A stretch of 64,000 nt of DNA from Cladocopium goreaui (Eukaryota > Sar > Dinophyceae > Suessiales > Symbiodiniaceae). Below are positions 1-64,000 of this stretch, piece after piece (within the stretch, counting starts at the first letter, position 1; every line of letters begins with the position of its first letter). The DNA is taken from the NCBI GenBank assembly GCA_947184155.2, contig CAMXCT020006767.1, positions 124,001 to 188,000 on the forward strand, given 5' to 3'. The notes beneath the pieces were generated by a model, which had not been told where the DNA came from, made no database searches, and was given only the letters and a program-made list of their open reading frames with translations. A program made the translations under genes and the position numbers.

Positions 1-2116
1 AGACTGGTCTTCCCACCAAGATCCATCATCTTGCCACCACATGTCAGTCCCGTCATAGTCATTTTCGTATCCTACTTCGTTCATTTTTCCTTTCTTGCCA
101 AAACCCTTACCTTTACCTTTACCTTTCTTTCCTTTCTGCTTGCCCTTACCTTTGATCACCTGCTTGTTGTCGCCTTTTCCTTTCTTTCTCTCAGGGCAAT
201 TCACAGAAATGTGTCCGAATTTTTGGCACTTGAAACATTTCAGTTTTGACAAATCAACATCACATGCATTTGAACTGTGTTTTCGACTGCCACATGTTCC
301 ACACTTCACACCGCCTACAGCGTCCAAATTCCAATTCCCATCCCCATCACTTGCAGACATGTCATAGTGTGCAGTTGTCTCATCAGATATCTCTACCTGG
401 TTCACCTGATATAAGTTCTTCTTGGGGTGGAATTCAGCAAACGCACGTTGCTGTTGTTCCCAACGCAAGGCTGTGGCACGAAATGCATGATATGATTCAC
501 CTCCAGTATGATGCAGACAAAACGTTCTCACTGCATCCGGTAAGCTTCGTTAGCAACACAGCTACCAAATCAGCTTCAGCTACATGCAACCCTGCAGCAT
601 CAATTCTACTTGACAGTGTTCCCAGCAACTTAGAATACCTAGCCATCTCGAAATCTATCTTCCTGATTGTGTCCGTGACAATGGTACTTGCACTGGTTTC
701 ATTACCATGCAGTGCAAAAGATTTCCCAGCTAAGGCTGTCCTGAAACTAAGTGCTTCACTCCGGGTCCTGATGCTGTACTCCAGGGTCAGTTGCCTCACC
801 AACTCAAAGCCATTTGAAGCCTGCAGTTCCGTGTTCACACCAACATCTGCATTGCATAGATTGATCCCTTCACTGAACGCATTGATCAGCGTCAAAGTCC
901 TTGGATGACTTGCGAAAGCACTCCTCAGCATGGCCATGAGTCGTCGACTGCGTGCTCTCTGATTCACATTCAGCTGGTGCCAATTAAGTGGGTCTGGCCA
1001 CCTGCACGCATGCTCGATCTCACTGCCGAATTCGAGGCTGGCTTGCATCGCCCAGGCTGTTAAATCATAGATGTAAGCTTGCCACCCTAGGATTTCTGCT
1101 TCTCTGCTGGTCCACTTTGCACAATCCGGAGTTGGTGGCGTCCCCAGCCACTTCTCACTCTTAGCAAATACGTCACCTACGTATTCCCCGGATGATCCTG
1201 GTACATGCATTGGATCCATGCTCTGAGGAAATCCACTTGTGGTCCTTTGTCCAAACATCTCAGGTACACCTCTAGCCTGGCTTGCCTGTTCACCTAGGAC
1301 TTGTCTTACTTGCAACAACTGCATTGGTTCCAAACCTCCCATCAGCCTCAGCACATCTTGCAGTCTTTGATTCTGGGGTGTTACTCCGCCAATGTCCTGT
1401 CCCATGCACATGCCTGCATTCTGTCCTGACCCAACCTGTCCTTGACATGCAGCACCTCCGCATTGACCTGACATCCATGGCATCCCATCACTTGCATTCC
1501 CCTGATTTGGTTCTTGACTTCTGCCTGTGCTAGCTTGGGCATTTTGGCATGCAGTTCCCATGCAACCTTGTCCTGGCATCCCTTCTCCATGCAGACCTTG
1601 TCCCATCAGACCTTGTCCTGTCAGACCTTGTCCACCTTGACCTTGTCCGAACTGACCTTGTCCAAACAGACCTTGTCCATGCAAACCTTGACCTGGATAC
1701 CCTTGACATGCATTGCAACTACCACATCCATGACCTTGACCTCCAAGATAACCTTGATTCTGTCCATAGTTTCGAGGGTCCATCAATCCACCTCTCATGG
1801 GTCCATAAGATCCAAAAACGTTCTGTGCAGGGAGAATGTGAGCACCACTACCAACTGAGCTTCCGGCAGCAACTAAGTTCTGAGCTGGTGTCTGCGTTGT
1901 TGTTCCCATTCCTACTGCTGCCTGTTGCGCGTTCGCTTGCATCGCAGTACCTGTGGGCGAATTACCTGCAGCACCTGTGTTTCGTTCTGCTCCTGGTTCT
2001 CCTCCACCTTCCATCCTATTCATGATGGGCGATCCTGAGCCTAAGTGCAGTGAGTTCATTCCTAGCGCACTAGTCTGGTTACTTGGTCCTTGTCCCTGGC
2101 TATTTCCTGGCAACAT
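1..2116 (-). pseudogene. Ty1/copia-type gag, one frameshift, runs off the left edge
   Basis: Capsid/nucleocapsid protein of an LTR retrotransposon. Translation starts with ATG at 2116, about 35 nt after a primer-binding site. The N-terminal third is Gln/Gly/Met-rich with GQGL-type short repeats (about 1530-1740). The middle is a helical gag body. The first frame stops at 497, but reading continues in another frame from about 541, where one extra base breaks an otherwise continuous protein. This second frame carries two CCHC zinc knuckles, each C-X2-C-X4-H-X4-C, at 262-303 and 196-237, followed by a Lys/Gly-rich tail and a Trp/Asp-rich end that leaves the window at base 1. Two knuckles followed by a basic tail are typical of dinoflagellate copia-like gag. 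Protease and pol should lie to the left, outside the window. The break could be a sequencing error or decay; a programmed shift is less likely because no slippery heptamer is obvious. Confidence 0.85.
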
Positions 2117-2149
2117 CGCGTCTAATTACACTACGCGTGGAGCACAACC

Positions 2150-2161
2150 GCTCCGCTACCA
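2150..2161 (-). other. Primer-binding site (tRNA-iMet type), copy next to gag
   Basis: On the minus strand this reads TGGTAGCGGAGC, which is complementary to a tRNA 3' end GCUCCGCUACCA. It fits initiator tRNA-Met, the usual primer of copia-type elements. It directly follows ...TTTCGCA, a CA-ending LTR terminus, and lies about 35 nt upstream of the gag ATG. The identical 12-mer occurs in the LTR element at 14051-14062. Confidence 0.75.
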
Positions 2162-2305
2162 TGCGAAATTTCAAACAGACCTAATTACAACCACTAGTCG
2201 CAAACGCATGCAATGGGGTCGGCCTCCGCCACGTCGAGTGTTTAAACAAAAACACAAAACCCCAAACAACATCGCGTCTAATTACACTACGCGTGGAGCA
2301 CAACC

Positions 2306-2317
2306 GCTCCGCTACCA
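2306..2317 (-). other. Primer-binding site, duplicated upstream copy
   Basis: Second copy of TGGTAGCGGAGC (minus strand), created by the 156-bp duplication. Only one of the two sites can be the original junction with a full LTR. Confidence 0.7.
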
Positions 2318-3120
2318 TGCGAAATTTCAAACAGACCTAATTACAACCACTAGTCGCAAACGCATGCAATGGGGTCGGCCTCCGCCACGTCGAGTGTTTA
2401 AACAAAAACACAAAACCCCAAACAACGGCTCTCACTGCACCAGTCGCTCAACTCTTTTCCACACAGGAAAACGAAAACGCCAAAGTAAGTTGGCTGTCCA
2501 TGCAGCATGCACTGTGCTATGTTGGTCTTCTTGCACTTGTCCCGTCTTGAACACGGCAGCGGAATCACACAGATTCCATAAAAACAAACTCAGCTTCTCA
2601 CTGGTGAATTCAGAGTGGATGAATTCACCAACATCTCCAAAACCATTTCCAAATAAGTTCAAACTCATCACAAATTCCAAAAACGTTCTCTTCGTCCACA
2701 AACTTCTCAAAAACATCATGCAGCTTCCAGAAAAAAAAGCAAAACGCAGTTTGGCAGAAAAATAAATTGGTTTGTTGTTGTTGACAAACGACATGCACAT
2801 CCAGGAAAAATAAAGTTGCACCACAACCGTCCAAATTCACTTGCAAATGGCGCGCATGCAGCAAGTGAGTTTCGAAAACAACGATTGACCTTCTTGTCCA
2901 TAAACATCATCACCAAATACTTTGCATTACCATGCAAAGTCCAGAAAACAACGAAAAATACATCGTTCCCAGATGTTATTCCACCATTCTGCAGCAAATC
3001 CAGAGCTGTGCACAAAGAAGACATTGTTGTAACCAAATTCCACATGCCATATCAAGTTGTCAAGGGGAACGTAGCACATGTTCACCGTATCAACGGGAGT
3101 TTATACTTCCATACTTTGCA
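2318..3120 (-). mobile_element. Probable 5' LTR of the gag element
   Basis: In minus orientation it would run from TGCAAAGTATGG (3120) to GAAATTTCGCA (2318), giving TG...CA ends and short imperfect inverted termini. The inner end is fixed by the adjacent primer-binding site. The outer end is inferred, because the older protease reading frame to the right stops matching any retroelement pattern at 3120/3121. The partner LTR is outside the window, so length (about 0.8 kb, or 0.96 kb counting the duplication) and target-site duplication cannot be verified. Confidence 0.45.
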
Positions 3121-4224
3121 GGTGGGCCTGGCTGCTGAGTGGCCTTTTCCAGTATCAACCGATCGTGCTCTCTTGTGCGCAGGCGCAATCGGGCTAGTTG
3201 GTGTATGGGCAGGCACAACCGGCGCGCTTGTGTGGTCGAGACGCCACACGAGCACCAAAGCTCTTGGATCTCGTACAGCGTGACTGGCACACAATCGCTG
3301 TCGATTAGCGCAAAGTTGATGCCGGATAAGAGGTAAACACAAGCATCACGCAGGATGACACCATTCCCCAAGTCAACGCAAGACGTGTCTTCATGAATGT
3401 CAAGCTTGCCACCCTGTGCATCAATGTAATCTTGAAGTCCAACATCGTTGCAAGACTTACCAACATCACCATATGAGAGTGGTAAAGCACTTTTGTCAGC
3501 ACCAGAGTCAAGGATGATTTCTGAGCTAAGTTCACCTGCCACTGACATCATACGTACGTGGTTCCTGACAGGCAGATCGATGTTGCAACCTGGAGCACAA
3601 GTCCATGAGCCATCCTGATCAGCACACGCCATGTCAAACTTCTGTGAACATGCAAGCTGAATCACACGAATGGAACACCGAGCTCTCATTGAAAGCCACT
3701 CGATTCATTTCCACCCTGACCTGTATGAATGTCGCACTGCTTGAGTGCTGAGCAGAATGATCACTGGGGCTAGATGCTGCCCTCTGTGTCGAATCTTTGT
3801 TCTCCACTTGTCGAACCTGTCCAGAAGCTTTGTCAGCTTGAAACTTCCGACAATCACACTTCTACAGCATTCTTTAACTGATTCTTTCCTCCACCTTGGG
3901 CGGTTGAATTTGCATACTCTTTGCCGCTCTGCTGTGACTTGCCTTTGTCCTTGTAGTTGCTGCTATTGGATTTCCCTTTGTCCTTTCCTTTGCCTTTCGA
4001 TCCCGATTTGCCCTTTGCATCTTGCTCTTACCTTTGCTCTTTGAGATCTGATTGACTTCCATTGCAGATGGACCACCACTGTCGCCTGTGTATGAAGTCA
4101 CTGTACCAAGATCTGCGTAGACTTTGTCCTTCGACAATGTCTTACTGAGTCTCTCGTATTTTTTTCCGTCCAACGCCGTATGGCTTCCGCCAGGTCGTTC
4201 AACATGTTTCCAAGCATGTTGCAT
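3121..4224 (-). pseudogene. Older copia-type relic: gag C-terminus and aspartic protease
   Basis: Two decayed pieces of one minus-strand polyprotein. The piece from 4224 to about 3830 has a gag-like end: an MEVNQI motif followed by a Lys/Gly/Ser-rich basic tail with a frame change near 3960. The piece from 3689 leftwards holds a retropepsin-like active site, ILDSGADKS (about 3500-3530), and downstream flap-like sequence. A stop and a frame change lie between them (3690-3830). The reading frame loses protein character at 3120/3121, where the younger element begins, so this relic appears to be split by that insertion. Integrase and reverse transcriptase are not seen. Confidence 0.7.
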
Positions 4225-4921
4225 ATGAGATTAATTAATTAATTCACGCAGGGGCCGAGCTGTAGGGCCGCAAAAGTAAACTGGTAGAGGACCGATACAT
4301 AGTCCTATTCCCTTGTCACGTTCAGAGAACCAAACAAAAAACGAAACACAGAAAAGCAACAAGCAAGAACCACACAAAAACAAAAAACAAACACAAACAA
4401 AAAAACAACCCACACAAAAAACAAACAACCACACAACCACACAGCAGTGACATAGAGGGTCCCAGTTTATGGGTGAAAAGGATTGGTGAGGCAAGAGGTG
4501 ATAGCTTAGTATCATCTCGACGCATGCAGATGACAACTTATGTGTCATGTGACGCAGGCCCATAACACAAGAAAACCACGGAAACAACAACACAAAATCA
4601 CCATGGGCCATTGAGTGGGTGCAGGAAGCAACAAAAGCTCAATGCGGAAACCAGGGATCCCCCCAGCCAGGATCCCCGAGATCACAAAGAGCAGCCTTCA
4701 CGGCATGACATTCACCCAGACACTTTGAAGCAAACACCGACAAAGCCGGGTCACAACAAAGTGGTGAGAAAAACTACCGCAGTGAAACAGGAGAGTGAAA
4801 CATGATCTAAGGTGAAAATGACATCGAGGCTACAGCACTCAGGGCACACTCAGAGTCCACTCAGAACTGCTTTTCCAATCATCATACTGCGTCAAAATTG
4901 GTTGCGGTAGGCACCATTGTG
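4225..4921. other. No gene seen; A/C-rich tract
   Basis: 4325-4445 is almost purely A and C on the plus strand (runs of caaa/caca), which opens spurious frames. No recognisable protein or RNA was seen. Confidence 0.6.
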
Positions 4922-5323
4922 CTAGTGCTCTTGCAACTCGTCTTCATGGTATGGGAGATTGTACTCGTCATCAGTGCGTGGTGATATCTGTGCATTGAGT
5001 TCTTCAGATGAGGTGCTGGCTCCCTTGGCTGTATGGTGAAGCTGTAGTATGGCTTTCTGCGCCTGGGTTACTTCGTAACTGGCAGATATGGTACAGCTAT
5101 CCAAGATACAGCCGATCTGGCGGAGCTGTCGTATGGACGCCGCAAGGTCAGTGACTCTCTGAGATGGGATACTTTGTATGCCTTGGAGTTTCTGGCATGC
5201 TTTCTCTAGGAGTTTCGTGGCTTCATCAACCTCACTGGTCGTGACCTGGCAGAGGGTCAGCTGAGTGATGGACTGTGCAAGTCGATGGACAGCGGCGTCT
5301 TTGATGGGAGTCGGTCGTTCCAT
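4922..5323 (-). CDS. Unknown small helical protein, 133 aa
   Basis: Intact minus-strand frame starting at ATG 5323. The product is polar and predicted helical, with Gln/Leu/Thr-rich heptad-like stretches in the first 100 residues and an acidic, His-containing end (DDEY, HEDELQEH). I recognise no family. It lies downstream, on the same strand, of the unknown interrupted gene that ends at 5770, and about 450 bp separates them, so both could belong to one larger transcription unit or mobile element. Composition is better than a chance frame, but there is no independent support. Confidence 0.35.
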   Translation of the reverse strand: MERPTPIKDAAVHRLAQSITQLTLCQVTTSEVDEATKLLEKACQKLQGIQSIPSQRVTDLAASIRQLRQIGCILDSCTISASYEVTQAQKAILQLHHTAKGASTSSEELNAQISPRTDDEYNLPYHEDELQEH

Positions 5324-5669
5324 TCCACGGACTAAGTTATCTACAGGTTTGCAGGTAGACGGAAAGTTTCAGGGTATTCCACTTACACTCACCGTGTTGC
5401 AACCTTGTTCGAGAAAGGGCATGTGGAGGTGTGGTGAAAATCATTGGCCGGTCGCAAAATTGGTGGAGCGAAGGTCAAACGGCGACGGACACCATGGCAA
5501 GATGTACTTTGACATCGCACTACACTACCATGCAACAATTAAGGTAGAACAACACGAACAAAACAACTAAAAAACCCGAAAAGATTAATGAACCGCCCCC
5601 CACTGCCTCCCGTCTCATACTGGCCCCGGCATGCTGACAGCAAAGGTAGTCGCAGAGGGCAGTAATCAA

Positions 5670-5686
5670 CCATGAGTACCCCATGG
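5670..5686. repeat. Short palindrome, GGGGTAC family
   Basis: CCATGAGTACCCCATGG is an almost perfect palindrome, the reverse complement of the form found at 21197-21213 with one change. It sits in the spacer between the two unknown minus-strand genes. Apart from it, the 5324-5769 spacer shows nothing I can name. Confidence 0.7.
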
Positions 5687-5769
5687 TGACAACGCCGCTC
5701 AACCTCGGTTAAGTTACAGGCAGAATGCATGGATGGGAAACTTGGGTACTGCGCGTCACCTCGAGTGGT

Positions 5770-6502
5770 TTACTGGAACTGCGCATGTGAGGTGGTGCGA
5801 GGTTCTCCACTGCTACTGGCGCCACTGGCTGCAGCAGTGGCGGGGGGTGGATCACTGCTCTCCGCTGGTCTCACCATTTGGGCGATGAGTGGGTGGGTTT
5901 GCTTGTCGCGCAGGATTCGCGTCATTTCGCGAGTAAATGCTGCAGGGTCATCAACCAGTTCCTTTGCTTCCGCCAGTGGCCTGTCAAGGACAATGGCAAT
6001 GAGCATTTCGCCACCATCTTTGTGGATTATAGTTGGTCGGCCGGCTTGCACCTCGGCGAGGATTGCCACTGCCTTGTTTTCACACAAAGTGCGTTCCCAT
6101 TCCTCCAGAGCTCTTTGCGCTAGGGTGTCAGTCTGCGGTGGGGCTTTTAGGGCAGCTGTTGTCCCTAACGCTCTTAGGAAGGGGCTATCGGGAGGAAGGA
6201 GGGATGGGAAATGCTGAATGGCCGCTACTGCACGCTGGACGTCATTTGTTTGCACATCATATGACGTGGTTGTTTTCTTGCTTATGGCAGGCTCGGAGTC
6301 AGTCCATAGTTGTTCCAGTGTATATCCTGGTTTCGGTTCCATATACTTTCGGTTCCACACTGCATGATGGGACCATTGTGGCGCGTCATGGTTGATTTCC
6401 ACTGAATCCCTTTTCATGTCATATTCTTTGAGCATATCATCTAATTCTTGTAGGCTAGCAGCTCTGTGAATACAACATTGTCTGACAGCGCCATCGATGT
6501 GG
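5770..6502 (-). pseudogene. Unknown gene, 3' half, separated by LTR insertion
   Basis: C-terminal half of an unknown protein. The frame enters from the LTR boundary at 6502 and stops at 5770. If the LTR element and one copy of the 5-bp duplication are removed, this half joins in frame to 16280-15620 and gives one open frame of exactly 463 codons including stop. This part is mixed helical, with Trp, Asp/Glu and Arg-rich segments (EEWERTL, REMTRILRDKQ) and an Ala/Ser/Pro-rich tail. No family is recognised. Because both halves are still open after the split, the interruption looks recent. Confidence 0.75.
6498..6502. repeat. Target-site duplication, left copy
   Basis: TGTGG on the plus strand (CCACA in element orientation), directly next to the left LTR end. 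The same five bases adjoin the right LTR end at 15620-15624. Confidence 0.9.
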
Positions 6503-8063
6503 TGTGAAAAACGTAAACCCAAGTACACCTCTCGTGTACCCAAATCGACGCTTTCATAAAATCACTACGCCAGACGCAAGCACCTACTGTGGGTGCGACT
6601 CCGCAGTTACTTACTTCTCTGCAATGTCAAATAAAGGAACTTGTTCCACCCCGACTCCTAAGTGCACGTCAGACTCCTTCTTTTCTCTCCAGACGCCACA
6701 CACACAACGGAACAGGTCAACAAGAACCAGGGCAGGCACACAGCCACAGCCCACAAACAAAGAAAGGAAGCAAGCTGTTCCAGTGTGGCTACTGTTTCAA
6801 GTGCCCTAGGTGACACTGCAGTTCAGTTCGCTTCGGAACACTTGACACCACTCCCTTGAGCCGATGTCTCAACTGGGAAACTCGATTCCAGGTTTCCAAT
6901 ACACAACCTTCCCTCAAAGTTTGTTGAAACAATTCCAAACTGCTATGATATACAAATCACCTAGTCACACAAACGTCAGAAACATTTCCAAAAGTTCTCA
7001 AGTCAAACTGGTTCTCATCCAAACGCAAGTAACCAGCTAGCCAGTGTTACTAGTCTCTACCAACCGTCTAGACTAGTCACACGGCTAGTTAAGAACGAAA
7101 TGTTCCGCTCAAATTCCTATACAAAATCCTCTTGCAATACAGAACAACATGGTAACCTCATGTTCCATCTCCAAAACAGTTCTCCACACAGAGATGTCTT
7201 CTCACAGTTCCAAACTGTCGAGGAGAGTAGAATGTTCTGCTTGACTTCTCAGCTAATATCCAGTCATCAGCAGTCATAGCGCTAAAGTATTTCGCTCACT
7301 GTCATAACCAAACGTCAGCAATAAGTCACAACGATAAAGATCATAATGCAGCTCTCCAGATCAAGTATCCGGAGGTTGAATCAGATACGTAGGCATTGTC
7401 CTCACAATGCCGAAGTATCTCACATACTCAAAAGATCTGCTGGACTTCTCAGCTAATATCCAGTCATCAGCAGTCATAGCGCTAAAGGATTTCGCTTCCT
7501 GCAATAACCAAACGTCAGCCAATAGTCACAGCTACAAAGGTCACAAAATAGACTTCCAGATCAAATACCCAGAGGTCACAGAAGATACGTAGGCATTGTC
7601 CTCACAATGCCGGAGTATCTCACGTACTCACAAGAAGTAGTCAAACCGGCTTCACCAACATCTCAGATGCACGAAGCAATGACAAGAGTCGAAACGGATG
7701 ATCCAAAACCATCTCAGCTAGATCCGTACTCCTCCAAGAGGTCAAAGAACTTCCGAGATCGATGGAATCATAGCATCCCGACTCAACTGCATAGCGAATG
7801 CTTCTGAAAGCATTCGTCCACTGTCATAAAGCAAAATAACGCTTCAAACTGTATTCAAAGGAGAATCAAGCTCCAAGTAGATCCACTTAGACTCACTGGT
7901 CGATATCTCAGATCAGCTCAGGCAGCTCCTCATACCACAAAGCAATATTGAAACTACTTATGTCTGATGCAGACACCTTCCCATAGTCCAGTTTCACCAC
8001 TGAAGGCTCAATGAAAGTCAGGTCGCTCCAATGCCAAGTTGCACCCACAAGGGTTCAAACTTC
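6503..8063 (-). repeat. 3' LTR (1561 bp)
   Basis: Near-identical to 14063-15619. On the plus strand it begins TGTGAAAAACG and ends AAACTTC. In element orientation the ends are GAAG...CACA rather than canonical TG...CA. It contains a 200-bp internal duplication, two perfect GGCATTGT/ACAATGCC hairpins (7392-7411, 7592-7611) and a short GTACAC/GTGTAC hairpin near 6521-6540. Confidence 0.9.
7243..7642. repeat. 200-bp tandem duplication inside the left LTR
   Basis: Units start at 7243 and 7443 (both gacttctcagctaatatcc). They share most of their sequence but have diverged more than the two LTRs have from each other, so the duplication predates this insertion. Each unit ends with the hairpin GGCATTGT-cctc-ACAATGCC. 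Confidence 0.85.
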
Positions 8064-8328
8064 CACACCCCCTTTCGACATGACATTCATTTCTCTCTCT
8101 ATACATACTCAGATGCATATCCAGTATGAACTTCGCCATACCTTCAAAGTCAAACTCATAAAATACGTCGTATTCGCCAGGAGACTTCGATGCTCCAAGC
8201 ACGGTTGTTCCTCCAACACTTCGCTCATCTTTAATAAACCGTCCATCCATATCCACAACCATCGCCAACGCTGATGTCAGCAATACTCCATAGAAGTCTC
8301 CATGGGCACAGCTCCCATCTATCCTCAA
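8008..8328 (-). pseudogene. Coding-like fragment spanning polypurine tract and 3' LTR edge
   Basis: Minus-strand open frame of about 106 codons with no early ATG; the frame is open upstream of 8328. Residues look protein-like (GDFYGVLLTSALAMVVDMDG, then acidic/aromatic EYDVFYEFDFEG) up to about 8100, then it crosses the polypurine tract into the LTR and stops at 8008. It may be the end of a captured gene. No family is recognised. Confidence 0.3.
8064..8075 (-). other. Polypurine tract of the LTR element
   Basis: On the minus strand it reads AAAGGGGGTGTG, directly before the 3' LTR. This is the expected position for priming plus-strand DNA synthesis. Confidence 0.75.
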
Positions 8329-9234
8329 CCAGTCAACATCACCAGTTCAGAATCCATCGACTGATCAAAGAGACCATGGCGTCAATTCACGATCAACTAC
8401 AGTGCTGTTTGTTGGTCCCTAAAACAAACGAGAACAAAAACAAACACCAACAACACACACGAGATCCAAGACGAAGACAGACGAAGCACTGTCGGAGTCA
8501 ACACAAAAAAACAAAGGCCGACTGTTTCAGCTAATCCGCATCCTCCAATGGAAGATAGGCGTGTCAGATAAGCGAAACTGTCGTCAGTTCAAAACACTCA
8601 AACAAAACTCCACATTCATGTTATCACTGGTCTTGAACGTGCATACATTGATGCACCAGGCAAACTCAGCTTCAAACAAGCTATATACTAGATGTGCTGA
8701 GCTTCGGACACGCTAGATACCAAGCGCTTTAAGTTTCGGACACGCAGGGTACTAGATGCACTAAGCTCAGGACAAATCTCCAAGGTTGGACCTTGTCCCC
8801 CTTTTGAGATAAAGTCCATCAACCTTCAAAGAAATGAATTCTGGTCATCATAAAAGCTGATCTATTGCATGTTCAAACAAAGAAAACAACTACCTAAGCA
8901 ACTTCACAATCACTACCTACGAACATGTTCACAACGCCAGGGAAATCCATTCCACTGACATCAAGATGCGCAAACCTATCAAAAGCAATTTCAACAACAC
9001 TGACATGTATCTCAAGTTAGGGATGTCCAATCCACTGATATCACAATCAAATCAATCACAAGACGCTCAAAATCAAAAACAAAACCTTCCAAGGGTTTCC
9101 ATCAGACGTTTGGCCTGGACCTACTTTGATTCTCCTCAATTAAGAATCAGGTCTGGCCTTGTCATCATTTGGAAAACGGCGGCAGATAAACACAAACCAC
9201 ACTCAACAATGAATCAATCACAATGCACAAGTTC

Positions 9235-9405
9235 ACAACAAATTCACAAACATGCTCAAGTTCACAAACATGCTCAAGTTCACAAGCATGTTCATAACCA
9301 AGTTCACAAACATGTCCAAATTCACAAGCAAGTTCACAAACATGTCCAAATTCACAAGCAAGTTCACAAACATGCCCAAATTCACAAGCATGTCCAAGGA
9401 CAACG
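9235..9405. repeat. Short tandem repeats (TTCACAAACATGCYCAA type)
   Basis: About nine imperfect units of roughly 15-18 bp, of the form ttcacaaacatgcycaa/ttcacaagcaag, within the internal region of the LTR element. They create spurious repetitive frames on both strands. Confidence 0.85.
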
Positions 9406-9732
9406 CAAACATGACACCGTTCCAATCCAGAGCTGATTCATCCCAAGCAATATCAAACCTTGCAGGCTCACCCCCTTTTGCAGTGCAGGAGGTCTAAATC
9501 ACAGACACAGTCATAGCAATGGTGCACCAGAGTGAACCTCGAGCTAGCCGATACTAGCTATTCTCTCTGCCGCAAAGAAAACTGCTAATCCTTCACAAAA
9601 AAATATTCAGGCCTCTCTCAGATGTCATCCCAGGGCGGCACCAGCATCTCTATTGATACACCCGACGACACTGTTGTTGCCCATCGCGCAACATGGCCAG
9701 GCCGCCTGGTGCCCAAAGCGATATGAGGGCAT

Positions 9733-10113
9733 TCACTTGGGCGCCCTTGTATGGCGTAGGGGATAACGTGCGGACTTCACCGCTGGTTGCATCTTTCGAC
9801 ATGATAGCCCCTTGCCGTTGGCATTGCTTACTTCCAAAACTGATGTCTCAGCTTCTGGCAATGGCTCCACTGCCGGTATCCCTGCTCCTGGACCACCATC
9901 CGCAGTCAAACTTGGGCTTCTATGTTCCTCGGTCGCTGCACGACCACGCGACCGTGATCGCCCACGATGCTCATCACCTTCTTCCCCATGAGCTCCAGTG
10001 CCATGGACGCGGGCATCTCCATCGGCCGACATTCCTAGCAGAACCCGCTCGAGGCGATTACGCAGAGCTGACACTACCCTGTTCGACAGGCCCGGCTGGT
10101 GATAGAGCCGCAT
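9733..10113 (-). CDS. Unknown Arg/Ser-rich cargo ORF of the LTR element, 126 aa
   Basis: Minus-strand frame from ATG 10113. It opens with a basic helical stretch (RVVSALRNRLERVLLGM) followed by a polar, disordered segment including GRSRSRGRAA. In-frame upstream stops limit it to this start. It lies in the sense orientation of the LTR element. No conserved domain is recognised, and it may be a fragment. Confidence 0.3.
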   Translation of the reverse strand: MRLYHQPGLSNRVVSALRNRLERVLLGMSADGDARVHGTGAHGEEGDEHRGRSRSRGRAATEEHRSPSLTADGGPGAGIPAVEPLPEAETSVLEVSNANGKGLSCRKMQPAVKSARYPLRHTRAPK

Positions 10114-10840
10114 TCCCTGCACTCTTCAGGTCTCAAACATAAAACCATCACAACAATCAAACAACTAACATGATGTACATGCTCAACAATACAAGTAACC
10201 AACAAAACTGTTTCCCAAAATTCCGGATGTTACCAACATACCAGAATTTTGCGAACCAGTGGCACATGTCCCAACATGCAGCAAAGTCTGGGTTCGTTGC
10301 CAAAGCAGCAAAAACAGGGGAAAAACTGACTGCCCTTCTCTACAGAACACCAAAGACAGTCACCATCCCTAAAACTAAATCAAAAAACGAGTTCTCGTGA
10401 GTTCACTGTGCAATCCCTGTTGTATGCAGCACAAGCTCAAAAACAAATCAATTGACAGACATGCAAATGTTCAGGAAATGAAGATGTCTCCGTGGTTTGA
10501 TCAGAACCCTTCAACAAGCCATTTCCGCAAAAATTGCACTCGCCAACTGACAAACAAACACAAAACCTAACTGCAAAAGACAAGGCGCATTGCACAAAAC
10601 ACTCAAAATTTGTTTGTGTTTCATTTGTTTGTTTCGTTTCGTTTAAAATCACGATTCCACATGACGGCATTCCACACTCTTGCAACATTACTGCACAAAT
10701 AAACAACTGGAATGTGCCAATCATCAATTGCACGCGCTCAAGACGCACTTTCCACTTATTTCTCACGCTCACCAATACTGCCAGAAACCCTATTGACTAC
10801 ATCTGGCAAATCTATCACACAGAAATGGGTCACAGGTATT

Positions 10841-11129
10841 TCAACCTTGCAATGACCTCTGATATCGGCCTAAGATACGCTCACGCATCTCAAAAATCTG
10901 CCTTTGCATCTCGATCTCCAGTTCTGAGAGATGATCACGGAACATTGCCATGATGTCCCGTTGGTTCGCATTCAAACGAACATCTTCCAGCAAAGGTAGA
11001 AGCCATTCCATGAGAACAAGCAGTCTGTACTATCCGAAAGATACTCGTCAACTTCTCCAATCCGACAATCCACTCAATGTACCGTTCCTCCATTGCTTCA
11101 CGTAATGGTCGGTTGTCGCGATTGTCCAT
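10841..11129 (-). pseudogene. Coiled-coil cargo protein, one frameshift; homolog of 36719-37033
   Basis: From the start at 11129 the frame reads MDNRDNRPLREAMEERY..., continues to RIVQT (about 11022), then must shift frame to continue LLVLMEWLLPLLEDVR...MAMFRDHL...RERILGRYQRSLQG and stop at 10841. Read across the shift it matches, almost end to end, the plus-strand ORF at 36719-37033 (RLVQTLVVLLERLIPLLEEIR...IAMLKDNL...REQILARYHRALTG). Conservation of hydrophobic heptads and acidic positions indicates a real protein of about 100 aa, probably a coiled coil. Its function is unknown. It is encoded in the sense direction of the LTR element. Confidence 0.7.
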
Positions 11130-11707
11130 CCCTGGTATAGACTATGTGACGATACTTCCCTTGAATTTAAACGCTTGAGCCACTCACATTCCAGTGATTT
11201 CTGAACTCTTACCTCCAAAGTCTTCTAGGCAAGTTGTCGGAGTCTTCACTGTCCAAACACCTACACTAATGTCTCCAGGACCTACTCCCAACCTCAGCCT
11301 ATCCCGATATTCTCAACGCTCCTCTCCAGGCAATCAATTGACAAGTCACTTTCAACACATGACCTACAGCCAACATGCCACAAAAAGGAGTGAAACAAAA
11401 CACACATCACTGCAAATCTCAACACAGGCTGATCTCTTGACTGTGATTCTTGTCGCATACAGTCCCTCTGAACCAACGACCCATGACCCTACAGTCAATC
11501 TCCAACTCTGCATGACAATTCCAGATATCCAAATTCAAAGTTTCCCTACAGCACTGCAAACTTTCCATCCATCACATAAGCAACGCAGACCCTCCAGGCT
11601 GCCGAAGGAACTCTTTCTTCTTTCCCTTCCGCATTTCAAACTGTGATTCAAAAACTATTCCTAATACTCCATGGTCTGCCCGATCGCTACACTTGGACCC
11701 TGACCAG

Positions 11708-12082
11708 TTAAATGAACCTGACAGCCATCTCACTAATGCGGTACAACAAGCGCCCGTTGCTATCCCACTCCTCGCACTTCACAGGTCCATGCCAGCGATA
11801 CTCAGTGGGCTTAGTCTTCTCCAAGACTCCACTCTCAACTTTCACAAGGTACCCGAGCGCAAAGACTTCCATTTCCATCACCGCATAGTCTTTCTGATGG
11901 AACTCACCCTTCAAACCTTCAGGTGTCCAATCCATAAAGTACTGAGCACGATCCACAGCCTCCTTAGGTCCCAAACGTAGACCAAAACGGCCGGAGTATT
12001 CATCTGGAAACACTTCATTGCCCTTATTCAACTCTTCCAGCTGCTTAGGCGTCAAAGCAATCCAGAGCTTGATCGACTCCAT
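11708..12082 (-). CDS. Unknown cargo ORF of the LTR element, 124 aa
   Basis: Minus-strand frame from the internal ATG at 12082; an alternative upstream start at 12127 is possible. It has globular, well-balanced composition: MESIKLWIALTPKQLEELNK, a YSGRFGLRLGPKEAVDRAQYF segment, two Trp-containing stretches and a regular strand/helix alternation. This is the best-looking intact cargo frame of the element. I do not recognise the family; it could be gag-like in role or a captured host gene. Confidence 0.45.
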   Translation of the reverse strand: MESIKLWIALTPKQLEELNKGNEVFPDEYSGRFGLRLGPKEAVDRAQYFMDWTPEGLKGEFHQKDYAVMEMEVFALGYLVKVESGVLEKTKPTEYRWHGPVKCEEWDSNGRLLYRISEMAVRFI

Positions 12083-12439
12083 ATTGGAAACACGGACACA
12101 CAGCGACGGTCTCAGGACTCTTGACACAAAACAGTCACAAACAGCTGCGGAAACGAAAATGGAGGTTCATCCAAAGCTCCTATTCTTGGAAACCCAAAAA
12201 CTTCAACACTTCTCATGTGCAGACATCACAAAAACTGACCCAACGGCTTTCCTTGTCGCTTCCAGCTTTACCTCTCTAAGCCAACGACCTTATACACCTC
12301 TAGGTCACAGACTGTTCAACGCCTCAAGCTCCGACATCAACAAAACGGAGCTAAACGAGTTATCTCTTTCCAGGCAGCCAACCGCAAAGCACAAAAGCTA
12401 TTCCTACTGACGTCTCCTCCCAAACCAGCAAACTATGGC

Positions 12440-12998
12440 CTAACTAGGATCACTCAGCCCAACTTCTCTGAGCAAGTCTTCTTCAGCTGTCCTCTCCGGG
12501 ACGTCACTCACACTCGTCAACTCATCATCCGAGTCGGCACGTGCATCCCCGTGACCTTCCTTCCCAGATATAGACATTGCCGCAGCATCGATCAACGGTA
12601 GCTCCCTTCTGATGCCCGCCATACCCTCTTCCGCATTAATGACAACGGGTGTGGCACAAGTAGCCGCGTCAATGGGATATTTATTCTCTACGTCGCCGAT
12701 CCACATCAATGACAACAGGTGCAGCACAAGTAGCCGCGTCAATGGGATATTCTCGACGCCTCCGATCCACATCAATGACACCAGATGCGGTACAGGTAGC
12801 CGCATCAATGGGATATGCTCGACGCCTCGCAGCTTTGATAGACTGGCCCTTCTTGTCGAAGCTCTCCTTAATCACTGATGGCTTAGTGCTAGACGTCACG
12901 GATGTCGACTCCTGTTTAGACATAGCAGCCAGAGCTACCTCTGACCTTCTTGAACCATACTTGGCGTCATCAGTGACAAGCATGACTTCCACCTTCAA
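12440..12998 (-). pseudogene. Cargo ORF with YPIDAATC repeats, one frameshift
   Basis: Reading from 12998, the first frame has a Lys/Ser-rich start and then repeats of the form RRRxYPIDAATCxxxVIDVD. It stops at 12681, but the same protein continues in the frame ending at 12440 with a further PIDAATC repeat and an acidic Ser/Glu-rich tail. A one-base slip inside the repeats explains the break. The DNA repeat core tagccgcgtcaatgggatat recurs at 12661, 12731 and 12797. Function unknown. Confidence 0.5.
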
Positions 12999-14050
12999 TC
13001 ATCCACAATGTACTCAAATAAAACAAAATTTCATGCGTATTGGGCTCCAAACAAAATCAAATCAAATCCTCAGATTGAGTAACACTGTCATGACAACGCA
13101 GAAAGCACTCTTCACATGCTCATCCCAGTCACCTGATACACCTTCTCGTATCACACTTCACAACACCAACTGAGCTCAAGACCCAAGACGTGCCTAAGTT
13201 GTTTGCAAGAACCATGCACCTGACACCATCAGTTCCCAACCTTTGCACCTTGATCTACCTCAGTGTCCGAAGATGTCGAACCTGGCAATCTGCTGTCCAC
13301 CCTCAGGGAGTTCCAAGTTACAATCTTGCAGCAAGTTACCTACCGTCACTTTCTACTGCCGAAACGAAAAAATCCTACGTCTAGGAACGCTCCATCCATG
13401 CAAACATCTTCAGATACTCCAGCGTAGCCTTGCACTAGTGACCCTACGCTAGCAATACGTCACGCCATGACACAGACCCCTACCAGAATACTGCCAAGAC
13501 CACATGGACGCCTCCTACAGACGACGTACCTACACAAGGTAAAAAATAAAACTAGCTCTGACAGACTTCTCTGCCAATAGAAATCCAAAAACTCAACTCC
13601 TCCGTCCAAGTCACAAGTCCTGCCCAGGGCTGACTAACTCTGTATGTTCTCCTACAGGTACCGCTGTCGACAGCTTACTATGGATCCACTTCTGTCCAGC
13701 CTACCAAGAACAAACCCTGCCGAATCTTGCACAACTTGCAAACGAAGAGTCGTTCAAATAAAACAGTCCCACGATCCTCATGATCCCTAGAAATCTATAC
13801 ATCAAACAGGGTCCCAAAGTTACCTGAACCCAAACAGACTCAAACCAACTTCACACTCCCTAGTGACCTTATACTTTCAGACCATCACCTCTTGTGAAAC
13901 AGGTGCACCTTAGTACGAGCTCATCTCTGCCTCTGCGCATAGAACACGGAGCTCCAATATCCAAGATCCCAATCTCACCTTAGATGACGTCCTTAGCATC
14001 TTGTCACAAACAAGGGTCAGCGGAAGATGGTGTGGGTAGCCCTTTTCAGG

Positions 14051-14062
14051 GCTCCGCTACCA
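14051..14062 (-). other. Primer-binding site of the LTR element (tRNA-iMet type)
   Basis: TGGTAGCGGAGC on the minus strand, with no gap after the 5' LTR end ...TTTTTCACA. It is the same 12-mer as in the unrelated element at 2150-2161, so it implies the tRNA 3' end GCUCCGCUACCA in this organism. Confidence 0.85.
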
Positions 14063-15619
14063 TGTGAAAAACGTAAACCCAAGTACACCTCTCGTGTACC
14101 CAAATCGACGCTTTCATAAAATCACTACGCCAGACGCAAACACCTACTGTGGTTGCGACTCGCAGTTACTTACTTCTCTGCAATGTCAAATAAAGAACTT
14201 GTTCCACCCCGACTCCTAAGTGCACGTCAGACTCCTTCTTTTCTCTCCAGACGCCACACACAACGGAACAGGTCAACAAGAACCAGGGCAGGCACACGGC
14301 CACAGCCCACAAACAAAGAAAGGAAGCAAGATGTTCCAGTGTGGCTACTGTTTCAAGTGCCCTAGGTGACACTGCAGTTCAGTTCGCTTCGGAACACTTG
14401 ACACCACTCCCTTGAGCCGATGTCTCAACTGGGAAACTCGATTCCAGGTTTCCAATACACAACCTTCCCTCAAAGGTTGTTGAAACAATTCCAAACTGCT
14501 ATGATATACAAATCACCTAGTCACACAAACGTCAGAAACATTTCCAAAAGTTCTCAAGTCAAACTGGTTCTCATCCAAACGCAAGTAACCAGCTAGCCAG
14601 TGTTACTAGTCTCTACCAACCGTCTAGACTAGTCACACGGCTAGTTAAGAACGAAATGTTCCGCTCAAATTCCTATACAAAATCCTCTTGCAATACAGAA
14701 CAACATGGTAACCTCATGTTCCATCTCCAAAACAGTTCTCCACACAGAGATGTCTTCTCACAGTTCCAAACTGTCGAGGAGAGTAGAATGTTCTGCTTGA
14801 CTTCTCAGCTAATATCCAGTCATCAGCAGTCATAGCGCTAAAGTATTTCGCTCACCACAATAACCAAACGTCAGCAATAAGTCACAACGATAAAGATCAT
14901 AATGCAGCTCTCCAGATCAAGTATCCGGAGGTTGAATCAGATACGTAGGCATTGTCCTCACAATGCCGAAGTATCTCACATACTCAAAAGATCTGCTGGA
15001 CTTCTCAGCTAATATCCAGTCATCAGCAGTCATAGCGCTAAAGGATTTCGCTTCCTGCAATAACCAAACGTCAGCCAATAGTCACAGCTACAAAGGTCAC
15101 AAAATAGACTTCCAGATCAAATACCCAGAGATCACAGAAGATACGTAGGCATTGTCCTCACAATGCCGGAGTATCTCACGTACTCACAAGAAGTAGTCAA
15201 ACCGGCTTCACCAACATCTCAGATGCACGAAGCAATGACAAGAGTCGAAACGGATCATCCAAAACCATCTCAGCTAGATCCGTACTCCTCCAAGAGGTCA
15301 AAGAACTTCCGAGATCGATGGAATCATAGCATCCCGACTCAACTGCATAGCGAATGCTTCTGAAAGCATTCGTCCACTGTCATAAAGCAAAATAACGCTT
15401 CAAACTGTATTCAAAGGAGAATCAAGCTCCAAGTAGATCCACTTAGACTCACTGGTCGATGTCTCAAATCAGCTCAGGCAGCTCCTCATACCACAACGCA
15501 ATATTGAAGCTACTTATGTCTGATGCAGACACCTTCCCATAGTCCAGTTTCACCACTGAAGGCTTAATGAAAGTCAGGTCGCTCCAATGCCAAGTTGCAC
15601 CCTCAAGGGTCCAAACTTC
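14063..15619 (-). repeat. 5' LTR (1557 bp)
   Basis: Direct-repeat partner of 6503-8063. It contains the same 200-bp internal duplication (14799-15198) and hairpins (14948-14967, 15148-15167). In element orientation it starts with GAAGTTTGG directly after the CCACA target site. Confidence 0.9.
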
Positions 15620-15624
15620 TGTGG
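15620..15624. repeat. Target-site duplication, right copy
   Basis: TGTGG on the plus strand, matching 6498-6502. Confidence 0.9.
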
Positions 15625-16280
15625 AGTGGCCATCCCACGGGCATGTGGGAGTCTTCCAGGAGTCCGTTACCATTTTCCTCTATGATTGTACCCAACATTG
15701 GGACATCAATAGTTGCTTTGAGGCTGACTTGTGCACGTTTGCACTTCCATGTGTCAGGTGCTGAAAGGCCTCTGCCAGCCAACAGCTCGAGCGAAGGGAA
15801 TTGTGGTTGGTCATTCGCTGGTAACACCTCTTCTTTGATGACTAACTTTAGCCCGTGTAGTGGCTGGGGTTGCTCCTTTTGAGGGTCTTGAGGTGATTGA
15901 GATGCAGTGTCCTTGGGTGTTGTGTCTTCAAACCAGGTGGAAAGGACTGACTGGACTCCCATGGGACTTGCAGAACTTGCAGTTTTGATGCTTTCTCTGC
16001 GCAGGCTATGGTAGACGGGCGGAATCATCCATGCCGGCACAAAGACTGTGATAAACTGCACATTCCAAATGACCTGCAAATTCTGCGGCTTGACTTCAGG
16101 CGTGATACATCTTACCTGACCATCGATCACTCTGGGGTGTGATTCAGAGCGGTCGAAGGATGCTGTGACTTTCAAGCCTAGGTACAGTTCTCTAAACCAG
16201 TATTCCTTGAGCATCATAAAGGAAAGGTGAGGTGCCCTCACTTCCAATACGTGCGAGGCTGGCATTAGAAGAGTGACCAT
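15620..16280 (-). pseudogene. Unknown gene, 5' half, interrupted by LTR insertion
   Basis: N-terminal half of the gene whose 3' half is 6502-5770. The first ATG is at 16280, although the frame is open up to about 16350. The product begins hydrophobic/aromatic (SHVLEVRAPHLSFMMLKEYW), then has a strand-rich region with VIWNVQFITVFVPAW, a Gln/Pro/Ser linker and another globular stretch up to GWPLH at the insertion point. No conserved domain is recognised. It is transcribed divergently from the LINE-like ORF1 at 16829, with about 550 bp between the start codons. Loss of the LTR element would restore a 462-aa frame. Confidence 0.7.
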
Positions 16281-16318
16281 CCATTCAGCTAAGAATTCAA
16301 TGATTTTTTTTGTTTTTG

Positions 16319-16338
16319 CCCGTAGCCACTGGCTCAAG
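16319..16338 (+). other. Relic dinoflagellate spliced-leader sequence
   Basis: CCCGTAGCCACTGGCTCAAG matches the 22-nt dinoflagellate spliced leader (CCGTAGCCATTTTGGCTCAAG core) except that TTT is replaced by C. It follows a T-rich tract and lies about 490 bp upstream of ORF1 of the LINE-like element, on the same strand. Relic leaders mark DNA copies of trans-spliced mRNAs in dinoflagellates. This may therefore be the 5' end of the element or of an integrated cDNA. Confidence 0.65.
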
Positions 16339-16828
16339 GCTGTATCGGCTCAAACCCCGTGGGTACTGGGTAACCTAATTTTAACTCAAGGGGCAAACAT
16401 CCATCTTGGGTGATTTGCGTGAGTTAATTTTGGGGGCACCAGTAAAAAAGGGGCTAGGGTAGTACTGCCGTAGGAAGAGCACAAACGTGCCCGCCAACCT
16501 GTTTTGTTTGGTTGATAATTTTGAGAGGGGGGGGTTTATCTTAGTTTTGTTTATTTAAGATCTACCTTCTCGGTTTTGGCATACTGGCTTTGTGTCCATT
16601 GAACACACTGTTTTGAACCCCATTTGTTTCAGGACTCCTGGGGTACCCAGTGTAGTTCTTTTACTGGTCATCTTGTTGTACTGGTTGGCAAGGCTCACTG
16701 GGGTACTCAGTGTAGTCTTCTTGTTTAATTTCTGACTTTGTTATCGTCTTGTCTTGCCCAGTTTGCCCCACTTGCCTGCCTCTGCGTAGTCGCTGTACCC
16801 AGGGGTACTCTGGGTTATAGTTGACAAG
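16339..16828 (+). other. Leader region of the LINE-like element
   Basis: No ORF is supported here. It is G/T-rich in parts, with a run of eight G at 16526-16534 and three short palindromes near its 3' end. It forms most of the divergent spacer between ORF1 (plus) and the unknown minus-strand gene, so promoters for both could lie here, but I see no recognisable promoter motif. Confidence 0.4.
16638..16815. repeat. Three short palindromes of the GGGGTAC family
   Basis: CTGGGGTACCCAG (16638-16650), ACTGGGGTACTCAGT (16697-16711) and ACCCAGGGGTACTCTGGGT (16797-16815). The core GGGGTACYC stays constant while the flanking bases differ, yet the arms remain self-complementary in each case. Confidence 0.75.
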
Positions 16829-19585
16829 ATGAACTGTAACCCTCATGACACGATTGAACAGCATGCCATTGAACTGGTGTCAAGTCTTGGGAAAGAACAT
16901 CTCTTTGTTGCAAACTGCCCCAGTGACATTGATTCGAACAGATATTCAGGCACTGTGATCACTTATGAAGAAGCTTTTGATCACAGTGATACAGGAGTAG
17001 GCCTCTGTCTTTTGCTCCCCAAAGCTTATGTCCTTCAGAAATTCATAGACATATGCCTTAATAAAGATGTCTCTGTTCATTTTGTCTTCACTTGCTCAAG
17101 CAGTACCAGCGAATTTGAAGCTTCTGCATGGTTATACAACCTCCTTAATGACAAAGTTCAGCATGTCGGTTTCATGCAAAATCTTGGAGTTACCTTTTGC
17201 TCCGCAAATAATCAAGAGAAATATCTCATTGCATGCCAGGTTGAACCTTATGCTGAACACTGCCATGTTTCTTGGTCTCGCCCTTGCAGAACGCTGGAGT
17301 ATGTCTTTCCCAGAACTGTTGTTGAACGACACCAAACGATCAGTGAACTTCAGAGCCTTTCTGCAGTCAACTACATTGATTTCAGAAGACCTAATGGATG
17401 CCATCGCATATCAGATAAGATCGATGTGACCTCACTAACTGTCCAAATTGCCAATGATTGCCTGGCAGACATCGTGCTTGTTGAGAAGATCCTTCAGCCA
17501 ACTGTTGATGCCGCTTGGTCGCATGGACTTGCAGAGTGTCAGGTTAAGCACTTCTTTCCATGGAATGACTCTGAATTCCAAAAGCATTTTCCACATGGAA
17601 TCACTATGTCAGTATTGGATTTGAAGACGTTTCCAAACACTGTGCTTAATGAGATTCTTGTCCAATTAGCCAGCCTTAAAGTGAGGTACCATTTCATGAA
17701 TTACAGAAGGCTTGCCATTTTCGGACCGCCGTCACTGGTCATTAATCTTCACCTAGCCCTCCTTCCATTTGACATTCATCTACCGATTGGGCCTAAACAA
17801 GGTGCTTTCACTGTCCACGTGCTGCGATCTGAACCACATTGCACACAGACTGCCAATGATTATAATCATTTTCAAGTCAAATTTGGTAAGATTGGTTCAT
17901 TTCAGTATGCACCTGCACAGATTTTATGGGCTGAAATTCCCTCCTCAATGTGTAATGAAGACCAACTCGATCAGTCAAACCAATCATCTCTTGTACAATT
18001 ACTAAAACAAAAGGTGGGGGCTGTTAACTTCTCCATTCGTTGGTGTCAGGTTGACAGGTCGCAGCAAAAGTGTCTTTGTTTTGACATCGAGATTAAACAT
18101 GAAGACTCTCTCCCTCTTTCACTGGATTGTGACCTTGGCCAAGTTGTCATCCAGCACCAGTGCCCCTCTGCAGAAAATTTTCGTGCTGACGTGTCACTTA
18201 CTGAAGTCGAAACCAGACGGGATCACTGGAATAAAGTTATTGCTCAACAAATGATCCCTAAAGAGGGCAGAATTAGTCATCTTTCTTTTGAACCAAACAA
18301 GAAACAGTCAGCCAAAAGATACTATGAGTTGCGCACCACAGTCATTGACTCTATGCAGGACTTTACTAACATTATTGCCATTGCGTCCCAACCGCCGGCC
18401 TGGTTCTTCTCGCCTAAAGAGTTGCGTATGCCCTTGGTGGAATGCCTACAAAAAGTCAACTTTTGTGACAACTCTTTCATCCAAGAATCCTTTGTGATGA
18501 ATCCCGACATTGTTAAGATTGATCTACTTCATCACGAATTTATCAAGCATAGGGACCACCTGAAGTGGCTTTTTTATCATATCGTACTTGGCCCGGAACA
18601 GTGTTTCCATTTGAAATCCGTCCACCTTGAGCGTGATGAATGGAAGGTACGGTACTACGATGAATTGATCGTACGTACTTTTGAACCATCCTCAATTTTT
18701 ATCACACTCCCACCCGGAATTTCAATATCGCAGGTCATCGATAAAACGCAATGTTGTCACCTTCGAGAAGCCTATGCCTGTAGTGTACCATCACAGAAAA
18801 CCCCGGATGTTGGCACCACCCAGGCTGGATTGAAGGAGCAGTATACTGATGCCACACCGACTGCTCATTTTCCAAACGGCCATGGAATGAACAGCATTAA
18901 GAGGGTGAATTCCCACGGACATGCGAGTCCAACACCAACAAGTAATAGGCCTGCTTATCGCCCACCTTACAAACCCAGGCAGTTTAGAGGATCTCCCAAC
19001 ACACCTCCTGAGGGTGACATCGAAATGCAGCCTGCACCAACCAATAACAACAAACATCCAGAACCCCCGGTAATGCACCTTCAGGCAAGTACCGGCGAAC
19101 ACAGTGAGGATGTGCCCATGGAATGCGTTGCAACAGCTCTTGATCCAGTTGACGACGATACCCACAGCTCTGACAAAGAGTTGCAACAACATGATGATAC
19201 CCCCCATGGTCATAACTCCATCACCTCTGACAACAACCTTGCCATGACCAACCTCGATCAGAACCACCCTCTTGAACCTGAACAACATGCCCATGATGAC
19301 ATTACGAACAACCTCGGTCCCCCTAAGGAGAAACATGTGCACCACAACACAGGTACGCTCGCTAATCAGGAAGATGTCGCCAACGTGGGGCACTCACGGT
19401 TGTGTGACACTTCCCGATCTACTACCCAGACTCATTCTGTTTCCAAAACCACTGCACAACCCTCACTGCTTGACTGCCCCACTCAGTATAAGGATGCCAC
19501 CCACAGATCCACTCATACCCACCTTATGCCCCAGGCCACAGGATCAATCAACTTTCCTGCATGTACTGCCAATGACAACGTTTAA
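16829..19585 (+). CDS. ORF1 of LINE-like element, 918 aa, unknown
   Basis: Intact frame from ATG 16829, the first ATG after the leader. The first 650 residues have a globular, strand-rich composition with many Cys, His and aromatic residues. The last 250 residues are low-complexity, rich in His, Pro, Asn and Asp (many HGH, DDD and PP steps), typical of a disordered tail. I see no RNA-recognition motif, zinc knuckle or esterase motif of the usual LINE ORF1 types, so a nucleic-acid-binding role is only inferred from position. The stop TAA at 19583-19585 overlaps the start of ORF2 by 14 nt, which suggests coupled reinitiation or frameshifting. Confidence 0.8.
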   Translation: MNCNPHDTIEQHAIELVSSLGKEHLFVANCPSDIDSNRYSGTVITYEEAFDHSDTGVGLCLLLPKAYVLQKFIDICLNKDVSVHFVFTCSSSTSEFEASAWLYNLLNDKVQHVGFMQNLGVTFCSANNQEKYLIACQVEPYAEHCHVSWSRPCRTLEYVFPRTVVERHQTISELQSLSAVNYIDFRRPNGCHRISDKIDVTSLTVQIANDCLADIVLVEKILQPTVDAAWSHGLAECQVKHFFPWNDSEFQKHFPHGITMSVLDLKTFPNTVLNEILVQLASLKVRYHFMNYRRLAIFGPPSLVINLHLALLPFDIHLPIGPKQGAFTVHVLRSEPHCTQTANDYNHFQVKFGKIGSFQYAPAQILWAEIPSSMCNEDQLDQSNQSSLVQLLKQKVGAVNFSIRWCQVDRSQQKCLCFDIEIKHEDSLPLSLDCDLGQVVIQHQCPSAENFRADVSLTEVETRRDHWNKVIAQQMIPKEGRISHLSFEPNKKQSAKRYYELRTTVIDSMQDFTNIIAIASQPPAWFFSPKELRMPLVECLQKVNFCDNSFIQESFVMNPDIVKIDLLHHEFIKHRDHLKWLFYHIVLGPEQCFHLKSVHLERDEWKVRYYDELIVRTFEPSSIFITLPPGISISQVIDKTQCCHLREAYACSVPSQKTPDVGTTQAGLKEQYTDATPTAHFPNGHGMNSIKRVNSHGHASPTPTSNRPAYRPPYKPRQFRGSPNTPPEGDIEMQPAPTNNNKHPEPPVMHLQASTGEHSEDVPMECVATALDPVDDDTHSSDKELQQHDDTPHGHNSITSDNNLAMTNLDQNHPLEPEQHAHDDITNNLGPPKEKHVHHNTGTLANQEDVANVGHSRLCDTSRSTTQTHSVSKTTAQPSLLDCPTQYKDATHRSTHTHLMPQATGSINFPACTANDNV

Positions 19586-22500
19586 ACAACAGGACCATTC
19601 TAACAACCTTACCTCCAAAATTGGCCTTCCTACACAATCGAGCCGGCAGACCAGCAAGCAAACGAGCCGCAGCAAGGATGAACACAAGAGTGTACCTAAT
19701 CAACCACCCGAAACTATCCTGGACCTCTTAGCGCAAAAAGCCGCATACCAGCCGCTGAATGACAACGCTAACGCACATGTTTCTGGTGATGATGTGATCT
19801 TTATTAAAGCCTCACACAGCCCTATTGACAGCATTCTATGTAGCAGTGCGGAAAGCAGTAGTCTCCTTATTTCCAATAGAGAAATCATCACTGGATGGCC
19901 CAGCTCATTTTCCCATGCTGATTGTGACTATTTTTCCAAGCTTGCAACGTGTTATCTCATAAAATTCCCAAGTTACATGTGCTATGCGGTTACTGCACTT
20001 CGTGTCCTCACCCATGCACCTTGGAATGACAACATGTTTCATGGCCACATCAGAGAACTAGTCCTATGCGCTATCGGAAATGGATGGACATGGGCTGACC
20101 AGACTGCTACGGTGCAAGGAAGACGAGTAAGCATTGGAGAAGTCTGCGCTGCTTTTGCCAGCTACCTTAACGTTAATGCCTTTCCACCTGGGCAAGTTTC
20201 TGACCTTGATACCGCGATCATTGCGGCCTGTGATGACTTGTTTCCAGACCATTGCGAACTCTTCTTTGCGCAATTTCATGTGAATTGCCTTTCATGTAAC
20301 GCATCGGGCAAGGTTTCTGCCGCTCTTTTTGATACAATGTTGAGTATTAACCTGGAGAACGATACCATTGATCTTTCGCGAATGATTGCAGATCGGGCTC
20401 CGCGACTTGCACTTGACAGAGAGGATGTTGGTTTTTCTCACGCCAGTGACTGTCACAATCAGGACCAACAAAACAATGAAGAAATTGAAGGTTGTTTGAT
20501 TTTCACCCTCAAAATTACAAGCCCCATTGAGCAACTGCCAATTGCTACCAAGGCTTTACATCTCCTTGGACAGCTCTTCAATGTTCCCACCCTGAGTGCC
20601 AATCCTGTTTGTCAATCTTTCCTAGTCACGGGTATCATCATTGTTCAAGGAAAGTCGTCACATCATTTCCTTATCATTGAGCGATGGAACGAAGGACAGG
20701 TTCTGGTTCATGACAACCTCCGCGGCCATGTATGGATCTCGGTCGAACAACTGAAAGCCACCTCCTTTGTATGGGGTTTTGTCTTCCGTCGACATGATCA
20801 TCAGCCTTATTCCTTCCAACCGCCACAGTACAAAGCTATTGCACCTGCCACACTACAGTGTGCCAAGCAGCCTCATCGCTCCAAAAAACAAAAGTTAAAA
20901 CCCAAAAATATTCTTGGCATTAGTGCCAAACGATATCAGACCCCCAATCTTTCAAAGAAAAAAGTGGGAAATAACAGCACCCCGGATCAGTCAACTGAAG
21001 CACTAGATAGCAAACCAGTTGATCCCCTACCACCAAGCGAGAACCCTCATCCTGCCAATACCCCGAAACACACTTACCCTGCACACAGCGAGGTGGGTGA
21101 TCAACACGGGGTACTCGTGGTTGGTTACCCACCTGGAACCCAATCCACGTCTCCCCCAGTGCAAAATAAGCCGGCCGGCACTGATCATCCCAGCCACCAT
21201 GGGGTACCCATGGTTGGACTTGGACTGCCTTTTCCTCATGCTGGCGCACCCATTCCGCATGCTGATCAGAACAACGACATTGTGAGTAGTACGTCAGAAA
21301 TCCACTGTGGGGCACCCACTGTTGGTCTGACGGACACCCCTCAAAACGATAACGGTCCTTTATTCCATGCAGAACTTGGCAGTAAAGAGCTTGTTGATGT
21401 CCCTCATCCTCATGAACCTGAGGCCTTGACACCAGTCAATATTAACGCAAGTGCCCAGTGTCCAACGCTTGAACATGCACCAGCAGAGACTGTCCGGTCA
21501 CGTCATAATGATAATCACAACAACGTCAACCCATCCTGTAGCTATGCTGGAAGTCTCCGCCCTCCAGTCAGTGGTGAAAGTGAGGTTTCCCATAGTTCTT
21601 TTGCGAAGGAGAAAGATGCATCCCCTCCTAAAAGGGCTAAGTATTCCAAAGTTCACCCATATGCTATTATTAGCCTATTTGACGGTGTAGGCTCAGCTAT
21701 TCCGGCCATCACTAAAGCTATTGGATGTGCCCCGCGCATCATCGTTGTTGCAGAATGTGACCCCATCCTCAGACAACTCGTTGGTGAACAATTCGGTCTT
21801 CGCACTGATGGGGAATGGACCCAATCAAGCAAGGACACTTACACGCTTTATGCTGACGATGTGCGGCGACTTCTTCGTAACCAATGTCGAATACTTAAGG
21901 AAGCTTTTGCATTGGCTGGGCCACAGTGCCGCTGGTTTTTAATTGCTGGCTCGCCTTGCCAGGATCTTACCCCAGCCGGCCCTCTGAAAGGACTCCTTGG
22001 ACTTACTGGCCATTGCAGTTCCCTCTTCTACTATGTCCACGTAATCCTTTGGCTTGTGCAAATGAACTATCCTCTGGAGCACATCCGCTTTCTACTTGAG
22101 AATGCAGGTGCTATGCTTGACATCCATCGCAAAGCAATCCTACGTGCCCTTGGACTGAACCCTGATTCGACTCCCGATAGCCTCCGCGTTGACCCCAAGA
22201 ATACACATGGCATAAGGCGTAACAGATTTTACTTTCGCAACTACCAAGACGGTGTCAAAGTCCCCAAGACGGTTGTTCTGGAACCGAGTGACATAGAAGG
22301 GCCGTTAATAGACTTTAATGGTCATCCGATTCCTTATGGGCCACTCCTACGAGTTAGATCCGTCTTAGGACACAATGTGTTGCAGCTATCCTGGACTGCA
22401 TATCAACCAATTTCTCTTATTTGGGACTACCTTTTCTGGGGAGACAAAGCTCAATTTCAACTCAAAGCCAAAATGCATTCAAGCGATATCATTCCTGCCC

Positions 22501-24065
22501 TTGATTTCGAGACCTCTCTGCCACCACATTATCTGCGTGCGTGGAATCGATTCCTGCAGTCTCTGCGACAAAAGAATGTGAGCACCATTGATCGAGACCG
22601 ATTAGTCCGTGCTATCCTGCCCATTTTCCATCATCCCCACATCAAAGCACCCATGAGAATCTTGCTCTGTGAGGAGGTCGAAAAATTAGCGGGATTACAC
22701 AACCATTTTGACCGAGTACAGGCTCACCGCTCGCTGCTCACTGAGTTCACAGTTAGAAACTATTGCGGTAATAGCTTTCATCCAGAATATATTCAGGCAG
22801 CCGTAGGACACCCTGAACGGCTACGCGACTGGCTCACTGAGCCTACTGAAACAGCAACCAAGCATGCATGGTCCGGAGTCGTTCACCCAAAACAAGCTCG
22901 AGCCCAATACCAAGCCCTGCGTGAACAAGTACAAACCTTGGCACGAGAACAACGTATCCGTGATTTCTCTTCCAAGCAAGTTGGTCTCGACCCAATGCCG
23001 GAACTTCCAATCCATGCACTCGAAGGTCTCTTGACCCCAGTCATGCCAACTGTACTTCCTAAGCAACTGTTGCCTGCTAACCGTAAGATTCACCCTGCTG
23101 ACTTAGGCGTCATGGACAGCAGACCACCATCGCAGCTTTCGCCAACTGCTATTCAACTCCTCCAGGAACAACACATGCAAAGCATCCTTGTCGGTATGAG
23201 GTTTTTCGGAGCAGGCATTGGAAGAACAGAAGATTTGCTGCAGTTCTTTTTTGGCCATAATTATGATGGTGTAGTGGAACGCCATTGCCCACAGGCCAAA
23301 GAGTGGATCTCCAATAAACTCAAATCCGCTGGACAGTGCACCTCCACCATGGCACAGCTGTTGCTTTGGTTGTATTCACTATTACATCGCGAGCAAGTCT
23401 CTGTTCATTTTGTTCATATTGCTGACTGGGAAGATCAAGCACATGTTGCCACTTTCGGTGATGCCCCTGCCAAATGGACAGTCTATTGTGTTCAATTTCC
23501 GCGCTCGCGTACTTTTCACCTTGACACAGCGGCGTGGAATTGTCATACCCGAGTTGACATCCCATGGCAGCAACTGCCCCAACCTCTTGTGTTCACGGCT
23601 GCACCCATCCCGTTCCGCTGCACCAACCCCAACTGCATCTGGTTTGCTGTCCCCTATGGACCCAAAGGACAATATTTAATTTGTCATCGATTCATTGGCA
23701 CATTCCTCTACGACAAGTGCATTGTGTGTTTCCTGTCTCGTTTTATCGAACAAGCCTCGTGCAATGTACATACAACAGCTAGTTCTTATCCTGAACTACA
23801 CGGGTGCATGTTCATAGACAATGAAGGTAATGTTGCCGTCGCTGCTGCGCACGACTGGAGGCTTGATGACACTGCAGGGTACCAAACATGTCTTATCAAA
23901 GCATCGATTGACAACCGTGTCTTCAAGTACCCAGAGCATATTGACAACCTTCCACATATCAACCCCATTGGAAAAATCAGTCAGGAACTTGCATGCCACT
24001 GGAATACGGACGATGCCTCCCCGGTTTTTGCTTATTTTATTTGTTCCCTTATTGAGTGTCAGTAG
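19572..24065 (+). CDS. ORF2: USP-like protease, DNMT3-like C5 methyltransferase, unknown C-terminus, 1497 aa
   Basis: Start chosen at ATG 19572, inside the end of ORF1; the frame is open further upstream but that part is shadow of ORF1. Residues about 125-405 resemble ubiquitin-specific peptidases (family C19): Cys box YMCYAVTAL with Cys137, a zinc-ribbon-like CLSC step followed by an LSINL stretch, and a His box SSHHFLIIERW (His364/365) followed by HDN (Asp381). Residues 410-690 form a Pro/His/Asn-rich linker with HGVPMVGL-like repeats. Residues about 695-1090 are a complete DNMT: SLFDGVGSA (motif I, Asp704), GSPCQDL (motif IV, catalytic Cys796), LLENAGAM (motif VI, Glu843), RNRFYF (motif VIII) and GNSFHPEYI (motif X). 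SLFDG and SPCxDL point to the DNMT3 type. It would methylate cytosine in DNA using SAM. Residues 1090-1497 are Cys/His/Trp-rich and unknown. Confidence 0.85.
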   Translation: MTTFKQQDHSNNLTSKIGLPTQSSRQTSKQTSRSKDEHKSVPNQPPETILDLLAQKAAYQPLNDNANAHVSGDDVIFIKASHSPIDSILCSSAESSSLLISNREIITGWPSSFSHADCDYFSKLATCYLIKFPSYMCYAVTALRVLTHAPWNDNMFHGHIRELVLCAIGNGWTWADQTATVQGRRVSIGEVCAAFASYLNVNAFPPGQVSDLDTAIIAACDDLFPDHCELFFAQFHVNCLSCNASGKVSAALFDTMLSINLENDTIDLSRMIADRAPRLALDREDVGFSHASDCHNQDQQNNEEIEGCLIFTLKITSPIEQLPIATKALHLLGQLFNVPTLSANPVCQSFLVTGIIIVQGKSSHHFLIIERWNEGQVLVHDNLRGHVWISVEQLKATSFVWGFVFRRHDHQPYSFQPPQYKAIAPATLQCAKQPHRSKKQKLKPKNILGISAKRYQTPNLSKKKVGNNSTPDQSTEALDSKPVDPLPPSENPHPANTPKHTYPAHSEVGDQHGVLVVGYPPGTQSTSPPVQNKPAGTDHPSHHGVPMVGLGLPFPHAGAPIPHADQNNDIVSSTSEIHCGAPTVGLTDTPQNDNGPLFHAELGSKELVDVPHPHEPEALTPVNINASAQCPTLEHAPAETVRSRHNDNHNNVNPSCSYAGSLRPPVSGESEVSHSSFAKEKDASPPKRAKYSKVHPYAIISLFDGVGSAIPAITKAIGCAPRIIVVAECDPILRQLVGEQFGLRTDGEWTQSSKDTYTLYADDVRRLLRNQCRILKEAFALAGPQCRWFLIAGSPCQDLTPAGPLKGLLGLTGHCSSLFYYVHVILWLVQMNYPLEHIRFLLENAGAMLDIHRKAILRALGLNPDSTPDSLRVDPKNTHGIRRNRFYFRNYQDGVKVPKTVVLEPSDIEGPLIDFNGHPIPYGPLLRVRSVLGHNVLQLSWTAYQPISLIWDYLFWGDKAQFQLKAKMHSSDIIPALDFETSLPPHYLRAWNRFLQSLRQKNVSTIDRDRLVRAILPIFHHPHIKAPMRILLCEEVEKLAGLHNHFDRVQAHRSLLTEFTVRNYCGNSFHPEYIQAAVGHPERLRDWLTEPTETATKHAWSGVVHPKQARAQYQALREQVQTLAREQRIRDFSSKQVGLDPMPELPIHALEGLLTPVMPTVLPKQLLPANRKIHPADLGVMDSRPPSQLSPTAIQLLQEQHMQSILVGMRFFGAGIGRTEDLLQFFFGHNYDGVVERHCPQAKEWISNKLKSAGQCTSTMAQLLLWLYSLLHREQVSVHFVHIADWEDQAHVATFGDAPAKWTVYCVQFPRSRTFHLDTAAWNCHTRVDIPWQQLPQPLVFTAAPIPFRCTNPNCIWFAVPYGPKGQYLICHRFIGTFLYDKCIVCFLSRFIEQASCNVHTTASSYPELHGCMFIDNEGNVAVAAAHDWRLDDTAGYQTCLIKASIDNRVFKYPEHIDNLPHINPIGKISQELACHWNTDDASPVFAYFICSLIECQ
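21105..21319. repeat. Three GGGGTAC-family palindromes within ORF2
   Basis: CACGGGGTACTCGTG (21105-21119), CCATGGGGTACCCATGG (21197-21213) and GTGGGGCACCCAC (21307-21319). They encode the repeated HGV-V-G peptides of the disordered linker. Spacing is about 92-110 bp. Arms differ between copies but are self-complementary. Confidence 0.7.
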
Positions 24066-24070
24066 GAACC

Positions 24071-25153
24071 ATGCAGCGCCTCGGGACAGTTGCGAAACCT
24101 CTCCTGCTCGAGTTTCGCAACGCTTGGTCCCGGCAGATCCGAGCGTTGTATTCACTTCAGTTTATGACCAAATGTCCGAAAAGCTTACACTGCTTGCAGT
24201 CACTCTCGTTCTTGCCGCATGTACTCCAAATCCCCGCACCGTGGCCAATATTAGATATCCAAACTGTGGCTAATAAGTGTGGCATCCGCAGCGAATGTTT
24301 TACTCACACGAGACAACTACTTGCACAAGCACTAGCCAACTCTTCTGAGTTTAGCCTCCTTTGTGCCGAAGTCCTCAAATATCGTCTAGAAAAGAAGCAA
24401 GATTGCTGCACTGCCCTTAAACAGTTAACCACATGGAATGTCTCAGGTTGGAGAACGTTGCAATGGACTAACCCTAAGACGCAAGCCATCCTCCGCCGAG
24501 CTCGGAATGGTATTGTCTGCCTTCAAGAAACCAGATGGACGGCGAGTACTGCTACAAATTTTCTCCAAACCTACCCAGGTTTTAATATTGCGCACTCTCC
24601 ATCAATCGCAACCGAGAACGGAGGTCTGTCGGGAGGAGTCGCCATATTGATTCCATGCTCCTTTAGACTCCTTCAAGAAATTGTCATCCTGCCTGGTAAA
24701 CTCCTTGCCGCACAAGTCCAGACAAGAACCGACTGCTTTTGGGTGATTTCGGCCTATTGTCATCCCAGCAGCGCAAAAGAAGACTGTGAAACGCTTGCCA
24801 GATGGCTATATGATCATCAGGACCTACCTGACCCGTTCTTCATTGTCGGAGACTTTAATCATGGTCATCACCTCTCTCTTGACGCATGGCACCGCATATT
24901 AAGTTGTGCCCAGGGCGACGACATCGTCAAAGATGAACCTACCTTCTGGGGCCCAAATGGCTCGTCAGCAATCGATAAAGTTATCCTTCCGACCGAATAC
25001 ATGAATCGAGGACTAATTCAATATCAGGTTTTCTATGATCATCTTTTCGAGTCTGCTGGACATGCATGCATATCCGTCCAATTGCGCCATCGGCCGCCCG
25101 TTTCCAGTAGCCCAGACCTGCCCCTACATATGACTATACTAGCTGGTGGTTAG
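24071..25153 (+). CDS. ORF3: LINE apurinic-type endonuclease, 360 aa
   Basis: Endonuclease/exonuclease/phosphatase fold that nicks target DNA to prime reverse transcription in non-LTR elements. Visible active-site motifs, numbered from ATG 24071: TTWNVSGW (Asn123), LQETRW (Glu153), VGDFNHG (Asp261, Asn263), SSAIDKV (Asp302) and YDHL (His324). All expected catalytic residues are present, so the domain looks intact. The first 110 residues are unassigned and Cys-containing. The ATG follows the ORF2 stop by 5 nt; a GTG at 24056 would overlap it. In related elements a reverse transcriptase continues in the same ORF; here a stop occurs at 25153 and nothing RT-like follows. Confidence 0.85.
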   Translation: MQRLGTVAKPLLLEFRNAWSRQIRALYSLQFMTKCPKSLHCLQSLSFLPHVLQIPAPWPILDIQTVANKCGIRSECFTHTRQLLAQALANSSEFSLLCAEVLKYRLEKKQDCCTALKQLTTWNVSGWRTLQWTNPKTQAILRRARNGIVCLQETRWTASTATNFLQTYPGFNIAHSPSIATENGGLSGGVAILIPCSFRLLQEIVILPGKLLAAQVQTRTDCFWVISAYCHPSSAKEDCETLARWLYDHQDLPDPFFIVGDFNHGHHLSLDAWHRILSCAQGDDIVKDEPTFWGPNGSSAIDKVILPTEYMNRGLIQYQVFYDHLFESAGHACISVQLRHRPPVSSSPDLPLHMTILAGG

Positions 25154-25329
25154 CTTTGTGCTTTTGTGCCTGCTATTTTTTTTGGATTATTTTGATCACC
25201 CACACATCTAATGCTTCTACTCCCTCACTACAGCCTCTTCATAAGTCGGAAGTTAGACTTCAGAAAGTCGGAAGTTAGAGTTAAGAAGTTAGACAAAAAA
25301 ACAAATTCCCAGCACTTCCAAAAGTGACG

Positions 25330-25560
25330 GATTAAGATAAAGAAAGGTTTCTCTTTAACTAATTAAGGAATGTTTCCTTACAAAAAGGTTCCTTAAATAA
25401 CACAACCTTCCTTATTTAAGGAAAAACGTTTAATTAAGTTTTTCTGTAATGAAGCAATGGCAATGTTTTCCCTTAATTAGGGAAACAACATGTCCTCAAG
25501 AAAAGGTTTTTAAGCGAGGTTTCCTTAAACAACGAGGGTTTCCTTAATTAACAGCTTTTG
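25330..25560. repeat. Cluster of TTCCTTAA / TTAAGGAA motifs
   Basis: About seven copies of TTCCTTAA or its complement, in both orientations within 230 bp, often extended as AATTAAGGAA or TTTCCTTAATTAA. They can pair as many alternative hairpins. The cluster lies 200 bp after the truncated end of the LINE-like element. No other such cluster was seen in the window. Confidence 0.7.
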
Positions 25561-26243
25561 GAGCTCCTGGGACCTGGTCATTTTTGGGAGTGCCGGATTG
25601 TACCCAGCGGTGGCGGGTATCTGTTTGCTTCAAATGTTTCAACATTGATCAGAATTCATGATGTATTTTGGCCCAAAAACTTTCAAACGGTTTGAGCCTG
25701 TTCTGTGACAGAAAAGGTTTTCAACAAAAAATGCAACTCAAAAAAAATGTTACGCAACGCTTGTGTGTTTCTAACATGTTTTGAAAACAAAGTTGACATA
25801 GAAATTGTGGAGAACGTGTCATGCGTTTTTTTTTACATAAACGTACACTGATAGGCATCATATTCAGTGAAGAACTTGCTGGCATTTTTTTTGCTAGACT
25901 TGAAATGCATTTATCTTCTGAGAGAGGGGGGGGCAGGGCGTTCCCAAAAAGCAACGATATTTCTTCAATGGGAATTCCAGGATCCTACAATGGATGTACT
26001 GTACCATATAAGGCCATATTTTGGAGGGATATCCCCTTACATAACCCTAATATTACCAAACCTTTTTAAGCCTTTGTTGTTGTAAAATGGTCAGGGCTGG
26101 CAAATTACACCCAACCCATGTGTTTTAATAGAAAAACACCGGCTTAAAATATTTTATTGCTGGTGTCAAAAATTGCGCCCTATCAGTGTCATGAGACTAC
26201 GACTACAACGACGACTACCACTACGCCTCAGCCTCAGTCAAAT
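25561..26243. other. No gene seen
   Basis: AT-rich spacer with homopolymer runs (T9 near 25826, G8 near 25926). Open frames here are short and have no protein-like features. Confidence 0.5.
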
Positions 26244-26500
26244 GATGCCTTAATGGTGTCATGATGATGCCTTTATGGTGTCAAAGAAGTGATGCCTTAA
26301 TGGTGTCATAATGATGCCTTACTGGTGTCAAAAAAGTGATGCCTCAATGGTGTCACAATGATGCCTTTATGGTGTCAAAGAAGTGATGCCCTAGTGGTGT
26401 CACAACATTAAAGGCGCCGTGATGGTGCCTAAAATTGATGCCGAGATGGTATCAGTGAAGGCGCCGTGATGGTGCCTAAAATTGATGCCGAGATGGTGTC
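26244..26500. repeat. Array 1 of 17-bp quasi-palindrome (GATGCC...GGTGTC orientation)
   Basis: Eleven units of the type GATGCCnnnnTGGTGTC, plus the variant GGCGCCGTGATGGTGCC at two positions, spaced about 20-27 bp apart. Arms can pair with G:T wobbles, and several variants show compensating changes (GGCGCC with GGTGCC; GATGCC with GGTATC). Confidence 0.85.
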
Positions 26501-26785
26501 AGTGAAGGTGCTGGTGCTCAATGTTGCCCATAGCCAGGGCCTCAATCGCAGGGATGATGTCAGGATGAGGGCATTTCCACAAACGATCATGTATTGATAT
26601 AATTTTTGATGGAAAGATCAAGACAATATATTTCCAGATTTTTTGGAACCTTAAAGTAAACAAATATACCGTATTATCAGGGGGGTCAATTCAGCTTACA
26701 AGAGTGTTTCAGTGCACACATCTCCATTCATCCATCCACCAAGATGACATCCGAAATCCATGTCATATTTTTTGCATAGTTCACA

Positions 26786-26973
26786 AACACCATCGCAGCA
26801 TCATTAAATGGGACGCCATCACAGCGTCCTCAGCAACTAGGACACCATCACGGCATCCTCATTAAATGAGACACCATCACGGCATCTTCATTAGATAGGA
26901 CACCATCGCGGCATCCTCATTACATGAGACACCATCACGGCATCTTCACAAAATGGTACGCCATCACGACATC
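26786..26973. repeat. Array 2 of the 17-bp quasi-palindrome (reverse orientation)
   Basis: Seven units of GACACCATCACGGCATC type at about 27-30 bp spacing, including GACGCCATCACAGCGTC near 26812 and TACGCCATCACGACATC at 26957. Orientation is opposite to array 1. Confidence 0.85.
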
Positions 26974-28292
26974 TTTCCAACCTTTGAACTGGCACTGAGT
27001 CTGGGACCCCGCCTGAACTTCGCGAAGATGACTGAGCTTTGTTCCTCGGTGGAATGCAGCATGGCGATGGGGAATTCATTGAAAATAACATGGTGTGAGT
27101 CAATGAGATCCTGTATAACTCAAATGTACACTGGACGGCTCTTTTTTTTGACTCTGGCGCGACCCGCATCTGCTTGGGCCACGGAGCAATTTCAGTTCAG
27201 GGATGATTGATATGATATGGGCTATATGGACATGTCTTTTTGAGTACATAACATTACATAACTTGATATCCCTCACAATGACTCTGAAGCAAGAATCATG
27301 AGCATGATGGTACTACAGTGTATTATCATTCACCCCAAACTCAGCTGAAGGGTTTGAAAGATGTTGACGAAAACCAAGTGGGTATGGCTCAAAATATTGA
27401 ATCTGACACATCCATTCCCTAGGACATTCAATCTTTTTGATGATGATTGCAAACTATGACATTTCAAACTGCTAAACATCAATCTCTCCAGACTAGACTT
27501 GTCAAGCAGGTTTGAACCGGAACGTGTTGGAACTCAATCAATTGTAAAACTGGCTTTATTTCGTTATGATGCCGTGTCAACAAATGGAATTAAGTACATA
27601 GGATGCTTTGCTCATATTTTTCCTTAAATTTCAAACCTGCTTGACATAAAAACTGGTACACGCTGCTCGGCCACCATCAGATGTTGCAAAATGTTGCAAA
27701 CAAAAAAATAGAATCTTCCAGAAGTGACAAGGAATATATTGGAGGATAACATGAACAAGCAATGAGTTAATTTCAGCTCAAACTGTTTGCAACACCTGAT
27801 GGCAGCTACAGCTCCTGTGCGCTGGCTACAGCTTCTGTGCGTTGCCTGCCATGATCTGCCATGATGTCCTATGATGGGGTGTTTTTTGAAAAGTGTGTGT
27901 GTGTGTGCGTGCGTGTGTGTGTGTGTGGTGTGTGTGTGTGTGTCTGTCTGTCTTTGTGTAGATTTCGTTGTTGTTCTGCAGTGTAGTTTGCTTTTACATG
28001 CGGCTGCCGGCGTCTAACCGAACCTGCTTCTCAGCTGGTTGTATTTTCGCTCCCATTTCTTTCTTTCGATACTTTCTTCTCCCATTGCTTCTTTCAGTGC
28101 CTGGAACGAAGCTGAGTGTTGAGATGATCATCGTTTTGAGAAAGTGCTTAGTGGACTGCTAGACTGAGCATGACCTAGTCAACAAAAAACAGCCGCAACA
28201 TTGTTGGATGGTGTGGATTCAGAATTAAACAGAATAGTTCGCACATTGGCTATGGATCAGACTGATCAGCCCCAAAACAGATGGTTGCCTAC
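26974..28292. other. No gene seen; GT microsatellite at 27892-27946
   Basis: AT-rich spacer. A (GT)n tract with a few interruptions occupies 27892-27946. No recognisable coding or RNA gene. Confidence 0.5.
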
Positions 28293-28460
28293 TCAAACTG
28301 ATTTTGATCCAAACCCATGTAGCAAGCAGGCCTCGTTGCGGCGCTTTAACTCTCGCCCTTCTTCTCTGGCCTTCTCTGCTTCTGCTTCGGCCTGGTCCCG
28401 TTCTTTTTGCATCTTCTTCAGCTTTACGAGCAGGTTCATCGCGACGATGTTCACCGCCAT
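28293..28460 (-). CDS. Small charged helical ORF, 55 aa
   Basis: Minus-strand frame from ATG 28460 to TGA 28293. The product is strongly amphipathic: MAVNIVAMNLLVKLKKMQKE, then Glu/Ala/Lys/Arg-rich helix (AEAEKAREEGRELKRRN). It could be a short coiled-coil protein or the last exon of the Gln/Pro-rich gene upstream on the same strand. Support is only composition; chance is possible. Confidence 0.3.
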   Translation of the reverse strand: MAVNIVAMNLLVKLKKMQKERDQAEAEAEKAREEGRELKRRNEACLLHGFGSKSV

Positions 28461-28500
28461 TTTTTTCCCTCGTAAGCTCCTGGCATCTCAGAAAGTTGTA

Positions 28501-28847
28501 GACAGCATCACAGCATCTATTACAAAAAAACTAGACACCATCACGGCATCTATAAGGGAAAAAAATCTAGACACCATCACGGCATCTATAAAAACAAGAA
28601 CTCTAGACACCATCACGGCATCCATTACAAAAAAACTAGACACCATCACGGCATCTATAAGGGAAAGAAATCTAGACACCATCACGGCATCTATTAAAAA
28701 AAGAAATCTAGACACCATCGCGGCATCTATTACTAAAAAAACTAGACACAATCATGGCACCCCAAAAAAAGAAATCTAGACACCATCATGGCATCTATCA
28801 AAGTTTCTAGACACCATCACGGCATCTATAGACACCATCACGGCATC
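28501..28847. repeat. Array 3 of the 17-bp quasi-palindrome
   Basis: Eleven units, mostly exactly GACACCATCACGGCATC, separated by 17-24 bp AT-rich spacers that often contain CTATAA or TCTAGA. The array overlaps the end of the Gln/Pro-rich frame and supplies its last 20 codons. Confidence 0.9.
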
Positions 28848-30635
28848 TCTCAACCCCACTCCCCCAACCCAACACTCCTTAGTCTGAGCCATCATGTCGG
28901 ACCACTTCATCCCTTCTATCCTTTCTTTGTATTTTCTCTTTGCTGGCCTTTTGTAGTTCTGCTTTCTCTTCTGTCCATGACCTTTTCCTTTCTTTCCACT
29001 CCCTTTTCCTTTCTTTCCACTCCATTTTCCTTTCTGCCCACCTCCCTTTTCTTCTTCCTCCTCTTCCTCTTCATCTTCTGGCGCTTCTGGGGTCCCTTCT
29101 TTATCATCTTCATTTTCATGATCTTCCTCTTTTGCTTCCTCCTTTGGCAGAGGGAGTTCTGCCATTGCCTTGGCTACCAGCTTTTCCAGCTCTGCCTGCA
29201 CTGGGCTTTTGGGCAGAGTCTTTCGGGGCTTGCTGCTGCTTGAGGCTTTGCTGGTGCCGGAGAGCAGCGGTTGCTCCTGCTGGGGCGGTGCCTCCATTGG
29301 AGGGGGCTGTTGTTGCTGCTGCTGGTGCTGCATCTGTGGCGGGTGCTGCTGGTGCTGCCTCTGTGGCGGGGGCTCCTGCTGGGGCGGTGCCTCCATTGGA
29401 GGGGGCTGTTGTTGCTGCTGCTGGTGCTGCATCTGTGGCGGGTGCTGCTGGTGCTGCCTCTGTGGCGGGGGCTGCTGCTGGTGCTGCCTCTGTGGTGGGG
29501 GCTGCTGCTGTTGTTGCTGCTGCAACATCTGATGATGCAGCTGTTGCTGCTGCATCATCAGCTGCTGTTGCATCATCAGCCGCTGCTGCTGCTGCTGCAG
29601 CATCGCTGGCTGCTGCTGCTGCAGCATCGCTGGCTGCTGGTGTTGCTGCATCGCTGGCTGGATTGGCCGTGCAGGCCATGGGGGCTGATGCTGCTCTGTC
29701 AGGCGTGGGACGCTCATGGGGGGGTGTGGCGGCTGATGCCAGGCTGGGGGTGGCGGCCCGGCAGCCTGCTGTGGTGGCCCGGCAGGCTTCTGCTGCTGCT
29801 GCATCGGTGCAGCCTGCTGCTTTGGCGGGGCTGGGGGTGGCGGCCCGCCGGGCTTCTGCTGCTGCTGCATCGGTGCAGCCTGCTGCTTCTGCTGCTGCTG
29901 TGGCTGATTTGGCGGACCTGGGGGTGGCGACCCGCCATGCTTGTGCTTTGCAGGCTGCGGTGGCCCGGCGGGCTTCTGCTGCTGCTGCATGGGTGCAGCC
30001 TGCTGCTTTGGCGGGGCTGGGGGTGGCGGCCCGCCGGGCTTCTGCTGCTGCTGCATCGGTGCAGCCTGCTGCTTCTGCTGCTGCTGTGGCTGATTTGGCG
30101 GACCTGGGGGTGGCGACCCGCCATGCTTGTGCTTTGCAGGCTGCGGTGGCCCGGCGGGCTTCTGCTGCTGCTGCATGGGTGCAGCCTGCTGCTTCTGCTG
30201 CTGCTGTGGCTGATTTGGCAGAGCTGAGGGTGGCGGCCCGCCGTGCTTTGCAGCCCGCGGTGGCCCGGCGGGCTTCTGCTGCTGCTGCATCGGTGCAGCC
30301 TGCTGCTTCTGCTGTTGCTGCTTTGGCGGCGTCACCGGCTGCTGCTGTTTCGGCGGTGTCACCGGTTGCTGCTTCCCCAGCATGCGTGGGGCGCTAGGTT
30401 CCGTGGGCATCTTCTTTGGGGCTATGGCCGGTATGGCTTTTTGTTTTGCCTCATGGGGTGGGGCCTTTGGCTTCTCCTTCGGCCGGGCTTCCTCTTTCAG
30501 TGGGGCTTGTGGCTCTTTTGGCTCCTCCTTCGGCCGGGCTTCTGGTTTCTCCTTCTGTCCGGAGTCTGGCTCCTCCTTCTTTGGGGCTTTTGTTGTAGAT
30601 CTGGAATTCAAGGTAGGTAAGACGAAGATTACCAT
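28776..30635 (-). CDS. Gln/Pro-rich low-complexity protein, 5' end replaced
   Basis: Minus-strand open frame of 619 codons. Order from the N-terminus: Lys/Glu/Pro-rich segment (about 30580-30380); Gln/Pro/Gly-rich tandem repeats of 62 aa (186-bp DNA period, e.g. units at 29911 and 30097); poly-Gln; a second repeat block of 33 aa (99-bp period near 29280-29480); an acidic Glu run; and a Lys/Gly-rich basic end (GKKGKGSGKKGKG). The first 15 codons are antisense to copia pol, so the true N-terminus was lost at a junction near 30595. The last codons come from the palindrome array. The product is probably disordered. No family is recognised, and it could be a real nuclear protein or a long repeat-driven frame. 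Confidence 0.4.
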   Translation of the reverse strand: MVIFVLPTLNSRSTTKAPKKEEPDSGQKEKPEARPKEEPKEPQAPLKEEARPKEKPKAPPHEAKQKAIPAIAPKKMPTEPSAPRMLGKQQPVTPPKQQQPVTPPKQQQQKQQAAPMQQQQKPAGPPRAAKHGGPPPSALPNQPQQQQKQQAAPMQQQQKPAGPPQPAKHKHGGSPPPGPPNQPQQQQKQQAAPMQQQQKPGGPPPPAPPKQQAAPMQQQQKPAGPPQPAKHKHGGSPPPGPPNQPQQQQKQQAAPMQQQQKPGGPPPPAPPKQQAAPMQQQQKPAGPPQQAAGPPPPAWHQPPHPPMSVPRLTEQHQPPWPARPIQPAMQQHQQPAMLQQQQPAMLQQQQQRLMMQQQLMMQQQQLHHQMLQQQQQQQPPPQRQHQQQPPPQRQHQQHPPQMQHQQQQQQPPPMEAPPQQEPPPQRQHQQHPPQMQHQQQQQQPPPMEAPPQQEQPLLSGTSKASSSSKPRKTLPKSPVQAELEKLVAKAMAELPLPKEEAKEEDHENEDDKEGTPEAPEDEEEEEEEEKGGGQKGKWSGKKGKGSGKKGKGHGQKRKQNYKRPAKRKYKERIEGMKWSDMMAQTKECWVGGVGLRDAVMVSIDAVMVSRNFDRCHDGV

Positions 30636-33600
30636 GAAGCGTGTAGTAGTGGTAGGAATTCCTTTGAATGTGATCTCAACTTACGCCCTTTTGGAAACTG
30701 GTTGGAAGACCGTCCTTGGCAATGCTGAGGAGAGTGGATTGTTTTTGAAGAAATTGAAACTTCCTTTGAAGATTTCTGAGAGAGCATGGTGGCTGAAAGT
30801 CAGTTTGCTTTCAAAGCACAAGAGTGGTGTGAAGGGTTCTGGACCAGCACCGATGGACTTGAGCACCATGAACACTGGAAACACTGTGAACACTGACAGC
30901 ACTGAAACGAAACAAACCAAACGAAACACTTGTTGTGGTTGTAGTTCAGTTGCAGCAGTTGTCCCTGAGGATGTTGTGGCTAAGGACCTGGTAACTAAGG
31001 GAACTAAGGACTCTTTGACTAAGGACCCTGTGAATCATGTTGCCACTCAGGAGGTTGCGCAGGTCACCAAGGGTAGGTCAGGAGGTTCTGCCAAGGTCAA
31101 GGTCAAACGTCGGGAGCTTCAGATGAAGAGTGCAGACATGTTGCAGTCGTTTTCCTATGTTTGTAGGATGTTTCATTTTGGAAGCAGTCGCCTTTTTCAG
31201 CATGTTTTTGATGATCATGAGCCCAATACCATTGAAACAGACGTTTTGTTTAAGACAAACGTTGAAACAAACGATGAAACGACAGACAGTGAAGATGATT
31301 TCATGTCGTGTTGTGCATCTGAAACGACAGACAGTGATGATGATTACATGTCATGTTGTGATTTTGAAGAGTTTTGTCAAGAAGACCATGACACATCTGG
31401 ATACATGGAGTGGAAATACCATGAAGGGAGGACAGGTTCAGGTCAATCTGATCGGAAATGCAGGCGTGACTGGACATTTGTGGACCCTTGTTTTAGGATG
31501 ATGCGTGGTTTTCCTCAGGTGGAGGACTTGACACAGGATGAAGTTGATGACAGTGATGTCATGGGTGATAGACCTCAGGCAGGTGAGGTTTCTGAAGTTG
31601 GTTCCCCATCACTTGCCAATTCAGAAGATTTGGAGGGTTGGGGTCCCCATGAACCTGGTTTGCCAGAACGCCCAGACACACCAGATGGTCCAGAGGGATC
31701 AGATCTGGAGTGCACTGTCCCTGAATTGGGTGATGGACGTCTCAGGCTGGAACATGAGTGCAGGGGCCATTGGCCTTATGACAGGGGATGTGATGATTGC
31801 GTGCAGTCAAGAGAACGCGCACCTGCTAGGAGAGTAGGGCATAAGCATGAAACACCCCACAGTCTTGCTGCTGATTTCCTTTTTGTAGCAGGGAAACATT
31901 GGAAAGTTCTGGTCCTGTTGATGGTTCACACTGGGATGGTTGGCATGGTGGTTTGTGGAGGTGACAAAGAACGTGACGTGCAGTCAACTGCAGCAGTTCT
32001 CAATGAGATTGGTGTTGGAGGGTTGTCTGTAGAAGTAGCTACTGACAATGAGGCAGCACTAAAATCTTTGGTTGAAAGAGGCCTTGCAGCTAGTTCAGCA
32101 CGAGGCTATCACTGGAGAAACATTTCAGAGGCAAAACCCCAGGCAAAAGGCATCGAGAGAGCCGTTTGCATCATGAAAGAAGGGATCTATGCCAATTGGT
32201 TGGCACTTGAACGCCATTGCAATGCCAGGATTGCGTTGGAATCCCCCCTTTTGGGATATCTGGTGGGACATGTCTATAGGACGTACAACGCATACTGTGA
32301 GGGAAAGGCTGGGAGCACCCCCTTAGAACGTTTGAGAGAGAAACGGGGAGGTCAGGCACCTAGGTCTTATCCTTTTGGGGCAGTTGGGTTTTTGAAACCA
32401 ATTCACCCTTCAAAATGGCCTGGTCAGCGTTTGGTGTTGTGTCATTTTCTCGGCATGAGGTATGTGACTGGTGGAGGTTGTTTGGGGTACCCGTTTTCTG
32501 TTGATGCTGAAGGGTATCGAGAGGTGATCAAGGGTCACTCTTTCAAACTGAAGGAACCTCTCCAGTATGATGTTGAATCTCTTTTTCCTCTTTTGGCAGG
32601 TGTCAGGCCACAGGACTTCCCAGAACCACGTCTTGAGGCCCCACAGGCAGAACAGGCCTTACCCCCACCTGATTTTCCACCAGAGTTGGATCCATCAGTT
32701 TTCCCAAGGGATGAGGTGTCTCCACAGCCCATTGCAGATGGAGCTGATGGTATGGATGTAGATGCAGGTGAGGTAGGTGGAGGTCCTGAGCCCATGACGA
32801 TCGACAGGGTCGATGAGGCTTCAGAAGGGGAAGGATCTGAGGAGGAAGAAGGGGATACGTGGTTGAACAACCTTATTCTGCAAACACAAGCTGATGTGTG
32901 GAACACTTTTTGTTTGAGAGAGTCTGGTTGTGTTTTCCCTGTTGGTGAGGGAAATGGTGATTTCTTTGTAGAGGACTTTGGAGGTCAAAAGGTTCGGGTC
33001 AATATCCCTGAAAGTTCTTTTGACGAGCTCACTGGAGCTGCTTTAGACTTTGAACAGGTGAAACAGGGAATGAAAACTGAGGTACAGCAGCTTGAACGAC
33101 TGAAGGTCGGGCGCTGCCTTGTTGAACGTGACGGCCGGGCACTAGCTAAGGAAAAGCAAGTCACGGTCTTGACCTCACGTTGGGTGTTAACCCAAAAGAC
33201 CTCAGAAATCGTTCGGTGTCGCCTTGTAGTGAGAGACTTCGCTACGGGAGGGACCTCAGCCTTGAATGCTGGGATCTACGCGCCAACGTCGTCGTTGGAC
33301 GGTCTTCGTTGTGTGCTCGCAGTCTCCGTGGTGAAAGATCTCAGTTTGCTGACTGCTGATGTTTCTGTGGCGTTCATGCATGCGCCAGTGGAAGCTGAAG
33401 CTTGTGACTTAGCGTTACTTCCGGCGAACCTCACAATCAAGGGATGTCGAGTGATCGCATGGCTAGGGAAAGCCATGAATGGGCTCAGGCGAGCCCCACT
33501 GTTGTGGTTTCTCGAATTGCAGCGGGTGGTATATTCCATGGGAGGTCAAGACACCTTTGAGAATACTTTATTCAGGTTGCAGACGCCCAATGGAATGCTT

Positions 33601-34011
33601 TTAGTGCTGGTGTACGTCGACGACTTACTCGTCGCGGCTGAAAGTCCGCAAGAAGGTGAATCGTTTTTGCAACAGTTGCAGAAGATTTGGCGAATAAAAC
33701 TTACTGGAAGGATTCCAGCGCTTGAAGATTTAGCCGATAGAGCTATGTTCCAGCAACCGGCAAACTATTTCTCTGATGCTGCGCTGCAAGAACATTGGAG
33801 GGACCTTGACTTCCCCAGCAGGAAGCTTAGGCGTCGTCCCACTCAAGTTGATCTTGCCGAATTTAAAGCCAGAAAAGCTGATTTGCGGCGAACCGCTGCA
33901 GCACAAGAGCAACTTACTCCAGTCTCCTTCGCCCTCGAGAATAGCTGGACTGAAACCGTACAAGACGACAAAACTTTTTACCACAATAATACCGTGCTCC
34001 GTATGACGTAG
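30598..34011 (+). pseudogene. Ty1/copia pol: integrase and reverse transcriptase, RNase H lost
   Basis: Open plus-strand frame without internal stops. Gag and protease are missing; sequence begins in the post-protease segment (PLNVISTYALLETGWKTVLG). An acidic linker with repeated ETTDSxDDxMSCC follows (31290-31360). The integrase has a zinc motif ending CDDC (near 31790), then Asp in SLAADF (about 31870), Asp in VATDNEA (32040) and Glu in KGIERAV (about 32150), the D,D-E triad. Reverse transcriptase starts near SRWVLTQK (33175) and has the catalytic YVDD at 33613-33624. After LTGRIP (33715) the RNase H domain is absent and an unrelated charged 90-aa tail runs to the stop at 34011. The frame being open suggests recent loss or domestication, but 5' and 3' truncation make transposition impossible. 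Confidence 0.85.
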
Positions 34012-36718
34012 ATTGCCTCTCCCCCCTCCTCTTCTCCCCCGCCCCCTTTGTCTCACTCCTGAGTGGCACCGGCTTTCCGTCTCCCGCCTCGTAATTGCTA
34101 CAGGCCCTCGTCACTCCATCCTTTTTGCTTGTCTCACTGTGAAAGGGGTCGCCACGCCCCTCCATTCGTGTTTTCAATTCCTTCGTGTTGGTTACTTGGG
34201 TGACTCTCCATCTGGCTGGCTCCTTGGCCTTTGTCCCCTTCTTGTTTTGCTGGTTGCCTCTGTCCTGCTGATGTTTCTGTCTTGGTTCTCGTTGCCTCTT
34301 CGTCGGTTCGTGCCTTCTCTCTCTTTTCCGTCCTCTTTTTGGTGGTTTGTGTTTTTGGTGCTCCCTTGCGGTTGCCCTCCCTCCCTTTCCCCTCCCCCCT
34401 TGGCCCATGGTGGTGCTGTTTCGTGGTTCAGTGGGATCCCCCCTCTGTTGTCTCCGCTTGGGTATCTGGTTGTAGTCGCAACGGCCTGGGCGTCTGGCCT
34501 GTTGGTAATGCCTCATGATCTGTACTTTGTGCGTTCATGTGCTGCTACTGGCTGGTCTGGAGATTGGGTATGCCCTGTTTCCTTTCTTCATCGCGCTGCA
34601 TGGCAACAAAGGCTTCGGCCCTGTGTGGGGCACTGCCCTCTACACCATGCTGCGCCTGTTGTATTTGGTTCCTGGCTTTCCCCTTCTGAGTTGGCTGCTG
34701 CACCATGCGTGGCCCCACGTCACCACCCGTGATGCCGTAGCGCAGCGTGTGTCCTCATGCTGCTAATTCTCCTGCCTGTCTTCTCCTGCCTTCCCTGGGC
34801 GCTCTTTCTCTCTGCTGCTGTTTTCGCTTGCCTGTGTTTTGTTGGTTTGTTTGTTTTGTTTCTTGATGTGGTTCTTTATTTGGCCGCGCTGTCCCTACTG
34901 AGGCTAATACGGTGAACATCCTAGGCCCACAGCTCTGATATGCTTATAGAAGTGCACCTTCGCGTCCACAGACCGGATGAGTTGGTGCACTTAAATAGCC
35001 TAAGGACTCCCTACTCATGTTGGTTCATTGCTTCCTGTTTATGTTAATGTTGGCATGTTTATGATTTCTTGCGTGACACTAAGGTGACTAAGGTCCACAG
35101 AGAGCTGCCAACCAAGCAGCAAGTCACCCAACTAAGGAACTCCTAAGGTGCAATCCTCCTTCCCGTTTCTCTTTTTGGAAGGCTGCTTACCCTGAATTCG
35201 TTTGGCTGCTTTTGCCTTTCCTTTGGCTTGCTTGCTGGCTTCTCTTGTTGCTGCTCTGGGGGTAGCGGTATAGCCGGCCGATGCCATGGACTAGACTGCA
35301 CTGCAGCGAGTAGAACTGGTGCTGTCCAGGGCCGCTCCCTGCCGTGCTGACTAGGGCACCCGCGCGCAGCAAAGCCTGCCCTCATGGCTCGTTCTGGTAT
35401 TGGAATCATCAGACAACTGCCCCACTCATTGGGTGAGTGGATGCTATTTGCTGTACTTTCTGCTCCAGATGAGCCTATTTTCCACTTTATAGCACTCTGC
35501 TGCATACACTGGATGATGGCGATGTTCCTCAATAAGTGTCTGAACAGTATGTGCTATGTTACAATCGTTTTTGCCCCCTCAGCTTGCAGAATTTGATTAC
35601 GCTTTTACTGAGACGACTTTTTTGGTAGGTCTCTCAGGTTTGTGCGGGCAGCTTGGCCCTGCCGGAGGTTTTGTCTGGGCCTGCAGTGCTGTTCCCTCTC
35701 GGGACGGCACTGCTGCAAACAACTCATTGACCTACATGGGTCTGACGACAGAGCTAAGACTTGTCTTTGGATTCTCGTAGCCTACTGCGGACTGAGCCTC
35801 AAAGCTTTCTTGGCAACAGCAAGAACGACCGAAGCGGAAGAACCCTATGGATGCTTGGAAAAGCACATCTGAGAGGGGTGGCTGCCGTAGTGTATAGTTT
35901 GTCAATAGAACGTTTCAGTTTGTCGTTACTATCAACAGTCAACAGTTGCACAGATTTTCACGCTGTTTGCTGGGCCGTTGACTAGCTAACTAGTTTCAAA
36001 GTGCATGTTTCAACGACACGGTGGGATTTCCCTCCGTGTCCAAGGCAAATCCTGTGGTTTTTGGTGTGGGCGTTTTTGGTTGTGGCTCCGGCCCCTTTCT
36101 TTGTTTGCTTTGCTGTTTCCCCTGCTGGCGAAACGCAAATCTGGCCGGAGGATTTGCGTGTCGTCGCTGCTGTTTTTGGCTTCTTGTTGGTTTTTGATTT
36201 GCCGAGAGATTATGGAACCAAGGTGTTTCATAATGTTTTTAATTTGTTTACCCGCTTCTCTCAATGTTAGGACCGAGCCTCAGAGCGAAATTGGCCGCAA
36301 CAGAGGGGAAAAAAAAGTGGAAAGACATGCCAAGCAGATGACATCATTGGAACGCGCAGTGAACCGGAATGGCCTGGCGCAACGTGCAAAGAGCCCAATC
36401 TCACTCGCACTGCGTGCGGTTGACATATTTGGGAAAAGACTGCATAGGTAGCGTCATAAAATGAAGAAGCTGTGACTGCGTCGCTAGAAAATGCTGCCTG
36501 ATGCCAGCACTCCGAGGCTTGTTGATTGATGTGTGTGGGCAGACGAGGGAATGTACCACAAACAATGATGTGTTGCAGACGAAAGTTGATTGATGCCTGT
36601 CACGTTGATTGATGTGTAGAGCGTTGTAGAAATTGATTTGGTTGAAGCTTTGGAAACCACTGTACCCTGTTTGGAACCGAGAAATTTGGGTATCAAGACC
36701 TCAATAGTGTTGCCTGGG
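34012..36718. other. No supported gene
   Basis: 34012-34900 is C/T-rich on the plus strand and leaves both strands open for 200 codons, but with low-complexity composition. 35143-35532 has a minus-strand frame of 129 codons without recognisable features. 36302-36312 is a short A-run. This stretch could include UTR or LTR remains of an element related to the coiled-coil gene at 36719. Confidence 0.4.
34950..34992. other. Stem-loop, 9-bp perfect stem
   Basis: AAGTGCACC at 34950-34958 pairs perfectly with GGTGCACTT at 34984-34992 around a 25-nt loop. No poly-T or other terminator context; function unknown. Confidence 0.55.
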
Positions 36719-37033
36719 ATGGATGCCAGAGATAGTGCCAGAGACAATGCCATGTATGAGGCAGAAAATGATCAACTCATTGGCAAGCTCATCGAGCTAG
36801 AACGCACCACAAGTGCATTGAGGTTAGTGCAGACGTTAGTCGTACTTCTGGAGCGGTTGATACCGCTGTTGGAAGAGATCAGGGCAATTGGCCGCAACAG
36901 TTTGGCTGTCATCGCTATGCTGAAAGATAATCTCCTGAGCGTAGAAGCGGAGTTACAGCAACGATCATGCGAAGTACGAGAACAAATACTAGCAAGGTAT
37001 CATAGAGCGTTGACAGGCTGGCGAGAGCAATGA
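36719..37033 (+). CDS. Small coiled-coil protein, 104 aa, homolog of LTR-element cargo
   Basis: Intact frame; start chosen at ATG 36719 (MDARDSARDNAM) because the homolog in the LTR element begins at the equivalent MDNRDNR. The product is almost entirely helical with Leu/Ile heptads (LVQTLVVLLERLIPLLEEIR) and an Arg/Tyr-containing end (EQILARYHRALTGWREQ). Similarity to 11129-10841 runs over most of the length with conservative changes, which argues that it is a genuine protein. Function unknown; an oligomeric, gag-like or scaffold role is possible. No LTR was identified around this copy. Confidence 0.6.
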   Translation: MDARDSARDNAMYEAENDQLIGKLIELERTTSALRLVQTLVVLLERLIPLLEEIRAIGRNSLAVIAMLKDNLLSVEAELQQRSCEVREQILARYHRALTGWREQ

Positions 37034-38761
37034 AGTGAGTTTGTATTCGGCCGCATTGACGTCCTCAGACACACTAGCCGCGCGCATTGTTGACTCACTG
37101 TGGGAGGACATGCGCAGCGAATCTTTTGTCAGCTCTCATCTCATGATTGACTCAGTGTGGGAAGACATGAATGACGACGGCCACCGCATCTTTTGTTGGC
37201 TGCCAGACCCATGGTTGACCCAATGTGGGAAGACTGGGGTCGCGACGACCAAATCAAAGCTGTTCGTGACATGTGTAGAGTTTGCCCCACTGTGGAAAGA
37301 AGTGCTACAGGTCTTGTCAGCATTTTGATCACAGCGAAAATATGGCATTCGTGCGGCAAACTGCATTTTATCGTTTCTGCACATTTGCTTTGACAGCCAG
37401 CTCCATATACGCGTTCTGTCCTTTTGCGGCCAGGTACTTTTCCGCTCTGTTGAAGTCGATGCCAACAACTGCAGGCTGCGCTGCAGATCTCTACCAAAGA
37501 ACTATTTTATTTTTTGCGCGGCACCTTGAATTTTAGTGTGGCACTCGTGTGGCATTCGGGCGGCGACATTAAATTCGAGACCATCTATACGGTTGATCAA
37601 TAAGATATCTACTGTGGTTAAGCTATGTAGAATAGATTGGTTCTTTGGGTTCATAATGTGCCAAGATATTGCAGCTGTCATGTAGTAACAAGATAGCACG
37701 CATGAAGCCTCTGTGTCTTGCAACTGGCGCAGGTGCCCATCCAGTGAGCTTCTTGGACGGAGGACAGGCGCGTGTCGCACGGCCCGACAATGAGTCAAGC
37801 AGTCTATGTCCTCGGGAGCAAAGGTTTGACCGAAAATGTGGGAAGAAGCGTGTGCAGATGCCTGGCGAACCGACACCTATGTGAATGTTCGCGACGCCTG
37901 TGTATTTCTGAACTTTGTGGTTGCTTGACATCTCTGGAAAAACCTGCACAGTTAGCGTCGTAACCATGGTGCTTGCCACTGTGACTGTGTCGTGCCTTGA
38001 CAGGCATGCGCTCTGTACTTGTCTTCCACAGTTGCATTGACAACCAGCTACATTCGTGTTCTACACCTTTTGCGGCCAGGTACATTTCCTCTATGTCATC
38101 ATCGTCGGATTCGTGGCTGTAGGAAAGGCGTGGTTGTCACGTAGCACATCTCGTTGCACCACATGGAGCACAGAAGATCATGGAACACATCACCCAGCCG
38201 ATTCCAGGTCCGCAGTACTGCCGCATGCAGAGCAGCTGACATTGCAGCGCTGGCGAAAAAAATGGTCTGCACTGTCGCGCACACACATCATCTTTCACAC
38301 GCAGCATCTTTCACAGTCTTTCACACGCAACTTTGTCACACACATACAACTACATGGTCGGGCGCTCATAGATGGCCGTATGGTTTCGTGCACTTTCATC
38401 TCAGTTTTGACACAAATGTATGAATGGTGATATGGCAAATCCTCCACGCTGGCCATTCGAAATGCATGTACAACTTCACATGTCCGTGTTCATATCTTGG
38501 CGTGTCATATTTTGACGTCGAAAAAAACTACTTCACTTGAGACACTTTCAGGTGTATTTACTTCAGTGCATGACTTTTATTTTCATCCACCTTTAATCTG
38601 CAAAAAGTTGAGACAGTTGCTCGAGAACCTCGCTTGGATTCTTTCCCAAAAGTGCATGGTTTCTCCATGCCCATTGAAACACTTCTAAAGACACATGCTC
38701 ATGCAAGGTTGCGTCATCTCCTTTTTTATGTTTTCAAAAAATCAGGAAATTCAAGGAAAAA
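37034..38761. other. No gene seen; weak short repeats
   Basis: A TTGACTCAnTGTGGGARGACATG-like unit recurs near 37089, 37146 and 37214. A second weak similarity links 37340-37445 and 38030-38093 (both contain ccttttgcggccaggtac). No coding sequence is supported. Confidence 0.45.
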
Positions 38762-39180
38762 GATGTGTTGAATTCCAAGAAAAGATCTCATGACGTACCA
38801 TCCCAGATGTGTTGAATTCCAAGAAAAGATCTCATGACGTACCATCCCAGATGTGTTGAATTCCAAGAAAAGATCTCATGACGTACCATCCCAGATGTGT
38901 TGAATTCCAAGAAAAGATCTCATGACGTACCATCCCAGATGTGTTGAATTCCAAGAAAAGATCTCATGACGTACCATCCCAGATGTGTTGAATTCCAAGA
39001 AAAGATCTCATGACGTACCCTCCCAGATGTGTTGAATTCCAAGAAAAGATCTCATGACGTACCCTCCCAGATGTGTTGAATTCCAAGAAAAGATCTCATG
39101 ACGTACCATCCCAGATGTGTTGAATTCAAAGAAAAGATCTCATGCCGTACCATCCCAGATGTGTTCAAGTCCAAAGAACG
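38762..39180. repeat. 44-bp minisatellite, 9 full copies plus a partial tenth
   Basis: Units start at 38762 and every 44 bp to 39158. They are nearly identical (a few single-base changes in the last four). Each unit holds a GAATTC and an AGATCT palindrome. No unit-length frame is maintained across copies. Confidence 0.95.
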
Positions 39181-39424
39181 TTATTACACCCCCCCACCCC
39201 CCCGACCCCCACCCCCCCAACCAACACCACGCCAAAAAAACAACAAAAAAAGACAAAAAACAGGTTTCACTGAGGCGAAACAAAAAAAACAAGGAAAAAG
39301 TGCGCTCTCGCTGTGGCGCCAGTGCAGTGAACTAGCAAAAACACTGTTTCGTGACGCGGCCTTCTGCGCGCGCCCAGCCAACTACATACATACATACGTA
39401 CGTACGTACATACATACATACATA
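39181..39424. repeat. C-run, A-rich tract and CATA/CGTA microsatellite
   Basis: C-rich at 39187-39228, A-rich at 39233-39300 and (CATA)n(CGTA)n(CATA)n at 39384-39424. Confidence 0.8.
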
Positions 39425-39513
39425 ATACCTACCGTTTTACCTTCTCGATCTTTCACCACCTCCTTTGTCTTTCCTTCCTTCCCTGTCCCTGCTAAAACCA
39501 TTGAAGCTCATTA

Positions 39514-39550
39514 TTGGAAGAAGTTGACTTGTGGGGTTATCCGGTCCTTT
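39514..39550 (+). other. 37-bp sequence shared with 52019-52055
   Basis: Matches the minus strand of 52019-52055 at 36 of 37 positions (TTGGAAGAAGTTGAC... to ...TTATCCGGTCCTTT). Both copies are preceded by a pyrimidine-rich stretch. The only difference would be a synonymous Thr codon if read as WKKLTCGVIRSF. Confidence 0.6.
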
Positions 39551-39644
39551 CATTGATTTATTACCGAATGGCTCCCATTTCTACCCTGGCAAAACTCAGG
39601 CTTCGCGTACGTGATTCAACTTCCTAGAACGCCTGCATCACTTG

Positions 39645-40155
39645 CACTGCCATGGCCCAGAACCAACGGAGGCTTCCTCGCTTGTCCATTCAACAGCAGC
39701 CCTGAGAGCCCGGGCCACCAAGGCTGGTCCGAGCCTTGAAGAAATAGAAGCCATAGTCGGAAGTAATGTGAGCTCAATGGCACAATCTCACCGCCCGGCA
39801 CAGCACCTTCCGAACAAGATGTCAGAGATTTCTACAATGGTAAAGTAGCTGTGAATTTGGGCACGATCACCTCGACCAAACTCCTAGTCTTTGAATGCCA
39901 CACCTTGGTTGTAGCAACCATCAAAGCAGAAGTGAGCAAGATAAATGATACTTCCAGCCAAAGCACGTTACCGACTGCAGAGCGAGACAGACGCATTGCA
40001 GAGCAGCGCCAGCGCCTTGCTGGCCTACGCCTCAAGGGAGATGAAGAAGTGGCCCACACTTCCTATGACTTGGCCTTTACCATGTTGGAAAAAGATACCA
40101 TCACATACCTTCACCCAGAGAAGTTCGTCACCAGAAGGGCTGAACTGTTACAGCG
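39645..40155 (+). pseudogene. Fragment of an unknown conserved-looking protein, one frameshift
   Basis: The first frame (to 39848) is Ala/Arg-rich and helical. A better continuation uses another frame from about 39815 (RDFYNGKVAVNLG) to about 40150, with AERDRRIAEQRQRLAGLRLKG and EEVAHTSYDLAFTMLEKDT stretches that look like a real helical domain. The frame loses character at about 40155, exactly where the minus-strand copia integrase also ends, so a rearrangement junction lies there. I cannot assign a function. Confidence 0.45.
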
Positions 40156-40982
40156 CTTCACATAGACTTTGGTGTGAAATGGAAGAAGCTCTGGAACTGG
40201 ATGGCCCACTTGTTGCAGTTGCCATCGTAGACGACGCTCAGAGGCATGACGAACCAACATCGGCCACATCTCCTCGTTGATGTTGTGGGCCTTCATCAAG
40301 ATCTTGGCATGCCGTTTGATCAAGCCGATTTCACACTCGGCTCGTCCGTTGCTCTTCCAATCGCTTCCACATGTGTATGTTGCCACTTTATCTCTGTGAT
40401 GGCACCAACGTTGAACTGCCCGGGATGTAAACTCTCGTGCCCGGTCTGCATGTAGTCGCAGCACCTGAAGTCCAAGGCTTCGCACTCGGCCGTAAATTTT
40501 TGCTATGCCTTCCATGACATCAGCAGTCTTTCGTGAGTGGATAACCTCTGAGAACGTGAGAGTTTTGACTTTCACCTGTTTGCATTCCTCCACCAACTTC
40601 ATCCAGCTGTTGTAAGACGCTTGTGCTGCATTCATTGCGTCCTCATCCACTGTATTATGACCTACCTCATCACCCTCCTCAAAGCGAGGAAATTCAACAT
40701 CTTCTACATCATCATTCACTCCATCCTCTTCGATCACCTCATCTAGGGATGGTAGCGGAGCATCCTCTGGTGGTGCTGCATGACCTGGGCCCACCAATGG
40801 ATGATCATCAGCTGTGACAGGAAAAGTATGATGTAGCTTCCTGTATGCCCAAGCTGATCCTTCCCACGTTTGAGTCGACCTGACAAGTCCATCGACAAAC
40901 AAAAAGCACCAGGATGTTGTACCCGCCGATGATGACGAGATTGACCTGCAGCCTCAACGCACACTTTGCAGTCTCTTCTCAT
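40155..40982 (-). pseudogene. Copia-type integrase, frameshifted and truncated
   Basis: Part of the element starting at 45381. The frame from 40982 has a CKVC zinc-ligand pair and LSMDLSG with the first catalytic Asp. It changes frame near 40830 into the frame ending left of 40155, which has LRLHADRAREF (second Asp) and NGRAECEIGLIKR (catalytic Glu). An acidic Asp/Glu-rich insert separates the first Asp from the rest. Sequence ends at KVYVKRC (about 40157), so reverse transcriptase and RNase H are absent. Confidence 0.75.
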
Positions 40983-41222
40983 GGGTTGATGATCTCAAAG
41001 GACGTGCCGCTTCCATTTGTTCAGAGCGACTTCTGATAAGGGGCACAATTGCGGCTGTCCCCGTTGGGCTCTCGTGCCATCAGTCTCACAGTCCCAGTTT
41101 GCCTCCTCCGCATTGCCCGGTGCCCCAAGCTGGCGACAGCCCTCTTTGTCCTTTGCAAACTTTCTCTTCATCCCATCGCAGCTTTTAAACCCCGGAGCCC
41201 ATGTAGCCCACGTTGATGATTC

Positions 41223-42133
41223 TCATCCAAACCATCTAATGTTGTGTGCAGCAGTGGTGGGTTTTGGCTTTACATGTCCATACGTTCCCTGTTCAAAACT
41301 GGTGTGACGAAACCCATACTTAGCAGCAAAACTTTTCCAAGCTGCCATTCTCCAGATGTTCATGTATCCATGCCGCTGCACATCTTGATTGGAACGATAT
41401 TCTCTTGGATCTTGAGGCTGTTCGAGTGCGAACAACACCTTCTCACACCATCCCGCCTTGTAGTGCTCTGCAATGGAGTACACCAACATCATGCGGAAGA
41501 GCAACGTGACATCTTCTTCGACTTTTTCCAATTGCGCAGGAGACAAGGTTGAAAGACCATATGGTTCAGCTTCGCTTCTCACAGGTTTGGGACCTCCATC
41601 TTCAGCATATCTGCAGGCCGAAACGGACCTGCATGGTGGGCCCAATCAGGCCATGTAGCGACGCCTTCATAGCTTAATTTCATCAAGAAGAGCATCACTT
41701 GGTCATTCATCATGTCCATCTTGGGGTTGATCAACTTGTCAGCACAGATGACCACAGTGTGAGCGTCCTCTAATTTCTTCCATGTCTTTTGGTCCAGACC
41801 ACTGTAGAGATGAACCACCACTCGCCGAGCTCTCAGGATTTGACGCCTTTGCCTTCTATTCCACGGCAGCTGATCTCCTTGAACTTCTTGAGTTGATGGA
41901 GCAATCTTGCGGCAGATGCTGTCAGGAAGATCTGGATATTCTCGTTTCAGCAGAACCATAAGAAGTACAGTCGGGTCCAAATTGGGGAACTTCGTCACCA
42001 ACTCCGGCTGTTGCAAGATCCCTCTGACCATTGCTGCTCTAGCCAAAGACACACCGCTCTCATGCTCCAGCTCACTGATCAGGTTCATGCCCAGCTTGCA
42101 GTCGATCAACGGACAACCATTCACGACCTCCAC
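41223..42133 (-). pseudogene. Region between protease and integrase, methyltransferase-like motifs
   Basis: Continuation of the polyprotein. The frame from 42133 to 41640 includes protease C-terminal sequence, then VVVHLYSGLD (about 41800). After a frame change near 41640 it continues GPPCRSVSACRYAEDGGP (about 41600-41640) to 41223. HLYSG-D and GPPC at this spacing recall motifs I and IV of C5 methyltransferases, but the Gln after PC and the ENV motif are missing, so activity is unlikely. Protease and integrase on either side confirm its place in the element. Confidence 0.55.
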
Positions 42134-43701
42134 TGGACCTCCACATCCAAATTCTTTCCATCAGGCCCTCGAAGTTGGCAATCTCCCCCGATCCAGGAAA
42201 CTTTATATCCCAGTTTGGTGATCGCACCCATCGGAACAATACCATTTCCAAAACTATCATCCTGCGGTGTGGACAGCAAAGTTGAAGTTCCATGTTGGAG
42301 ACGCAGTTTTGAAGTAGTACCCTGAGCAAGTGCCACAACTGTAGGTGTCGCCTCCTCCCACTCCAACCATGATGCTGCCCTTCTCAGTGCGTGGGTCGCG
42401 CCACTGTCCAACGACATTTTTCCTTCCTGGTTCTGAGTGACATCACCAACTTCTTGAAGGCTGATGGATTTCACGCTGGGTAGGTGCAACGACTTCAGGA
42501 GCAGCTCTTCTGATTTTCCACCTCCAGCTCCTTCCGGTTTCTCGCTTGTAGCAGTTGTGCCTGATGCACCCGCATTTTTCGTACCACCTCCAACACCCTT
42601 GTTCTCCTCATTGGCATTGCCAGGGGTCTTGTTTCCATCTTTTTTGATTTCTGACTGGGTGTTCTCTTTGACCCCCACCTTGCCTTCTCCTTTGCCTTTG
42701 CTACCCTTGTGTTCTCCTTTCCCTTTGGCATCTTTCTTTTCTTTTCCACCTCCAACATCTTGTCCACCATCTTGACCTCCATCTCCCCCCACAGGCGCAC
42801 GTGCCTGTGCTTTCGTAGGGCAATCTTGTTGTAGATGTTGTGTGGAGCTGCAAAGCCAACATCGTAAGTTCTTGTCGCTCACATTGTCCCATGAGTGTGG
42901 CCACCGACACCCTTGTCCTTGACGACATCCTCCATCCGTCAACCAAAATTTGCACGGCCATGTTGATGGGGTGGACGATTCGCTGGACTTTGCTGTAGAT
43001 GGTGACTGCAGCCCTTTCACTGATGGTTTTGCTGGGGTTTTGCATTCACTGACAATTGTGGCGGTTGGGTGCACAGCATTCTCCGCCTCCGCCAGCAGCA
43101 GATCATAGAAAAGCCAAAGGTTCTCCATGGATGGTCTCACGTCCAGGTTGTGGTTCATCCTGAACGTGGCAATGCGAAAACTTGCCTGAGTCGATCCGTT
43201 GACGATCGGTTTGGAGATTCCATCCAGTGTTCGGATCATCAGCAATGGATCCGGAAGCTGAGTGCACAACTCAGCAGCTCTGCTTGCCTTTCGCTTCCAT
43301 AGACGTAGAGCAGCAACCGTTTCCTGAGCTGTTTTGGTACCTGAGGCAGTGGTTAAATCTTCTAGCAGTCGGCTGCGCTCTGCCATTCCACCTGGTTGAA
43401 ATGTGCGAAAGATTCTAAAGAGTATGCCAGTGGTTGTCAACTCTCTGGCTGCAACGACCTCATCTTTGATGCCCTTCGGGATGGACTGCAAAAGGAGAGA
43501 CGTCATTCTTTGATCCAATCTTTCATAGCCCCCAGAGATCTTGGAGTTTTCTGGGGCGGTAATTTGCAATCGAGCCAATGGGTCGGCATAGAGCCACTCA
43601 GAGTACTTGTCCGTGGTCGCCTGCATGAGTCTCCTCCACCAAGACGCAGCATTTTTGCATAAGTCTCCAACCAGTGGTGCAAGTTGGATCGGATCAACCA
43701 A
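42121..43701 (-). pseudogene. Copia-type gag C-terminal part and protease
   Basis: Gag body (about 43700-43050) followed by two zinc fingers: a CCCH finger C-X8-C-X5-C-X3-H (about 42890-42955) and a CCHC knuckle C-X2-C-X4-H-X4-C (about 42820-42862). A long Gly/Lys-rich linker leads to the aspartic protease active site MSLDSGATHAL (about 42385-42417). The frame ends at 42121 because GTGGAGGTC is duplicated (11-bp insertion); the undisturbed protein continues in the frame starting at 42133. A frameshift near 43690 separates it from the upstream gag part. Confidence 0.8.
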
Positions 43702-45381
43702 TCTCCAGCTTCCAAACTTGAATCGCGTCCTTCCGGTGAAGGCAAGAGAGGTAGAGTGATTGGAATCGCTTTCAGATCACCATCTTCGACCACATCTCGA
43801 TCTCCTCGTGACATGCTACGCTGACGCCCAGCCCGATCTTGAGTGCAAAACTGCCTTTCGAAGATCTGCATCTTTAGCGAGCTCCGAACTAGGTCCATAT
43901 ACATCTCCAAGCTCATGCTCAATGCTAGCCCGACCTCGTGCATATACATCTCCATGCCCATGCTCAGTGCTAGCCCGACCTCGTGCATATACATCTCCAA
44001 GCTCATGCTCAATGCTAGCCCGACCTCGTGCATATACATCTCCATGCCCATGCTCAGTGCTAGCCCGACCTCGTGCATATACATCTCCATGCTCATGCTC
44101 GGCACCAACCTGACGTTGCGAGCCAACGAGACCATGATCATGCTGCATGCTAGACCGATCACCATGAGATACATTGCCATGAACATGCTGCATGCTAGCC
44201 CGATCACCATGAAATACATCACCATGAACATGCTGCAAGCTAGCCCGATCACCATGAAATACATCACCATGAACATGCTGCATGCAAGCCCGATCTGGTT
44301 GATTAAGATCACCAAGCGCATGCTCAGTGCCAGCCCGATCACCATGAAACATGCCGTGATGGCCAGCCGCTTCACTAGACATCCAACGATCGGTCATGCC
44401 AGCTTGACGTTTCATGCATGCTACTGACTCCGCAAGTTCTTTCTCCCTAGCAGACTCTGTCAAAAACGGAATGGACCAATACCCAGACAACTGTTTGTTT
44501 TTCAAAGTTTCTTGATCCAACTTCTCTTGCAGTGCTGCTACTTCCCTTTCAAGCCAAAGGTTCCTAGCCGCTCTTGGTGAGCAGACATCACTGCTCCGAT
44601 TTCCGTTCCCACCCATCACACCTCGGATCTTTCTGGGAGGTTCCACGCTAGGCTCAACACTGCTGATGTCCGGAGGCCAAACAGGCAAAGCAGGTGGATC
44701 TGGTGGTGGTGGTCCCGGCGGAACACGTGTGCCATTTGGTGTGCAATGGAAAGACTCAGGTGATACCCATGCTCCATGTGATTCCATAGATGGGGTCATG
44801 CGTGGAGGTGACTTCGGCACCCATGACGGCGGTATTGCTAAAGCAACATGACGATCCCTTTCTTCCCTCATTTTCTGAAGTTCTCGTTGAAACTCATCAT
44901 TCTGTTGCTGAAGCCTAGCTGTTTCATGTTGAAAGTGCTGAAGAACCTGGTCACCCAACTCTTTCTCTAACTCTTTTCCATTCATCTCTACTTTTCCATC
45001 AGTTCCCAGATCAGCCCTCACCGACCGATCCGCAGCATGTCCTCTTCGCCTCCAAGCTCTCTCAGAACGCCTCGCGGCAGCTTCCACATGTTTCTCCACA
45101 CCGCTGGGCTCAGCAGGACGACCCCTTTCACTGGCAGGTGACTCAAACTGACCCACAGACTGCAAACCGCTTGGCATCTCTCGCAGTGGTTTTGGTGAGT
45201 TTTCTGGTTCATCATCATGGGGAACAGGTTGATGCCTACCATCTAAATCCAAAGGCCGCATATGTTCAAGAGCATGGTCTGTTTGAACTCCATCACTCCA
45301 GAAAGGGCATGCAGGGGGAACCGAACTGGATCTTTTCCTATCTTCCATTGCTAAGGCAGGCGTTTTGGGCTCATAACTCAT
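43702..45381 (-). pseudogene. Copia-type gag N-terminal part with 15-aa repeats
   Basis: Starts at ATG 45381. Disordered Pro/Glu/Arg-rich N-terminus, a coiled-coil stretch (HETARLQQQNDEFQRELQKM, about 44900), a Pro-rich segment, a second coiled coil (REVAALQEKLDQETLKNK, about 44530) and then the 15-aa repeat block. The frame stops at 43816, but the protein continues in another frame (SRGDRDVVEDGDLKAIPITL) until near 43690, where a second frameshift restores the downstream gag frame. Two breaks within 130 bp indicate decay. Confidence 0.7.
43895..44370. repeat. 45-bp coding tandem repeats in gag
   Basis: About ten units of 45 bp (15 aa, HGDVxxxGRASxxH pattern). There are two subfamilies: five units near 43900-44110 (VYARGRAS) and four to five near 44140-44340 (VFHGDRAS). 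In the first subfamily two variants alternate (GH/EL), suggesting later duplication in 90-bp pairs. The length multiple of three keeps the gag frame open. Confidence 0.9.
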
Positions 45382-45383
45382 AA

Positions 45384-45401
45384 CCCTCGAAACGTCGAGG
45401 G
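45384..45401 (-). other. Hairpin directly upstream of the gag start
   Basis: CCCTCGA-AACG-TCGAGGG, a perfect 7-bp stem with 4-nt loop, two bases upstream of the gag ATG at 45381. It would sit at the initiation site of the RNA. No primer-binding site or LTR end was found further right. Confidence 0.65.
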
Positions 45402-48339
45402 CACGGTCCTTTTCTCTTGATAAGAAATGCCTTCAAAGATCAGATGAATATGTCCAAGTTGTGCAAATGTTCTGCAACAACAATGCGGTGCAACTACCGA
45501 TGTTGTGAAACGGTGTTGTGCAACAAATGTGCTCCAACTTTCGAAAACATGAAATCGCCAAAGGGGTCCATAGATGTTGAACGGGAAAACGAAGGGTCGG
45601 GGACATTGGGTCTGCTTAGAAATTCATCCACCTCATTCTACCTGATAACAATCGTGACAGGTAGACAGTCACAATTGAAATGAGCAGATGCACGGCAACA
45701 TATACAACCCAACCCCAATTCAATGCAGCAGGACAGAAACTTTGCTGTTTCACCACGATTTGTTCGCAAGTAATTAACAAGCATACACCGCCCCCTCCCC
45801 ATGTAGGTCACAGGCGGTGAATGATAGAAAATATGTTAAACCTGTACTACCAAAAAGGGATCAGTTTGAAGAAAGCAGGGGAGATCGTCATTTGTTTTCC
45901 TAAAAAAATATCATCGTCACAGTATGGTATCCAGGTCCCAGTGCCACGCCACCGGTAAAAACATCGTTCCAAAAGGTGACATTGCGACCAGGCTTCCCGC
46001 GCGACAAATTCCCAAAGCAGAGTTGGAACCACGCAGCGTTCAGACGGCAGCAACTGCTAGGTTCAAATATTGAGGCACAGATACTGTCTAGTAAGTAATG
46101 ATTTGCAGCTTTGACACGCACTTTTGATGGATTGCAAACACACGGGTGTTTTCATCTTCGTTTGAAACCGCATGTTAGTCATGATACAAATATTGCATCA
46201 ACCAAACAAACCATTGTGACCCAAGGTGCTGGCGCAAAACGGCCCAGATTGACAACCAAACTATACGGACAAAAAATCATAAACTCGTTATTATCTGAAG
46301 CTCTTTGATGCGCTTGAGGGACCGAAAAATCAATGTTATTCCTCCAGCTGGCTGGTTCCACAAATGCGTCGGTGCGACTCGCAACGATGTCAGCGTGCGT
46401 TTTGTTTCGTTTTGTTTAGCAATCGCGGGTTTGCATTTGGCCAGAAATCTGCGAAAACCTCGTTTCCATTTCAATTTTAGAGACCGTGGCCGTGGTGAAA
46501 AAAAATTCGCGCCAACAGCTGGGATTGTTCCCGCCGGGAAACATGGCATGGTAGAAACCAAGACGCGCAGCAAAACATCCGTAGGACGATGGCCCACGTA
46601 ACGGTCGGCTTTGTTGCGTCTTCTTGCGTCTCCGTGTGGTAAATGCCATGGAAACGTATCCAGGACAGAGCGTGAGGGGGGAGTGAAAATATCAATACTA
46701 TTTTTTTTCGAAGAACGCGAATGTTGAACTTTACAATCAATGCACCGACATGCAAAAATATGTAGAAATTATATATATAATTTGTCCCTCGATGGTTTGC
46801 ATTATTTACAAATCGAATCCGGCCAGAACATGCTAAAACACACCTCAACACCCTGCAGGTGGTACAAAACAGGCGCATCAACCTTGGATTTTTCCGCTAA
46901 ACTTTTACATTGGCCACTAGTTCAGACAAAAGAACAAGTATGCATGGGGGGTAGGGATGTGAAAAAAATCATGTTGCAAGGCTTTGCATCATTATGCATG
47001 ACTTGGTGTGGTTATGAAATGTTCATGCTACATTTCAAATAAAACATTCCAAAAACATAGTTTGCTGGGAATTTGTTGGCATCAGTGCTCTTGACACAGT
47101 GCTGGGAAAATTAATGGCACACGACTTACCAGAATGCTACATTTTCAGCAGCGATGCTGTCCCTTTCAATGATAGTTTTTTTTTTGTTTTGGGTTTAACA
47201 TGTTCGAGAAAATACTGTCCATATACGACGGCTTGAATGCCCGCAATGAATTTTGCGATCTATGATTGCACATATCACCAGACGTATTTTGAACATTTGG
47301 TGTGGAAATGATGGTTTTTTTTTGCATTGAATTGCGTACTGTACTTTCGCAGGAATGGACAAATACAAGTGTGGGGAACGGTCTGCAGAATTACGGTTTT
47401 TTCAAAAAAACACATATAAAGAGTTGTAGTGAACAAAAAATGTTGCATGCTCCAGCCCTGGGTTGGGCACTTTCTGCTGGAGGTATTGCGTCCTTGAATG
47501 GCATATTCTTCATTTGCATAGGAATTATGTGTGACTAGTGGGACGGGGACGGGTTCAATTTGCAAAGGTCAGTTTGTATTTCACCAGTGTTTTTCAATAT
47601 TTTGAACAACGAGTACCAGAATGTTGTTTTTTTCAACGTACTACATCGCGCAGTAAAATTCTGAGGCTTTAAATTGAAGGTGTTTGCCCCCCCAAAAAAA
47701 TAGGCCGCATGCTGCAAAATAGTATGTATGTCTGTATATATATATATATTTGTTTTTTTCAGCGCGCCTTTTTCTGCGGGAACCTGATCCTGTGACAGTG
47801 TTTATATTGGCCTGTCCCTAGTTGTGTTGACAAATGCTATACTGGACAGTCCCCCGATCTTTTGGCAGGTTTTATATTGGTCTGTCCCCAGCGGTGCCAA
47901 ATCCAAATTGCATCTTGGGGTTTCCAAAAAATTTCATTATTTTCGCTTAAGAAAAAAAATGTTTTTCGCGGACACAAATTTGTTGCCGAAACAAATGTAA
48001 ACACAACGGACGGACGAAAAACAAAACGGATAGAGTTAGAGAAGAGGAAACAAATGAAAAAACAAATGAAACTTCAGCATACAAATAAAATATCAAACCA
48101 GTGGAGTGCTTGAAGAAGTGGGTTGTAGAATTGTTTTTCCTGTGGTGTTTTCACCCCTCACATTCCATATTGATATTTTCATTGAATCACTGCTTTTGGC
48201 TACTGGGCCATGACCAAACACGCACACGAAATTTAAGTTCAAATTCATCATGCATGCTTGTTGGCAACCCGTATTGGGCGCAAGATCCTAGAAAAAAATG
48301 ATGCGGATTTCTTGCGGGCCGGCCGGAAGCAAACCCTCA
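45402..48339. other. No gene seen
   Basis: AT-rich. Contains a TA microsatellite (47738-47751), A-runs, and a short phrase tttatattggyctgtcccyag at about 47801 and 47871. Open frames are short, mutually antisense and without protein character. Confidence 0.5.
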
Positions 48340-49480
48340 CCAATATGCCCTGTCTACCCGCGCTGGCACAGGTGCGGTGGTCCATGCACTCACAACAGCC
48401 ACTCACACCAATCCCACCAACACAATTAGAAGACCGCACTGCAAGCCATCCAGCAACAACTCTAACCCACCGAGTTTTTACTGGCCTAGCTGGATGACAT
48501 CTATGCCGTGGTTCAGCGCGACAGAGTCCGTGCAGTATACGACATCACACACACACACACACACCCGCATCCAATTCAACAGTGGCAAAACCCGAGTTTG
48601 GAATGCAGCCGGCGTCGCCCCGCCACACCTGGATCCCCTCGGCCCCGATGTGTGGGTCGGCGACCACGCCCTCCCCCGAGCAGCAAGGGCTCACCATACT
48701 CGGCGCACCCCTGGGTTCCCTTGAGTATGTGGCCGAACAAGTCGAACACACCACACGAAGCGACCAATGCCTCCTAGAACGCATCCCAGCCTTGGATGAC
48801 CCACAAGCTTCGTGGCTACTGCTCCTCTTTTGTGCCAGGCCCCGGTGCAACTACATCCTCCGCACCACAGCCCCGGAGCTCACACAAGAGTTCGCCCTTC
48901 GCCACGACACAGTGGTGGCAGCATGCTTGCAAACCCTGCTCGGCTTTTCGGACATGCCAACAACCAGCTTAACCACAGCACACCTCCCATTGTCCCAGGG
49001 CAGCCTGGGTTCAACATCAGGAGCAGTCCCAGCGCAGCCAGCATACTGAGCATCATGTGCCGACACGTTCCCAGTCCTCCACCGTCACCCTCACCGCAAG
49101 AATCCTGCAGACTTTCCAGGCTCCCGGCCAACAGTGCCCACGGACTGCCTTTATTCAACGCCAGTCAACTGGCCATTGACACAACCCTGGTCGCCCGACT
49201 CAAAAGTGCTGGCCAACCACACCGTCAAGGCAGACAATACGCAGCCGCAGCATTACAAGACGCACGCCGGGTCAAAGAACGAGGTGAAGCGCAGAGGTAA
49301 CGCACTTCCTCAGACAAGTGGCCCACATAAGAGCACAAATCTACCCCGCAACATCCGCTCCACAGCCATCATTGCATAGATGGCGAGATGGCCTGCCATC
49401 GGCTTCGCAAATCCGGGGCCGCCGGTATAGAAATGGCTTTGCACATCCGTGCGCCGCCGGTATAGAAATGGTTTCGGGAA
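48340..49480 (+). pseudogene. LINE reverse-transcriptase relic
   Basis: Frameshifted fragment of a non-LTR element pol. LDDIYAVVQRDRVRAVYDI near 48496-48545 is the palm-domain catalytic segment (xxDD). After an AC microsatellite, QFNSGKTRVWNAAGVAPPHLD (48570-48640) and then, in another frame, GLTILGAPLGSLEYVAEQ through DDPQASWLLLLFCARPRCNYILRT (48680-48870) are typical downstream RT/thumb sequence. IDTTLVARL...DARRVKERG (49170-49300) and a last piece to about 49420 continue the C-terminal part. At least three frame changes; inactive. The N-terminal RT and endonuclease are missing. Confidence 0.7.
48546..48565. repeat. AC microsatellite inside the RT relic
   Basis: (CA)10 between the catalytic Asp-Asp segment and the GKT segment of the RT relic. 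In an intact protein these segments are a few residues apart, so the repeat expanded after inactivation. Confidence 0.85.
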
Positions 49481-50086
49481 GATTCGCTGCAGAAAAAGGT
49501 GCGGAATAAACAAAAAACACAACGAAATCTTCCGTATGTCCACAATTCCGTGCGGGTGCGAGGGTGTACCAATCATCCGTATGACTTGATGTACGATCGA
49601 ACTTTGGATGTCCAGTCATGTCGGGGATGTTCTGCAACACGTGCACCGGCCGGTTTCCAACGCAGCGTTCCGTGGACCCACCTGTCAGCAGGTTAACTAG
49701 CAATGTATCGTATCATCCAAGTTCCCAATATGAATTGGAACAACGGTGTGACCATAATTTCGCTTGATGTTAACTTACGACTTGTTTGAACCTTCATGTT
49801 CCATTCGTGCAAAATATCGTGCCAGGGACACGACCAATCCTGCGCGCGGGGTGTCGACAACAGGGTGGTATTGGATTCACTTTTTAAACAGAACCCGGAA
49901 GGCTGCGGCGTGGCACGTGTTGAATACAAACGTTGGACTAGGTGAAAAACAAATCGTGAAACTGAAGCACGCAACTGCAACATTTGCAGCTAACCGAGAA
50001 ATTTTCCTACAAACGCTCGGGCGCCGATTAAAGGTTGGGACTCGAAGTACAAATGTGTCGCACTCAAAGGCGTGCGCCTGACGTTT
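49481..50086. other. No gene seen
   Basis: Possible 3' UTR/LTR remains of the copia relic to the right. A short duplication gccgccggtatagaaatgg lies just before it (about 49418-49469). Nothing else is recognised. Confidence 0.4.
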
Positions 50087-51660
50087 TTACGTGTTCATGC
50101 TGTGTGCCCCAACCCCCCTCACTCCAAACCAATGCTTGTGGAAGGCATTGTAAGGTTTTGAACTGTGATTCCTGACAAGGATTGTGGGACACACACTTCT
50201 ACCGCACCAGCGGCGGTTGCAAAATTTGGTTTCCATAGCGTTTTGGATTTTGGCTTCGGACGCTGGGGCAACAGTGCAGCCAACGAGTTCAATTTGTTCG
50301 GCAGCTTCCAGTAAGGGTTGCAAATTTGACCTACTGAAACCAACCGCGGCTAAATCCTGACAGCACTGCCTTTTGAGTTTGGCATCCAAATGCTTGGTGA
50401 GGCAGTTCAACGGATTTGACGTGCCAGGGACCTTGCCTTTTCGGGACACCAATCTTGGACATAGAGGGCTGCCACGTTCATGTGTCGCATGCGGGCACCT
50501 GTGCCCAACCGTTTTGATGTTTGCAAACGCGGTGTTTGCATCTGTCCAAGCGCGACGGGTGGCCAAAACCAAACCCAAATCGCCTTCACCAAGCTGTTTG
50601 ATGAATATGATATCCCTACCACCTTTGCTCACTGCGCGTTTCGGCTCTCCGGACGATGTTGCGGAGAGTCCGGGCTGAGTTTGCGGGTGCGCAATGGCTA
50701 CGCTTGCACCTGTGGCCACCACACTCGCGTCACTGGAACGCCGTGTGTCCGAGCATGCTGCCCAATCCGAATCTGTAAAACTATCGACGGCCATCACACC
50801 GGAGGCCGTACTTTCGGGGTTGAAGGCCACAATTCTAGCCAAATTAAGTTTGTACAACAGCGTTCTAGTGTGAGAAAGTTTTCCCAATCCACTTCGTGGG
50901 GTTCCTCCATATATGTCGTGCCAGTTATTTTACTTCCGACTTGATGTTTTTACGATCTCTGCTGGGGTATACATTGCGTTTCCAAGACATTTGGGGCATT
51001 TGATTGCCCGTTCTATTTGGGTGTTGGACTCTGTGGCGGATTTTCCGTCCTGCGACTCTCGACGGCTTGGCATGCCAGAGGTCGAGGAGTGTGTGGATGT
51101 TGTCGCGGTGTTTGGCTTCAGGTACCGTAAAGAAAACATCATGCGTCCGCACCTTCGTGCGCCCCAACACGTTGACTTTTGTTCTTTGCGTTTCAACCTT
51201 CCCAACCTTCATGTTTATATATTTCCCGGCTTTTTTTTTGGACAGTAACAAAAATTAGATCGGTGGCGGCGGTTGCGACGTGGTGCAAGCTTGTTGCGCC
51301 AGTTTTCGAGCATGTGCGCACTGTGGGGTCACGCTTGCCTCGTTGGAATCTGTATCCCTTTGTGGCAATTTTTTCCGTGACTACCTGCTCGAACTCTTTC
51401 CCGTAGTTGCTACCGGCTGGGCGTCTACCGTGTAGATTCCCGACCAATTCCAACACTACATCCTTGAACAGGTCACCTCTTTCAAATTTCTTTTGCACAT
51501 CAGGGGGCTGACTGCGGAAATGCTGCTGGTACCCCAAGGGGACGCGAATGTGCACGGGGTTCCCTGCTGAATTTCCGGAATCCCAGCCCAACAAGCACGC
51601 GCGCCTGACGTCCCGTGACCCTGTGTTCCAACCTCGCTGCAAACATCCCACTACCAGGAA
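50087..51660 (-). pseudogene. Copia-type pol relic: reverse transcriptase and RNase H
   Basis: From right to left on the minus strand: RT palm/connection sequence (NPVHIRVPLGYQQHF, ELVGNLHGRRPAGSNYGKEFEQVV, KGYRFQRGKRDPTV; about 51560-51290), then a frameshifted stretch 51250-50925 (HRDNIHTLLDLWHAKPSR), then the RNase H domain from 50887: FTDSDWAACSDTRRS (catalytic Asp), LSATSSGEPK (Glu) and AWTDANTAF (Asp). The frame ends at 50087 with a Cys/Asn-rich tail. The YxDD motif lies in the damaged part and is not seen. No integrase or gag to the right, so it is truncated at its 5' end. Confidence 0.7.
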
Positions 51661-52018
51661 GAAATGTGACCCCTCGTACGGCGTAGGTGCACACGCGTTA
51701 GTTTTTTCTTCAAGCGCGCACACATAAAAATCAAAACAAAACCAAAATCCATGTTGAACCCTGAGACAGCACCTTGACCCAAACACAGGTTCGAAGTTCG
51801 AAGCAACAAAACCCAACATGTACGTTATGATTGTAAACTCGGTTGGGCCATTGGCGACGCGTTTGCGAACGAATCTGTGCCAACGGCAGAATTCAACGAT
51901 GCAGGTTGAATGTCGGCAGTCATGCTGTCGAAGGTGTGCGGCAAAACATAGCACCCACCTTCGTTTGGCTGGTTCGCGGCGTGGTCTTGCCAAAAGTTCA
52001 TGAAATTTTGTTAAAATC

Positions 52019-52055
52019 AAAGGACCGGATAACCCCACATGTCAACTTCTTCCAA
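52019..52055 (-). other. 37-bp sequence shared with 39514-39550
   Basis: Second copy, on the minus strand, one mismatch. It lies about 400 bp upstream of the copia RT relic in its reading direction and is preceded by a pyrimidine-rich stretch. Confidence 0.6.
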
Positions 52056-52299
52056 CAAGCAGCAAAAGAAAGGTAAAGATAGCATGGGGAAAGCAGGAAA
52101 GAGAAAAGAAATGGTGAAGGATTGGCGTATGTAAGCAGGTGAAAGATTTCCATCCAAATAGAAGGCAAACTAGACAAACAATACTGAACACACTAATCCA
52201 ATAACATCAAGTCGCCTAAGACAGCGCCAACTCTTTCCCAATAACATCCACGTATAGACCGGTATGAGTAAGTTGTGTGTGCATGTATGCGCGCCACTA

Positions 52300-52985
52300 G
52301 AGCCAACCCAGTGCAATAAGTGCCACGCCTGCCGCACAAAGTAACAATCCATGTCATCAAGTGCCACGCTTGCCACACAAAGTGAAGGCAGATGTCACGA
52401 ACGGCGCCATGATGCGCCATGGCTGACCAAGCGCGCCGCCAGAGCCAACCCAGTGCCATAAATGCCACGCGTGCCACGCAAAGTCACAATCCATATCATC
52501 AAGTGCCATAAGAATCCATGTCATCAAGTGCCACGCTTGCCACACAAAGCGAAGGTAGATATCACGAAGTGCCTGCCTGCCTGCCACACAAAGTGAAGTC
52601 AGATGTCACGAAGTCCCACGCCTGCCATGCAAAAGGTCGCGGCGTCACGGCGCCATGGCTGAGCAAGCGCGCCACCAGAGCCAACCCAGTGCCATAAGTG
52701 CCACGCTTGCCACGCAAAGTAACAATCCATGTCATCAAGTGCCACGCCTGCCACACAAAGTGAGGGTGGATCGAAGGTAGATGTCACGAAGTGCTACGCC
52801 TGCCAAACAAAGTGAAGGCAGATGTCACGAAGTGCCACGCCTGCCACGCAAAACGCCGCGGCGTCACGGCGCCATGGCTGACCAACCGCGCCACCAGAGC
52901 CAACCCAGTGTCATAAGTGCCACGCGTGCCACGCAAAGTGACGATCCATGTCGCCAAATGCCACGCCTGCAAAACCTGACGTGGC
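52300..52985. repeat. Degenerate minisatellite (AAGTGCCACGCCTGCCACACAAAG type)
   Basis: About 15 irregular units built from aagtgccacgcytgccacrcaaagt and agatgtcacg, with higher-order copies that include gcgccatggctgaccaagcgcgccaccagagccaacccagtg (near 52410, 52650, 52870). Confidence 0.85.
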
Positions 52986-53064
52986 ACGACGGCAACGCTC
53001 GATGCAGCTGCGCACACAGCACTAACCGATGCAGCTTGACTCTGCCTGTGTGCTGGTGCCCGGT

Positions 53065-53400
53065 GGACAAGTAGTGTGAAGACAAGTGGTGTGAAGACAA
53101 GTGGTGTGATGACAAGTGGTGTGATGAGAAGTGGTCTGATGACAAGTAGTGTGAGGACAAGTGTTGTGATGACAAGTGGACAAATTATGTGTGGACAAGT
53201 AGTGTGAAGACAAGTTGTGTGTGGACAAGTAGTGTGAAGACAAGTGGTGTGATGACAAGTTGTGTGATGACAAGTTGTGTGTAGTGTGAAGAAGACAAGT
53301 TGTGTGTGGACAAGTAGTGTGAAGACAAGTGGTGTGATGACAAGTTGTGTGATGACAAGTTGTGTGTGGACAAGTAGTGTGAAGACAAATTGTGTGTGTC
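53065..53400. repeat. 15-bp minisatellite (GACAAGTNGTGTGAA/TGAT)
   Basis: More than 20 units of gacaagtggtgtgatga/gacaagtagtgtgaaga, followed by a purine-rich GGA tract (53400-53440). Reverse-strand frames rich in His, Thr and Cys are produced by the repeat. Confidence 0.9.
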
Positions 53401-53440
53401 GGGAGGAGGCGACGGGAGCGGGAGGAGGAGGCGGCGGACG

Positions 53441-56400
53441 GGATGCAGAACCAAAAACAAGAACCCCACACAAAGATGTGGGGAAAAAAACAGGTTTAAA
53501 TCCAAACGTGTTTAACATTTGGATATGATATAGTTGGATTGTATTGGATAACATCTATGTGTTTTTCACGTAGTTTGCAGTGTGATGATCACAATGCATG
53601 ACAGTTGACGCCTTGCAGAACAAAAATGGACACGACTTCGTTCAATAAAAGTGGGGGCAAGTGAGAAAACAGTTTGGTTTTTTGCGCTGCAAATTACCCA
53701 GGCCCATGTGATTTTCATTTCATTCATGGCGGATCCTGATGTCCCGATGTCCTGATGTACTTGTGTTTATTGTTGGTGGCGTCACATGGTCATAGAAGGA
53801 ATCGGTTGAATCATTCAACCGAATATTGCCGACATTTATTGGTATTTGTGTGGTTCAACACGGTTGCACATGTGCAAACGATTTAACTACTGTTGTTGAT
53901 TTCGTGTTTTGTCCTCGTGGTTAATGCCTCAGTTGTGTGGTGAACCTTCGGTTCTGACAAAATGATGCTTGTGCCACTTTTGTGGGTTTGATTTGTGTAT
54001 GTTACAAGTCCACCTTAAAAACGGCACGCTTGAGTTCAGAATTGGTTGTGAAAACACATCAGCAGAATTGAATGCTTGGATGTCTAGTATTGTCTCGTCG
54101 GCGGGGTTAGCTTCATGCCGGCACCCAGCAGGCTCAAACCACAGCGTGGCAACAGTTTAATTTGTTTGGCCCAAACCTAAAGTGTGGACATTGATTGTTG
54201 CTTGGAAACTGCGTGGATGGAAATCAGGGGCAAAAAAAAGGTCACTGCCACCATGCCTGAAGACGAGGGGGTGGTATTTGGCGCGGTTGCCTCAACTTGC
54301 ACGACTTAGGGTGTTTGCACACCACAAGTGTCGCATGGACACCATGCTTACACCAGCTCATACAGTTGATGTAGAGTCGATATTGTGCTGAAACATTTTT
54401 TTTGGGCAAACATGTGGACATGCTTTCAGGCAAGGACCGGCAGTAGCGAGGATCATGCGGAACTTTCACCTTGCATAGAAGAGTAAATCTTAACAATTGT
54501 GATGACTTTGATGATTATGATTTCCTAGCGGATGACTTAATAGTCCATTGCACGGACTTGCATGTCCGTCAGCCAGTCTCTGGACAGCTGCTTGCCTTGC
54601 CTTTTTAGTATTGACGTGTGGGGCTGCTGGCACGCTCTCGTTTCGCAGTGTAACAGATCCAAAGCGGCACAAAACCTTGAGACATGCGTCATGCCTTTGC
54701 ATCCCAGAATCCTTGACTCAGAAAACATACACCACCCAGCGAGATCTTCGATGCAGAAATGACCCAAATACTCATTGTACCTTCCAGTCATGTCGTGAAT
54801 TGGATGCTTGTGATTGGCCGTTTATTGCCGGTTCGGGTTGACCACATTTAGATTTCCTTTTGCTTTCAGATCCCATACGGGAAAACACAGGGTTGCTGCC
54901 ATGACACCTTTTGATGCAGCCTTTCGTTTCGCCATGAAAGGTTTCCAAAAGCGTCACTGAGGTTTTGCCCATTGTTTCAAGATTTTCAAGAGTGCAGTGA
55001 AAAAAACTAAACCAACAAAATGAAAGTCTGCCGATCGTCGTGAACCTTGCATGGGTTACATGACGTTGCATTTGATTCGCATCGCGTGCATCAGAAAGGT
55101 TCGGGGAGTGCATTTTGATTCCCAACGGGCCTTCAGGACAATCCCGCACAAAAAACAAATGCATTTGCCACCTGTATTACTGGTGAGGCAGTTGCCAGAG
55201 ACCTTTTCAAAAGTTGCCCAAAGGTGATTTCATTCAAAGTTCCGAAAATCATCAGAGCGAAGGCCGTTGCCAGCCTTGTTCACTTCCTGGAGTAAATTGT
55301 ACCTGGAGGGCCTGGGCTTAGAAGGCTTAGACAACTGAAACGATTTACCCGGCCCCAATAGCCTCGAGGGGGGATGTTGGGCAAGTGACCGTCAGGAATC
55401 GAAAGAGCATAAAGAGCAAAAGGAAGGTTCGCATTGAGCCAAGCCATGCCAAGCCCAATGGGAAGCTGCAAACAAGTTGAAAAACAAGTCGCGTGGATCC
55501 AGGATGCTCGTTGCATGTGTGGAACCATGTGGAACCAAACTATCAACACCTTTTTGCCGCTTAGTTGGAAGCAGAACTTTTATACATGTTCAACTTGAGA
55601 CATTCTTATTGCAAGTCATTGCACATCTTGCTTGCTTTAGTGGGTAGGAACCCAACAAGCTGGCAGTGACCATCGGTGTGGACTTGTCTTCCCTTGGCTT
55701 ACTTGTGCCACAATGCTTCAAACCCGACTACTGCAGTTCGGACAGTAACCCGAGTATGAAATGCAAAAATAGGATTTGTATTACTCAAAAAGTAGAACCT
55801 GGGGCCATCTCTTCGTAAGTCACGATCAGCCGTGCTGCCAATCCTTGTGCGTAGAGCGCACAACCGGTAGAGAGCACGCACAGGCTGCCTCTCAGACCAG
55901 GTCGACTCTGCATAGTGATGGACTGCAATCCGAGGGGCCTGGCTTCATGCCATTGCCGTCAGCCCCCATGAGCAGGATCAAAACATCCCTTCCAGATCTT
56001 GACCCTGTTGGTGGGACATGTGTGCATATTGATGGTGGCTGCTGGCAAAGGCCTCGTCTAAATCCCTGGAAACAAAGTAGCTAACTAGTGGTTCAGCTTT
56101 CACCTGGTTCTGCTCACCAGTTAGTCCTTTAGTTTGTGTGCTAATTCCGGTAGCCAGAAGAACGCCACCTCCGAATTGCTGATGAGAAGAGTACAGTGCA
56201 AGAATCGCAATGCCTCGAGGAGAATAACGTTACCAAACTTGTTGAAAAATCGGTCTTGTTGAAATCGTCAAGCCTTACCTTTCATTGATACGTATCCTTG
56301 ATTCGCGAACAAAAGCTCGACGGAGGCAACTTGTCCGAGAAGCGGAGAGCCAGGATAGCAGCATCTAAAGTCCTTTCAAGTTCGGAAGGATTCAATGGTA

Positions 56401-58345
56401 TAATATTGCCATCATGGCCCTTTAGACCTCCCTTTAGACCTCTTTAGACCTCCCTTGCGACCTCCATTCTTTAGACCTCACAAGTAAGTCATTTCTTTTT
56501 CAAATTGCTGATGTGCCTTATTTTGGAATTAAACTCTCACAATTAAACTTTCAGAAATTCAGCTGAGAAGGCGTTTCTTCGCAGCTGGCATGACAGAAAA
56601 GAGCCGCGGCTGCAATTACTGTAATTACTCTTTAAAAAGTCATGGGTGGATATTGGTAGCAGATTTACAGGGCGACATGTCTTGATGACTACTGGTGTTG
56701 GAAACGTTATTTTTGCCTGAATTTCTTATCTTTTGATTAACATCAACTTGATGCAAATGCATTTTTCTTGTGTGGTTTTATATTCTTGCTCCAGGTCCAG
56801 GTGTTCACGAAAGCGTGGCACTAGTAATCTTGCGCCAAAATCAAAGGGGAATTTCTTGCGGCCGGTAATGGCGACCAACAAATCAATCAAATTGAAGCTC
56901 CCCAATGACTGCACCGGCAGAAAACCGTGATTGGAAAGATTCAGCACATGTCCAGCTTTCTGGAAGGGATTCTACTGCACTTGCCACTTTTGCTCCTCCA
57001 ATCCCGGGCTTGGGCATTTCGCAGAATAGCGCAGCTTACTGAGTAAGTGGTGTTAATGGGAACATCGTGATACACCGTTGGAGTCTTCCTCAGATGTGTT
57101 TGCCTGAAACGTGACTCCTGCTGCCAGCACTTGTATGTTTAGGGTACTTTCATGCCTCTGGCCCCCTCGAGGCCCTGGTGCAGATTGTTGTCCTTTTTCG
57201 CATCATTGCTTTGGCAAAATTTCAGGTGGCACAGGACAGTGGAGCCAGAACTACCTCCAGAGCCTCCGGCGCGGCCCCAATGTTGCCGACTTTTTCCTGG
57301 GGCCCGTGTCCTTGCCCATAGTGACATAGTGCATCCACAAAGTCAAAATAACAAAGTGCACCAACACCTAGCGCGAGGCCTTACCAAGTATTTGTTGGTG
57401 GCTTTCCGGCATTGAACTTTGCGAATGTTGGCAAAGTGAAATGCGTGGGTGCAGAGGCTTGTCGCAATAATATATATATATATAGTCAACAGATGCCATT
57501 CAAGTCCCTACCCTACCCAGCATGTCCACAAATTAGATGCCAGCTACAAGCGTCAGCTCCAGAAGCTGCATTTTCTCAGCCCCAGATCGCTGGAATAAAT
57601 CTTGGTCTTGGTACAAAATCCCGCATGTTCAATGCCAGCAAATGGGCATTACGTTTTACTTTCAATGTGCCCTGCAGATGTCGAGCCAGAGCTTCTGTCC
57701 TTATTTCCACCTCCAGTCAATCCAGGCTCTTTACACTATATCATGAATCCATTCTACGCCCACTACCAAGAGTGACCCTGATGGCACCAGCGATGGCCTA
57801 GTCATAGCACTAAGAATGGCACCAGGGATGACACCAGGGATGGCACCAGGGACGGCCCAAGGATGGTGCCGAGGAGTCAATTTTACCCCTTTCTCAGATA
57901 GTGTTTGCCTCGGCCACATGCGATCACAGATCTTTGAAGGCTCCGTGCGGTTGCGCCATAGATTGTGAGTTCTGTCCAAATCGGATGAGACATTTTTTGT
58001 GAAGCCAAAGCGCTTGCAACTTGAAGATCTTGAAGCAATCAGGAGCAGACCTGATCTCTTGCTTTGCCGCAAAGGCTGGCTTCATTCTCAATGCTGTATT
58101 GAAAAATGCACTTTCTGTTTGTGGGATGTGCTGGTCGGAGCTCGGCAGTTTCAATTTTTGTTTGCCAAGAGATTCTTGCATCCTTGTCAAGAGTGTGTTG
58201 TGCATGTGGGACGCTGCTCAGATGATGGAGTTGTCCCGATGGCCACAGTGCATAGGATGGAACTTCTCAGAGTTCAGTTTCGTCAATGTAGCGACAAGAA
58301 TTTCACGATGATCTGGTCAGCCCCTCTACATCTTTGGTTGTCGCA
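53441..58345. other. No supported gene; two small tandem repeats
   Basis: Nothing recognisable on either strand. A CCCTTTAGACCTC unit is repeated about four times at 56420-56478, and a 13-bp GATGGCACCAGGG unit about five times at 57775-57870. A TA microsatellite is at 57470-57483. Exons of a host gene cannot be excluded, since dinoflagellate splice signals are hard to see by eye. Confidence 0.4.
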
Positions 58346-59165
58346 TTCTCATCCTCATCCTCGTCCTGATCCTCGTCCTAACCCTCGTCCTGATCCTCTT
58401 CCTGATCCTCTTCCTCATCCTCGTCCTGATCCTCGTCCTGATCCTCGTCCTGATCCTCGTCCTGATCCTCGTCCTGATCCTCTTCCTGATCCTCGTCCTG
58501 ATCCTCGTCCTGATCCTCGTCCTGATCCTCGTCCTGATCCTCGTCCTGATCCTCTTCCTCATCCTCGTCCTGATCCTCGTCCTAACCCTCGTCCTGATCC
58601 TCTTCCTGATCCTCTTCCTGATCCTCGTCCTGATCCTCGTCCTGATCCTCGTCCTGATCCTCGTCCTGATCCTCGTCCTGATCCTCGTCCTGATCCTCGT
58701 CCTAACCCTCGTCCTGATCCTCGTCCTGATCCTCTTCCTGATCCTCGTCCTGATCCTCGTCCTGATCCTCGTCCTGATCCTCGTCCTGATCCTCGTCCTG
58801 ATCCTCTTCCTGATCCTCTTCCTGATCCTCGTCCTGATCCTCGTCCTGATCCTCGTCCTGATCCTCGTCCTGATCCTCGTCCTGATCCTCTTCCTCATCC
58901 TCGTCCTGATCCTCGTCCTAACCCTCGTCCTGATCCTCGTCCTGATCCTCTTCCTGATCCTCGTCCTGATCCTCGTCCTGATCCTCGTCCCGATCCTCGT
59001 CCTGATCCTCGTCCTGATCCTCGTCCTGATCCTCTTCCTGATCCTCGTCCTGATCCTTGTCCTGATCCTCGTCCTGATCCTCGTCCTGATCCTCGGGCTG
59101 ATCCTCGTCCTGATCCTGATCCTGATCCTGATCCTGATCCTGATCCTGATCCTGATCCTGATCCT
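58346..59165. repeat. CCTGATCCTCGT minisatellite
   Basis: About 800 bp of 12-bp units (CCTGATCCTCGT, with variants CCTCATCCTCGT, CCTAACCCTCGT and CCTGATCCTCTT), ending in a (CCTGAT)n hexamer run at 59110-59163. The plus strand is pyrimidine-rich, and both strands are open as Pro-Asp-Pro-Arg or Arg-Ile-Arg-Thr repeats. Confidence 0.95.
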
Positions 59166-59480
59166 CCTCCTCCGCACCACCAGCACCAGCAGCACCAGCA
59201 GCACCAGCACGAGCAGCAGCAGCAGCAGCAGCACCAGCATCAGCATCAGCATCAGCATAGCATCAGCATCAGAATCACCATCAGCATCAGCATCATCATC
59301 ATCATCGTCGTCGTCGTCATCATCGTCATCATCGTCATCATCGTCATCATCGTCATCATCGTCATCATCGTCATCATCGTCATCATCGTCATCATCGTCA
59401 TCATCGTCATCGTCGTCATCATCATCATCATCATCATCAGCCTCGTCGTCGTCACCGTCATCATCCTCATCATCCTCATC
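59166..59480. repeat. CAGCAC / ATCATCGTC trinucleotide tracts
   Basis: CAG/CAC and CAT trimers (59180-59270), then a (CATCATCGT)n block (59290-59480). A continuous transition from the preceding 12-bp array. Confidence 0.9.
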
Positions 59481-61524
59481 ATTATGCCCAAATGTGTAGA
59501 ATCTACGCGGTTGTAGACACGTCAAACGACAAGTTTGACAAGACTCATGTACAACCACGCACGTAATGTACGGACGCGCACAAACGCACACAGACACAGG
59601 TATATATATATATATATATACAAACAAGTAGATACAAATCATTCCCCTGTACATACCTATTGTCGCTCTCGTATACACGAAAGAAAAAACTGTCACTCTC
59701 GTCCTCATGCTCGTCATTATCTTCGTAACCGTCATTTCCTTCTCATCGTGAATGGCCCTAGGCTCATCTCCTTGTGAGTGTTTTTTTCCTCAGTAAAAGC
59801 CGAACGGGCTTTCGTGGTTTCCAATTTCATTGGAACACATGCCAATCTGGCAACGTAGAAGTTATCATTCTTGTATGAATCTGGCAGCTGTCCCTAATCC
59901 ATCCTGGTACCCGGTGCAACCATGCTTCTCCTTACCATTTTTTTGGGCTCAACAGTCAAGTTCGTTTGCGTTCCAAAGTTTGCAAGGGTTTGTTTTCTGC
60001 AGAGGTGATTCATCTGGCCCAGAGCCATGGACTAATTTTTTCGGCCACATTAAGGCTATGCCATTGGCGCACTGGAGCATTGCAGGTCTTTACTTGCATA
60101 AATTCTATAAACATAAACAACTCTTCGAGAGCAAACGCAGCTGGCTTCCCAATGACAGCCTGGCGCGATGAGAGCCGTTTCAATGCAGAAGGCTGGCCTG
60201 GAAGGAATGAGGAACTTCAAGTTTCCGCCATGACAACTATAAAATCTTAACTTCTTACTGGAAGTATTGCTGCATAGCAGTGTAAGTACATGCACTCCTT
60301 GGTTTGCTTCGGAACTTTTAATTTGCAAACCTAGCGGAAAATTTTCGGATTTGTGAGCGAAGGTGTTGGCCAATCCCAGAAGCCCAAGCAAAGCAAAGAC
60401 GGCAGTGACGACAGTTGCCAATTTCGACTCAGTTCATTTGCACCAACCAAGGCTTTTATAGAGAGTTGCAGCTGAGATTGCAGCGGCAGCAAGAGGCAGG
60501 GAGATTCCCAAGGGCAAACCATTGCAAGCCTGTCTGTGACTGGGAGACCTCCAGCGCAGGGCTGAGGAGAGCTTCCTAAGGACGTTTTTTTTTTTGGGCA
60601 GGTTTGTTCGAAGGAAATTGTGATGGTTTCTGAGCAGAAAATTATGCAGACAGAGACAGAGAGAGGGCGAGTATGTAGGTAACAAATGTATATATAGCTG
60701 CATTAACTCATTAGCTGCTTTTTGGAAACGCGCTATAAATGTCCTAATGTCCTAATCCCTTTGCGTAGGCATTGGAAAAGCTGCGACGCCGCACACAGGC
60801 TGGGTGCAAGTGGTTTGCATGGAGCAAGGGTGAAATGAAATGAAGCACTTCCTAACCTTGGGTGGATGCGATGTGCTCTTTGAATCTCTTTGGATCTCTT
60901 TGGGTCTTTCGCGCAATTCCCAGAGAGTATTGGGGGATTAATGCCCAAGGACTGCTACCTCATTGGGAATTTGTTGTTAGCAATCGTGAGAAACTTCTCC
61001 GTGCCAGAATCAAGCGTAGACTTGTCAATGAAATGGATAAAAGCATGGAAACACTATAAATCGATGTAAATCGAAGGTGCCAGAGGCAGAGAACCCCTTC
61101 CTTCTCTTCCCATTCTTTTCCCTTTCCATTCTGGCTAGAGGAGCGGCTTGACACAGCATGTACTGCGTCATCAAGGAGGCAGAATGGTTTCTCTTGGGTT
61201 CAGCGGCAGAACTTGTCGGCTAGAGCGGCCAGAGCGGCGAGTGCGGCTAGAGGGTGTCCCGTTTTGTTCGACGTTGCATGTGAATCCACAAGTGGTTTGA
61301 AATGCCTCGCTGCATGGCGCCTCTGACCGAAACAAGTGTGAAAGTTTCGTCTCCAATTTCGTGAGAAACATGGCCGTGTTTTGCTGTCCAACTTCCTTCA
61401 TGCTGCTTTGATAGGTGGCCAGCCTCGAGAGATGATTCAGTTGAATGTGGAACCACGACTGGCCAAGAGAGAAGCAGACTGGCAGCTTGGTTGTAAGTTT
61501 GGGGAATATGTGCATATATAATGT
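59481..61524. other. No supported gene
   Basis: TA microsatellite at 59600-59620, a T10 run near 60584, and GAGAGA at 60653-60665. No recognisable coding sequence. Confidence 0.4.
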
Positions 61525-61811
61525 ATATTATATATATATTGATTTTATTGTTATTGTTTTTATTATTACTATTATTATTATTATTATATTATATTATTAT
61601 TGTTATTATCATTCTTATTACTATTGTTATTATCATTGCTACTATTATTATATTATATTATATTATATTATATTATATTATATTATACTATATTATATTA
61701 TATTATATTATATCATATTATATTATATTATATTATACTATATGTCATCATCATCATCATCATCATCATCATCCCTCATCATCATCATCATCATCATCGT
61801 CATCGTCATCG

Positions 61812-61842
<31 letters not shown>

Positions 61843-61880
61843 ATATATATATAAAATCATATATATATATATATATCTAT
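61525..61880. repeat. TATTA, ATC and TA microsatellite cluster
   Basis: (TTA)n/(TATTA)n at 61535-61742, (ATC)n with ATCGTC steps at 61745-61840 and (TA)n at 61841-61880. Confidence 0.9.
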
Positions 61881-64000
61881 ACGTTTAATTATTTATTCAT
61901 AGAAATAGAGATCTAAAAATAGTGATGGCGGTTGCCTTTGGTTGCCCACCCAATGCACGAGAGCTGGTCAGGTGGGTTGATCTTACGGATTTCAGTGGAG
62001 CGATATGGAGGGCATGGAATGCATCAGCCTGACCCTTCGTAGGGCTGTGATGAGGTGCTTGCAATTGAAAAGCCAGAGTGTTCTGCTGTTGGTGTTGATT
62101 GATTGTGCCGAGATGTGCTCTTGGCTTTCTAGGGTGCAACAAGTTGCAACATGTTGGTGGCACTTGCTGTGCTGTATGTAGCTTTGCTGTGTAATTCGGA
62201 CATGATGCATGGCGGCCACTGATTGGCATTGGTCGGCGGATAGCAAATTCGTGCAAATTCATGCTGATGGAGCCTCAGTGGACACAGATGCTATTGATGC
62301 TTCTTTTAGACTCGAGGCCCAAGTTGACACTGAGTCTGTGAGGTTGCATTCAGAAACACTCGGTAGAGTCTGGTAGAGAACTGGTGACTAGTGCAAGCTG
62401 GTCGCTGTTTTCATCCTCCACCCAGGTGAGTTTTAATCCTGGCAGATGCTTCCTACAAACCTGTGTAAAAATGGACAGACTTTTAGGCTCAGTGTTCTTG
62501 CCTTAGCCAGAGAGGGACAAGCAGATGCCCTTTTGAAATTCTTCCCCTTGCCATAGCTGGATGTTCTTTTGAAACTCGGTCCTACTCAGCTTGAGGTTTC
62601 CCTAGCGACATGCTTCACCTCAATTTTTCCGAATTTTGTAGAAGCTACAGTCCCAGAAGCTGTCCCACACTGTGACAGTGCAGAATCTTTCCTGGCCCAC
62701 AAAGTATCCACCAATGACCCTATATGATGACTCATAGGTTAGGAGAAAGAAGCCCTTGGCTCACAGTCATTGCTTGACCATCTTGACCTCCTTTAGGGTA
62801 CGGTCCTGTCAATACTGTAGGGATGACAGGGATTGCATCGGTGAAAGCGAAGTTCTCGACTGCAGCGGCATTTTTTTTTCAAGCGAAACTCGATAAGTCG
62901 ATGATAGGAAGGAAACATGGAAGGCCCTGTGGAAGGACGGAGTGTAGTGGTCAACAGCGCCGCTGGCCACCTGTGCGTTGTGGATGACATTTGCAGCTCC
63001 TGGCACATCAGCAATTTGAAGGATCGGGAGTGGGGAGAATTGAGGGAGGGCACAACGATGTGCAATTTGTTCTTCACTTTGCAGTAGTCCGTATCAAGTC
63101 GGTATCAAGTCATTTTTCTACCTATTCTTGTGCATGGTTTTGTCATACGTAGCGGCATCGCTGTGTGACTGAAGGAAGCCATCCACAAAGCTCAGCTCTT
63201 AGCATTACTGTGGGATGGGAGATGTGGCCGTGGCATGTAGGTCCATTTGGCCGCACGGCCAATCGTTGAGGTCCGCAAAAGAAAAACCGCAGATGATCAA
63301 TGTGTATTTTGAATATTTGTATGTTAGAGTCGAGTGCGTCCCCGTGTTCTTACATTTGCAGATACTAAGCAGATTGGAAAGCCACTTCTTTGCCATCCAT
63401 TGTCCCAACTTTGTGGAGAAGGTTCCAGTTGAAGCCAAAAGCCTCTGAGGTCACAGGGATCAACCCAGTTGAACAGCGACTGATTTATGACCTCCGAGAG
63501 TTGCCTGATGTTGAGCTGCTGGATGATTTGCTGAACATCGAACGTCCAGAGGTCGGATCGCTCGCTCGGAGTCCATACGATCAAAGGGAGTATGCAAAAT
63601 CATTGGTTTACAAATTGACTGAATGACTCAATCCTTCGTTTTGAAAGCCTCACAGCAAGAGCACTAGCCGCACTAGCCTTGATGAGTGTGACATGTGCTT
63701 CGTTTTGGCAACCAGGTGACTCTGGTGAGACGTACTCAGCAACAAGTTCTATGGCTTCGCTTGGCTGTGGAGGAGACATCAGATATGCAAGTGACATTTA
63801 TATGCGAAGATATGCGAAGATTCGTTGCGAAGATTTGTTGAGAAGATGCACGTGCTCATGACAAAGCTGAGCTGTGGCTGGTGTCCACAAGCTGCTCTTC
63901 ATTGTAACATACCACACAGCGAGACCCAAAACTGGGGGAAAAGAGGGTACAAGCAACTAATCACTTGCAGAAAACACAACATGAGCCATACAAGAAAATG
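61881..64000. other. Mostly no supported gene
   Basis: Apart from the weak frame at 63390-63626, nothing recognisable. A short tandem ATATGCGAAG unit occurs at 63800-63835. Confidence 0.4.
63390..63626 (+). CDS. Weak candidate coding segment, 78 aa
   Basis: Plus-strand frame whose second half has protein-like composition (EQRLIYDLRELPDVELLDDLLN, then DQREYAKSLVYKLTE). It might be an exon. No family, splice sites or homolog in the window support it. Confidence 0.15.
   Translation: MPSIVPTLWRRFQLKPKASEVTGINPVEQRLIYDLRELPDVELLDDLLNIERPEVGSLARSPYDQREYAKSLVYKLTE

Follow-up and report, generated by a model that had tools for sequence, protein, structure and literature searches.

Organization of the element

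The window analyzed here is a 64,000-nucleotide stretch of Cladocopium goreaui DNA (contig CAMXCT020006767.1, positions 124,001 to 188,000 of the forward strand), and all coordinates below refer to it. A candidate mobile element, whose features all lie on the + strand, has a 5' untranslated stretch (16620..16828) containing three copies of a GGGGTACYC palindrome-like repeat (16640, 16700 and 16802) and continues with three open reading frames. ORF1 (16829..19585, 918 aa) codes for the N-terminal part of a polyprotein, with ~640 well-conserved residues followed by a variable linker. It overlaps ORF2 (19572..24065, 1497 aa) at 19572..19585. The ORF2 frame is open from an ATG at 19572 to a TAG at 24065, and codes for a ubiquitin-specific peptidase (USP)-like domain, a linker, a DNMT3-like methyltransferase and a C-terminal region. 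ORF3 (24071..25153, 360 aa) contains an exonuclease/endonuclease/phosphatase (EEP) domain that matches PF03372 over residues 121-306 (E 1.8e-10), and it stops 54 residues past the end of the Pfam match.

No family match above cut-off was found for ORF1, and its AF2 model is too poor for use (pLDDT 42.9, pTM 0.30). The conserved portion, 16829-18768, includes two beta-alpha-beta-beta-alpha stretches in that poor model, an RRM-like hint that is not counted as a result. Comparison by hhalign of the ORF1, USP, methyltransferase and C-terminal segments revealed no internal homology beyond the overlaps built into the segments.

Relatives encode a single long polyprotein

A protein search with ORF2 residues 60-460 identified 34 homologous clusters (source 'ena'), all with E values below 1e-60 and said to represent 1243 member sequences. 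Both the [MV]CYA motif of the USP-like domain and the SPCQ motif of the methyltransferase are present in 21/34 homologues, so the fusion noted in a single frame by the first-pass annotation extends across a family. None of the candidate relatives in viral contigs (15 pattern matches; 3 for the EEP) or in prokaryote genome contigs (54 matches) was confirmed.

The first-pass annotation began the ORF2 frame at 19572 and missed that ORF1 and ORF2 form one protein in relatives, where the ORF2 frame continues from ORF1. In 25 of the 34 homologues, the residues of both ORFs are found in a single protein, of up to 2435 residues. The eight relatives' junctions that were printed are unbroken, whereas the window sequence changes frame at ~19572-19585, and one relative that is 99% identical over ORF2 is also continuous across the join. 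This continuity implies that the reading frame of the window copy is broken at this point, and natural translation of ORF2 probably does not start with the ATG at 19572. Programmed frameshifting at the overlap is disfavored by the same continuous gene models. The relatives are database gene models, and P0001 looks wrong at its N-terminus; its first 101 residues are in another frame, so the models are not fully reliable.

Sequence divergence is unevenly distributed along the polyprotein. In the window sequence and 18 of the 34 homologues, median pairwise identity is 58.7% for the USP-like domain, 74.9% for the methyltransferase and 45.7% for the C-terminal region, and only 19.9% for the fast-evolving linker between the first two (20859..21611), which carries three copies of the repeat. 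The contrast between the conserved blocks and this linker argues for selection on the USP-like domain at the protein level.

Sequence signature of the USP-like domain

The USP-fold cysteine-peptidase-like domain comprises ORF2 residues 85-425 (19824..20846), as supported by the AF2 model, Foldseek and VIA matches, and conservation. A Cys box, a CxxC step, an LSINL stretch, a His box and an HDN had been reported from one frame of ORF2, and all are present where they had been placed. The putative nucleophile C137 (19980..19982) sits within PSYMCYAVTALRVL, and is followed by CLSC at residues 239-242, LSINL from residue 257, SSHHF at 362-366 and HDN at 380-382. The expectation that C137 and H364/H365 are conserved in homologues is also borne out: C137, C239, C242, H290, C294, H364, H365 and D381 are identical in 31/31 rows of an alignment (A3) of the window piece and 30 of the 34 homologues, from which the near-identical P0001 and the truncated P0026, P0033 and P0034 were omitted. 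N382 is present in the 30/30 rows that have a residue at that position. Only 105 of the 356 columns of this alignment are invariant, and 251 vary. Among all 34 homologues, [MV]CYA is found in 34 and HHF in 31. HHF is lacking from three, presumably P0026, P0033 and P0034, whose matches to ORF2 end at residues 276, 327 and 235, respectively.

The first half of a putative zinc ribbon is C239-x-x-C242 (20286..20297), and its second half is H290-x-x-x-C294 (20439..20453) rather than another CxxC. Within the pair H364-H365 (20661..20666), H365 is the putative catalytic His by register with the His box of a viral USP. The putative third catalytic residue, in D381-N382 (20712..20717), lies 16 residues past H365, the same spacing as in the viral USP (H204 to D220).

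With a 12-residue Cys-box core derived from three USP sequences (two viral USPs and one PDB USP15), C137 is the top site in ORF2 (score 23; next 14) and in 31/31 rows, and its score is matched by 4/2000 shuffles of the domain. With the full 23-residue Cys box, C137 ranks second in ORF2 (9.0), after residue 304 (9.7). The signal from an ungapped His-box profile is unremarkable, ranking fourth in ORF2 with 1162/2000 shuffles equally good, and is best at the H365 register in three of the five rows printed. USPs are expected to have an oxyanion-hole Asn at Cys-5, upstream of the catalytic Cys. In the ORF2 product this Asn is absent from that position, which is occupied by F132 in 31/31 rows; a residue other than F132 could fill the oxyanion role.

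Predicted fold and family placement

Structure prediction had been proposed as a check for a papain-like fold, and the predicted fold is USP-like, in a model too poor around C137 to describe the active site. The AF2 model (pLDDT 64.3, pTM 0.64) has a helix beginning at model residue 63, in line with the USP arrangement in which the catalytic Cys opens a helix. In a Foldseek search of the PDB across all folds, the best 50 of 94 matches at E<=0.001 are all USP-fold (best E 8.9e-8), with low TM-scores; Pan2 (4czw, 4xr7) is among the matches listed. The 50 VIA rows are likewise all USP-fold entries, but VIA listed USPs only, so this result does not speak against other families. Weaker matches in BFVD include coronavirus polyproteins at ranks 16, 18, 19 and 22 (E 1.9e-3 to 3.4e-2).

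Pfam UCH (PF00443) has no match in any of 19 family members at E<=0.1, and the sole Pfam hint is to C39, not C19. A weak NCBIfam match of the USP piece to a peptidase-ABC transporter (E 0.035) is far below cut-off, and hhalign gave no match to a two-sequence viral USP profile, which is too shallow. The domain has in common with family C19 USPs (USP1, USP7, USP28 and giant-virus USPs) the predicted palm-thumb-fingers fold, the Cys-box core, zinc-ribbon-like ligands, and the order and spacing of His and the following Asp/Asn. It differs from them in lacking both a Pfam UCH match and the oxyanion Asn at Cys-5, in having an HxxxC as its second zinc-type pair, and in being embedded in a transposon polyprotein. 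Because no UCH or USP sequence profile matches, we refer to the domain as USP-fold or USP-like and do not file it as a C19 member. That a USP-like fold is fused to a DNMT in this element is highly probable.

Methyltransferase and C-terminal region of ORF2

The DNMT3/DRM-like C5-cytosine methyltransferase (ORF2 residues 684-1085; 21621..22826) is identified by its motifs and by profile and phmmer matches. The motifs SLFDGVG, SPCQ, ENA, RNRF and GNSFHP occur in this order and are invariant or nearly so; we take them to be C5-MTase motifs I, IV, VI, VIII and X. A family profile of the window sequence and 18 homologues matches the DNA methyltransferase 4onj, presumably the plant DNMT3-class enzyme NtDRM, with an E value of 0.0025. 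The window piece alone yields 30 weak phmmer matches in the PDB at E<=5, of which 29 are DNMT3A/B/C (best E 0.047), and its Pfam DNA_methylase score is below cut-off. 'DNMT3-like' is a fair label for this degree of sequence similarity, as distinct from a phylogenetic assignment.

The C-terminal region (residues 1190-1497; 23139..24062) is conserved and contains the Cys pairs CTNPNC and CIVC, and no family match was found for it. NCBIfam at E<=0.1 returned no match for ORF1, the methyltransferase or the C-terminus.

A palindrome-like repeat in untranslated and linker sequences

The repeat GGGG(T/C)AC(C/T)C is present in seven copies on the + strand of the element and in none on its - strand. 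In addition to the three copies in the 5' untranslated stretch, one lies in the ORF1 linker (19387) and three in the linker between the USP-like domain and the methyltransferase (21108, 21201 and 21309). Across 500 dinucleotide shuffles of 16501-25153, the mean number of copies was 0.008 and the maximum 1; the test is post hoc, the pattern having been derived from the sequence under test. When the copies are treated as hairpins, their arms covary: 89.3% of cells are paired, compared with 76.0% in shuffled sequence, and 7 cells have changed on both sides of the arms, compared with 2.3; for each measure 0/500 shuffles score as high. Two other hairpin measures are unexceptional (64/500 and 111/500 shuffles), and the minimum-energy structure of 16620-16840 (z -3.03) has the copies paired with one another or elsewhere, which argues against local hairpins.

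Motifs of the sort encoded by the repeat recur in the relatives' proteins. GVxxVG is found in 19/34 (39 occurrences, versus 0.4 expected by shuffling), and an xGCSRM-like motif in 15/34 (25 occurrences, versus 0.0 expected). Judged from these protein sequences, the xGCSRM-like motif may correspond to a different reading frame of the repeat, as seen at window position 19387. Together, the data suggest that the repeat is a nucleic-acid-level signal, possibly an RNA signal. A looser form of the pattern also occurs outside the element, at 5682 (- strand, 5 outer pairs) and at 32312 and 32484 (+ strand, 1 outer pair each).

Relationship to known elements

The closest known counterpart of the element is SymbioLINE-Dnmt from Symbiodinium (de Mendoza et al. 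2018, PMC5890265), and the element can be described as a frame-shifted, LINE-like DNMT element of that kind. As presented in the main text of that report, SymbioLINE-Dnmt has many intronless copies, shows CpG depletion, and encodes a divergent DNMT under purifying selection. Both elements are LINE-like and have a DNMT ORF upstream of an EEP-containing ORF. Three differences are apparent from the same text: in the window element the DNMT is preceded, within one protein, by a USP-fold domain, of a type that the text does not mention; no RVT_1 is seen after the EEP in the window copy; and the window methyltransferase matches DNMT3 enzymes in single-sequence searches, whereas the published phylogeny places LINE DNMTs in an orphan lineage (PMC5890265). 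The CpG observed/expected ratio is 0.62 in ORF1+2, and 0.64 and 0.68 in the flanks, so this comparison is uninformative about CpG depletion in the element.

After the EEP frame stops at 25153, no frame of sufficient length for a reverse transcriptase was found in 25100-28200, the longest there being 129 aa. Frames of at least 30 aa within 14000-30000 outside ORF2 contain no [FY]xDD-type motif. The window copy is therefore called LINE-like and is not filed as a SymbioLINE-Dnmt member; that it is a retroelement is indicated by its EEP ORF, by the size of the family and by the similarity to the published elements, no reverse transcriptase having been seen. No spliced-leader relic was found.

NeSL-1-type non-LTR elements encode a Ulp1-like cysteine protease with a C48 fold and are not known to carry a DNMT; in these too a non-LTR element carries a domain of the ubiquitin-like-protease type. 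SymbioDIRS-Dnmt3 and KnitGypsy-Dnmt3 are described as retroelements bearing a DNMT3-type enzyme, but their DNMT lies inside Pol and they are DIRS or Gypsy elements rather than LINEs (PMC5890265, main text). The available text of PMC12721341 describes an OTU-type deubiquitinase domain in Polinton-type polymerases that likely helps to cut off the terminal protein. This is likewise a deubiquitinase-type domain embedded in a mobile-element polyprotein, but it combines an OTU fold with a DNA polymerase instead of a USP fold with a DNMT. The first-pass annotation knew of no report of an attached deubiquitinase-like domain. In agreement, the words protease, peptidase and ubiquitin do not occur in the main text of PMC5890265, and a limited search that included the available text of PMC5890265, PMC12721341 and PMC12344493 found no printed report of a DNMT LINE with a USP-like domain.

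Proposed function of the polyprotein

The first protein of the relatives is a polyprotein of up to ~2,400 residues, in which long variable linkers separate a conserved N-terminal region, the USP-fold domain, the DNMT3-like methyltransferase and a conserved C-terminal region, in that order. A second ORF would supply the EEP endonuclease. C137, H365 and D381 may form the triad of an active, divergent USP-fold (iso)peptidase, and the domain is probably catalytically competent. Its zinc-ribbon 'fingers' part may grip ubiquitin or a ubiquitin-like protein, and the domain would act in cis, clearing these tags from the protein-RNA particle of the element itself. The polyprotein and its methyltransferase could thereby persist until they have acted at the insertion site. 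Deconjugation in cis is favored because the finger-type zinc ligands have been retained and because, with the EEP encoded by its own ORF, no downstream product has to be freed. We lean toward this explanation as a whole, a polyprotein with an active cis-deconjugating USP-fold domain, and are more hesitant that deconjugation is the main role of the domain, a proposal that could fall either way.

The main rival to deconjugation is self-cleavage, in which the USP-fold domain would process the polyprotein as papain-like viral proteases do, separating its N-terminal, methyltransferase and C-terminal parts. The location of the domain inside a long polyprotein, flanked by fast-evolving linkers, is compatible with such a role, as are the weaker BFVD matches to coronavirus polyproteins and the OTU-type parallel in Polinton-type polymerases (PMC12721341). 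However, no cleavage-like site was recognized when the linkers were inspected by eye, and the linker motif GVxxVG may reflect constraints on the nucleotide sequence instead. The EEP enzyme is already on a separate ORF, and the retention of the zinc-type ligands suggests that the substrates are ubiquitin-like. Processing is an unlikely main role, but the two activities are not exclusive and one protease may perform both. Because F132 replaces the usual oxyanion Asn, it is also conceivable that the USP fold is catalytically dead and serves as a scaffold that binds ubiquitin or another protein, in the manner of Pan2, which is itself among the fold matches; the unmatched Pfam UCH profile is consistent with this. 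The Cys, His and Asp are nevertheless identical in every aligned row while 251/356 columns vary, which would be unexpected of a dead enzyme and makes the scaffold improbable.

Low TM-scores, the poor model around C137 and a Pfam hint to C39 instead of C19 could mean that the resemblance to USPs is local, and that the true fold is that of a different papain-like peptidase or of an unrelated zinc-binding domain. There is only a slim chance of this, as all PDB matches listed (50 of 94) are USP-fold even though all folds were searched, and the Cys-box core, the H-to-D spacing of 16 and the residue order agree with USPs. The frame change between ORF1 and ORF2, and the lack of a visible reverse transcriptase downstream, might be taken to indicate that the fusion is peculiar to the window copy, as a pseudogene or through misassembly. 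For the family this is refuted, with virtually no probability left to it: the domain occurs in 34 clusters on contigs of varied lengths, 21 of them having both the Cys box and SPCQ.

Under the cis-deconjugation reading, the USP-fold domain would be a second host-facing enzyme, added to a type of retroelement in which the methylating enzyme was already known. Why such elements should bear a DNMT is a recognized puzzle, given that enzymes of this class serve to silence transposons. One tentative possibility is a two-part epigenetic tool, in which a single polyprotein pairs an active remover of ubiquitin or Ubl with a DNA methyltransferase. In a single step it would strip host tags from the particle, or from chromatin proteins of the host, and methylate either the new copy or its target. 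When the LINE DNMT was expressed in yeast, no DNA methylation by it was observed, a result called inconclusive in the main text of that report (PMC5890265). Domains outside the DNMT could be needed for activity, which may bear on this result.

Other features of the window

No Rfam match is present within the 64,000-nucleotide window. A long frame at 30214-34011 encodes a Copia-type reverse transcriptase (RVT_2, E 7.7e-17) and belongs to a separate element. Two arrays, at 7236-7635 and 14792-15191, each contain ~2 copies of 200-bp units with nearly the same consensus, and a 12-bp tandem repeat at 58348-59171 extends over ~69 copies with 93% matches.
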